Positions 1 to 64,000 of a DNA stretch of 64,000 nucleotides are shown one piece after another (position 1 is the first letter of the stretch; each line of letters opens with the position of its first letter). The notes beneath the pieces are model-generated. The model was not told the origin of the DNA, did no database searches, and saw nothing but the letters and a program-made list of their open reading frames with translations. This DNA is from Delphinus delphis (Eukaryota; Chordata; Mammalia; Artiodactyla; Delphinidae): contig NW_027192650.1 of assembly GCF_949987515.2 (NCBI RefSeq), positions 4,030,001 to 4,094,000 on the forward strand, in the 5' to 3' direction. The translations under genes were made by a program, and so were the position numbers.

Positions 1-1579
1 CAAGAACCTCGTTTACAGTACAAGTTCAACATCGCAGAAAGTGAAAAATGGATAAAGAAGTTGTGCTATTTATTTACAAAGCAATATCACTCAGCAATGA
101 AATCTATGTCATCAGACCCTTAGCAGCACAATGAGTGGATTCAGGTATGATGATTCTAACTGAAATAAGTCACACAGAAAAAGAAACATCATAAGATATC
201 AGTAATACACGGAATGTAAACTTGGCTACACAGGAACTGAATTACAGAACAGAACAGGGTCTCAAATTTAGAAAACCAACTTATGCTTGCTTAAGGGGAA
301 AGGTGAGTTGGGGTGCTGCATAAAACCAGAGATTGAAATGAGCACAGATAAAGTTCCTTAAGCCAAATATGGAATAGACAAGAGCTACTCCTTGCTCAAC
401 GAAATGGACTCAACACCGCATATTAAACGCCTAAGAATGTACCTGACTAGTAAGTATCGTAAAACCTATGGATTGCTATGTCTCCGAAAGAGAATCAAGC
501 ATGTGTACAGGGGCATAAACGCAGCAGTGATAGGACTGGAGAGGTTCGGTGAGCAAATGAAGACCCTTTGAAGTCATATTGCATGGTACCCATTCCACGG
601 GTCTCAACTCTCCAGGTTTAAGGTATTCTTTCTTCAGCTAAAACATGCATGTGGAACCCAGAGTATGAACAACCGTGTGATCGGGAGACGTGTTCAAATA
701 TGTCTCAGTTTTCGTCCCCTGGTACTTCGGTGCAACATTCCAGACGCTTTACTAACACTCTCCCCACTTGGAGAGTCAGTGCCTTTAACCTCCTGTTTGG
801 CCCAGTTTGCAATTTCTGCGGAAGATGAACAGGAATAGCGAGAACCAATGAGAGACAAGCGGGAGGTGTCTGGACGGGCAAATTTAACTCTAATTTCCCA
901 CCAGGATGAGGAATTAACCAAAGGCTCAGCGTGCCATGCCGGAACCAGATTAGGGCCTGAAGCCATCCTGCGGTGTTGCGGCCAGGTCACAAGAAAGCGA
1001 GTTGAAGAAAGGAGCTCAGGGGCACTGTAATTCACAAACCTGCAGAGTTATAAATGACAGCTATCGTCCAAAAATATACTGAAGTAAGGCTGCCAAGAGG
1101 ACTTGAAAGCGGGGCAGAATTGCAGGAAACCGATTTCAGGAGGTAGACTGGAATTGCATTGAAAGCATAGGAAAAGAGGCAGAACGTCCACAATGATGCA
1201 CTTGGCCAAAAAGGGCGTATGCGTTTTTTCCTGAATATATTCAGGAAAAAACGCATACGCCCTTTTTGGCCAACCAAGCAAGCTTGCAAAGGAAATCTGA
1301 ACTACAATGAAGTCTCACTTCCCCCCGGTCAAAAGGGCCATCTGAAAAAGTGTAAAATCCAGAAAGGCAGGACAGGCCATGGAGAACTGGGAGCCTTGTT
1401 ATGCTGATGGGCGGGATGTAAATTGCCAACAGACACTCGTGAGAAGTGTATGGTGTTTCCTGAAACATCTAAAAAACAAATCAACAGAGCCTAGGGCACT
1501 TCCACTTATGGTCCTATAGCTTAGGGAAATTAAAATCAAAAAGACACAGCCACCCCAAAGTTTGGGACGCCTCTGTTTA
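1..1579 (+). repeat. Satellite unit 1 (1,579 bp)
   Basis: 5-prime block carries TTGTGCTATTTATTTAC, shared only with unit 3. The middle block reads GTATGAACAACCGTGTGATC, shared with units 3 and 7. Bases 1-1250 look identical to 3160-4409, two units downstream. Palindrome 1202-1273 is perfect. The tail from about 1372 (ACACTCGTGAG, AAATCAACAGAG) instead matches the tail of unit 8. Confidence 0.97.
1202..1273. repeat. 72-bp perfect palindrome (hairpin/cruciform element), reference copy in unit 1
   Basis: Each half is 36 bp and is the exact reverse complement of the other, with no spacer. The outer ends are TTGGCCAA, the arms contain GGGCGTATGCG followed by six T, and the centre is CCTGAATATATTCAGG. 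Symmetry stops at once outside (C on both sides). Copies start at 1202, 2781, 4361, 5941, 7520, 9100, 10682, 12262, 13842, 15420, 16997, 18575, 20153, 21733, 23312, 24891, 26469, 28049, 29628, 31207, 32786, 34365, 35943, 37522, 39100, 40679, 42258, 43837, 45415, 46994, 48572, 50151, 51730, 53310, 54889, 56469, 58048, 59628, 61207 and 62787, each 72 bp. By my reading 26 of 40 are perfect; unit entries list the exceptions, with arm positions counted 0-71. A transcript of either strand would fold into a stem of about 34 bp. Origin unknown: it could be a fossil palindromic MITE-like DNA transposon, but no target-site duplication is visible. Confidence 0.97.
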
Positions 1580-3159
1580 CAAGAACCTCGTTTACAGTAC
1601 AAGTTCAACATCGCAGAAAGTGAAAAATGGATAAAGAAGTTGTGGTATTTACTTACAAAGCAATATCACTCAGCAATGAAATCTATGTCATCAGGCCCTT
1701 AGCATCACAATGAGTGGATTCAGGTATGATGATTCTAACTGAAGTAAGTCACACAGAAAAAGAAACATCATAAGATATCAGTAATACACGGAATGTAAAC
1801 TTGGCTACACAGGAACTGAATTACAGAACAGAACAGGGTCTCAAATTTAGAAAACAAACTTATGCTTGCTTAAGGGGAAAGGTGAGTTGGGGTGCTGCAT
1901 AAAACCAGAGATTGAAATGAGCACAGATAAAGTTCCTTAAGTCAAATATGGAATAGACAAGAGCTACTCCTTGCTCAATGAAATGGACACAACACCGCAT
2001 ATTAAACGCCTAAGAATGTACCTGACTAGTAAGTATCTTAAAACCTATGGATTGCTATGTCTCTGAAAGAGAATCAAGCATGTGTACAGGGGCATAAACG
2101 CAGCAGTGATAGGATTGGAGAGGTTCGGTGAGCAAATGAAGACCCTTTGAAGTCATATTGCATGGTACCCTTTCCACGGGTTTCAACTACCCAGGTTTAA
2201 GGTATTCTTCCTTCAGCTAAAACATGCATGTGGAAACTAGAGTATGATCAACCATGTGATTGGGAGACGTGTTCAAATATGTCTCAGTTTTCGTACCCTG
2301 GTACTCGGGTGCAACATTCCAGACGCTTTACTAACACTCTCCCGACTTGGAGAGTCAGCGCCTTTAACCTCCTGTTTGGCCCAGTTTGCAGTTTCTGCGG
2401 AAGATGAACAGGAATAGCGAGAACCAATGAGAGACTAGCTGGAGGTGTCTGGACGGGCAAATTTAACTCTCATTTCCCACCAGAAAGAGGAAATAACCAA
2501 AGGCTCAGCGTGCCGTGCCGGAACCAGATTAGGGCCTGAAGCCATCCTGCGGTGTGGCGGGCAGCTCAAAAGAAAGCGAATTGAAGAAAGGAGCTCAGGC
2601 GCACTGTAATTCACAAACCTGCAGAGTTATAAATGACAGCTATCGTCCAAAAATAGACTGAAGTAAGGCTGCCAAGAGGACTTGAAAGCAGGGCAGAATT
2701 GCAGGAAACCGATTTCAGGAGGTAGACTGGAATTGCATTGAAAGCATAGGAAAAGAGGCAGAACGTCCACAATGATGCACTTGGCCAAAAAGGGCGTATG
2801 CGTTTTTTCCTGAATATATTCAGGAAAAAACGCATACGCCCTTTTTGGCCAACCAAGCAAGCTTGCAAAGGAAATCTGCACTACAATGAAGTCTCACTTC
2901 CCCCCGGTCAAAAGGGCCATCTGAAAAAAGTGTAAAATCCAGAAAGGCAGGACAGGCCATGGAGAACTGGGAGCCTTGTTATGCTGATGGGCGGGATGTA
3001 AATTGCCAACAGACACTTGGGAGAAGTGTATGGTGTTTCCTGAAACATCTAAAAAACAAAGCAACAGAGCCTAGGGCACTGCCACTTATGGTCCTATAGC
3101 TTAGGGAAATTAAAATCAAAAAGACACAGCCACCCCAAAGTTTGGGACGCCTCTGTTTA
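1580..3159 (+). repeat. Satellite unit 2 (1,580 bp), mosaic
   Basis: The first ~710 bp match unit 9, seven units away, with one difference seen (A at 1989). The middle block has GGAAACTAGAG and GTGATTGGG. The 3-prime half (ACCAGAAAGAGG, AAGCGAATTG, CAGGCGCACTG) instead matches unit 13. Palindrome 2781-2852 is perfect. Confidence 0.97.
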
Positions 3160-4739
3160 CAAGAACCTCGTTTACAGTACAAGTTCAACATCGCAGAAAG
3201 TGAAAAATGGATAAAGAAGTTGTGCTATTTATTTACAAAGCAATATCACTCAGCAATGAAATCTATGTCATCAGACCCTTAGCAGCACAATGAGTGGATT
3301 CAGGTATGATGATTCTAACTGAAATAAGTCACACAGAAAAAGAAACATCATAAGATATCAGTAATACACGGAATGTAAACTTGGCTACACAGGAACTGAA
3401 TTACAGAACAGAACAGGGTCTCAAATTTAGAAAACCAACTTATGCTTGCTTAAGGGGAAAGGTGAGTTGGGGTGCTGCATAAAACCAGAGATTGAAATGA
3501 GCACAGATAAAGTTCCTTAAGCCAAATATGGAATAGACAAGAGCTACTCCTTGCTCAACGAAATGGACTCAACACCGCATATTAAACGCCTAAGAATGTA
3601 CCTGACTAGTAAGTATCGTAAAACCTATGGATTGCTATGTCTCCGAAAGAGAATCAAGCATGTGTACAGGGGCATAAACGCAGCAGTGATAGGACTGGAG
3701 AGGTTCGGTGAGCAAATGAAGACCCTTTGAAGTCATATTGCATGGTACCCATTCCACGGGTCTCAACTCTCCAGGTTTAAGGTATTCTTTCTTCAGCTAA
3801 AACATGCATGTGGAACCCAGAGTATGAACAACCGTGTGATCGGGAGACGTGTTCAAATATGTCTCAGTTTTCGTCCCCTGGTACTTCGGTGCAACATTCC
3901 AGACGCTTTACTAACACTCTCCCCACTTGGAGAGTCAGTGCCTTTAACCTCCTGTTTGGCCCAGTTTGCAATTTCTGCGGAAGATGAACAGGAATAGCGA
4001 GAACCAATGAGAGACAAGCGGGAGGTGTCTGGACGGGCAAATTTAACTCTAATTTCCCACCAGGATGAGGAATTAACCAAAGGCTCAGCGTGCCATGCCG
4101 GAACCAGATTAGGGCCTGAAGCCATCCTGCGGTGTTGCGGCCAGGTCACAAGAAAGCGAGTTGAAGAAAGGAGCTCAGGGGCACTGTAATTCACAAACCT
4201 GCAGAGTTATAAATGACAGCTATCGTCCAAAAATATACTGAAGTAAGGCTGCCAAGAGGACTTGAAAGCGGGGCAGAATTGCAGGAAACCGATTTCAGGA
4301 GGTAGACTGGAATTGCATTGAAAGCATAGGAAAAGAGGCAGAACGTCCACAATGATGCACTTGGCCAAAAAGGGCGTATGCGTTTTTTCCTGAATATATT
4401 CAGGAAAAACCGCATACGCCCTTTTTGGCCAACCAAGCAAGCTTGCAAAGGAAATCTGCACTACAATGAAGTCTCACTTCCCCCCGGTCAAAAGGGCCAT
4501 CTGAAAAAATTGTAAAATCCAGAAAGGCAGGACAGGTCATGGAGAACTGGGAGCATTGTTATGCTGATGGGCGGGATGTAAATTGCCAACAGACACTCAG
4601 GAGAAGTGTATGGTGTTTCCTGAAACATCGAAAAAACAAAGCAACAGAGCCTAGGGCACTTCCACTTATGGTCCTATAGCTTAGGGAAATTAAAATCAAA
4701 AAGACACAGCCACCCCAATGTTTGGAACGGCTCTGTTTA
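3160..4739 (+). repeat. Satellite unit 3 (1,580 bp)
   Basis: Near copy of unit 1 as far as the palindrome. Palindrome 4361-4432 has one right-arm change, A to C at 4410 (arm position 49). The tail is of mixed type: ACACTCAGG with CAATGTTTGGAACGG. Confidence 0.97.
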
Positions 4740-6318
4740 CAAGAACCTCGTTTACAGTACAAGTTCAACATCGCAGAATGTGAAAAATGGATAAAGAAGT
4801 TGTGGTATTTACTTACAAAGCAATATCACTCAGCAATGAAATCTGTGTCATCAGGCCCTTAGCAGCACAATGAGTGGATTCAGGTATGATGAGTCTAACT
4901 GAAATAAGTCACACAGAAAAAGAAACATCATAAGATATCAGTAATACACGGAATGGAAACTTGGCTACACAGGAACTGAATTACAGAACAGAACAGGGTC
5001 TCAAATTTAGAAAACCAACTTATGCTTGCTTAAGGGTAAAGGTGAGTTGGGGTGCTGCATAAAACCAGAGATTGAAATGAGCAGAGATAAAGTTCCTTAA
5101 GCCAAATATGGAATAGACAAGAGCTACTCCTTGCTCAACGAAATGGACTCAACACCGCATATTAAACGCCTAAGAATGTACCTGACTAGTAAGTATCTTA
5201 AAACCTATGGATTGCTATGTCTCCGAAAGAGAATCAAGCATGTGTACAGGGGCATAAACGCAGCAGTGATAGGATTGGAGAGGTTCGGTGAGCAAATGAA
5301 GACCCTTTGAAGTCATATTGCATGGTACCCATTCCACGGGTTTCAACTACCCAGGTTTTAGGTATTCTTCCTTCAGCTAAAACATGCATGTGGAACCCAG
5401 AGTATGATCAACCATGTGATCGGGAGACGTGTTCAAATATGTCTCAGTTTTCGTACCCTGGTACTCGGGTGCAACATTCCAGACGCTTTACTAACACTCT
5501 CCCCACTTGGAGAGTCAGCGCCTTTAACCTCCTGTTTGGCACAGTTTGCAATTTCTGCGGAAGATGAACAGGAATAGCGAGAACCAATGAGAGGCTAGCT
5601 GGAGGTGTCTGGACGGGCAAATTTAACTCTCATTTCCCAACAGGAAGAGGAAATAACCAAAGGCTCAGCGTGCCGTACCGGAACCAGATTAGGGCCTGAA
5701 GCCATCCTGCGGTGTTGCGGCCAGCTCAAAAGAAAGCGAGTTGAAGAAAGGAGCTCAGGGGCACTGTAATTCACAAACCTGCAGAGTTATAAATGACAGC
5801 TATCGTCCAAAAATAGACTGAAGTAAGGCTGCCAAGAGGACTTGAAAGCGGGGCAGAATTACAGGAAACCGATTTCAGGAGGTAGACTGGAATTGCATTG
5901 AAAGCATAGGAAAAGAGGCAGAACGTCCACAATGATGCACTTGGCCAAAAAGGGCGTATGCGTTTTTTCCTGAATATATTCAGGAAAAAACGCATACGCC
6001 CTTTTTGGCCAACCAAGCAAGCTTGCAAAGGAAATCTGAACTACAATGAAGTCTCACTTCCCCCCGGTCAAAAGGGCCATCTGAAAAAGTGTAAAATCCA
6101 GAAAGGCAGGACAGGCCATGGAGAACTGGGAGCCTTGTTATGCTGATGGGCGGGATGTAAATAGCCAACAACCACTCGGGAGAAGTGTATGGTGTTTCCT
6201 GAAACATCTAAAAAACAAAGCAACAGAACCTAAGGCACTTCCACTTATGGTCCTATAGCTTAGGGAAATTAAAATCAAAAAGACACAGCCACCCCAAAGT
6301 TTGGAACGGCTCTGTTTA
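4740..6318 (+). repeat. Satellite unit 4 (1,579 bp)
   Basis: Middle block reads GGAACCCAGAGTATGATC (no deletion), and the unit carries TTTGGCACAG, a variant shared with units 8, 40 and 41. Palindrome 5941-6012 is perfect. The tail is of the ACAACCACTCGGG / GGAACGGCTC type. Confidence 0.97.
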
Positions 6319-7898
6319 CAAGAACCTCGATTACAGTACAAGTTCAACATCGCAGAAAGCGAAAAATGGATAAAGAAGTTGTGGTATTTACTTACAAAGC
6401 AATATCACTCAGCAATGAAATCTGTGTCATCAGGCCCTTAGCAGCACAATGAGTGGATTCAGGTATGATGATTCTAACTGAAATAAGTCACACAGAAAAA
6501 GAAACATCATAAGATATCAGTAATACACGGAATGTAAACTTGGCTACACAGGAACTGACTTATAGAACAGAACAGGGTCTCAAATTTAGAAAACCAACTT
6601 ATGCTTGCTTAAGTGTAAAGGTGAGTTGGGGTGCTGCATAAAACCAGAGATTGAAATGAGCACAGATAAAGTTCCTTAAGCCAAATATGGAATAGACAAG
6701 AGCTACTCCTTGCTCAATGAAATGGACTCAACACCGCATATTAAACGCCTAAGAATGTACCTGACTAGTAAGTATCTTAAAACCTATGGATTGCTATGTC
6801 TCCGAAAGAGAATCAAGCATGTGTACAGGGGCATAAACGCAGCAGTGATAGGATTGGAGAGGTTCGGTGAGCAAATGAAGACCCTTTGAAGTCATATTGC
6901 ATGGTACCCATTACACGGGTCTCAACTCTCCAGGTTTTAGGTATTCTTCCTTCAGCTAAAACATGCATGTGGAACCCAGAGTATGATCAACCATGTGATC
7001 GGGAGACGTGTTCAAATATGTCTCAGTTTTCGTACCCTGGTACTCGGGTGCAACATTTCAGACGCTTTACTAACACTCTCCCGACTTGGAGAGTCAGTCC
7101 CTTTAACCTCCTGTTTGGCCCAGTTTGCAATTTCTGTGGAAGATGAACAGGAATAGCGAGAACCAATGAGAGACTAGCTGGAGGTGTCTGGACGGGCAAA
7201 TTTAACTCTCATTTCCCACCAGGAAGAGGAATTAACCAAAGGCTCAGCGTGCCGTGCCAGAACCAGATTAGGGCCTGAAGCCATCCTGCGGTGTTGCGGC
7301 CAGCTCACAAGAAAGCGAGTTGAAGAAAGGAGCTCAGGGGCACTGTAATTCACAAACCTGCAGAGTTATAAATGACAGCTATCGTCCAAAAATAGACTGA
7401 AGTAAGGCTGCCAAGAGGACTTGAAAGCGGGGCAGAATTGCAGGAAACCGATTTCAGGAGGTAGACTGGAATTGCATTGAAAGCATAGGAAAAGAGGCAG
7501 AACGTCCACAATGATGCACTTGGCCAAAAAGGGCGTATGCGTTTTTTCCTGAATATATTCAGGAAAAAACGCATACGCCCTTTTTGGCCAACCAAGCAAG
7601 CTTGCAAAGGAAATCTGCACTACAATGAAGTCTCACTTCCCCCCGGTCAAAAGGGCCATCTGAAAAAATTGTAAAATCCAGAAAGGCAGGACAGGCCATG
7701 GAGAACTGGGAGCCTTGTTATGCTGATGGGCGGGATGTAAATTGCCAACAGACACTCGGGAGAAGTGTATGGTGTTTCCTGAAACATCTAAAAAACAAAG
7801 CAACAGAGCCTAGGGCACTTCCACTTATGGTCCTATAGCTTAGGGAAATTAAAATCAAAAAGACACAGCCACCCCAAAGTTTGGGACGCCTCTGTTTA
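6319..7898 (+). repeat. Satellite unit 5 (1,580 bp)
   Basis: Same middle-block type as unit 4, but with TTCTGTGGAAG (a decayed CpG) and GTCAGTCCC. Palindrome 7520-7591 is perfect. The tail is of the ACAGACACTCGGG / GGGACGCC type. Confidence 0.97.
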
Positions 7899-9479
7899 CA
7901 AGAACCTCGTTTACTGTACAAGTTCAATATCACAGAAAGTGAAAAATGGATAAAGAACTTGTGATACTTACGTACAATGCAGTATCACTCAGCAATGAAA
8001 TCTATGTCATCAGGCCCGTAGCAGCATAATGAGTGGATTCAGGTACGATGATTCTAACTGAAATAAGTCACACAAAAAAAGCAACATCAAAAGATATCAC
8101 TAATGCACGGAATGTAAACTTGGCTATACTGGAACTGAATTCCAAAACAGAACAGGGTCTCAAATGTAGAAAACCAACTTATGCTTGCTTAAGGGGAAAG
8201 GTGAGTTGGGGTGCTGCATAAAACCAGAGATTGAAATGAGCACAGATAAAGTTCCTTAAGCCAAATATGGAATAGACAAGAGCTACTCCTTGCTCAACGA
8301 AATGGACTCAACACCGCATATTAAACGCCAAAGAATATACCTGACTAGTAAGTATCTTAAAACCTATAGACTGCTATGTCTCCGAAAGAGAATCAAGCAT
8401 GTGTACAGGGGCATAAACGCAGCAGTGATAGGATTGGAGAGGTTCGGTGAGCAAATGAAGACCCTTTGAAGTCATATTGCATGGTACCCATTCCACGGGT
8501 TTCAACTACCCAGGTTTTAGGTATTCTTCCTTCAGCTAAAACATGCATGTGGAACCCAGAGTATGATCAACCATGTGATCGGGAGACGTGTTCAAATATG
8601 TCTCAGTTTTCCTCCCCTGGTACTCGGGTGCAACATTCCAGACGCTTTACTAACACTCTCCCCACTTGGAGAGTCAGTCCCTTTAACCTCCTGTTTGGCC
8701 CAGTTTGCAATTTCTGCGGAAGATGAACAGGAATAGCGAGAACCAATGAGAGGCTAGCTGGAGGTGTCTGGACGGGCAAATTTAACTCTCATTTCCCACC
8801 AGGAAGAGGAATTAACCAAAGGCTCAGCATGCCATGCCGGAAACAGATTAGGGCCTGAAGCCATCCTGCGGTGTTGCGGCCAGGTCACAAGAAAGCGAGT
8901 TGAAGAAAGGAGCTCAGGGGCACTGTAATTCACAAACCTGCAGAGTTATAAATGACAGCTATCGTCCAAAAATAGACTGAAGTAAGGCTGCCAAGAGGAC
9001 TTGAAAGCGGGGCAGAATTGCAGGAAACCGATTTCAGGAGGTAGACTGGAATTGCATTGAAAGCATAGGAAAAGAGGCAGAACGTCCACAATGATGCACT
9101 TGGCCAAAAAGGGCGTATGCGTTTTTTCCTGAATATATTCAGGAAAAAACGCATACGCCCTTTTTGGCCAAACAAGCAAGCTTGCAAAGGAAATCTGCAC
9201 TACAATGAAGTCTCACTTCCCCCCCGGTCAAAAAGGCCATCTGAAAAAAGTGTAAAATCCAGAAAGGCAGGACAGGCCATGGAGAACTGGGAGCCTTGTT
9301 ATGCTGATGGGCGGGATGTAAATAGCCAACAGACACTCCGGAGAAGTGTATGGTGTTTCCTGAAACATCTAAAAAACAAAGCAACAGAGCCTAGTGCATT
9401 TCCACTTATGGTCCTATAGCTTAGGGAAATTAAAATCAAAAAGACACAGCCACCCCAAAGTTTGGGACGCCTCTGTTTA
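7899..9479 (+). repeat. Satellite unit 6 (1,581 bp)
   Basis: 5-prime block belongs to the alternative subtype (CTTACGTACAATGCAG, CCCGTAGCAGCATAATG) and closely matches unit 8 over about 800 bp, including CACACAAAAAAAGCAACATC. The C-run after the palindrome is one longer than usual. Palindrome 9100-9171 is perfect. Confidence 0.97.
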
Positions 9480-11060
9480 CAAGAACCTCGTTAACCATAC
9501 AAGTTCAATATCACAGAAAGTGAAAAATGGATAAAGAAGTTGTGGTACTCATGTACAATGCAATATCACTCAGCAATGAAATCTATGTCACCAGGCCCGT
9601 AGCAGCATAATGAGTGGATTCGGGTATGGTGATTCTATCTGAAATAAGTCACACAGAAAAAGAAACATCAAAAAATATCACTAATACATGGAATTTAAAC
9701 TTGGCTACAGAGGAACTGAATTACAAAACAGAACAGGGTCTCAAATTTAGAAAACCAACTTATGCTTGCTTAAGTGGAAAGATGAGTTGGGGTGCTGCAT
9801 AAAAACAGAGATTGAAATGAGCACAGATAAAGTTCCTTAAGCCAAATATGGAATAGACAAGAGCTACTCCTTGCTCAACGAAATGGACTCAACACCCCAT
9901 ATTAAACGCCTAAGAATATACCTGACTAGTAAGTATCTTAAAACCTATGGATTGCTATGTCTCCAAAAGGGAATCAAGCGTGTGTACAAGGGTCATAAAC
10001 GCAGGAGTGATAGGATTGGAGAGATTCGGTGAGCAAATGAAGACCCTTTGAAGTCATATTGCATGGTACCCATTCCACGGGTCTCAACTCTCCAGGTTTA
10101 AGGTATTCTTTCTTCAGCTAAAACATGCATGTGGAACCCAGAGTATGAACAACCGTGTGATCGGGAGACGTGTTCAAATATGTCTCAGTTTTCGTCCCCT
10201 GGTACTTCGGTGCAACATTCCAGACGCTTTACTAACACTCTCCCCACTTGGAGAGTCAGTGCCTTTAACCTCCTGTTTGGCCCAGTTTGCAATTTCTGCG
10301 GAAGATGTACAGGAATAGGGAGAACCAATGAGAGACAAGCGGGAGGTGTCTGGACGGGCAAATTTAACTCTAATTTCCCACCAGGATGAGGAATTAACCA
10401 AAGGCTCAGCGTGCCATGCCGGAACCAGATTAGGGCCTGAAGCCATCCTGCGGTGTTGCGGCCAGGTCACAAGAAAGCGAGTTGAAGAAAGGAGCTCAGG
10501 GGCACTGTAATTCACAAACCTGCAGAGTTATAAATGACAGCTATCGTCCAAAAATAGACTGAAGTAAGGCTGCCAAGAGGACTTGAAAGCGGGGCAGAAT
10601 TGCAGGAAACCGATTTCAGGAGGTAGACTGGAATTGCATTGAAAGCATAGGAAAAGAGGCAGAACGTCCACAATGATGCACTTGGCCAAAAAGGGCGTAT
10701 GCGTTTTTTCCTGAATATATTCAGGAAAAAACGCATACGCCCTTTTTGGCCAACCAAGCAAGCTTGCAAAGGAAATCTGCACTACAATGAAGTCTCTCTT
10801 CCCCCCGGTCAAAAGGGACATCTGAAAAAATTGTAAAATCCAGAAAGGCAGGACAGGCCATGGAGAACTGGGAGCCTTGTTATGCTGATGGGCGGGATGT
10901 AAATTGCCAACAGACACTTGGGAGAAGTGTATGGTGTTTCCTGAAACATCTAAAAAACAAAGCAACAGAGCCTAGGGCACTTCCACTTATGGTCCTATAG
11001 CTTAGGGAAATTAAAATCAAAAAGACACAGCCACCCCAAAGTTTGGGACGCCTCTGTTTA
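9480..11060 (+). repeat. Satellite unit 7 (1,581 bp), mosaic
   Basis: 5-prime part is a private version of the alternative subtype (ACTCATGTACAATGC). A 1-bp insertion gives CAAGGGTCATAAAC near 9988. From about 10040 to 10555 it switches to the rare middle block of units 1 and 3, with private changes at GATGTACAGG and AATAGGG. Palindrome 10682-10753 is perfect. Confidence 0.97.
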
Positions 11061-12640
11061 CAAGAACCTCATTTACCGTACAAGTTCAATATCACAGAAA
11101 GTGAAAAATGGATAAAGAACTTGTGGTACTTACGTACAATGCAGTATCACTCAGCAATGAAATCTATGTCATCAGGCCCGTAGCAGCATAATGAGTGGAT
11201 TCAGGTACGATGATTCTAACTGAAATAAGTCACACAAAAAAAGCAACATCAAAAGATATCACTAATGCACGGAATGTAAACTTGGCTACACTGGAACTGA
11301 ATTCCAAAACAGAACAGGGTCTCAAATGTAGAAAACCAACTTATGCTTGCTTAAGGGTAAAGGTGAGTTGGGGTGCTGCATAAAACCAGAGATTGAAATG
11401 AGCACAGATAAAGTTCCTTAAGCCAAATATGGAATAGACAAGAGCTACTCCTTGCTCAACGAAATGGACTCAACACCGCATATTAAACGCCAAAGAATGT
11501 ACCTGACTAGTAAGTATCTTAAAACCTATAGACTGCTATGTCTCCGAAAGAGAATCAAGCATGTGTACAGGGGCATAAACGCAGCAGTGATAGGATTGGA
11601 GAGGTTCGGTGAGCAAATGAAGACCCTTTGAAGTCATATTGCATGGTACCCATTCCACGGGTTTCAACTACCCAGGTTTTAGGTATTCTTCCTTCAGCTA
11701 AAACATGCATGTGGAACCCAGAGTATGATCAACCATGTGATCGGGAGACGTGTTCAAATATGTCTCAGTTTTCCTCCCCTGGTACTCGGGTGCAACATTC
11801 CAGACGCTTTACTAACACTCTCCCCACTTGGAGAGTCAGTGCCTTTAACCTCCTGTATGGCACAGTTTGCAATTTCTGCGGAAGATGAACAGGAATAGTG
11901 AGAACCAATGAGAGACTACCTGGAGGTGTCTGAACGGGCAAATTTAACTCTCATTTCCCACCAGGAAGAGGAATTAACCAAAGGCTCAGCATGCCATGCC
12001 GGAACCACATTAGGGCCTGAAGACATCCTGCAGTGTTGCGGCCAGCTCACAAGAAAGCGAGTTGAAGAAAGGAGCTCAGGGACACTGTAATTCACAAACC
12101 TGCAGAGTTATAAATGACACCTATCGTCCAAAAATTGACTGAAGTAAGGCTGCCAAGAGGACTTGAAAGCAGGGCAGAATTGCAGGAAACCAATTTCAGG
12201 AGGTAGACAGGAATTGCATTTCAAGCATAGGAAAAGAGGCAGAACATCCACAGTGATGCACTTGGCCAAAAAGGGCGTATGCGTTTTTTCCTGAATATAT
12301 TCAGGAAAAAACGCATACGCCCTTTTTGGCCAACCAAGCAAGCTTGCAAAGGAAATCTGCACTACAATGAAGTCTCACTTCCCCCCGGTCAAAAGGGCCA
12401 TCTGAAAAAAGTGTAAAATCCAGAAAGGCAGTACAGGCCATGGAGAACTGGGAGCCTTGTTATGCTGATGGGCGGGATGTAAATTGCCAACAGACACTCG
12501 TGAGAAGTGTATGGTGTTTCCTGAAACATCTAAAAAACAAATCAACAGAGCCTAGGGCACTTCCACTTATGGTCCTATAGCTTAGGGAAATTAAAATCAA
12601 AAAGACACAGCCACCCCAAAGTTTGGGACGCCTCTGTTTA
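11061..12640 (+). repeat. Satellite unit 8 (1,580 bp)
   Basis: 5-prime block is the alternative subtype, near-identical to unit 6. The 3-prime half carries GAGACTACCTGGAGG, TCTGAACGGGC and GCATTTCAAGCATAGG, shared wholly or partly with unit 14. Palindrome 12262-12333 is perfect. The tail matches the tail of unit 1. Confidence 0.97.
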
Positions 12641-14219
12641 CAAGAACCTCGTTTACAGTACAAGTTCAACATCGCAGAAAGTGAAAAATGGATAAAGAAG
12701 TTGTGGTATTTACTTACAAAGCAATATCACTCAGCAATGAAATCTATGTCATCAGGCCCTTAGCATCACAATGAGTGGATTCAGGTATGATGATTCTAAC
12801 TGAAGTAAGTCACACAGAAAAAGAAACATCATAAGATATCAGTAATACACGGAATGTAAACTTGGCTACACAGGAACTGAATTACAGAACAGAACAGGGT
12901 CTCAAATTTAGAAAACAAACTTATGCTTGCTTAAGGGGAAAGGTGAGTTGGGGTGCTGCATAAAACCAGAGATTGAAATGAGCACAGATAAAGTTCCTTA
13001 AGTCAAATATGGAATAGACAAGAGCTACTCCTTGCTCAATGAAATGGACTCAACACCGCATATTAAACGCCTAAGAATGTACCTGACTAGTAAGTATCTT
13101 AAAACCTATGGATTGCTATGTCTCTGAAAGAGAATCAAGCATGTGTACAGGGGCATAAACGCAGCAGTGATAGGATTGGAGAGGTTCGGTGAGCAAATGA
13201 AGACCCTTTGAAGTCATATTGCATGGTACCCTTTCCACGGGTTTCAACTACCCAGGTTTAAGGTATTCTTCCTTCAGCTAAAACATGCATGTGGAAACTA
13301 GAGTATGATCAACCATGTGATTGGGAGACGTGTTCAAATATGTCTCAGTTTTCCTCCCCTGGTACTCGGGTGCAACATTCCAGACGCTTTACTAACACTC
13401 TCCCGACTTGGAGAGTCAGTCCCTTTATCCTCCTGTTTGGCCCAGTTTGCAATTTCTGTGGAAGATGAACAGGAATAGCGAGAACCAATGAGAGACTAGC
13501 TGGAGGTGTCTGGACGGGCAAATTTAACTCTCATTTCCCACCAGGAAGAGGAATTAACCAAAGGCTCAGCGTGCCGTGCCAGAACCAGATTAGGGCCTGA
13601 AGCCATCCTGTGGTGTTGCGGCCAGCTCACAAGAAAGCGAGTTGAAGAAAGGAGCTCAGGGGCACTGTAATTCACAAACCTGCAGAGTTATAAATGACAG
13701 CTATCGTCCAAAAATAGACTGAAGTAAGGCTGCCAAGAGGACTTGAAAGCGGGGCAGAATTGCAGGAAACCGATTTCAGGAGGTAGACTGGAATTGCATT
13801 GAAAGCATAGGAAAAGAGGCAGAACGTCCACAATGATGCACTTGGCCAAAAAGGGCGTATGCGTTTTTTCCTGAATATATTCAGGAAAAAACGCATACGC
13901 CCTTTTTGACCAACCTAGCAAACTTCCAAAGGAAATCTGCACTACAATGAATTCTCACTTCTCCCCGTCAAAAGGGCCATCTGAAAAAAGTGTAAAATCC
14001 AGAAAGGCAGGACAGGCCATGGAGAACTGGGAGCCTTGTTATGCTGATGGGCGGGATGTAAATTGCCAACAACCACTCGGGAGAAGTGTATGGTGTTTCC
14101 TGAAACACCTAAAAAACAAAGCAACAGAACCTAGGGCACTTCCACTTATGGTCCTATAGCTTAGGGAAATTAAAATCAAAAAGACACAGCCACCCCAAAG
14201 TTTGGAACGGCTCTGTTTA
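12641..14219 (+). repeat. Satellite unit 9 (1,579 bp)
   Basis: The first half is like unit 2. Palindrome 13842-13913 has G to A at 13909 (arm position 67). A dense patch of changes follows to about 13970 and destroys the AAGCTT site present in the other complete units. The tail is of the ACAACCACTCGGG type. Confidence 0.97.
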
Positions 14220-15796
14220 CAAGAACCTCGTTTACAGTACAAGTTCAACATCGCAGAAAGTGAAAAATGGATAAAGAAGTTGTGGTATTTACTTACAAAG
14301 CAATATCACACAGCAATGAAATCTGTGTCATCAGGCCCTTAGAAGCACAATGAGTGGATTCAGGTATGATGATTCTAACTGAAATAAGTCACACAGAAAA
14401 AGAAACATCATAAGATATCATTAATACACGGAATATAAACTTGGTTACACAGGAACTGAATTACAGAACAGAACAGGGTCTCAAATTTAGAAAACCAACT
14501 TATTCTTGCTTAAGGGGAAAGGTGAGTTGGGGTGCTGCATAAAACCAGAGATTGAAATGAGCACAGATAAAGTTCCTTAAGCCAAATATGGAATAGACAA
14601 GAGCTACTCCTTGCTCAACGAAATGGACTCAACACTGCATATTAAACGCCTAAGAATGTACCTGACTAGTAAGTATCTTAAAAACTATGGATTGCTATGT
14701 CTCCGAAAGAGAATCAAGCATGTATACAGGGGCATAAACGCAGCAGTGATAGGACTGGGGAGGTTTGGTGAGCAAATGAAGAACCTTTGAAGTCATATTG
14801 CATGGTACCCATTACACGGGTCTCAACTCTCCAGGTTTAAGGTATTCTTCCTTCAGCTAAAACATGCATGTGGAACCCAAGTATGATCAACCATGTGAAC
14901 GGGAGACGTGTTCAAATATGTCTCAGTTTTCCTCCCCTGGTACTCGGGTGCAACATTCCAGACGCTTTACTAACACTCTCCCCACTTGGAGAGTCAGTCC
15001 CTTTAACCTCCTGTTTGGCCCAGTTTGCAATTTCTGTGGAAGATGAACAGGAATAGCGAGAACCAATGAGAGGCTAGCTGGAGGTGTCTGGACGGGCAAA
15101 TTTAACTCTCATTTCCCACCAGGAAGAGGAAATAACCAAAGGCTCAGCGTGCCGTACCAGAACCAGATTAGGGCCTGAAGCCATCCTGCGGTGTTGCGGC
15201 CAGCTCAAAAGAAAGCGAGTTGAAGAAAGGAGCTCAGGGGCACTGTAATTCACAAACCTGCAGAGTTATAAATGACAGCTATCGTCCAAAAATAGACTGA
15301 AGTAAGGCTGCCAAGAGGACTTGAAAGCGGGGCAGAATTGCAGGAAACCGATTTCAGGAGGTAGACTGGAATTGCATTGAAAGCATAGGAAAAGAGGCAG
15401 AACGTCCACAATGATGCACTTGGCCAAAAAGGGCGTATGCATTTTTTCCTGAATATATTCAGGAAAAAACGCATACGCCCTTTTTGGCCAACCAAGCAAG
15501 CTTGCAAAGGTAATCTGCACTACAATGAAGTCTCACTTCCCCCCAGTCAAAAGGGCCATCTGAAAAAAGTGTAAAATCCAGAAAGGCAACAGGCCATTGA
15601 GAACTGGGAGCCTTGTTATGCTGATGGGCGGGATGTAAATTGCCAACAGACACTTGGGAGAAGTGTATGGTGTTTCCTGAAACATCTAAAAAACAAAGCA
15701 ACAGAGCCTAGGGCACTTCCACTTATGGTCCTATAGCTTAGGGAAATTAAAATCAAAAAGACACAGCCACCCCAAAGTTTGGAACGGCTCTGTTTA
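14220..15796 (+). repeat. Satellite unit 10 (1,577 bp)
   Basis: First unit with the 1-bp-shorter middle block GGAACCCAAGTATG / GTGAACGGG. The 5-prime block carries AGAAGCACAATG and AATATAAACTTGG. A 2-bp deletion in the tail gives AAGGCAACAGGCC. Palindrome 15420-15491 has G to A at 15441 (arm position 21, a CpG site), shared with unit 17. It is a close copy of unit 11. Confidence 0.97.
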
Positions 15797-17373
15797 CAAG
15801 AACCTCGTTTACAGTAGAAGTTCAACATCGCAGAAAGTGAAAAATGGATAAAGAAGTTGTGGTATTTACTTACAAAGCAATATCACACAGCAATGAAATC
15901 TGTGTCATCAGGCCCTTAGAAGCACAATGAGTGGATTCAGGTATGATGATTCTAACTGAAATAAGTCACACAGAAAAAGAAACATCATAAGATATCATTA
16001 ATACACGGAATATAAACTTGGTTATACAGGAACTGAATTACAGAACAGAACAGGGTCTCAAATTTAGAAAACCAACTTATTCTTGCATAAGGGGAAAGGT
16101 GAGTTGGGGTGCTGCATAAAACCAGAGATTGAAATGAGCACAGATAAAGTTCCTTAAGCCAAATATGGAATAGACAAGAGCTACTCCTTGCTCAACGAAA
16201 TGGACTCAACACCGCATATTAAACGCCTAAGAATGTACCTGACTAGTAAGTATCTTAAAAACTATGGATTGCTATGTCTCTGAAAGAGAATCAAGCATGT
16301 ATACAGGGGCATAAACGCAGCAGTGATAGGACTGGGGAGGTTTGGTGAGCAAATGAAGAACCTTTGAAGTCATATTGCATGGTACCCATTACACGGGTCT
16401 CAACTCTCCAGGTTTAAGGTATTCTTCCTTCAGCTAAAACATACATGTGGAACCCAAGTATGATCAACCATGTGAACGGGAGACGTGTTCAAATATGTCT
16501 CAGTTTTCCTCCCCTGGTACTCGGGTGCAACATTCCAGACGCTTTACTAACACTCTCCCCACTTGGAGAGTCAGTCCCTTTAACCTCCTGTTTGGCCCAG
16601 TTTGCAATTTCTGTGGAAGATGAACAGGAATAGCGAGAACCAATGAGAGGCTAGCTGGAGGTGTCTGGACGGGCAAATTTAACTCTCATTTCCCACCAGG
16701 AAGAGGAAATAACCAAAGGCTCAGCGTGCCGTACCAGAACCAGATTAGGGCCTGAAGCCATCCTGCGGTGTTGCGGCCAGCTCAAAAGAAAGCGAGTTGA
16801 AGAAAGGAGCTCAGGGGCACTGTAATTCACAAACCTGCAGAGTTATAAATGACAGCTATCATCCAAAAATAGACTGAAGTAAGCCTGCCAAGAGGACTTG
16901 AAAGCGGGGCAGAATTGCAGGAAACCGATTTCAGGAGGTAGACTGGAATTGCATTGAAAGCATAGGAAAAGAGGCAGAACGTCCAAAATGATGCACTTGG
17001 CCAAAAAGGGCGTATGCGTTTTTTCCTGAATATATTCAGGAAAAAACGCATACGCCCTTTTTGGCCAACCAAGCAAGCTTGCAAAGGAAATCTGCACTAC
17101 AATGAAGTCTCACTTCCCCCTGGTCAAAAGGGCCATCTGAAAAAAGTGTAAAATCCAGAAAGGCAACAGGCCATTGAGAACTGGGAGCCTTGTTATGCTG
17201 ATGGGCGGGATGTAAATTGCCAACAGACACTTGGGAGAAGTGTATGGTGTTTCCTGAAACATCTAAAAAACAAAGCAACAGAGCCTAGGGCACTTCCACT
17301 TATGGTCCTATAGCTTAGGGAAATTAAAATCAAAAAGACACAGCCACCCCAAAGTTTGGAACGGCTCTGTTTA
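15797..17373 (+). repeat. Satellite unit 11 (1,577 bp)
   Basis: Adjacent near-duplicate of unit 10, with the same AGAAGCACAATG, AATATAAACTTGG and 2-bp tail deletion. Private or semi-private changes include CTTGCATAAGG and ATCATCC (a CpG transition). Palindrome 16997-17068 is perfect, so the arm change of unit 10 is not shared. Confidence 0.97.
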
Positions 17374-18951
17374 CAAGAGCCTCGTTTACAGTAGAAGTTC
17401 AACATCGCAGAAAGTGAAAAATGGATAAAGAAGTTGTGGTATTTACTTACAAAGCAATATCACTCAGCAATGAAATCTGTGTCATCAGGCCCTTAGCAGC
17501 ACAATGAGTGGATTCAGGTATGATGATTCTAACTGAAATAAGTCACACAGAAAAAGAAACATCATAAGATATCCCTAATACACGGAATGTAAACTTGGCT
17601 ACACAGGAACTGCATTCCAAAACAGAACAGGGTCTCAAATTTAGAAAACCAACTTAAGCTTGCTTAAGGGGAAAGGTGAGTTGGGGTGCTGCATAAAACC
17701 AGAGATTGAAATGAGCACAGATAAAGTTCCTTAAGCCAAATATGGAATAGACAAGAGCTACTCCTTGCTCAATGAAATGGACTCAAAACCCCATATTAAA
17801 CGCCTAAGTATGTACCTGACTAGTAAGTATCGTAAAACCTATGGATTGCTATGTCTCCGAAAGAGAATCAAGCATGTGTACAGGGGCATAAACGCAGCAG
17901 TGATAGGATTGGAGAGGTTCGGTGAGCAAATGAAGACCCTTTGAAGTCATATTGCATGGTACCCATTCCACGGGTTTCAACTACCCAGGTTTAAGGTATT
18001 CTTCCTTCAGCTAAAACATGCATGTGGAACCTAGAGTTAGATCAACCATTTGATCGGGAGACGTGTTCAAATATGTCTCAGTTTTCCTCCCCTGGTACTC
18101 AGGTGCAACATTCCAGACGCTTTACTAACACCCTCCCGACTTTGAGAGTCAGTCCCTTTAACCTCCTGTTTGGCCCAGTTTGCAATTTCTGCGGAAGATG
18201 AACAGGAATAGCGAGAACCAATGAGAGGCTAGCTGGAGGTGTCTGGACGGGCAAATTTAAATCTCATTTCCCACCAGGAAGAGGAATTAACCAAAGGCTC
18301 AGCATGCCATGCCGGAAACAGATTAGGGCCTGAAGCCATCCTGCGGTGTTGCAGCCAGGTCACAAGAAAGCGAGTTGAAGAAAGGAGCTCAGGGGCACTG
18401 TAATTCACAAACCTGCAGAGTTATAAATGACAGCTATCGTCCAAAAATAGACTGAAGTAAGGCTGCCAAGAGGACTTGTAAGCGCGGCAGAATTGCAGGA
18501 AACCGATTTCAGGAGGTAGACTGGAATTGCATTGAAAGCATAGGAAAAGAGGCAGAACGTCCACAATGATGCACTTGGCCAAAAAGGGCGTATGCGTTTT
18601 TTCCTGAATATATTCAGGAAAAAACGCATACGCCCTTTTTGGCCAACCAAGCAAGCTTGCAAAGGAAATCTGCACTACAATGAAGTCTCACTTCCCCCCG
18701 GTCAAAAGGGCCATCTGAAAAAAGTGTAAAATCCAGAAAGGCAACAGGCCATGGAGAACTGGGGGCCTTGTTATGCTGATGGGCGGGATGTAAATTGCCA
18801 ACAGACACTCGGGAGAAGTGTATGGTGTTTCCTGAAACATCTAAAAAACAAAGCAACAGAGCCTAGGGCACTTCCACTTATGGTCCTATAGCTTAGGGAG
18901 ATTAAAATCAAAAAGACACAGCCACCTCAAAGTTTGGGACGCCTCTGTTTA
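17374..18951 (+). repeat. Satellite unit 12 (1,578 bp)
   Basis: Middle block is a variant with GGAACCTAGAGTTAGATC and CCATTTGATC. Carries the 2-bp tail deletion of units 10-11. A private change creates an extra AAGCTT at 17656-17661. Palindrome 18575-18646 is perfect. Confidence 0.97.
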
Positions 18952-20531
18952 CAAGAACCTCGTTTACCGTACAAGTTCAATATCACAGAAAGTGAAAAAT
19001 GGATAAAGAACTTGTGGTACTTACGTACAATGCAGTATCACTCAGCAATGAAATCTATGTCATCAGGCCCGTATCAGCATAATGAGTGGATTCAGGTACG
19101 ATGATTCTAACTGAAATAAGTCACACAGAAAAAGAAACATCATAAGATATCACTAATAAACGGAATGTAAACTTGGCTACACAGGAACTGAATTCCAAAA
19201 CAGAACAGGGTCTCAAATTTAGAAAACCAACTTATGCTTGCTTAAGGGGAAAGGTGAGTTGGGGTGCTGCATAAAACCAGAGATTGAAATGAGCACAGAT
19301 AAAGTTCCTTAAGCCAAATATGGAATAGACAAGAGCTACTCCTTGCTCAACGAAATGGACTCAACACCGCATATTAAACGCCTAAGAATGTACCTGAGTA
19401 GTAAGTATCTTAAAACCTATGGATTGCTATGTCTCTGAAAGAGAATCAAGCATGTGTACAGGGGCATAAACGCAGCAGTGATAGGATTGGAGAGGTTCGG
19501 TGAGCAAATGAAGACCCTTTGAAGTCATATTGCATGGTACCCTTTCCACGGGTTTCAACTACCCAGGTTTAAGGTATTCTTCCTTCAGCTAAAACATGCA
19601 TGTGGAAACTAGAGTATGATCAACCATGTGATTGCGAGACGTGTTCAAATATGTCTCAGTTTTCGTACCCTGGTACTCGGGTGCAACATTCCAGACGCTT
19701 TACTAACACTCTCCCGACTTGGAGAGTCAGCGCCTTTAACCTCCTGTTTGGCCCAGTTTGCAGTATCTGCGGAAGATGAACAGGAATAGCGAGAACCAAT
19801 GAGAGACTAGCTGGAGGTGTCTGGACGGGCAAATTTAACTCTCATTTCCCACCAGAAAGAGGAAATAACCAAAGGCTCAGCGTGCCGTGCCGGAACCAGA
19901 TTAGGGCCTGCAGCCATCCTGCGGTGTTGCGGCCAGCTCAAAAGAAAGCGAATTGAAGAAAGGAGCTCAGGCGCACTGTAATTCACAAACCTGCAGAGTT
20001 ATAAATGACAGCTATCGTCCAAAAATATACTGAAGTAAGGCTGCCAAGAGGACTTGAAAGCAGGGCAGAATTGCAGGAAACCGATTTCAGGAGGTAGACT
20101 GGAATTGCATTGAAAGCATAGGAAAAGAGGCAGAACGTCCAAAATGATGCACTTGGCCAAAAAGGGCGTATGCGTTTTTTCCTGAATATATTCAGGAAAA
20201 AACGCATACGCACTTTGTGGCCAACCAAGCAAGCTTGCAAAGGAAATCTGCACTACAATGAAGTCTCACTTCCCCCCGGTCAAAAGGGCCATCTGAAAAA
20301 AGTGTAAAATCCAGAAAGGCAGGACAGGCCATGGAGAACTGGGAGCCTTGTTATGCTGATGGGAGGGATGTAAATTGCCAACAGACACTCGGGAGAAGTG
20401 TATGGTGTTTCCTGAAACATCTAAAAAACAAAGCAACAGAGCCTAGGGCACTTCCACTTATGGTCCTATAGCTTAGGGAAATTAAAATCAAAAAGACACA
20501 GCCACCCCAAAGTTTGGGACGCCTCTGTTTA
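18952..20531 (+). repeat. Satellite unit 13 (1,580 bp)
   Basis: Alternative 5-prime subtype with the rare CCCGTATCAGCATAATG, shared with unit 14. Middle block is of the GGAAACTAGAG type with GTGATTGCGAG. Palindrome 20153-20224 has right-arm changes at 20212 (C to A, arm position 59) and 20217 (T to G). Confidence 0.97.
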
Positions 20532-22111
20532 CAAGAACCTCGTTTACCGTACAAGTTCAATATCACAGAAAGTGAAAAATGGATAAAGAACTTGTGGTAC
20601 TTACGTACAATGCAGTATCACTCAGCAATGAAATCTATGTCATCAGGCCCGTATCAGCATAATGAGTGGATTCAGGTACGATGATTCTAACTGAAATAAG
20701 TCACACAGAAAAAGAAACATCATAAGATATCACTAATAAACGGAATGTAAACTTGGCTACACAGGAACTGAATTCCAAAACAGAACAGGTTCTCAAATTT
20801 AGAAAACCAACTTATGCTTGCTTAAGGGGAAAGGTGAGTTGGGTTGCTGCATAAAACCAGAGATTGAAATGAGCACAGATAAAGTTCCTTAAGCCAAATA
20901 TGGAATAGACAAGAGCTACTCCTTGCTCAACGAAATGGACTCAACACCGCATATTAAACGCCTAAGAATGTACCTGACTAGTAAGTATCTTAAAACCTAT
21001 GGATTGCTATGTCTCTGAAAGAGAATCAAGCATGTGTACAGGGGCATAAACGCAGCAGTGATAGGATTGGAGAGGTTCGGTGAGCAAATGAAGACCCTTT
21101 GAAGTCATATTGCATGGTACCCTTTCCACGGGTTTCAACTACCAAGGTTTAAGGTATTCTTCCTTCAGCTAAAACATGCATGTGGAAACTAGAGTATGAT
21201 CAACCAAGTGATTGGGAGACGTGTTCAAATATGTCTCAGTTTTCGTACCCTGGTACTCGGGTGCAACATTCCAGACGCTTTACTAACACCCTCCCGACTT
21301 GGAGAGTCAGTGCCTTTAACCTCCTGTTTGCCCAAGTTTGCAATTTCTGCGGAAGATGAACAGGAATAGCGAGAACCAATGAGAGACTACCTGGAGGTGT
21401 CTGAACGGGCAAATTTAACTCTCATTTCCCACCAGGAAGAGGAATTAACCAAAGGCTCAGCGTGCCATGCCGGAACCACATTAGGGCCTGAAGACATCCT
21501 GCGGTGTTGCGGCCAGCTCACAAGAAAGGGAGTTGAAGAAAGGAGCTCAGGGGCACTGTAATTCACAAACCTGCAGAGTTATAAATGACAGCTATCGTCC
21601 AAAAATATACTGAAGTAAGGCTGCCAAGAGGACTTGAAAGCGGGGCAGAATTGCAGGAAACCGATTTCAGGAGGTAGACAGGAATTGCATTTCAAGCATA
21701 GGAAAAGAGGCAGAACGTCCACAATGATGCACTTGTCCAAAAAGGGCGTATGCGTTTTTTCCTGAATATATTCAGGAAAACACGCATATGCACTTTTTGG
21801 CCAACCAAGCAAGCTTGCAAAGGAAATCTGCACTACAATGAAGTCTCACTACCCCCCAGTCAAAAAGGGCATCTGAAAAAAGTGTAAAATCCAGAAAGGC
21901 AGGACAGGCCATGGAGAACTGGGAGCCTTGTTATGCTGAAGGATGGGATGTAAATTGCCAACAACCACTCGGGAGAAGTGTATGGTGTTTCCTGAAGCAT
22001 CTAAAAAACAAAGCAACAGAGCCTAGGGCACTTCCACTTATGGTCCTATAGCTTAGGGAATTTAAAATCAAAAAGACACAGAGACCCCAAAGTTTCGAAC
22101 AGCTCTGTATA
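20532..22111 (+). repeat. Satellite unit 14 (1,580 bp), most diverged unit
   Basis: Shares the 5-prime block of unit 13 and 3-prime features of unit 8. Palindrome 21733-21804 is the most damaged copy, with changes at 21736 (G to T), 21781 (A to C), 21789 (C to T) and 21792 (C to A). The tail has private changes (GAAGGATGGG, TTTCGAACAGCTCTGTATAC). Confidence 0.97.
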
Positions 22112-23690
22112 CAAGAACCTCGTTTACAGTACAAGTTCAACATCGCAGAAAGTGAAAAATGGATAAAGAAGTTGTGGTATTTACTTACAAAGCAATATCA
22201 CTCAGCAATGAAATCTGTGTCATCAGGCACTTAGCAGCACAATGAGTGGATTCAGGTATGATGATTCTAACTGAAGTAAGTCACACAGAAAAAGAAACAT
22301 CATAAGATATCAGTAATACACGGAATGTAAACTTGGCTACACAGGAACTGAATTACAGAACAGAACAGGGTCTCAAATTTAGAAAACCAACTTATGCTTG
22401 CTTAAGCGTAAAGGTGAGTTGGGGTGCTGCATAAAACCAGAGATTGAAATGAGCACAGATAAAGTTCCTTAAGTCAAATATGGAATAGACAAGAGCTACT
22501 CCTTGCTCAACGAAATGGACTCAACACCGCATATTAAACGCCTAAGAATGTACCTGACTAGTAAGTATCTTAAAACCTATGGATTGCTATGTCTCCGAAA
22601 GAGAATCAAGCATGTGTACAGGGGCATAAACGCAGCAGTGATAGGATTGGAGAGGTTCGGTGAGCAAATGAAGACCCTTTGAAGTCATATTGCATGGTAC
22701 CCATTACACGGGTCTCAACTCTCCAGGTTTAAGGTATTCTTCCTTCAGCTAAAACATGCATGTGGAACCCAAGTATGATCAACCATGTGAACGGGAGACG
22801 TGTTCAAATATGTCTCAGATTTCCTCCCCTGGTACTCGGGTGCAACATTCCAGACGCTTTACTAACACTCTCCCCACTTGGAGAGTCAGCGCCTTTAACC
22901 TCCTATTTGGCCGAGTTTGCAATTTCTGCGGAAGATGAACAGGAATAGCGAGAACCAAAGAGAGGCTAGCTGGAGGTGTCTGGACGGGCAAATTTAACTC
23001 TCATTTCCCACCAGGAAGAGGAAATAACCAAAGGCTCAGCGTGCCGTACCGGAACCAGATTAGGGCCTGAAGCCATCCTGCTGTGTTGCGGCCAGCTCAA
23101 AAGAAAGCGAGTTGAAGAAAGGAGCTCAGGGGCACTGTAATTCACAAACCTGCAGAGTTATAAATGACAGCTATCGTCCAAAAATAGACTGAAGTAAGCC
23201 TGCCAAGAGGACTTGAAAGCGGGGCAGAATTGCAGGAAACCGATTTCAGGAGGTAGACTGGAATTGCATTGAAAGCATAGGAAAAGAGGCAGAACGTCCA
23301 CAATGATGCACTTGGCCAAAAAGGGCGTATGCGTTTTTTCTTGAATATATTCAGGAAAAAACGCATACGTCCTTTTTGGCCAACCAAGCAAGCTTGCAAA
23401 GGAAATCTGCACTGCAATGAAGTCTCACTTCCCCCCGGTCAAAAGGGGCATCTGAAAAAAGTGTAAAATCCAGAAAGGCAGGACAGGCCGTGGAGAACTG
23501 GGAGCCTTGTTATGCTGATGGGCGGGATGTAAATTGCCAACAGACACTAGGGAGAAGTGTATGGTGTTTCCTGAAACATCTAAAAAGCAAAGCAACAGAG
23601 CCTAGGGCACTGCCACTTATGGTCCTATAGCTTAGGGAAATTAAAATCAAAAAGACACAGCCACCCCAAAGTTTGGGACGCCTCTGTTTA
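22112..23690 (+). repeat. Satellite unit 15 (1,579 bp)
   Basis: Short middle block (GGAACCCAAGTATG). The CCAAT motif present in other units is lost here (AACCAAAGAG, T to A at 22959). Palindrome 23312-23383 has C to T at 23341 and C to T at 23370. The tail (GCACTGCAATG, GGGGCATCTG, ACACTAGGG, AAAAAGCAAAGC) recurs in unit 21 and mostly in unit 17. Confidence 0.97.
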
Positions 23691-25269
23691 CAAGAACCTC
23701 GTTTACAGTACAAGTTCAACATCGCAGAAAGTGAAAAATGGATAAAGAACTTGTGGTACTTACGTACAATGCAGTATCACTCAGCAATGAAATCTATGTC
23801 ATCAGGCCCGTAGCAGCATAATGAGTGGATTCAGGTACGATGATTCTAACTGAAATAAGTCACACAGAAAAAGAAACATCATAAGATATCACTAATACAC
23901 GGAATGTAAACTTGGCTACACAGGAACTGCATTCCAAAACAGAACAGGGTCTCAAATTTAGAAAACCAACTTATGCTTGCTTAAGGGGAAAGGTGAGTTG
24001 AGGTGCTGCATAAAACCAGAGATGGAAATGAGCACAGATAAAGTTCCTTAAGCCAAATATGGAATAGACAAGAGCTACTCCTTGCTCAACGAAATGGACT
24101 CAAAACCCCATATTAAACCCCTAAGAATGTACCTGATTAGTAAGTATCTTAAAACCTATGGATTGCTATGTCTCCAAAAGAGAATCAAGCGTGTGTACAG
24201 GGGTATAAACGCAGCAGTGATAGGATTGGAGAGGTTCGGTGAGCAAATGAAGACCCTTTGAAGTCATATTGCATGGTACCCATTACACGGGTCTCAACTC
24301 TCCAGGTTTAAGGTATTCTTCCTTCAGCTAAAACATGCATGTGGAACCCAAGTATGATCAACCATGTGAACGGGAGACGTGTTCAAATATGTCTCAGTTT
24401 TCCTCCCCTGGTACTCAGGTGCAACATTCCAGACGCTTTACTAACACTCTCCGGACTTGGAGAGTCAGTCCCTTTAACCTCCTGTTTGGCCCAGTTTGCA
24501 ATTTCTGCGGAAGATGAACAGGAATAGCGAGAACCAATGAGAGGCTAGCTGGAGGTGTCTGGACGGGCAAATTTAACTCTCATTTCCCACCAGGAAGAGG
24601 AATTAACCAAAGGCTCAGCATGCCGGGCCGGAACCAGATTAGGGCCTGAAGCCATCCTGCGGTGTTGCGGCCAGGTCACAAGAAAGCGAGTTGAAGAAAG
24701 GAGCTCAGGGGCACTGTAATTCACAAACCTGCAGAGTTATAAATGACAGCTATCGTCCAAAAATAGACTGAAGTAAGGCTGCCAAGAGGACTTGAAAGCG
24801 GGGCAGAATTGCAGGAAACCGATTTCAGGAGGTAGACTGGAATTGCATTGAAAGCATAGGAAAAGAGGCAGAACGTCCACAATGATGCACTTGGCCAAAA
24901 AGGGCGTATGCGTTTTTTCCTGAATATATTCAGGAAAAAACGCATACGCCCTTTTTGGCCAACCAAGCAAGCTTGCAAAGGAAATCTGCACTACAATGAA
25001 GTCTCACTTCCCCCCGGTCAAAAGGGCCATCTGAAAAAAGTGTAAAATCCAGAAAGGCAGGACAGGCCATGGAGAACTGGGAGCCTTGTTATGCTGATGG
25101 GCGGGATGTAAATTGCCAACAGACACTCGGGAGAAGTGTATGGTGTTTCCTGAAACATCTAAAAAACAAAGCAACAGAACCTAGGGCACTTCCACTTATG
25201 GTCCTATAGCTTAGGGAAATTAAAATCAAAAAGACACAGCCACCCCAAAGTTTGGGACGCCTCTGTTTA
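23691..25269 (+). repeat. Satellite unit 16 (1,579 bp)
   Basis: Alternative 5-prime subtype (CTTACGTACAATGCAG, CTGCATTCCAAAAC), closest to unit 18. Short middle block with TACTCAGGTGC and CTCCGGACTTGG. Palindrome 24891-24962 is perfect. Confidence 0.97.
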
Positions 25270-26847
25270 CAAGAACCTCGTTTACAGTACAAGTTCAACA
25301 TCACAGAAAGTGAAAAATGGATAAAGAAGTTGTGGTATTTACTTACAAAGCAATATCACTCAGCAATGAAATCTATGTCATCAGGCCCTTAGCATCACAA
25401 TGAGTGGATTCAGGTATGATGATTCTAACTGAAGTAAGTCACACAGAAAAAGAAACATCATAAGATATCAGTAATACACGGAATGTAAACTTGGCTACCC
25501 AGGAACTGAATTACAGAACAGAACAGGGTCTCAAATTTAGAAAACCAACTTATGCTTGCTTAAGGGGAAAGGTGAGTTGGGGTGCTGCATAAAACCAGAG
25601 ATTGAAATGAGCACAGATAAAGTTCCTTAAGTCAAATATGGAATAACAAGAGCTACTCCTTGCTCAACGAAATGGACTCAACACCGCATATTAAACGCCT
25701 AAGAATGTACCTGACTAGTAAGTATCTTAAAACCTATGGATTGCTATGTCTCCGAAAGAGAATCAAGCATGTGTACAGGGGCATAAACGCAGCAGTGATA
25801 GGATTGGAGAGGTTCGGTGAGCAAATGAATACCCTTTGAAGTCATATTGCATGGTACCCATTACACGGGTCTTAACTCTCCAGGTTTAAGGTATTCTTCC
25901 TTCAGCTAAAACATGCATGTGGAACCCAAGTATGATCAACCATGTGAACGGGAGACGTGTTCAAATATGTCTCAGTTTTCCTCCCCTGGTACTCAGGTGC
26001 AACATTCCAGACGCTTTACTAACACTCTCCCCACTTGGAGAGTCAGCGCCTTTAACCTCCTGTTTGGCCCAGTTTGCAATTTCTGCGGAAGATGAACAGG
26101 AATAGCGAGAACCAATGAGAGACTAGCTGGAGGTGTTTGGACGGGCAAATTTAACTCTCATTTCCCACCAGGAAGAGGAAATAACCAAAGGCTCAGCGTG
26201 CCGTGCCGGAACCAGATTAGGGCCTGAAGGCATCCTGCGGTGTTGCGGCCAGGTCACAAGAAAGCAAGTTGAAGAAAGGAGCTCAGGGGCACTGTAATTC
26301 ACAAACCTGCACAGTTATAAATGACAGCTATCGTCCAAAAATAGACTGAAGTAAGCCTGCCAAGAGGACTTGAAAGCGGGGCAGAATTGCAGGAAACCGA
26401 TTTCAGGAGGTAGACTGGAATTGCATTGAAAGCATAGGAAAAGAGGCAGAACGTCCACAATGATGCACTTGGCCAAAAAGGGCGTATGCATTTTTTCCTG
26501 AATATATTCAGGAAAAAACGCATACGCCCTTTTTGGCCAACCAAGCAAGCTTGCAAAGGAAATCTGCACTACAATGAAGTCTCACTTCCCCCCGGTCAAA
26601 AGGGGCATCTGAAAAAAGTGTAAAATCCAGAAAGGCAGGACAGGCCGTGGAGAACTGGGAGCCTTGTTATGCTGATGGGCGGGATGTAAATTGCCAACAG
26701 ACACTAGGGAGAAGTGTATGGTGTTTCCTGAAACATCTAAAAAGCAAAGCAACAGAGCCTAGGGCACTGCCACTTATGGTCCTATAGCTTAGGGAAATTA
26801 AAATCAAAAAGACACAGCAACCCCAAAGTTTGGGACGCCTCTGTTTA
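25270..26847 (+). repeat. Satellite unit 17 (1,578 bp)
   Basis: Carries AGCATCACAATG and GGGTCTTAACTC, the marker pair later typical of units 30, 32, 33, 35, 37 and 39. A 1-bp deletion gives GGAATAACAAGAG. Palindrome 26469-26540 has G to A at 26490, as in unit 10. The tail is like that of unit 15. Confidence 0.97.
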
Positions 26848-28427
26848 CAAGAACCTCGTTTACAGTACAAGTTCAACATCGCAGAAAGTGAAAAATGGAT
26901 AAAGAACTTGTGGTACTTACGTACAATGCAGTTTCACTCAGCAATGAAATCTATGTCATCAGGCCCGTAGCAGCATAATGAGTGGATTCAGGTACGATGA
27001 TTCTAACTGAAATGAGTCACACAGAAAAAGAAACATCATAAGATATCACTAATACACGGAATGTAAACTTGGCTACACAGGAACTGCATTCCAAAACAGA
27101 ACAGGGTCTCAAATTTAGAAAACCAACTTATGCTTGCTTAAGGGGAAAGGTGAGTTGGGGTGCTGCATAAAACCAGAGATTGAAATGAGCACAGATAAAG
27201 TTCCTTAAGCCAAATATGGAATAGACAAGAGCTACTCCTTGCTCAACGAAATGGACTCAACACCGCATATTAAACGCCTAAGAATGTACCTGACTAGTAA
27301 GTATCTTAAAAGCTATGGATTGCTATGTCTCCGAAAGAGAATCAAGCATGTGTACAGGGGCATAAACGCAGCAGTGATAGGATTGGAGAGGTTTGGTGAG
27401 CAAATGAAGACCCTTTGAAGTCATATTGCATGGTACCCATTCCACGGGTTTCAACTACCCAGGTTTAAGGTATTCTTCCTTCAGCTAAAACATGCATGTG
27501 GAACCTAGAGTATGATCAACCATGTGATCGGGAGACGTGTTCAAATATGTCTCAGTATTCCTCCCCTGGTACTCGGGTGCAACATTCCAGACGCTTTACT
27601 AACACTCTCCCCACTTGGAGAGTCAGTCCCTTTAACCTCCTGTTTGGCCCAGTTTGCAATTTCTGCGGAAGATGAACAGGAATAGCGAGAACCAATGAGA
27701 GGCTAGCTGGAGGTGTCTGGACGGGCAAATTTAACTCTCATTTCCCACAAGGAAGAGGAATTAACCAAAGGCTCAGCGTGCCGTGGCGGAACCAGATTAG
27801 GGCCTGAAGCCATCCTGCGGTGTTGCGGCCAGGTCACAAGAAAGCGAGTTGAAGAAAGGAGCTCACGGGCACTGTAATTCACAAACCTGCAGAGTTATAA
27901 ATGACAGCTATCGTCCAAAAATAGACTGAAGTAAGGCTGCCAAGAGGACTTGAAAGCGGGGCAGAATAGCAGGAAACCGATTTCAGGAGGTAGACTGGAA
28001 TTGCATTGAAAGCATAGGAAAAGAGGCAGAACGTCCACAATGATGCACTTGGCCAAAAAGGGCGTATGCGTTTTTTCCTGAATATATTCAGGAAAAAACG
28101 CATACGCCCTTTTTGGCCAACCAAGCAAGCTTGCAAAGGAAATCTGCACTACAATGAAGTCTCACTTCCCCCCGGTCAAAAGGGCCATCTGAAAAAAGTG
28201 TAAAATCCAGAAAGGAAGGACAGGCCATGGAGAACTGGGAGCCTTGTTATGCTGATGGGCGGGATGTAAATTGCCAACAGACACTCGGGAGAAGTGTATG
28301 GTGTTTCCTGAAACATCTAAAAAACAATGCAACAGAGCCTAGGGCACTTCCACTTATGGTCCTATAGCTTAGGGAAATTAAAATCAAAAAGACACAGCCA
28401 CCCCAAAGTTTGGAACGGCTCTGTTTA
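26848..28427 (+). repeat. Satellite unit 18 (1,580 bp)
   Basis: Alternative 5-prime subtype like unit 16. Middle block GGAACCTAGAGTATGATC. GCAGAATAGCAGG just before the palindrome is shared with units 21, 22 and 24. Palindrome 28049-28120 is perfect. Tail AACAATGCAACAGAG is shared with units 22 and 24. Confidence 0.97.
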
Positions 28428-30006
28428 CAAGAACCTCGTTTACAGTACAAGTTCAACATCGCAGAAAGTGAAAAATGGATAAAGAAGTTGTGGTATTTAC
28501 TTACAAAGCAATATCACTCAGCAATGAAATCTGTGTCATCAGGCCCTTAGCAGCACAATGAGTGGATTCAGGTATGATGATTCTAACTGAAGTAAGTCAC
28601 ACAGAAAAAGAAACATCATAAGATATCAGTAATACACGGAATGTAAACTTGGCTACACAGGAACTGAATTACAGAACAGAACAGGGTCTCAAATTTAGAA
28701 AACCAACTTATGCTTGCTTAAGGGGAAAGGTGAGTTGGGGTGCTGCATAAAACCAGAGATTGAAATGAGCACACATAAAGTTCCTTAAGTCAAATATGTA
28801 ATAGACAAGAGCTACTCCTTGCTCAACGAAATGGACTCAACACCGCATATTAAACGCCTAAGAATGTACCTGACTAGTAAGTATCTTAAAACCTATTGAT
28901 TGCTATGTCTCCGAAAGAGAATCAAGCATGTGTACAGGGGCATAAACGCAGCAGTGATAGGATTGGAGAGGTTCGGTGAGCAAATGAAGACCCTTTGAAG
29001 TCATATTGCATGGTACCCATTCCACGGGTCTCAACTCTCCAGGTTTAAGGTATTCTTCCTTCAGCTAAAACATGCATGTGGAACCCAAGTATGATCAACC
29101 ATGTGAACGGGAGACGTGTTCAAATATGTCTCAGTTTTCCTCCCCTGGTACTCGGGTGCAACATTCCAGACGCTTTACTAACACTCTCCCCACTTGGAGA
29201 GTCAGCGCCTTTAACCTCCTGTTTGGCCCAGTTTGCAATTTCTGCGGAAGATAAACAGGAATAGCGAGAACCAATGAGAGGCTAGCTGGAGGTGTCTGGA
29301 CGGGCAAATTTAACTCTCATTTCCCACCAGGAAGAGGAAATAACCAAAGGCTCAGCGTGCCGTGCCGGAACCAGATTAGGGCCTGAAGCAATCCTGCGGT
29401 GTTGCGGCCAGCTCAAAAGAAAGCGAGTTGAAGAAAGGAGCTCAGGGGCACTGTAATTCACAAACCTGCAGAGTTATAAATGACAGCTATCGTCCAAAAA
29501 TAGACTGAAGTAAGGCTGCCAAGAGGACTTGAAAGCGGGGCAGAATTGCAGGAAACCGATTTCAGGAGGTAGACTGGAATTGCATTGAAAGCATAGGAAA
29601 AGAGGCAGAACGTCCACAATGATGCACTTGGCCAAAATGGGCGTATGCGTTTTTTCCTGAATATATTCAGGAAAAAACGCATACGCACTTTTTGGCCAAC
29701 CAAGCAAGCTTGCAAAGGAAATCTGCACTACAATGAAGTCTCACTTCCCCAAGGTCAAAAGGACCATCTGAAAAAAGTGTAAAATCCAGAAAGGCAGGAC
29801 AGGCCATGGAGAACTGGGAGCCTTGTTATGCTGATGGGCGGGATGTAAATTGCCAACAACCACTCGGGAGAAGTGTATGGTGTTTCCTGAAACATCTAAA
29901 AAACAAAGCAACAGAACCTAGGGCACTTCCACTTATGGTCCTATAGCTTAGGGAAATTAAAATCAAAAAGACACAGCCACCCCAAAGTTTGGAACGGCTC
30001 TGTTTA
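28428..30006 (+). repeat. Satellite unit 19 (1,579 bp)
   Basis: I see no difference from unit 20. Shared rare states are GCACACATAAAG, AATATGTAATAG, CCTATTGATTGC, GAAGATAAACAGG, GAAGCAATCC and CCCCAAGGTC. Palindrome 29628-29699 has A to T at 29638 (arm position 10) and C to A at 29687 (arm position 59); the two do not pair with each other. Confidence 0.97.
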
Positions 30007-31585
30007 CAAGAACCTCGTTTACAGTACAAGTTCAACATCGCAGAAAGTGAAAAATGGATAAAGAAGTTGTGGTATTTACTTACAAAGCAATATCACTCAG
30101 CAATGAAATCTGTGTCATCAGGCCCTTAGCAGCACAATGAGTGGATTCAGGTATGATGATTCTAACTGAAGTAAGTCACACAGAAAAAGAAACATCATAA
30201 GATATCAGTAATACACGGAATGTAAACTTGGCTACACAGGAACTGAATTACAGAACAGAACAGGGTCTCAAATTTAGAAAACCAACTTATGCTTGCTTAA
30301 GGGGAAAGGTGAGTTGGGGTGCTGCATAAAACCAGAGATTGAAATGAGCACACATAAAGTTCCTTAAGTCAAATATGTAATAGACAAGAGCTACTCCTTG
30401 CTCAACGAAATGGACTCAACACCGCATATTAAACGCCTAAGAATGTACCTGACTAGTAAGTATCTTAAAACCTATTGATTGCTATGTCTCCGAAAGAGAA
30501 TCAAGCATGTGTACAGGGGCATAAACGCAGCAGTGATAGGATTGGAGAGGTTCGGTGAGCAAATGAAGACCCTTTGAAGTCATATTGCATGGTACCCATT
30601 CCACGGGTCTCAACTCTCCAGGTTTAAGGTATTCTTCCTTCAGCTAAAACATGCATGTGGAACCCAAGTATGATCAACCATGTGAACGGGAGACGTGTTC
30701 AAATATGTCTCAGTTTTCCTCCCCTGGTACTCGGGTGCAACATTCCAGACGCTTTACTAACACTCTCCCCACTTGGAGAGTCAGCGCCTTTAACCTCCTG
30801 TTTGGCCCAGTTTGCAATTTCTGCGGAAGATAAACAGGAATAGCGAGAACCAATGAGAGGCTAGCTGGAGGTGTCTGGACGGGCAAATTTAACTCTCATT
30901 TCCCACCAGGAAGAGGAAATAACCAAAGGCTCAGCGTGCCGTGCCGGAACCAGATTAGGGCCTGAAGCAATCCTGCGGTGTTGCGGCCAGCTCAAAAGAA
31001 AGCGAGTTGAAGAAAGGAGCTCAGGGGCACTGTAATTCACAAACCTGCAGAGTTATAAATGACAGCTATCGTCCAAAAATAGACTGAAGTAAGGCTGCCA
31101 AGAGGACTTGAAAGCGGGGCAGAATTGCAGGAAACCGATTTCAGGAGGTAGACTGGAATTGCATTGAAAGCATAGGAAAAGAGGCAGAACGTCCACAATG
31201 ATGCACTTGGCCAAAATGGGCGTATGCGTTTTTTCCTGAATATATTCAGGAAAAAACGCATACGCACTTTTTGGCCAACCAAGCAAGCTTGCAAAGGAAA
31301 TCTGCACTACAATGAAGTCTCACTTCCCCAAGGTCAAAAGGACCATCTGAAAAAAGTGTAAAATCCAGAAAGGCAGGACAGGCCATGGAGAACTGGGAGC
31401 CTTGTTATGCTGATGGGCGGGATGTAAATTGCCAACAACCACTCGGGAGAAGTGTATGGTGTTTCCTGAAACATCTAAAAAACAAAGCAACAGAACCTAG
31501 GGCACTTCCACTTATGGTCCTATAGCTTAGGGAAATTAAAATCAAAAAGACACAGCCACCCCAAAGTTTGGAACGGCTCTGTTTA
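30007..31585 (+). repeat. Satellite unit 20 (1,579 bp), duplicate of unit 19
   Basis: Apparent exact copy of unit 19, including the two palindrome changes (palindrome 31207-31278, at 31217 and 31266). Identity at one-unit lag begins at 28338 / 29917 and ends at 30222 / 31801, where unit 21 has G instead of T. Confidence 0.97.
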
Positions 31586-33164
31586 CAAGAACCTCGTTTA
31601 CAGTACAAGTTCAACATCGCAGAAAGTGAAAAATGGATAAAGAAGTTGTGGTATTTACTTACAAAGCAATATCACTCAGCAATGAAATCTGTGTCATCAG
31701 GCCCTTAGCAGCACAATGAGTGGATTCAGGTATGATGATTCTAACTGAAGTAAGTCACACAGAAAAAGAAACATCATAAGATATCAGTAATACACGGAAT
31801 GGAAACTTGGCTACACAGGAACTGAATTACAGAACAGAACAGGGTCTCAAATTTAGAAAAACAACTTATGCTTGCTTAAGGGTAAAGGTGAGTTGGGGTG
31901 CTGCATAAAACCAGAGATTGAAATGAGCACAGATAAAGTTCCTTAAGTCAAATATGGAATAGACAAGAGCTACTACTTGCTCAACGAAATGGACTCAACA
32001 CCGCATATTAAACGCCTAAGAATGTACCTGACTAGTAACTATCGTAAAACCTATGGATTGCTATGTCTCCGAAAGAGAATCAAGCATGTGTACAGGGGCA
32101 TAAACGCAGCAGTGATAGGATTGGAGAGGTTCGGTGAGCAAATGAAGACCCTTTGAAGTCATATTGCATGGTACCCATTCCACGGGTCTCAACTCTCCAG
32201 GTTTAAGGTATTCTTCCTTCAGCTAAAACATGCATGTGGAACCCAAGTATGATCAACCATGTGAACGGGAGACGTGTTCAAATATGTCTCAGTTTTCCTC
32301 CCCTGGTACTCGGGTGCAACATTCCAGACGCTTTACTAACACTCTCCCCACTTGGAGAGTCAGTCCCTTTAACCTCCTGTTTGGCCCAGTTTGCAATTTC
32401 TGCGGAAAATGAACAGGAATAGCGAGAACCAATGAGAGGCTAGCTGGAGGTGTCTGGACGGGCAAATTTAACTCTCATTTCCCACCAGGAAGCGGAATTA
32501 ACCAAAGGCTCAGCATGCCGGGCCGGAACCAGATTAGGGCCTGAAGCCATCCTGCGGTGTTGCGGCCAGGTCACAAGAAAGCGAGTTGAAGAAAGGAGCT
32601 CAGGGGCACTGTAATTCACAAACCTGCAGAGTTATAAATGACAGCTATTGTCCAAAAATAGACTGAAGTAAGGCTGCCAAGAGGACTTGAAAGCGGGGCA
32701 GAATAGCAGGAAACCGATTTCAGGAGGTAGACTGGAATTGCATTGAAAGCATAGGAAAAGAGGCAGAACGTCCACAATGATGCACTTGGCCAAAAAGGGC
32801 GTATGCGTTTTTTCCTGAATATATTCAGGAAAAAACGCATACGCCCTTTTTGGCCAACCAAGCAAGCTTGCAAAGGAAATCTGCACTGCAATGAAGTCTC
32901 ACTTCCCCCCGGTCAAAAGGGGCATCTGAAAAAAGTGTAAAATCCAGAAAGGCAGGACAGGCCATGGAGAACTGGGAGCCTTGTTATGCTGATGGGCGGG
33001 ATGTAAATTGCCAACAGACACTAGGGAGAAGTGTATGGTGTTTCCTGAAACATCTAAAAAGCAAAGCAACAGAGCCTAGGGCACTGCCACTTATGGTCCT
33101 ATAGCTTAGGGAAATTAAAATCAAAAAGACACAGCAACCCCAAAGTTTCGGACGCCTCTGTTTA
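31586..33164 (+). repeat. Satellite unit 21 (1,579 bp)
   Basis: Carries AATGGAAACTTGG, CTACTACTTGCTC and AGTAACTATCG, shared with unit 22. CTGCGGAAAATG replaces the usual GGAAGATG. Palindrome 32786-32857 is perfect. The tail matches unit 15, six units upstream. Confidence 0.97.
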
Positions 33165-34743
33165 CAAGAACCTCGTTTACAGTACAAGTTCAACATCGCA
33201 GAAAGTGAAAAATGGATAAAGAACTTGTGGTACTTACGTACAATGCAGTATCACTCAGCAATGAAATCTGTGTCATCAGGCCCTTAGCAGCACAATGAGT
33301 GGATTCAGGTATGATGATTCTAACTGAAGTAAGTCACACAGAAAAAGAAACATCATAAGATATCAGTAATACACGGAATGGAAACTTGGCTACACAGGAA
33401 CTGAATTACAGAACAGAACAGGGTCTCAAATTTAGAAAAACAACTTATGCTTGCTTAAGGGTAAAGGTGAGTTGGGGTGCTGCATAAAACCAGAGATTGA
33501 AATGAGCACAGATAAAGTTCCTTAAGTCAAATATGGAATAGACAAGAGCTACTACTTGCTCAACGAAATGGACTCAACACCGCATATTAAACGCCTAAGA
33601 ATGTACCTGACTAGTAACTATCGTAAAACCTATGGATTGCTATGTCTCCGAAAGAGAATCAAGCATGTGTACAGGGGCATAAACGCAGCAGTGATAGGAT
33701 TGGAGAGGTTCGGTGAGCAAATGAAGACCCTTTGAAGTCATATTGCATGGTACCCATTCCACGGGTCTCAACTCTCCAGGTTTAAGGTATTCTTCCTTCA
33801 GCTAAAACATGCATGTGGAACCCAAGTATGATCAACCATGTGAACGGGAGACGTGTTCAAATATGTCTCAGTTTTCCTCCCCTGGTACTCGGGTGCAACA
33901 TTCCAGACGCTTTACTAACACTCTCCCCACTTGGAGAGTCAGTCCCTTTAACCTCCTGTTTGGCCCAGTTTGCAATTTCTGCGGAAAATGAACAGGAATA
34001 GCGAGAACCAATGAGAGGCTAGCTGGAGGTGTCTGGACGGGCAAATTTAACTCTCATTTCCCACCAGGAAGAGGAATTAACCAAAGGCTCAGCATGCCGG
34101 GCCGGAACCAGATTAGGGCCTGAAGCCATCCTGCGGTGTTGCGGCCAGGTCACAAGAAAGCGAGTTGAAGAAAGGAGCTCAGGGGCACTGTAATTCACAA
34201 ACCTGCAGAGTTATAAATGACAGCTATTGTCCAAAAATAGACTGAAGTAAGGCTGCCAAGAGGACTTGAAAGCGGGGCAGAATAGCAGGAAACCGATTTC
34301 AGGAGGTAGACTGGAATTGCATTAAAAGCATAGGAAAAGAGGCAGAACGTCCACAATGATGCACTTGGCCAAAAAGTGCGTATGCGTTTTTTCCTGAATA
34401 TATTCAGGAAAAAACGCATACGCCCTTTTTGGCCAACCATGCAAGCTTGCAAAGGAAATCTGCACTACAATGAAGTCTCACTTCCCCCCGGTCAAAAGGG
34501 CCATCTGAAAAAAGTGTAAAATCCAGAAAGGCAGGACAGGCCATGGAGAACTGGGAGCCTTGTTATGCTGATGGGCGGGATGTAAATTGCCAACAGACAC
34601 TCGGGAGAAGTGTATGGTGTTTCCTGAAACATCTAAAAAACAATGCAACAGAGCCTAGGGCACTTCCACTTATGGTCCTATAGCTTAGGGAAATTAAAAT
34701 CAAAAAGACACAGCCACCCCAAAGTTTGGAACGGCTCTGTTTA
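33165..34743 (+). repeat. Satellite unit 22 (1,579 bp), mosaic
   Basis: Starts with the alternative subtype (CTTACGTACAATGCAG) and switches near 33260 to the unit 21 type (CTGTGTCATCAGGCCCTTAG). Palindrome 34365-34436 has G to T at 34377 (arm position 12). CAACCATGCAAGC just after it is shared with unit 24. Confidence 0.97.
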
Positions 34744-36321
34744 CAAGAACCTCGTTTACAGTACAAGTTCAACATCGCAGAAAGTGAAAAATGGATAAAG
34801 AAGTTGTGGTATTTACTTACAAAGCAATATCACTCAGCAATGAAATGTGTGTCAACAGGACATTAGCAGCACAATGTGTGGATTCAGCTATGATGATTCT
34901 AACTGAAGTAAGTCACACAGAAAAAGAAACATCATAAGATATCACTAATACACAGAATGTAAACTTGGCTACACAGGAACTGAATTACAGAACAGAACAG
35001 GGTCTCAAATTTAGAAAACCAACTATGCTTGCTTAAGGGTAAAGGTGAGTTGGGGTGCTGCATAAAACCAGAGATTGAAATGAGCACAGATAAAGTTCCT
35101 TAAGTCAAATATGGAATAGACAAGAGCTACTCCTTGCTCAACGAAATGGACTCAACACCGCATATTAAACGCCTAAGAATGTGCCTGACTAGTAAGTATC
35201 TTAAAACCTATGGATTGCTATGTCTCCGAAAGAGAATCAAGCATGTGTACAGGGGCATAAATGCAGCAGTGATAGGATTGGAGAGGTTCGGAGAGCAAAT
35301 GAAGACCCTTTGAAGTCATATTGCATGGTACCCATTCCACGGGTCTCAACTCTCCAGGTTTAAGGTATTCTTCCTTCAGCTAAAACATGCATGTGGAACC
35401 CAAGTATGATCAACCATGTGAACGGGAGACGTGTTCAAATATGTCTCAGTTTTCCTCCCCTGGTACTCGGGTGCAACATTCCAGACGCTTTACTAACACT
35501 CTCCCCACTTGGAGAGTCAGCGTCTTTAACCTCCTGCTTGGCCCAGTTTGCAATTTCTGCGAAAGATGAACAGGAATAGCGAGAACCAATGAGAGGCTAG
35601 CTGGAGGTGTCTGGACGGGCAAATTTAACTCTCATTTCCCACCAGGAAGAGGAAATAACCAAAGGCTCAGCGTGCCGTACCGGAACCAGATTAGGGCCTG
35701 AAGCCATCCTGCGGTGTTGCGGCCAGGTCACAAGAAAGCGAGTTGAAGAAAGGAGCTCAGGGGCACTGTAATTCACAAACCTGCAGAGTTATAAATGACA
35801 GCTATCGTCCAAAAATAGACTGAAGTAAGGCTGCCAAGAGGACTCGAAAGCGGGGCAGAATTGCAGGAAACCGATTTCAGGAGGTAGACTGGAATTGCAT
35901 TGAAAGCATAGGAAAAGAGGCAGAACGTCCACAATGATGCACTTGGCCAAAAAGGGCGTATGCGTTTTTTCCTGAATATATTCAGGAAAAAACGCATACG
36001 CCCTTTTTGGCCAACCAAGCAAGCTTGCAAAGGAAATCTGCACTACAATGAAGTCTCACTTCCCCCCGGTCAAAAGGGCCATCTGAAAAAAGTGTAAAAT
36101 CCAGAAAGGCAGGACAGGCCATGGAGAACTGGGAGCCTTGTTATGCTGATGGGCGGGATGTAAATTGCCAACAACCACTGGGGAGAAGTGTATGGTGTTT
36201 CCTGAAACATCTAAAAAACAAAGCAACGGAGCCTAGGGCACTTCGACTTATGGTCCTATAGCTTAGGGAAATTAAAATCAAAAAGACACAGCCACCCCAA
36301 AGTTTGGAACGGCTCTGTTTA
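34744..36321 (+). repeat. Satellite unit 23 (1,578 bp)
   Basis: Marked by AATGTGTGTCAACAGGACAT and by a 1-bp deletion (CCAACTATGC), both shared with unit 25 two units on. Also GGAGAGCAAATG and GGACTCGAAAGC. Palindrome 35943-36014 is perfect. Tail ACAACCACTGGGG. Confidence 0.97.
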
Positions 36322-37900
36322 CAAGAACCTCGTTTACAGTACAAGTTCAACATCGCAGAAAGTGAAAAATGGATAAAGAAGTTGTGGTATTCACTTACAA
36401 AGCAATATCACTCAACAATGAAATCTATGTCATCAGGCCCTTAGCAGCACAATGAGTCGATTCAGGTATGATGATTCTAACTGAAATAAGTCACACAGAA
36501 AAAGAAACATCATAAGATATCAGTAATACACGGAATGGAAACTTGGCTACACAGGAACTGAATTACAGAACAGAACTGGGTCACAAATTTAGAAAAACAA
36601 CTTATGCTTGCTTAAGGGTAAAGGTGAGTTGGGGTGCTGCATAAAACCAGAGATTGAAATGAGCACAGATAAAGTTCCTTAAGTCAAATATGGAATAGAC
36701 AAGAGCTACTCCTTGCTCAACGAAATGGACTCAACACCGCATATTAAACGCCTAAGAATGTACCTGACTAGTAACTATCGTAAAACCTATGGATTGCTAT
36801 GTCTCCGAAAGAGAATCAAGCATGTGTACAGGGGCATAAACGCAGCAGTGATAGGATTGGAGAGGTTCGGTGAGCAAATGAAGACCCTTTGAAGTCATAT
36901 TGCATGGTACCCATTACACGGGTCTCAACTCTCCAGGTTTAAGGTATTCTTCCTTCAGCTAAAACATGCATGTGGAACCCAAGTATGATCAACCATGTGA
37001 ACGGGAGACGTGTTCAAATATGTCTCAGTTTTCCTCCCCTGGTACTCGGGTGCAACATTCCAGACGCTTTACTAACACTCTCCCCACTTGGAGAGTCAGT
37101 CCCTTTAACCTCCTCTTTGGCCCAGTTTGCAATTTCTGCGGAAAATGAACAGGAATAGCGAGAACCAATGAGAGGCTAGCTGGAGGTGTCTGGACGGGCA
37201 AATTTAACTCTCATTTCCCACAAGGAAGAGGAATTAACCAAAGGCTCAGCATGCCGGGCCGGAACCAGATTAGGGCCTGAAGCCATCCTGCGGTGTTGCG
37301 GCCAGGTCACAAGAAAGCGAGTTGAAGAAAGGAGCTCAGGGGCACTGTAATTCACAAACCTGCAGAGTTATAAATGACAGCTATTGTCCAAATATAGACT
37401 GAAGTAAGGCTGCCAAGAGGACTTGAAAGCGGGGCAGAATAGCAGGAAACCGATTTCAGGAGGTAGACTGGAATTGCATTGAAAGCATAGGAAAAGAGGC
37501 AGAACGTCCACAATGATGCACTTGGCCAAAAAGGGCGTATGCGTTTTTTCCTGAATATATTCAGGAAAAAACGCATACGCCCTTTTTGGCCAACCATGCA
37601 AGCTTGCAAAGGAAATCTGCACTACAATGAAGTCTCACTTCCCCCCGGTCATAAGGTCCATCTGAAAAAAGTGTAAAATCCAGAAAGGCAGGACAGGCCA
37701 TGGAGAACTGGGAGCCTTGTTATGCTGATGGGCGGGATGTAAATTGCCAACAGACACTCGGGAGAAGTGTATGGTGTTTCCTGAAACATCTAAAAAACAA
37801 TGCAACAGAGCCTAGGGCACTTCCACTTATGGTCCTATAGCTTAGGGAAATTAAAATCAAAAAGACACAGCCACCCCAAAGTTTGGAACGGCTCTGTTTA
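36322..37900 (+). repeat. Satellite unit 24 (1,579 bp)
   Basis: 5-prime block has TATTCACTTAC, GAGTCGATTC and AACTGGGTCAC (as in unit 26). The 3-prime half matches unit 22 (AGTAACTATCG, GCAGAATAGCAGG, CAACCATGCAAGC). Palindrome 37522-37593 is perfect, unlike that of unit 22. Confidence 0.97.
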
Positions 37901-39478
37901 CAAGAACCTCGTTTACAGTACAAGTTCAACATCGCAGACTGTGAAAAATGGATAAAGAAGTTGTGGTATTTACTTACAAAGCAATATCACTCAGCAATGA
38001 AATGTGTGTCAACAGGACATTAGCAGCACAATGAGTGGATTCAGGTATGATGATTCTAACTGAAGTAAGTCACACAGAAAAAGAAACATCATAAGATATC
38101 ACTAATACACAGAATGTAAACTTGGCTACACAGGAACTGAATTACAGAACAGAACAGGGTCTCAAATTTAGAAAACCAACTATGCTTGCTTAAGGGTAAA
38201 GGTGAGTTGGGGTGCTGCATAAAACCAGAGATTGAAATGAGCACAGATAAAGTTCCTTAAGTCAAATATGGAATAGACAAGAGCTACTCCTTGCTCAACG
38301 AAATGGACTCAACACCGCATATTAAACGCCTAAGAATGTGCCTGACTAGTAAGTATCTTAAAACCTATGGATTGCTATGTCTCCGAAAGAGAATCAAGCA
38401 TGTGTACAGGGGCATAAATGCAGCAGTGATAGGATTGGAGAGGTTCGGAGAGCAAATGAAGACCCTTTGAAGTCATATTGCATGGTACCCATTCCACGGG
38501 TCTCAACTCTACAGGTTTAAGGTATTCTTCCTTCAGCTAAAACATGCATGTGGAACCCAAGTATGATCAACCATGTGAACGGGAGACGTGTTCAAATATG
38601 TCTCAGTTTTCCTCCCCTGGTACTCGGGTGCAACATTCCAGACGCTTTACTAACACTCTCCCCACTTGGAGAGGCAGCGTCTTTAACCTCCTGTTTGGCC
38701 CAGTTTGCAATTTCTGCGAAAGATGAACAGGAATAGCGAGAACCAATGAGAGGCTAGCTGGAGGTGTCTGGACGGGCAAATTTAACTCTCATTTCCCACC
38801 AGGAAGAGGAAATAACCAAAGGCTCAGCGTGCCGTACCGGAACCAGATTAGGGCCTGAAGCCATCCTGCGGTGTTGCGGCCAGGTCACAAGAAAGCGAGT
38901 TGAAGAAAGGAGCTCAGGGGCACTGTAATTCACAAACCTGCAGAGTTATAAATGACAGCTATCGTCCAAAAATAGACTGAAGTAAGGCTGCCAAGAGGAC
39001 TCGAAAGCGGGGCAGAATTGCAGGAAACCGATTTCAGGAGGTAGACTGGAATTGCATTGAAAGCATAGGAAAAGAGGCAGAACGTCCACAATGATGCACT
39101 TGGCCAAAAAGGGCGTATGCGTTTTTTCCTGAATATATTCAGGAAAAAACGCATACGCCCTTTTTGGCCAACCAAGCAAGCTTGCAAAGGAAATCTGCAC
39201 TACAATGAAGTCTCACTTCCCCCCGGTCAAAAGGGCCATCTGAAAAAAGTGTAAAATCCAGAAAGGCAGGACAGGCCATGGAGAACTGGGAGCCTTGTTA
39301 TGCTGATGGGCGGGATGTAAATTGCCAACAACCACTGGGGAGAAGTGTATGGTGTTTCCTGAAACATCTAAAAAACAAAGCAACGGAGCCTAGGGCACTT
39401 CGACTTATGGTCCTATAGCTTAGGGAAATTAAAATCAAAAAGACACAGCCACCCCAAAGTTTGGAACGGCTCTGTTTA
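37901..39478 (+). repeat. Satellite unit 25 (1,578 bp)
   Basis: Near copy of unit 23, including AATGTGTGTCAACAGGACAT, the CCAACTATGC deletion and the ACAACCACTGGGG tail. Private differences include CGCAGACTGTG and GAGAGGCAGCG. Palindrome 39100-39171 is perfect. Confidence 0.97.
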
Positions 39479-41057
39479 CAAGAACCTCGTTTACAGTAGA
39501 AGTTCAACATCGTAGAAAGTGAAAAATGGATAAAGAAGTTGTGGTATTCACTTACAAAGCAATATCACTCAGCAATGAAATCTATGTCATCAGGCCCTTA
39601 GCAGCACAATGAGTCGATTCAGGTATGATGATTCTAACTGAAATAAGTCACACAGAAAAAGAAACATCATAAGATATCAGTAATACACGGAATGGAAACT
39701 TGGCTACACAGGAACTGAATTACAGAACAGAACTGGGTCACAAATTTAGAAAAACAACTTATGCTTGCTTAAGGGTAAAGGTGAGTTGGGGTGCTGCATA
39801 AAACCAGAGATTGAAATGAGCACAGATAAAGTTCCTTAAGCCAAATATGGAATAGACAAGAGCTACTCCTTGCTCAACGAAATGGACTCAACACCGCATA
39901 TTAAACGCCTAAGAATGTACCTGACTAGTAAGTATCTTAAAACCTATGGATTGCTATGTCTCCGAAAGAGAATCAAGCATGTGTACAGGGGCATAAACGC
40001 AGCAGTGATAGGATTGGAGAGGTTCGGTGAGCAAATGAAGACCCTTTGAAGTCATATTGCATGGTACCCATTGCACGGGTCTTAACTCTCCAGGTTTAAG
40101 GTATTCTTCCTTCAGCTAAAACATGCATGTGGAACCCAAGTATGATCAACCATGTGAACGGGAGACGTGTTCAAATATGTCTCAGTTTTCCTCCCCTGGT
40201 ACTCGGGTGCAACATTCCAGACGCTTTACTAACACTCTCCCCACTTGGAGAGTCAGTCCCTTTAACCTCCTGTTTGGCCCAGTTTGCAATTTCTGCGGAA
40301 GATGAACAGGAATAGCGAGAACCAATGAGAGGCTAGCTGGAGGTGTCTGGACGGGCAAATTTAACTCTCATTTCCCACAAGGAAGAGGAAATAACCAAAG
40401 GCTCAGCGTGCCGTACCGGAACCAGATTAGGGCCTGAAGCCATCCTGCGGTGTTGCGGCCAGCTCAAAAGAAAGCGAGTTGAAGAAAGGAGCTCAGGGGC
40501 ACTGTAATTCACAAACCTGCAGAGTTATAAATGACAGCTATCGTCCAAAAACAGACTGAAGTAAGGCTGCCAAGAGGACTTGAAAGCGGGGCAGAATTGC
40601 AGGAAACCGATTTCAGGAGGTAGACTGGAATTGCATTGAAAGCATAGGAAAAGAGGCAGAACGTCCACAATGATGCACTTGGCCAAAAAGGGCGTATGCG
40701 TTTTTTCCTGAATATATTCAGGAAAAAACGCATACGCCCTTTTTGGCCAACCAAGCAAGCTTGCAAAGGAAATCTGCACTACAATGAAGTCTCACTTCCC
40801 CCCGGTCAAAAGGGCCATCTGAAAATAGTGTAAAATCCAGAAAGGCAGGACAGGCCATGGAGAACTGGGAGCCTTGTTATGCTGATGGGCGGGATGTAAA
40901 TTGCCAACAACCACTCGGGAGAAGTGTATGGTGTTTCCTGAAACATCTAAAAAACAAAGCAACAGAACCTAGGGCACTTCCACTTATGGTCCTATAGCTT
41001 AGGGAAATTAAAATCAAAAAGACACAGCCACCCCAAAGTTTGGAACGGCTCTGTTTA
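39479..41057 (+). repeat. Satellite unit 26 (1,579 bp)
   Basis: 5-prime block is like unit 24 (GAGTCGATTC, AACTGGGTCAC). The 3-prime half opens the homogenised run shared with unit 27 (CCAAAAACAGACTG, CTGAAAATAGTG). Palindrome 40679-40750 is perfect. Confidence 0.97.
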
Positions 41058-42636
41058 CAGGAACCTCGTTTACAGTACAAGTTCAACATCGCAGAAAGTG
41101 AAAAATGGATAAAGAAGTTGTGGTATTCACTTACAAAACAATATCACTCAGCAATGAAATCTATGTCATCAGGCCCTTAGCAGCACAATGAGTGGATTCA
41201 GGTATGATGATTCTAACTGAAGTAAGTCACACAGAAAAAGAAACATCATAAGATATCAGTAATACACGGAATGTAAACTTGGCTACACAGGAACTGAATT
41301 ACAGAACAGAACAGGGTCTCAAATTTAGAAAACCAACTATGCTTGCTTAAGGGTAAAGGTGAGTTGGGGTGCTGCATAAAACCAGAGATTGAAATGAGCA
41401 CAGATAAAGTTCCTTAAGTCAAATATGGAATAGACAAGAGCTACTCCTTGCTCAACGAAATGGACTCAACACCGCATATTAAACGCCTAAGAATGTGCCT
41501 GACTAGTAAGTATCTTAAAAACTATGGATTGCTATGTCTCCGAAAGAGAATCAAGCATGTGTACAGGGGCATAAACGCAGCAGTGATAGGATTGGAGAGG
41601 TTCGGTGAGCAAATGAAGACCCTTTGAAGTCATATTGCATGGTACCCATTACACGGGTCTCAACTCTCCAGGTTTAAGGTATTCTTCCTTCAGCTAAAAC
41701 ATGCATGTGGAACCTAGAGTATGATCAACCATGTGATCGGGAGACGTGTTCAAATATGTCTCAGTTTTCCTCCCCTGGTACTCGGGTGCAACATTCCAGA
41801 CGCTTTACTAACACTCTCCCCACTTGGAGAGTCAGTCCCTTTAACCTCCTGTTTGGCCCAGTTTGCAATTTCTGCGGAAGATGAACAGGAATAGCGAGAA
41901 CCAATGAGAGGCTAGCTGGAGGTGTCTGGACGGGCAAATTTAACTCTCATTTCCCACAAGGAAGAGGAATTAACCAAAGGCTCAGCATGCCGGGCCGGAA
42001 CCAGATTAGGGCCTGAAGCCATCCTGTGGTGTTGCGGCCAGGTCACAAGAAAGCGAGTTGAAGAAAGGAGCTCAGGGGCACTGTAATTCACAAACCTGCA
42101 GAGTTATAAATGACAGCTATCGTCCAAAAACAGACTGAAGTAAGGCTGCCAAGAGGACTTGAAAGCGGGGCAGAATTGCAGGAAACCGATTTCAGGAGGT
42201 AGACTGGAATTGCATTGAAAGCATAGGAAAAGAGGCAGAACGTCCACAATGATGCACTTGGCCAAAAAGGGCGTATGCGTTTTTTCCTGAATATATTCAG
42301 GAAAAAACGCATACGCCCTTTTTGGCCAACCAAGCAAGCTTGCAAAGGAAATCTGCACTACAATGAAGTCTCACTTCCCCCCGGTCAAAAGGGCCATCTG
42401 AAAATAGTGTAAAATCCAGAAAGGCAGGACAGGCCATGGAGAACTGGGAGCCTTGTTATGCTGATGGGCGGGATGTAAATTGCCAACAACCACTCGGGAG
42501 AAGTGTATGGTGTTTCCTGAAACATCTAAAAAACAAAGCAACAGAACCTAGGGCACTTCCACTTATGGTCCTATAGCTTAGGGAAATTAAAATCAAAAAG
42601 ACACAGCCACCCCAAAGTTTGGAACGGCTCTGTTTA
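41058..42636 (+). repeat. Satellite unit 27 (1,579 bp)
   Basis: Starts CAGGAACCTCG, like unit 28. Carries TTACAAAACAATATC, the CCAACTATGC deletion, GGAACCTAGAG and ATCCTGTGGTG. Palindrome 42258-42329 is perfect. I see no difference from unit 28 until CCAAAAACAG versus CCAAAAATAG. Confidence 0.97.
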
Positions 42637-44215
42637 CAGGAACCTCGTTTACAGTACAAGTTCAACATCGCAGAAAGTGAAAAATGGATAAAGAAGTTGT
42701 GGTATTCACTTACAAAACAATATCACTCAGCAATGAAATCTATGTCATCAGGCCCTTAGCAGCACAATGAGTGGATTCAGGTATGATGATTCTAACTGAA
42801 GTAAGTCACACAGAAAAAGAAACATCATAAGATATCAGTAATACACGGAATGTAAACTTGGCTACACAGGAACTGAATTACAGAACAGAACAGGGTCTCA
42901 AATTTAGAAAACCAACTATGCTTGCTTAAGGGTAAAGGTGAGTTGGGGTGCTGCATAAAACCAGAGATTGAAATGAGCACAGATAAAGTTCCTTAAGTCA
43001 AATATGGAATAGACAAGAGCTACTCCTTGCTCAACGAAATGGACTCAACACCGCATATTAAACGCCTAAGAATGTGCCTGACTAGTAAGTATCTTAAAAA
43101 CTATGGATTGCTATGTCTCCGAAAGAGAATCAAGCATGTGTACAGGGGCATAAACGCAGCAGTGATAGGATTGGAGAGGTTCGGTGAGCAAATGAAGACC
43201 CTTTGAAGTCATATTGCATGGTACCCATTACACGGGTCTCAACTCTCCAGGTTTAAGGTATTCTTCCTTCAGCTAAAACATGCATGTGGAACCTAGAGTA
43301 TGATCAACCATGTGATCGGGAGACGTGTTCAAATATGTCTCAGTTTTCCTCCCCTGGTACTCGGGTGCAACATTCCAGACGCTTTACTAACACTCTCCCC
43401 ACTTGGAGAGTCAGTCCCTTTAACCTCCTGTTTGGCCCAGTTTGCAATTTCTGCGGAAGATGAACAGGAATAGCGAGAACCAATGAGAGGCTAGCTGGAG
43501 GTGTCTGGACGGGCAAATTTAACTCTCATTTCCCACAAGGAAGAGGAATTAACCAAAGGCTCAGCATGCCGGGCCGGAACCAGATTAGGGCCTGAAGCCA
43601 TCCTGTGGTGTTGCGGCCAGGTCACAAGAAAGCGAGTTGAAGAAAGGAGCTCAGGGGCACTGTAATTCACAAACCTGCAGAGTTATAAATGACAGCTATC
43701 GTCCAAAAATAGACTGAAGTAAGGCTGCCAAGAGGACTTGAAAGCGGGGCAGAATTGCAGGAAACCGATTTCAGGAGGTAGACTGGAATTGCATTGAAAG
43801 CATAGGAAAAGAGGCAGAACGTCCACAATGATGCACTTGGCCAAAAAGGGCGTATGCGTTTTTTCCTGAATATATTCAGGAAAAAACGCATACGCCCTTT
43901 TTGGCCAACCAAGCAAGCTTGCAAAGGAAATCTGCACTACAATGAAGTCTCACTTCCCCCCGGTCAAAAGGGCCATCTGAAAAAAGTGTAAAATCCAGAA
44001 AGGCAGGACAGGCCATGGAGAACTGGGAGCCTTGTTATGCTGATGGGCGGGATGTAAATTGCCAACAGACACTCGGGAGAAGTGTATGGTGTTTCCTGAA
44101 ACATCTAAAAAACAAAGCAACAGAGCCTAGGGCACTGCCACTTATGGTCCTATAGCTTAGGGAAATTAAAATCAAAAAGACACAGCCACCCCAATGTTTG
44201 GGACGCCTCTGTTTA
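42637..44215 (+). repeat. Satellite unit 28 (1,579 bp)
   Basis: Copy of unit 27 up to about 43709, then switches to a different tail (ACAGACACTCGGG, CAATGTTTGGGACG) that recurs in unit 30. Palindrome 43837-43908 is perfect. Confidence 0.97.
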
Positions 44216-45793
44216 CAAGAACCTCGTTTACAGTACAAGTTCAACATCGCAGAAAGTGAAAAATGGATAAAGAAGTTGTGGCATTTACTTACAAAGCAAT
44301 ATCACTCAGCAATGAAATCTGTGTCATCAGGCCCTTAGCAGCACAATGAGTGGATTCAGGTATGATGATTCTAACTGAAGTAAATCACACAGAAAAAGAA
44401 ACATCATAAGATATCACTAATACACGGAATGTAAACTTGGCTACACAGGAACTGCATTCCAAAACAGAACAGGGTCTCAAATTTAGAAAACCAACTATGC
44501 TTGCTTAAGGGTAAAGGTGAGTTGGGGTGCTGCATAAAACCAGAGATTGAAATGAGCACAGATAAAGTTCCTTAAGTCAAATATGGAATAGACAAGAGCT
44601 ACTCCTTGCTCAACAAAATGGACTCAACACCGCATATTAAACGCCTAAGAATGTGCCTGACTAGTAAGTATCTTAAAACCTATGGATTGCTATGTCTCTG
44701 AAAGAGAATCAAGCATGTGTACAGGGGCATAAACGCAGCAGTGATAGGATTGGAGAGGTTCGGTGAGCAAATGAAGACCCTTTGAAGTCATATTGCATGG
44801 TACCCATTACACGGGTCTCAACTCTCCAGGTTTAAGGTATTCTTCCTTCAGCTAAAACATGCATGTGGAACCCAAGTATGATCAACCATGTGAACGGGAG
44901 ACGTGTTCAAATATGTCTCAGTTTTCCTCCCCTGGTACTCGGGTGCAACATTCCAGATGCTTTACTAACACTCTCCCCACTTGGAGAGTCAGCGCCTTTA
45001 ACCTCCTGTTTGGCCCAGTTTGCAATTTCTGCGGAAAATGAACAGGAATAGCGAGAACCAATGAGAGGCTAGCTGGAGGTGTCTGGACGGGCAAATTTAA
45101 CTCTCATTTCCCACAAGAAAGAGGAAATAACCAAAGGCTCAGCGTGCCGTACCGGAACCAGATTAGGGCCTGAAGCCATCCTGCGGTGTTGCGGCCAGCT
45201 CAAAAGAAAGCGAGTTGAAGAAAGGAGCTCAGGGGCACTGTAATTCACAAACCTGCAGAGTTATAAATGACAGCTATCGTCCAAAAACATACTGAAGTAA
45301 GGCTGCCAAGAGGACTTGAAAGCGGGACAGAATTGCAGGAAACCGATTTCAGGAGGTAGACTGGAATTGCATTGAAAGCATAGGAAAAGAGGCAGAACGT
45401 CCACAATGATGCACTTGGCCAAAAAGGGCGTATGCGTTTTTTCCTGAATATATTCAGGAAAAAACGCATACGCCCTTTTTGGCCAACCAAGCAAGCTTGC
45501 AAAGGAAATCTGCACTACAATGAAGTCTCACTTCCCCCCGGTCAAAAGGGCCATCTGAAAAAAGTGTAAAATCCAGAAAGGCAGGACAGGCCATGGAGAA
45601 CTGGGAGCCTTGTTATGCTGATGGGCGGGATGTAAATTGCCAACAGACACTCGGGAGAAGTGTATGGTGTTTCCTGAAACATCTAAAAAACAAAGCAACA
45701 GAACCTAGGGCACTTCCACTTATGGTCCTATAGCTTAGGGAAATTAAAATCAAAAAGACACAGCCACCCCAAAGTTTGGGACGCCTCTGTTTA
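44216..45793 (+). repeat. Satellite unit 29 (1,578 bp)
   Basis: First member of a duplicated two-unit block (29-30 and 31-32). Markers: AAGTAAATCACAC, CTGCATTCCAAAAC, the CCAACTATGC deletion, CCAGATGC, CCAAAAACATACTG and AGCGGGACAG. Differs from unit 31 at only a few sites (for example GGCATTTAC). Palindrome 45415-45486 is perfect. Confidence 0.97.
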
Positions 45794-47372
45794 CAAGAAC
45801 CTCGTTTACAGTACAAGTTCAACATCGCAGAAAGTGAAAAATGGATAAAGAAGTTGTGGTATTTACTTACAAAGCAATATCACTCAGCAATGAAATCTAT
45901 GTCATCAGGCCCTTAGCATCACAATGAGTGGATTCAGGTATGATGATTCTAGCTGAAGTAAGTCACACAGAAAAAGAAACATCATAAGATATCAGTAATA
46001 CACGGAATGGAAACTTGGCTACACAGGAACTGAATTACAGAACAGAACAGGGTCTCAAATTTAGAAAACCAACTTATTCTTGCTTAAGGGGAAAGGTGAG
46101 TTGGGGTGCTGCATAAAACCAGAGATTGAAATGAGCACAGATAAAGTTCCTTAAGTCAAATATGGAATAGACAAGAGCTACTCCTTGCTCAACGAAATGG
46201 ACTCAACACCGCATATTAAACGCCTAAGAATGTACCTGACTAGTAAGTATCTTAAAACCTATGGATTGCTATGTCTCCGAAAGAGAATCAAGCATGTGTA
46301 CAGGGGCATAAACGCAGCAGTGATAGGATTGGAGAGGTTCGGTGAGCAAATGAAGACCCTTTGAAGTCATATTGCATGGTACCCATTACACGGGTCTTAA
46401 CTCTCCAGGTTTAAGGTATTCTTCCTTCAGCTAAAACATGCATGTGGAACCCAAGTATGATCAACCATGTGAACGGGAGACGTGTTCAAATATGTCTCAG
46501 TTTTCCTCCCCTGGTACTCGGGTGCAACATTCCAGACGCTTTACTAACACTCTCCCCACTTGGAGAGTCAGCGCCTTTAACCTCCTGTTTGGCCCAGTTT
46601 GCAATTTCTGCGGAAGATGAACAGGAATAGCGAGAACCAATGAGAGACTAGCTGGAAGTGTTTGGACGGGCAAATTTAACTCTAATTTCCCACCAGGAAG
46701 AGGAAATAACCAAAGGCTCAGCATGCCGTGCCGGAACCAGATTAGGGCCTGAAGCCATCCTGCGGTGTTGCGGCCAGGTCACAAGAAAGCAAGTTGAAGA
46801 AAGGAGCTCAGGGGCACTGTAATTCACAAACCTGCAGAGTTATAAATGACAGCTATCGTCCAAAAATAGACTGAAGTAAGGCTGCCAAGAGGACTTGAAA
46901 GCGGGGCAGAATTGCAGGAAACCGATTTCAGGAGGTAGACTGGAATTGCATTGAAAGCATAGGAAAAGAGGCAGAACGTCCACAATGATGCACTTGGCCA
47001 AAAAGGGCGTATGCGTTTTTTCCTGAATATATTCAGGAAAAAACGCATACGCCCTTTTTGGCCAACCAAGCAAGCTTGCAAAGGAAATCTGCACTACAAT
47101 GAAGTCTCACTTCCCCCCGGTCAAAAGGGCCATCTGAAAAAAGTGTAAAATCCAGAAAGGCAGGACAGGCCATGGAGAACTGGGAGCCTTGTTATGCTGA
47201 TGGGCGGGATGTAAATTGCCAACAGACACTCGGGAGAAGTGTATGGTGTTTCCTGAAACATCTAAAAAACAAAGCAACAGAGCCTAGGGCACTGCCACTT
47301 ATGGTCCTATAGCTTAGGGAAATTAAAATCAAAAAGACACAGCCACCCCAATGTTTGGGACGCCTCTGTTTA
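45794..47372 (+). repeat. Satellite unit 30 (1,579 bp)
   Basis: Second member of the block. Markers: AGCATCACAATG, TTATTCTTGC, GGGTCTTAACTC, GGAAGTGTTTGG and AAAGCAAGTTG. Private change ATTCTAGCTG. Palindrome 46994-47065 is perfect. Confidence 0.97.
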
Positions 47373-48950
47373 CAAGAACCTCGTTTACAGTACAAGTTCA
47401 ACATCGCAGAAAGTGAAAAATGGATAAAGAAGTTGTGGTATTTACTTACAAAGCAATATCACTCAGCAATGAAATCTGTGTCATCAGGCCCTTAGCAGCA
47501 CAATGAGTGGATTCAGGTATGATGATTCTAACTGAAGTAAATCACACAGAAAAAGAAACATCATAAGATATCACTAATACACGGAATGTAAACTTGGCTA
47601 CACAGGAACTGCATTCCAAAACAGAACAGGGTCTCAAATTTAGAAAACCAACTATGCTTGCTTAAGGGTAAAGGTGAGTTGGGGTGCTGCATAAAACCAG
47701 AGATTGAAATGAGCACAGATAAAGTTCCTTAAGTCAAATATGGAATAGACAAGAGCTACTCCTTGCTCAACAAAATGGACTCAACACCGCATATTAAACG
47801 CCTAAGAATGTGCCTGACTAGTAAGTATCTTAAAACCTATGGATTGCTATGTCTCTGAAAGAGAATCAAGCATGTGTACAGGGGCATAAACGCAGCAGTG
47901 ATAGGATTGGAGAGGTTCGGTGAGCAAATGAAGACCCTTTGAAGTCATATTGCATGGTACCCATTCCACGGGTCTCAACTCTCCAGGTTTAAGGTATTCT
48001 TCCTTCAGCTAAAACATGCATGTGGAACCCAAGTATGATCAACCATGTGAACGGGAGACGTGTTCAAATATGTCTCAGTTTTCCTCCCCTGGTACTCGGG
48101 TGCAACATTCCAGATGCTTTACTAACACTCTCCCCACTTGGAGAGTCAGCGCCTTTAACCTCCTGTTTGGCCCAGTTTGCAATTTCTGCGGAAAATGAAC
48201 AGGAATAGCGAGAACCAATGAGAGGCTAGCTGGAGGTGTCTGGACGGGCAAATTTAACTCTCATTTCCCACAAGAAAGAGGAAATAACCAAAGGCTCAGC
48301 GTGCCGTACCGGAACCAGATTAGGGCCTGAAGCCATCCTGCGGTGTTGCGGCCAGCTCAAAAGAAAGCGAGTTGAAGAAAGGAGCTCAGGGGCACTGTAA
48401 TTCACAAACCTGCAGAGTTATAAATGACAGCTATCGTCCAAAAACATACTGAAGTAAGGCTGCCAAGAGGACTTGAAAGCGGGACAGAATTGCAGGAAAC
48501 CGATTTCAGGAGGTAGACTGGAATTGCATTGAAAGCATAGGAAAAGAGGCAGAACGTCCACAATGATGCACTTGGCCAAAAAGGGCGTATGCGTTTTTTC
48601 CTGAATATATTCAGGAAAAAACGCATACGCCCTTTTTGGCCAACCAAGCAAGCTTGCAAAGGAAATCTGCACTACAATGAAGTCTCACTTCCCCCCGGTC
48701 AAAAGGGCCATCTGAAAAAAGTGTAAAATCCAGAAAGGCAGGACAGGCCATGGAGAACTGGGAGCCTTGTTATGCTGATGGGCGGGATGTAAATTGCCAA
48801 CAGACACTCGGGAGAAGTGTATGGTGTTTCCTGAAACATCTAAAAAACAAAGCAACAGAAACTAGGGCACTTCCACTTATGGTCCTATAGCTTAGGGAAA
48901 TTAAAATCAAAAAGACACAGCCACCCCAAAGTTTGGGACGCCTCTGTTTA
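47373..48950 (+). repeat. Satellite unit 31 (1,578 bp)
   Basis: Near copy of unit 29. Differences seen: GGTATTTAC for GGCATTTAC, CATTCCACGGG for CATTACACGGG, and AGAAACTAGGG in the tail. Palindrome 48572-48643 is perfect. Confidence 0.97.
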
Positions 48951-50529
48951 CAAGAACCTCGTTTACAGTACAAGTTCAACATCGCAGAAAGTGAAAAATG
49001 GATAAAGAAGTTGTGGTATTTACTTACAAAGCAATATCACTCAGCAATGAAATCTATGTCATCAGGCCCTTAGCATCACAATGAGTGGATTCAGGTATGA
49101 TGATTCTAACTGAAGTAAGTCACACAGAAAAAGAAACATCATAAGATATCAGTAATACACGGAATGGAAACTTGGCTACACAGGAACTGAATTACAGAAC
49201 AGAACAGGGTCTCAAATTTAGAAAACCAACTTATTCTTGCTTAAGGGGAAAGGTGAGTTGGGGTGCTGCATAAAACCAGAGATTGAAATGAGCACAGATA
49301 AAGTTCCTTAAGTCAAATATGGAATAGACAAGAGCTACTCCTTGCTCAACGAAATGGACTCAACACCGCATATTAAACGCCTAAGAATGTACCTGACTAG
49401 TAAGTATCTTAAAACCTATGGATTGCTATGTCTCCGAAAGAGAATCAAGCATGTGTACAGGGGCATAAACGCAGCAGTGATAGGATTGGAGAGGTTCGGT
49501 GAGCAAATGAAGACCCTTTGAAGTCATATTGCATGGTACCCATTACACGGGTCTTAACTCTCCAGGTTTAAGGTATTCTTCCTTCAGCTAAAACATGCAT
49601 GTGGAACCCAAGTATGATCAACCATGTGAACGGGAGACGTGTTCAAATATGTCTCAGTTTTCCTCCCCTGGTACTCGGGTGCAACATTCCAGACGCTTTA
49701 CTAACACTCTCCCCACTTGGAGAGTCAGCGCCTTTAACCTCCTGTTTGGCCCAGTTTGCAATTTCTGCGGAAGATGAACAGGAATAGCGAGAACCAATGA
49801 GAGACTAGCTGGAAGTGTTTGGACGGGCAAATTTAACTCTAATTTCCCACCAGGAAGAGGAAATAACCAAAGGCTCAGCATGCCGTGCCGGAACCAGATT
49901 AGGGCCTGAAGCCATCCTGCGGTGTTGCGGCCAGGTCACAAGAAAGCAAGTTGAAGAAAGGAGCTCAGGGGCACTGTAATTCACAAACCTGCAGAGTTAT
50001 AAATGACAGCTATCGTCCAAAAATAGACTGAAGTAAGGCTGCCAAGAGGACTTGAAAGCGGGGCAGAATTGCAGGAAACCGATTTCAGGAGGTAGACTGG
50101 AATTGCATTGAAAGCATAGGAAAAGAGGCAGAACGTCCACAATGATGCACTTGGCCAAAAAGGGCGTATGCGTTTTTTCCTGAATATATTCAGGAAAAAA
50201 CGCATACGCCCTTTTTGGCCAACCAAGCAAGCTTGCAAAGGAAATCTGCACTACAATGAAGTCTCACTTCCCCCCGGTCAAAAGGGCCATCTGAAAAAAG
50301 TGTAAAATCCAGAAAGGCAGGACAGGCCATGGAGAACTGGGAGCCTTGTTATGCTGATGGGCGGGATGTAAATTGCCAACAGACACTCGGGAGAAGTGTA
50401 TGGTGTTTCCTGAAACATCTAAAAAACAAAGCAACAGAACCTAGGGCACTTCCACTTATGGTCCTATAGCTTAGGGAAATTAAAATCAAAAAGACACAGC
50501 CACCCCAAAGTTTGGGACGCCTCTGTTTA
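48951..50529 (+). repeat. Satellite unit 32 (1,579 bp)
   Basis: Near copy of unit 30 (ATTCTAACTG instead of ATTCTAGCTG) and of the following unit 33. Carries GGAAGTGTTTGG and TAACTCTAATTTCC. Palindrome 50151-50222 is perfect. Confidence 0.97.
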
Positions 50530-52108
50530 CAAGAACCTCGTTTACAGTACAAGTTCAACATCGCAGAAAGTGAAAAATGGATAAAGAAGTTGTGGTATTT
50601 ACTTACAAAGCAATATCACTCAGCAATGAAATCTATGTCATCAGGCCCTTAGCATCACAATGAGTGGATTCAGGTATGATGATTCTAACTGAAGTAAGTC
50701 ACACAGAAAAAGAAACATCATAAGATATCAGTAATACACGGAATGGAAACTTGGCTACACAGGAACTGAATTACAGAACAGAACAGGGTCTCAAATTTAG
50801 AAAACCAACTTATTCTTGCTTAAGGGGAAAGGTGAGTTGGGGTGCTGCATAAAACCAGAGATTGAAATGAGCACAGATAAAGTTCCTTAAGTCAAATATG
50901 GAATAGACAAGAGCTACTCCTTGCTCAACGAAATGGACTCAACACCGCATATTAAACGCCTAAGAATGTACCTGACTAGTAAGTATCTTAAAACCTATGG
51001 ATTGCTATGTCTCCGAAAGAGAATCAAGCATGTGTACAGGGGCATAAACGCAGCAGTGATAGGATTGGAGAGGTTCGGTGAGCAAATGAAGACCCTTTGA
51101 AGTCATATTGCATGGTACCCATTACACGGGTCTTAACTCTCCAGGTTTAAGGTATTCTTCCTTCAGCTAAAACATGCATGTGGAACCCAAGTATGATCAA
51201 CCATGTGAACGGGAGACGTGTTCAAATATGTCTCAGTTTTCCTCCCCTGGTACTCGGGTGCAACATTCCAGACGCTTTACTAACACTCTCCCCACTTGGA
51301 GAGTCAGCGCCTTTAACCTCCTGTTTGGCCCAGTTTGCAATTTCTGCGGAAGATGAACAGGAATAGCGAGAACCAATGAGAGACTAGCTGGAAGTGTTTG
51401 GACGGGCAAATTTAACTCTCATTTCCCACCAGGAAGAGGAAATAACCAAAGGCTCAGCATGCCGTGCCGGAACCAGATTAGGGCCTGAAGCCATCCTGCG
51501 GTGTTGCGGCCAGGTCACAAGAAAGCAAGTTGAAGAAAGGAGCTCAGGGGCACTGTAATTCACAAAGCTGCAGAGTTATAAATGACAGCTATCGTCCAAA
51601 AATAGACTGAAGTAAGGCTGCCAAGAGGACTTGAAAGCGGGGCAGAATTGCAGGAAACCGATTTCAGGAGGTAGACTGGAATTGCATTGAAAGCATAGGA
51701 AAAGAGGCAGAACGTCCACAATGATGCACTTGGCCAAAAAGGGCGTATGCGTTTTTTCCTGAATATATTCAGGAAAAAACGCGTACGCCCTTTTTGGCCA
51801 ACCAAGCAAGCTTGCAAAGGAAATCTGCACTACAATGAAGTCTCACTTCCCCCCGGTCAAAAGGGCCATCTGAAAAAAGTGTAAAATCCAGAAAGGCAGG
51901 ACAGGCCATGGAGAACTGGGAGCCTTGTTATGCTGATGGGCGGGATGTAAATTGCCAACAGACACTCGGGAGAAGTGTATGGTGTTTCCTGAAACATCTA
52001 AAAAACAAAGCAACAGAACCTAGGGCACTTCCACTTATGGTCCTATAGCTTAGAGAAATTAAAATCAAAAAGACACAGCCACCCCAAAGTTTGGAATGGC
52101 TCTGTTTA
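50530..52108 (+). repeat. Satellite unit 33 (1,579 bp)
   Basis: Adjacent near-duplicate of unit 32 over most of its length, but with TAACTCTCATTTCC and a private CACAAAGCTGCAG. Palindrome 51730-51801 has A to G at 51783 (arm position 53). Tail TTGGAATGGCTC begins a different subtype. Confidence 0.97.
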
Positions 52109-53688
52109 CAAGAACCTCGTTTACAGTACAAGTTCAACATCGCAGAAAGTGAAAAATGGATAAAGAAGTTGTGGTATTCACTTACAAAGCAATATCACTC
52201 AGCAATGAAATCTATGTCATCAGGCCCTTAGCAGCACAATGAGTGGATTCAGGTATGATGATTCTAACTGAAATAAGTCACACAGAAAAAGAAACATCAT
52301 AAGATATCAGTAATACACGGAATGGAAACTTGGCTACACAGGAACTGAATTACAGAACAGAACTGGGTCACAAATTTAGAAAAACAACTTATGCTTGCTT
52401 AAGGGTAAAGGTGAGTTGGGGTGCTGCATAAAAGCAGAGATTGAAATGAGCACAGATAAAGTTCCTTAAGCCAAATATGGAATAGACAAGAGCTACTCCT
52501 TGCTCAACGAAATGGACTCAACACCGCATATTAAACGCCTAAGAATGTACCTGACTTGTAAGTATCTTAAAACCTATAGATTGCTATGTCTCCGAAAGAG
52601 AATCAAGCATGTGTACAGGGGCATAAACGCAGCAGTGATAGGATTGGAGAGGTTCAGTGAGCAAATGAAGACCCTTTGAAGTCATATTGCATGGTACCCA
52701 TTCCACGGGTTTCAACTACCCAGGTTTAAGGTATTCTTCCTTCAGCTAAAACATGCATGTGGAACCTAGAGTATGATCAACCATGTGATCGGGAGACGTG
52801 TTCAAATATGTCTCAGTTTTCCTCCCCTGGTACTCGGGTGCAACATTCCAGACGCTTTACTAACACTCTCCCCACTTGGAGAGTCAGTCCCTTTAACCTC
52901 CTGTTTGGCCCAGTTTGCAATTTCTGCGGAAGATGAACAGGAATAGCGAGAACCAATGAGAGGCTAGCTGGAGGTGTCTGGACGGGCAAATTTAACTCTC
53001 ATTTCCCACCAGGAAGAGGAATTAACCAAAGGCTCAGCATGCCGGGCCGGAACCAGATTAGGGCCTGAAGCCATCCTGCGGTGTTGCGGCCAGGTCACAA
53101 GAAAGCGAGTTGAAGAAAGGAGCTCAGGGGCACTGTAATACACAAACCTGCAGAGTTATAAATGACAGCTATCATCCAAAAATAGACTGAAGTAAGGCTG
53201 CCAAGAGGACTTGAAAGCGGGGCAGAATTGCAGGAAACCGATTTCAGGAGGTAGACTGGAATTGCATTGAAAGCATAGGAAAAGAGGCAGAACGTCCACA
53301 ATGATGCACTTGGCCAAAAAGGGCGTATGCGTTTTTTCCTGAATATATTCAGGAAAAAACGCATACGCCCTTTTTGGCCAACCAAGCAAGCTTGCAAAGG
53401 AAATCTGCACTACAATGAAGTCTCACTTCCCCCCGGTCAAAAGGGCCATCTGAAAAAAGTGTAAAATCCAGAAAGGCAGGACAGGCCATGGAGAACTGGG
53501 AGCCTTGTTATGCTGATGGGCGGGATGTAAATTGCCAACAGACACTCGGGGGAAGTGTATGGTGTTTCCTGAAACATCTAAAAAACAAAGCAACAGAGCC
53601 AAGGGCACTGCCACTTATGGTCCTATAGCTTAGGGAAATTAAAATCAAAAAGACACAGCCACCCCAAAGTTTGGGACGCCTCTGTTTA
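52109..53688 (+). repeat. Satellite unit 34 (1,580 bp), form B of an alternating pair
   Basis: TATTCACTTAC, AACTGGGTCAC and GGAACCTAGAG define this form, which recurs in units 36 and 38. Private changes: GTAATACACAAACC and ATCATCC. Palindrome 53310-53381 is perfect. Confidence 0.97.
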
Positions 53689-55267
53689 CAAGAACCTCGT
53701 TTACAGTACAAGTTCACCATCGCAGAAAGTGAAAAATGGATAAAGAAGTTGTGGTATTTACTTACAAAGCAATATCACTCAGCAATGAAATCTATGTCAT
53801 CAGGCCCTTAGCATCACAATGAGTGGATTCAGGTATGATGATTCTAACTGAAGTAAGTCACACAGAAAAAGAAACATCATAAGATATCAGTAATACACGG
53901 AATGTAAACTTGGCTACACAGGAACTGAATTACAGAACAGAACAGGGTCTCAAATTTAGAAAACCAACTTATGCTTGCTTAAGGGGAAAGGTGAGTTGGG
54001 GTGCTGCATAAAACCAGAGATTGAAATGAGCACAGATAAAGTTCCTTAAGTCAAATATGGAATAAACAAGAGCTACTCCTTGCTCAACGAAATGGACTCA
54101 ACACCGCATATTAAACGTCTAAGAATGTACCTGACTAGAAAGTATCTTAAAACCTATGGATTGCTATGTCTCCGAAAGAGAATCAAGCATGTGTACAGGG
54201 GTATAAACGCAGCAGTGATAGGATTGGAGAGGTTCGGTGAGCAAATGAAGACCCTTTGAAGTCATATTGCATGGTACCCATTACACGGGTCTTAACTCTC
54301 CAGGTTTAAGGTATTCTTCCTTCAGCTAAAACATGCATGTGGAACCCAAGTATGATCAACCATGTGAACGGGAGACGTGTTCAAATATGTCTCAGTTTTC
54401 CTCCCCTGGTACTCGGGTGCAACATTCCAGACGCTTTACTAACACTCTCCCCACTTGGAGAGTCAGCGCCTTTAACCTCCTGTTTGGCCCAGTTTGCAAT
54501 TTCTGCGGAAGATGAACAGGAATAGCGAGAACCAATGAGAGACTAGCTGGAGGTGTTTGGACGGGCAAATTTAACTCTCATTTCCCACCAGGAAGAGGAA
54601 ATAACCAAAGGCTCAGCGTGCCGTGCCGGAACCAGATTAGGGCCTGAAGCCATCCTGCGGTGTTGCGGCCAGGTCACAAGAAAGCAAGTTGAAGAAAGGA
54701 GCTAAGGGGCACTGTAATTCACAAACCTGCAGAGTTATAAATGACAGCTATCGTCCAAAAATATACTGAAGTAAGTCTGCCAAGAGGACGTGAAAGCGGG
54801 GCAGAATTGCAGGAAACCGATTTCAGGAGGTAGACTGGAATTGCATTGAAAGCATAGGAAAAGAGGCAGAACGTCCACAATGATGCACTTGTCCAAAAAG
54901 GGCGTATGCGTTTTTTCCTGAATATATTCAGGAAAAAACGCATACGCCCTTTTTGGCCAACCAAGCAAGCTTGCAAATGAAATCTGCACTACAATGAAGT
55001 CTCACTTCCCCCCGGTCAAAAGGGCCATCTGAAAAAAGTGTAAAATCCAGAAAGGCAGGACAGGCCATGGAGAACTGGGAGCCTTGTTATGCTGATGGGC
55101 GGGATGTAAATTGCCAACAACCACTCAGGAGAAGTGTATGGTGTTTCCTGAAACATCTAAAAAACAAAGCAACAGAACCTAGGGCACTTCCACTTATGGT
55201 CCTATAGCTTAGGGAAATTAAAATCAAAAAGACACAGCCACCCCAAAGTTTGGAACGGCTCTGTTTA
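53689..55267 (+). repeat. Satellite unit 35 (1,579 bp), form A of the pair
   Basis: AGCATCACAATG, GGGTCTTAACTC, GGAACCCAAGTATG and AAACGTCTAAG (last shared with unit 37). Palindrome 54889-54960 has G to T at 54892 (arm position 3), a change also seen in unit 14. GGAGCTAAGG is private. Tail ACAACCACTCAGG. Confidence 0.97.
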
Positions 55268-56847
55268 CAAGAACCTCGTTTACAGTACAAGTTCAACATC
55301 GCAGAAAGTGAAAAATGGATAAAGAAGTTGTGGTATTCACTTACAAAGCAATATCACTCAGCAATGAAATCTATGTCATCAGGCCCTTAGCAGCACAATG
55401 AGTGGATTCAGGTATGATGATTCTAACTGAAATAAGTCACACAGAAAAAGAAACATCATAAGATATCAGTAATACACGGAATGGAAACTTGGCTACACAG
55501 GAACTGAATTACAGAACAGAACTGGGTCACAAATTTAGAAAAACAACTTATGCTTGCTTAAGGGTAAAGGTGAGTTGGGGTGCTGCATAAAACCAGAGAT
55601 TGAAATGAGCACAGATAAAGTTCCTTAAGCCAAATATGGAATAGACAAGAGCTACTCCTTGCTCAACGAAATGGACTCAACACCGCATATTAAACGCCTA
55701 AGAATGTACCTGACTAGTAAGTATCTTAAAATCTATGGATTGCTATGTCTCCGAAAGAGAATCAAGCATGTGTACAGGGGCATAAACGCAGCAGTGATAG
55801 GATTGGAGAGGTTCGGTGAGCAAATGAAGACCCTTTGAAGTCATATTGCATGGTACCCATTCCACGGGTTTCAACTACCCAGGTTTAAGGTATTCTTCCT
55901 TCAGCTAAAACATGCATGTGGAACCTAGAGTATGATCAACCATGTGATCGGGAGACGTGTTCAAATATGTCTCAGTTTTCCTCCCCTGGTACTCGGGTGC
56001 AACATTCCAGACGCTTTACTAACACTCTCCCCACTTGGAGAGTCAGTCCCTTTAACCTCCTGTTTGGCCCAGTTTGCAATTTCTGCGGAAGATGAACAGG
56101 AATAGCGAGAACCAATGAGAGGCTAGCTGGAGGTGTCTGGACGGGCAAATTTAACTCTCATTTCCCACCAGGAAGAGGAATTAACCAAAGGCTCAGCATG
56201 CCGGGCCGGAACCAGATTAGGGCCTGAAGCCATCCTGCGGTGTTGCGGCCAGCTCAAAAGAAAGCGAGTTGAAGAAAGGATCTCAGGGGCACTGTAATTC
56301 ACAAACCTGCAGAGTTATAAATGACAGCTATCGTCCAAAAATAGACTGAAGTAAGGCTGCCAAGAGGACTTGAAAGCGGGGCAGAATTGCAGGAAACCGA
56401 TTTCAGGAGGTAGACTGGAATTGCATTGAAAGCATAGGAAAAGAGGCAGAACGTCCACAATGATGCACTTGGCCAAAAAGGGCGTATGCGTTTTTTCCTG
56501 AATATATTCAGGAAAAAACGCATACGCCCTTTTTGGCCAACCAAGCAAGCTTGCAAAGGAAATCTGTACTACAATGAAGTCTCACTTCCCCCCGGTCAAA
56601 AGGACCATCTGAAAAAAGTGTAAAATCCAGAAAGGCAGGACAGGCCATGGAGAACTGGGAGCCTTGTTATGCTGATGGGCGGGATGTAAATTGCCAACAG
56701 ACACTCGGGAGAAGTGTATGGTGTTTCCTGAAACATCTAAAAAACAAAGCAACAGAACCTAGGGCACTTCCACTTATGGTCCTATAGCTTAGGGAAATTA
56801 AAATCAAAAAGACACAGCCACCCCAAAGTTTGGGACGCCTCTGTTTA
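55268..56847 (+). repeat. Satellite unit 36 (1,580 bp), form B
   Basis: Near copy of units 34 and 38. Private changes include AAAATCTATGG, AAGGATCTCAGG and ATCTGTACTAC. Palindrome 56469-56540 is perfect. Confidence 0.97.
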
Positions 56848-58426
56848 CAAGAACCTCGTTTACAGTACAATTTCAACATCGCAGAAAGTGAAAAATGGAT
56901 AAAGAAGTTGTGGTATTTACTTACAAAGCAATATCACTCAGCAATGAAATCTATGTCATCAGGCCCTTAGCATCACAATGAGTGGATTCAGGTATGATGA
57001 TTCTAACTGAAGTAAGTCACACAGAAAAAGAAACATCATAAGATATCAGTAATACACGGAATGTAAACTTGGCTACACAGGAACTGAATTACAGAACAGA
57101 ACAGGGTCTCAAATTTAGAAAACCAACTTATGCTTGCTTAAGGGGAAAGGTGAGTTGGGGTGCTGCATAAAACCAGAGATTGAAATGAGCACAGATAAAG
57201 TTCCTTAAGTCAAATATGGAATAGACAAGAGCTACTCCTTGCTCAACGAAATGGACTCAACACCGCATATTAAACGTCTAAGAATGTACCTGACTAGTAA
57301 GTATCTTAAAACCTATGGATTGCTATGTCTCCGAAAGAGAATCAAGCATGTGTACAGGGGCATAAACGCAGCAGTGATAGGATTGGAGACGTTCGGTGAG
57401 CAAATGAAGACCCTTTGAAGTCATATTGCATGGTACCCATTACACGGGTCTTAACTCTCCAGGTTTAAGGTATTCTTCCTTCAGCTAAAACATGCATGTG
57501 GAACCCAAGTATGATCAACCATGTGAACGGGAGACGTGTTCAAATATGTCTCAGTTTTCCTCCCCTGGTACTCGGGTGCAACATTCCAGACGCTTTACTA
57601 ACACTCTCCCCACTTGGAGAGTCAGTCCCTTTAACCTCCTGTTTGGCCCAGTTTGCAATTTCTGCGGAAGATGAACAGGAATAGCGAGAACCAATGAGAG
57701 ACTAGCTGGAGGTGTTTGGACGGGCAAATTTAACTCTCATTTCCCACCAGGAAGAGGAAATAACCAAAGGCTCAGCATGCCGTGCCGGAACCAGATTAGG
57801 GCCTGAAGCCATCCTGCGGTGTTGCGGCCAGGTCACAAGAAAGCAAGTTGAAGAAAGGAGCTCAGGGGCACTGTAATTCACAAACCTGCAGAGTTATAAA
57901 TGACAGCTATCGTCCAAAAATAGACTGAAGTAAGGCTGCCAAGAGGACTTGAAAGCGGGGCAGAATTGCAGGAAACCGATTTCAGGAGGTAGACTGGAAT
58001 TGCATTGAAAGCATAGGAAAAGAGGCAGAACGTCCACAATGATGCACTTGGCCAAAAAGGGCGTATGCGTTTTTTCCTGAATATATTCAGGAAAAAACGC
58101 ATACGCCCTTTTTGGCCAACCAAGCAAGCTTGCAAATGAAATCTGCACTACAATGAAGTCTCACTTCCCCCCGGTCAAAAGGGCCATCTGAAAAAAGTGT
58201 AAAATCCAGAAAGGCAGGACAGGCCATGGAGAACTGGGAGCCTTGTTATGCTGATGGGCGGGATGTAAATTGCCAACAACCACTCGGGAGAAGTGTATGG
58301 TGTTTCCTGAAACATCTAAAAAACAAAGCAACAGAACCTAGGGCACTTCCACTTATGGTCCTATAGCTTAGGGAAATTAAAATCAAAAAGACACAGCCAC
58401 CCCAAAGTTTGGAACGGCTCTGTTTA
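56848..58426 (+). repeat. Satellite unit 37 (1,579 bp), form A
   Basis: Near copy of unit 35 (AGCATCACAATG, AAACGTCTAAG, GCAAATGAAATC). GGAGACGTTCGG is shared with unit 39. Palindrome 58048-58119 is perfect. Confidence 0.97.
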
Positions 58427-60006
58427 CAAGAACCTCGTTTACAGTACAAGTTCAACATCGCAGAAAGTGAAAAATGGATAAAGAAGTTGTGGTATTCACT
58501 TACAAAGCAATATCACTCAGCAATGAAATCTATGTCATCAGGCCCTTAGCAGCACAATGAGTGGATTCAGGTATGATGATTCTAACTGAAATAAGTCACA
58601 CAGAAAAAGAAACATCATAAGATATCAGTAATACACGGAATGGAAACTTGGCTACACAGGAACTGAATTACAGAACAGAACTGGGTCACAAATTTAGAAA
58701 AACAACTTATGCTTGCTTAAGGGTAAAGGTGAGTTGGGGTGCTGCATAAAACCAGAGATTGAAATGAGCACAGATAAAGTTCCTTAAGCCAAATATGGAA
58801 TAGACAAGAGCTATTCCTTGCTCAACGAAATGGACTCAACACCGCATATTAAACGCCTAAGAATGTACCTGACTTGTAAGTATCTTAAAACCTATAGATT
58901 GCTATGTCTCCGAAAGAGAATCAAGCATGTGTACAGGGGCATAAACGCAGCAGTGATAGGATTGGAGAGGTTCGGTGAGCAAATGAAGACCCTTTGAAGT
59001 CATATTCCATGGTACCCATTCCACGGGTTTCAACTACCCAGGTTTAAGGTATTCTTCCTTCAGCTAAAACATGCATGTGGAACCTAGAGTATGATCAACC
59101 ATGTGATCGGGAGACGTGTTCAAATATGTCTCAGTTTTCCTCCCCTGGTACTCGGGTGCAACATTCCAGACGCTTTACTAACACTCTCCCCACTTGGAGA
59201 GTCAGTCCCTTTAACCTCCTGTTTGGCCCAGTTTGCAATTTCTGCGGAAGATGAACAGGAATAGCGAGAACCAATGAGAGGCTAGCTGGAGGTGTCTGGA
59301 CGGGCAAATTTAACTCTCATTTCCCACCAGGAAGAGGAATTAACCAAAGGCTCAGCATGCCGGGCCGGAACCAGATTAGGGCCTGAAGCCATCCTGCGGT
59401 GTTGCGGCCAGCTCAAAAGAAACCGAGTTGAAGAAAGGAGCTCAGGGGCACTGTAATTCACAAACCTGCAGAGTTATAAATGACAGCTATCGTCCAAAAA
59501 TAGACTGAAGTAAGGCTGCCAAGAGGACTTGAAAGCGGGGCAGAATTGCAGGAAACCGATTTCAGGAGGTAGACTGGAATTGCATTGAAAGCATAGGAAA
59601 AGAGGCCGAACGTCCACAATGATGCACTTGGCCAAAAAGGGCGTATGCGTTTTTTCCTGAATATATTCAGGAATAAACGCATACGCCCTTTTTGGCCAAC
59701 CAAGCAAGCTTGCAAAGGAAATCTGCACTACAATGAAGTCTCACTTCCCCCCGGTCAAAAGGGCCATCTGAAAAAAGTGTAAAATCCAGAAAGGCAGGAC
59801 AGGCCATGGAGAACTGGGAGCCTTGTTATGCTGATGGGCGGGATGTAAATTGCCAACAACCACTTGGGAGAAGTGTATGGTGTTTCCTGAAACATCTAAA
59901 AAACAAAGCAACAGAGTCTAGGGCACTGCCACTTATGGTCCTATAGCTTAGGGAAATTAAAATAAAAAAGACACAGCCACCCCAAAGTTTGGGACGCCTC
60001 TGTTTA
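58427..60006 (+). repeat. Satellite unit 38 (1,580 bp), form B
   Basis: Near copy of unit 34, including GACTTGTAAG and CCTATAGATTGC. Palindrome 59628-59699 has A to T at 59674 (arm position 46). AGAAACCGAG is shared with unit 39. The tail is mixed: ACAACCACTTGGG with GGGACGCC. Confidence 0.97.
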
Positions 60007-61585
60007 CAAGAACCTCGTTTACAGTACAAGTTCAACATAGCAGAAAGTGAAAAATGGTTAAAGAAGTTTTTGTATTTACTTACAAAGCAATATCACTCAG
60101 CAATGAAATCTATGTCATCAGGCCCTTAGCATCACAATGAGTGGATTCAGGTATGATGATTCTAACTGAAATAAGTCACACAGAAAAAGAAACATCATAA
60201 GAAATCAGTAATACACGGAATGTAAACTTGGCTACACAGGAACTGAATTACAGAACAGAACAGGGTCTCAAATTTAGAAAACCAACTTATGCTTGCTTAA
60301 GGGGAAAGGTGAGTTGGGGTGCTGCATAAAACCAGAGATTGAAATGAGCACAGATAAAGTTCCTTAAGTCAAATATGGAATAGACAAGAGCTACTCCTTG
60401 CTCAACGAAATGGACTCAACACCGCATATTAAACGCCTAAGAATGTACCTGACTAGTAAGTATCTTAAAACCTATGGATTGCTATGTCTCCGAAAGAGAA
60501 TCAAGCATGTGTACAGGGGCATAAACGCAGCAGTGATAGGATTGGAGACGTTCGGTGAGCAAATGAAGACCCTTTGAAGTCATATTGCATGGTACCCATT
60601 ACACGGGTCTTAACTCTCCAGGTTTAAGGTATTCTTCCTTCAGCTAAAACATGCATGTGGAACCCAAGTATGATCAACCATGTGAACGGGAGACGTGTTC
60701 AAATATGTCTCAGTTTTCCTCCCCTGGTACTCGGGTGCAACATTCCAGACGCTTTACTAACACTCTCCCGACTTGGAGAGTCAGTCCCTTTAAACTCCTG
60801 TTTGGCCCAGTTTGCAATTTCTGCGGAAGATGAACAGGAATAGCGAGAACCAATGAGAGACTAGCTGGAGGTGTCTGGACGGGCAAATTTAACTCTCATT
60901 TCCCACCAGGAAGAGGAATTAACCAAAGGCTCAGCGTGCCGTGCCGGAACCAGATTAGGGCCTGAAGCCATCCTGCGGTGTTGCGGCCAGCTCAAAAGAA
61001 ACCGAGTTGAAGAAAGGAGCTCAGGGGCACTGTAATTCACAAACCTGCAGAGTTATAAATGACAGCTATCGTCCAAAAATAGAGTGAAGTAAGGCTGCCA
61101 AGAGGACTTGAAAGCGGGGCAGAATTGCAGGAAACCGATTTCAAGAGGTAGACTGGAATTGCATTGAAAGCATAGGAAAAGAGGCAGAACGTCCACAATA
61201 ATGCACTTGGCCAAAAAGGGCGTATGCGTTTTTTCCTGAATATATTCAGGAAAAAACGCATACGCCATTTTTGGCCAACCAAGCAAGCTTGCAAAGGAAA
61301 TCTGCACTACAATGAAGTCTCACTTCCCCCTGGTCAAAAGGGCCATCTGAAAAAAGTGTAAAATCCAGAAAGGCAGTACAGGCCATTGAGAACTGGGAGC
61401 CTTGTTATGCTGATGGGCGGGATGTAAATTGCCAACAGACACTTGGGAGAAGTGTATGGTGTTTCCTGAAACATCTAAAAAACAAAGCAACAGAGCCTAG
61501 GGCACTTCCACTTATGGTCCTATAGCTTACGGAAATTAAAATCAAAAAGACACAGCCACCCCAAAGTTTGGAACGGCTCTGTTTA
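60007..61585 (+). repeat. Satellite unit 39 (1,579 bp), form A, last of the alternating run
   Basis: 5-prime half is like units 35 and 37, with private GGTTAAAGAAGTTTTTG and GAAATCAG. Palindrome 61207-61278 has C to A at 61267 (arm position 60). The tail (ACACTTGGG, GGAACGG) resembles units 10-11 but lacks their 2-bp deletion. Confidence 0.97.
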
Positions 61586-63165
61586 CAAGAACCTCTTTTA
61601 CCGTACAAGTTCAACATCGCAGAAAGTGAAAAATGGATAAAGAACTTGTGGTACTTACGTACAATGCAGTATCACTCAGCAATGAAATCTATGTCATCAG
61701 GCCCTTAGCATCACAATGAGTAGATTCAGATACGATGATTCTAACTGAAATAAGTCACACAGAAAAAGAAACATCATAAGATATCACTAATACACGGAAT
61801 GTAAACTTGGCTACACAGGAACTGAATTCCAAAACAGAACAGGTTCTCAAATTTAGAAAACCAACTTATGCTTGCTTAAGGGGAAAGGTGAGTTGGGTTG
61901 CTGCATAAAACCAGAGATTGAAATGAGCACAGATAAAGTTCCTTAAGCCAAATATGGAATAGACAAGAGCCACTCCTTGCTCAACGAAATGGACTCAACA
62001 CCGCATATTAAACGCCTAAGAATGTACCTGACTAGTAAGTATCTTAAAACCTATGGATTGCTATGTCTCCGAAAGAGAATCAAGCATGTGTACAGGGGCA
62101 TAAACGCAGCAGTGATAGGATTGGAGAGGTTCGGTGAGCAAATGAAGACCCTTTGAAGTCATATTGCATGGTACCCATTCCACGGGTTTCAATTACCCAT
62201 GTTTTAGGTATTCTTCCTTCAGCTAAAACATGCATGTGGAACCCAGAGTATGATCAACCATGTGATCGGGAGACGTGTTCAAATATGTCTCAGTTTTCCT
62301 CCCCTGGTACTCGGGTGCAACATTCCAGACGCTTTACTAACACTCTCCCCACTTGGAGAGTCAGCGCCTTTAACCTCCTGTTTGGCACAGTTTGCAATTT
62401 CTGCGGAAGATGAACAGGAATAGCGAGAACCAATGAGAGGCTAGCTGGAGGTGTCTGGACGGGCAAATTTAACTCTCATTTCCCAACAGGAAGAGGAAAT
62501 AACCAAAGGCTCAGCATGCCGTACCGGAACCAGATTAGGGCCTCAAGTCATCCTGCGGTGTTGCGGCCAGCTCAAAAGAAAGCGAGTTGAAGAAAGGAGC
62601 TCAGGGGCAGTGTAATTCACAAACCTGCAGAGTTATAAATGACAGCTATCGTCCAAAAATAGATTGAAGTAAGGCTGCCAAGAGGACTTGAAAGCGGGGC
62701 AGAATTGCAGGAAACCGATTTCAGGAGGTAGACTGGAATTGCATTGAAAGCATAGGAAAAGAGGCAGAACGTCCACAATGATGCACTTGGCCAAAAAGGG
62801 CGTATGCGTTTTTTCCTGAATATATTCAGGAAAAAACGCATACGCCCTTTTTGGCCAACCAAGCAAGCTTGCAAAGGAAATCTGCACTACAATGAAGTCT
62901 CACTTCCCCCCGGTCAAAAGGGCCATCTGAAAAAAGTGTAAAATCCAGAAAGGCAGGACAGGCCATGGAGAACTGGGAGCCTTGTTATGCTGATGGGCGG
63001 GATGTAAATTGCCAACAGACACTCGGGAGAAGTGTATGGTGTTTCCTGAAACATCTAAAAAACAAAGCAACAGAGCCTAGGGCACTGCCACTTATGGTCC
63101 TATAGCTTAGGGAAATTAAAATCAAAAAGACACAGCCACCCCAAAGTTTGGAACGGCTCTGTTTA
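61586..63165 (+). repeat. Satellite unit 40 (1,580 bp)
   Basis: The alternative 5-prime subtype reappears (CTTACGTACAATGCAG), with GAGTAGATTCAGATACG. The middle (CAATTACCC, GGTTTTAGG, TTTGGCACAG) matches the partial unit 41 and unit 4. Palindrome 62787-62858 is perfect. Confidence 0.97.
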
Positions 63166-64000
63166 CAAGAACCTCGTTTACAGTACAAGTTCAACATCGC
63201 AGAAAGTGAAAAATGGATAAAGAAGTTGTCGTATTCACTTACAAAGCAATATCACTCAGCAATGAAATCTATGTCATCAGGCCCTTAGCAGCACAATGAG
63301 TGGATTCAGGTATGATGATTCTAACTGAAATAAGTCACACAGAAAAAGAAACATCATAAGATATCAGTAATACACGGAATGTAAACTTGGCTACACAGGA
63401 ACTGAATTACAGAACAGAACAGGGTCTCAAATTTAGAAAACCAACTTATGCTTGCTTAAGGGGAAAGGTGAGTTGGGGTGCTGCATAAAACCAGAGATTG
63501 AAATGAGCACAGATAAAGTTCCTTAAGTCAAATATGGAATAGACAAGAGCTACTCCTTGCTCAACGAAATGGACTCAACACAGCATATTAAACGCCTAAG
63601 AATGTACATGACTAGTAAGTATCTTAAAACCTATGGATTGCTATGTCTCCGAAAGAGAATCAAGCATGTGTACAGGGGCATAAACGCAGCAGTGATAGGA
63701 TTGGAGAGGTTCGGTGAGCAAATGAAGACCCTTTGAAGTCATATTGCATGGTACCCATTCCACGGGTTTCAATTACCCAGGTTTTAGGTATTCTTCCTTC
63801 AGCTAAAACATGCATGTGGAACCCAGAGTATGATCAACCATGTGATCGGGAGACGTGTTCAAATATGTCTCAGTTTTCCTCCCTTGGTACTCGGGTGCAA
63901 CATTCCAGACGCTTTACTAACACTCTCCCCACTTGGAGAGTCAGCGCCTTTAACCTCCTGTTTGGCACAGTTTGCAATTTCTGCGGAAGATGAACAGGAA
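63166..64000 (+). repeat. Satellite unit 41, partial (first 835 bp)
   Basis: Cut by the window end before the palindrome. TATTCACTTAC type with private TTGTCGTATTC. The middle block matches unit 40 (CAATTACCC, GGTTTTAGG). The array evidently continues beyond the window. Confidence 0.97.

Follow-up and report, generated by a model that had tools for sequence, protein, structure and literature searches.

A palindrome probably derived from a mariner-type MITE in the units of a dolphin satellite, and its possible part in array homogenisation

Why does every unit of a dolphin tandem array carry the same long palindrome, where did that palindrome come from, and does it do anything for the array that holds it? 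The questions are raised by a stretch of 64,000 nucleotides of Delphinus delphis DNA (hereafter the window), which sits in C26, a 5.13-Mb contig of the 2.66-Gb genome. An earlier, sequence-only reading had singled out the palindrome as a real and special element that might extrude as a cruciform, stall replication, promote breakage and exchange between units, or give an RNA hairpin. It gave neither an origin nor a repeat class, and the likely mariner-type MITE and the cetacean satellite went unrecognised.

The palindrome and the array

The window consists of a head-to-tail array that runs on at both ends, the neighbouring loci L021 and L022 being wholly covered by units.

1-64000, plus strand, tandem satellite array in head-to-tail order; 1,579 bp per consensus unit, numbered from window position 502
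502-2080, plus strand, first whole unit in this numbering (unit 1-1579)

The palindrome is present once in each of the 40 units, with 1577-1582 bp from one copy to the next. The copies, none of which is assigned a strand, are as follows.

1202-1273, palindrome copy 1, perfect; unit 701-772
2781-2852, copy 2, perfect
4361-4432, copy 3, one change
5941-6012, copy 4, perfect
7520-7591, copy 5, perfect
9100-9171, copy 6, perfect
10682-10753, copy 7, perfect
12262-12333, copy 8, perfect
13842-13913, copy 9, one change
15420-15491, copy 10, one change
16997-17068, copy 11, perfect
18575-18646, copy 12, perfect
20153-20224, copy 13, two changes
21733-21804, copy 14, four changes
23312-23383, copy 15, two changes
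24891-24962, copy 16, perfect
26469-26540, copy 17, one change
28049-28120, copy 18, perfect
29628-29699, copy 19, two changes
31207-31278, copy 20, two changes
32786-32857, copy 21, perfect
34365-34436, copy 22, one change
35943-36014, copy 23, perfect
37522-37593, copy 24, perfect
39100-39171, copy 25, perfect
40679-40750, copy 26, perfect
42258-42329, copy 27, perfect
43837-43908, copy 28, perfect
45415-45486, copy 29, perfect
46994-47065, copy 30, perfect
48572-48643, copy 31, perfect
50151-50222, copy 32, perfect
51730-51801, copy 33, one change
53310-53381, copy 34, perfect
54889-54960, copy 35, one change
56469-56540, copy 36, perfect
58048-58119, copy 37, perfect
59628-59699, copy 38, one change
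61207-61278, copy 39, one change
62787-62858, copy 40, perfect

The first copy is a perfect palindrome of 72 bp, with 36-bp arms and no spacer. Chance alone would produce about 1e-17 such palindromes in 64 kb, and 300 shuffled versions of the unit gave no arm longer than 9 bp, bearing out the earlier claim that the structure is far beyond chance. That reading was also right to place it in every unit, but not to call every copy perfect: 26 of the 40 are, and the remaining 14 hold 21 variant bases (15 distinct changes). None of the 21 has its mirror image in the other arm of that copy, and one variant is present in 4 of 40 copies. A 41st match to the core, at 61716, is a chance match and was dropped. 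The palindrome is rich in CpG (4 in 72 bp, compared with 35 in the whole 1,579-bp unit) and is flanked by GCAC and CCAA. Folded as RNA (92 nt), it is predicted to give a stem of 34 bp closed by a 4-nt loop, at -62 kcal/mol (z = -12.8), in agreement with the hairpin of about 34 bp proposed before. Among the variants of the window units, transversions outnumber transitions (ti:tv 73:125 for singletons and 86:112 for shared variants), which is unusual for mammalian DNA.

A pattern for the arm, allowed up to three mismatches, matched the host genome 152,808 times on the forward and 153,000 times on the reverse strand, while a control returned 0. About 153,000 matches per strand indicate about 153,000 palindromes; at 1.58 kb per copy the satellite comes to approximately 242 Mb, roughly 9% of the 2.66-Gb assembly. 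The exact 80-mer made up of the palindrome and four bases on each side occurs 53,830 + 39,075 = 92,905 times genome-wide (about 61% of 153,000) and in 48 of 74 units sampled on C26. For comparison, the exact 72-mer at unit 197-268, a single far window rather than a profile, occurs 50,363 times (about 33% of 153,000) and in 37 of the 74 units.

Seventeen stretches of C26 were read. Thirteen are covered by units over at least 99.9% of their length, with best-match identities of 97.5-98.5%, and two (L028 and L036) are made of diverged units. Another two (L030 and L031, at about 0.5 and 1.0 Mb) have a GC content of 0.604, lie outside unit coverage and perhaps belong to another satellite. An edge island, comprising about 5 kb of non-satellite DNA and units of 71, 80, and 87% identity, is found twice on C26, at about 2.997-3.006 and 4.493-4.503 Mb, indicating that a block of the array was duplicated 1.5 Mb apart. 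On C1, among the first 100 places listed, copies at about 120.75-121.19 Mb lie on the minus strand and those beginning at 121.39 Mb on the plus strand, so that the satellite changes orientation on a large scale; the repeat is also present near the end of C1, at 184.1 of 184.9 Mb.

Identity of the satellite and origin of the palindrome

The repeat is most likely the common cetacean satellite, as judged by length, content, and abundance rather than by a direct sequence match or the species label. That satellite is reportedly known from the work of Arnason, Widegren and co-workers, and Kapitonov et al. are said to have traced it to L1 in 1998. The unit of the killer whale satellite is reported to measure 1,579 bp, the same as our consensus unit. 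A tandem unit of about 1,579 bp, the length expected of the delphinid form, was found here, as was an L1 3'-terminal segment in the monomer, also expected of this satellite.

1368-1682 (first unit), plus strand, L1-derived part of the unit (unit 867-1181; second piece unit 1238-1299); 59.7% to the L1 3' end in L073+L043

The L1 to which these pieces align (59.7% for unit 867-1181 and 68.8% for unit 1238-1299) lies beside an old copy of the satellite on C1. When three pieces of this L1 were compared with Pfam, two matched reverse transcriptase and the third, the end of ORF2, matched no family; in the Protein Data Bank, both one reverse-transcriptase piece and the ORF2 end hit human LINE-1 ORF2 (E 2.7e-74 and 4.2e-47). 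Our repeat thus resembles the common cetacean satellite in its 1,579-bp consensus, its L1 3'-end content, its very high copy number, and the presence of older, longer units with palindromes about 1,705-1,750 bp apart, the comparison being one of length, content, and abundance rather than letter by letter with the published monomer. A review likewise describes the common cetacean satellite as resembling the L1 3' end (PMC9659126), and for a humpback short-read assembly one of two columns gives 2.16% satellites (PMC6657726).

Judged by sequence likeness, the palindrome is most likely what remains of a palindromic MITE of the mariner type. An arm of that type, belonging to a family picked for its likeness to the palindrome, matched the host genome 1,939 + 1,893 = 3,832 times with up to three mismatches (control, 0), a two-armed element being counted twice. 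At 20 loci with exact matches, TA stands in register at the left end in 18, the matching right end is found in 15, and both in 14; among the 15 loci with a right end, 14 are 73-86 bp long and one is 60 bp. These dispersed loci are near-palindromic MITEs with an asymmetric centre. Aligned to their consensus, the satellite palindrome scores 75, compared with 33.7 +/- 5.0 (maximum, 59) in a set of 2,000 random palindromes matched to it in composition, a test that flatters the match because the family was chosen for its likeness. Both share 12-bp ends and inner TTTTTCC and GGAAAAA blocks in the same order. The satellite arm differs from the MITE arm by five bases and one insertion, all mirrored as judged by eye, and the satellite centre is fully symmetric. 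Inverted ends held in common with a dispersed mariner-type family are as expected of a MITE. The TA target-site duplication is absent at the satellite palindrome, where GCAC and CCAA form the flanks, and we therefore call it a MITE derivative rather than an intact MITE.

Made1 belongs to the mariner group. The name mariner appears suitable for our family on the basis of the TA and a Made1-like build, the latter as given in a published account (PMC1784062). Made1-type MITEs, the source of hsa-mir-548, are palindromes of about 80 bp, near perfect and with a tiny centre, according to the same account; the satellite copy likewise is predicted to give a stable RNA hairpin, and its dispersed relatives are flanked by TA on the left (18 of 20). 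The satellite copy departs from them in its tandem amplification, in having neither the TA nor the outer TTGGG/CCCAA, in the bases at the middle of the arm, and in its symmetric centre. No subfamily of dispersed MITEs that carries the satellite arm was recognised among the matches listed. The pattern used, which only a nearly intact outer end can satisfy, gave 1,404 matches with up to two mismatches, 0 exact and 4 at one mismatch (3 of these 4 at satellite spacing), and many of the 100 listed were at satellite spacing. Either the source copy would thus have been unusual, or the palindrome became symmetric before the known units separated.

DNA-transposon sequence is associated with satellite monomers elsewhere, as in Messor ants, where mariner is tied to a monomer (PMC9659126), and in clams, where MITEs occur in satellites (a reference cited in PMC8822648); in the present case, by contrast, the palindrome is still perfect in about 61% of the roughly 153,000 units. 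Our literature search, which had two original satellite papers outside its reach, found no mention of a mariner-origin palindrome in the common cetacean satellite, and the early literature may well describe the inverted repeat. As a satellite the repeat has been described before; what appears to be new is the identification of the palindrome, its conservation, and the trough of variation described below.

Variation in old units and in the main array

Diverged units on C26 at about 3.0 and 4.5 Mb (the same island twice) and on C1 at about 120.41-120.46 Mb show 71-91% identity to the consensus and represent several lineages. Conservation was counted in six of them (A, B, E1, E2, E4, and E5), none picked by its arm. 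E3 and F1, which were found by the exact arm, were left out of all conservation counts, and C, a chimera, and F2, a young unit, were left out of the six-unit counts. Changed sites amount to 47 of 425 (11%) in the palindrome versus 1,481 of 6,626 (22%) outside unit 557-916, with agreement in all six units (Fisher P 6e-9, which we read as a strong tendency since the cells share ancestry). Dropping one of each sister pair leaves P values of 2e-5 and 2e-7. The near flanks of the palindrome are not conserved (398 of 1,696 sites changed, about 0.24), an ordinary level of divergence. Only windows starting at 701-705, among 1,408 sliding windows, are as low in change as the palindrome, making it the most conserved part of the unit in these six and supporting the view that the element is real and special. 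With C and F2 added, palindrome identity is 0.889 versus 0.8025 elsewhere, 0.4% of windows are as high, and seven of eight units agree, the exception being F2 (0.903 in the palindrome versus 0.908 in the rest).

Arm-to-arm correction was rejected, since mirrored double changes are not in excess in the old units (1 versus about 0.9 expected) or in the window copies (0 of 21). In one old unit of 89% identity (L043, C1:120455925), the centre of the palindrome is two bases longer (74 bp) and still perfectly symmetric. Unit C, in the C26 island at 4490001, switches at unit 611 (601-619) from about 74% to 95% identity with the consensus, so that the exchange lies some 90 bp upstream of the palindrome.

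For the main array, we compared 74 units from C26, 50 of them around the window; some come from the duplicated block and so are not independent. A further 27 units from C1 were fetched by the exact right arm (in unit orientation), with L042 and L043 excluded; the exactness of that arm on C1 (27 of 27) is therefore circular and was not used. Two units on C6 (L076), both with exact palindromes, were chosen through an arm match and were likewise not used.

1077-1433 (first unit), no strand, trough without variants at or above 10% around the palindrome; unit 576-932, 74 units

Among the 74 C26 units, the palindrome has no variant carried by 10% or more, its flanks (144 bp to either side, 288 bp in all) have 1, and the remaining 1,219 bp have 58; the shortage in the flanks has a Fisher P of 4.5e-4. 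Rare variants occur at ordinary rates of 292, 264, and 280 per kb in the palindrome, in the flanks, and elsewhere. The palindrome holds 11 singletons among the window units, compared with a window mean of 9.15, and 23 rare variants among the 74 units, compared with 20.9. Given these ordinary counts, we rejected the idea that purifying selection acts on mutations newly arising in the main array. Arms decaying like their flanks in related species had been named beforehand among the outcomes that would speak against a functional element: equal decay is not the case in old units (11% versus 0.235), whereas recent mutations do accumulate in the arms at the ordinary rare-variant rate.

For the palindrome alone, the contrast of common with rare variants gives P 0.095. 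In a circular shift, 74 of 1,579 starts (4.7%) are as empty, and all contain the palindrome, so that they represent one event. The void at the 10% cut-off on C26 spans 356 bp and has a probability below 1 in 5,000 under random placement of sites, a figure that ignores linkage, with variants within one haplotype not independent and the width of the trough set after inspection of the data. At a 5% cut-off there is no void on C26 (P 0.39), and variants appear at unit 692 and 760. For the void on C1, P is 0.04 with the 10% cut-off and 0.38 with that of 20%. Diversity is lowest in a 72-bp window whose centre falls at 703 in the C26 units and at 668 in the C1 units, slightly upstream of the centre of the palindrome (736), and the adjacent unit 629-700 is at least as homogeneous as the palindrome (56 versus 50 of 74 units exact). 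Comparison of the C1 consensus with that of C26 shows 25 differences, all outside the stretch between unit 354 and 1096, and Fst between C1 and C26 is lowest at the palindrome (0.018, with 0.019 in the preceding window), in part because common variants are lacking there. As the flanks have normal mutation and divergence and few common variants, homogenisation seems to be fastest around the palindrome. The pattern provides modest evidence for fast recent homogenisation, and not for low mutation or long-term constraint of the flanks. The earlier proposal that exchange keeps the array homogeneous thus gains from the trough in common variants and in differentiation between arrays, at modest strength and with the trough gone at the 5% cut-off.

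Explanations for the palindrome

Our preferred reading, to which we give a probability of about 0.45, is that the palindrome is a MITE remnant that was amplified with the unit and may act as a gene-conversion focus homogenising its flanks. Its origin is well supported by the sequence comparisons; the mechanism is one that we infer. A palindromic mariner-type MITE would have come to adjoin a 5'-truncated L1 3' end in the segment that founded the satellite and been amplified along with the unit to about 153,000 copies. During replication or transcription the inverted repeat could form a hairpin or cruciform, and the folded or stalled palindrome could set off breakage or template switching. Breaks mended from other units would make the palindrome a focus of gene conversion, holding it near the majority form and homogenising its flanks within and between arrays. 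Conversion tracts would extend into the well-matched flanks in the main array and be confined to the palindrome in diverged old units, so that one mechanism would cover both the trough and the old-unit conservation. Against this reading, sequences that initiate breaks should be lost to the broken copies by conversion, which is not seen. The trough also vanishes at the 5% cut-off, the diversity minimum lies slightly upstream, one palindrome variant has reached 4 of 40 window copies, and F2 shows no advantage for the palindrome (0.903 versus 0.908).

The palindrome may instead be a passive passenger, a MITE fossil without a role, and this explanation, which follows close behind, is a serious if somewhat doubtful one. 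Homogeneity would then be the array's own, and conservation in old units would reflect low mutability or now and then a conversion by main units, which are far more numerous. Rare variants at the ordinary rate (11 versus 9.15 singletons; 23 versus 20.9 rare variants), new changes that are all one-sided (21 of 21 variant bases), the homogeneity of unit 629-700 next to the palindrome, and the loss of the trough at 5% are all consistent with a passenger. Harder to reconcile with it is the restriction of old-unit conservation to the palindrome as opposed to its flanks (0.11 versus 0.235, sharpest in E3), in a sequence that is CpG-rich (4 CpG in 72 bp versus 35 in 1,579).

The conversion focus could also be put more strongly, with the captured transposon palindrome as a homogenising engine: ectopic conversion among about 153,000 units would restore its own sequence in old copies and clear common variation some 180 bp to either side of the centre, even between chromosomes. 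In this strong form we consider it unlikely.

A function through RNA is improbable. Satellite transcripts might form the predicted 34-bp hairpin and be cut by Drosha or Dicer, giving small RNAs that target satellite transcripts or genes, in analogy to the MITE-derived miR-548. The predicted hairpin is very stable (z = -12.8), and Made1 MITEs do yield hsa-mir-548 (PMC1784062). The sequence AAAAGTTCGTTCGGGTTTTTC, printed for the cattle microRNAs bta-miR-2284y-4 and 2284w in a table of which some rows look shifted (PMC6203363), is identical to part of the dispersed MITE arm (L001-L020), and the cattle small RNA bta-un23 has 20 bases in common with it (PMC2761914). This sequence, however, differs from the satellite arm in its middle; whereas bovine miR-2284/2285 are dispersed single ruminant hairpins, the satellite arm departs from them at five bases and one insertion. 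No link of the miR-2284 family to a mariner MITE is made in the passages of PMC6785219 consulted or in PMC3847189, from which the words "transpos," "mariner," and "repeat" are absent. An Rfam scan of the first 8,000 of the 64,000 bases gave no family at the gathering score, the best being mir-3167 (40.3 bits versus 86, E 8.4e-5), as a strong hairpin would give, and a known Rfam microRNA was rejected for the bases scanned.

Still less probable is the idea, modelled on a proposal for dyad symmetries in satellites, that an extruded hairpin serves as a non-B DNA mark for centromeric chromatin or heterochromatin. A CENP-B box was rejected for the window, where no site resembling it was found with up to one mismatch (4.3 expected), an absence that fits the idea. 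Kasinathan and Henikoff's proposal of cruciforms for satellite dyad symmetries (cited in PMC8822648) points the same way, as does the switch from minus to plus copies on C1 between 121.19 and 121.39 Mb (first 100 places listed), as if the block had a centre. Copies near the end of C1 (184.1 of 184.9 Mb) look more like general heterochromatin. Finally, it is very improbable that hairpin replication of a single arm created the palindrome de novo, with its mariner likeness due to chance, since, for all its perfectly symmetric core beside the asymmetric MITE centre, its mirrored arm differences, and the lack of a recognised dispersed copy of its arm among the matches listed, its alignment score tops all 2,000 random palindromes and it keeps the identical 12-bp ends and the inner TTTTTCC and GGAAAAA in order.

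Why satellite arrays are so alike across chromosomes is an old question, and the usual answer is unequal exchange at random places. If the palindrome is indeed a focus of gene conversion, a fixed, conserved sequence with variation profiles centred nearby would offer a concrete initiation site in a repeat that makes up roughly 9% of a mammalian genome, and the cetacean satellite would be tied to a MITE family whose arm holds the published cattle miR-2284 sequence.
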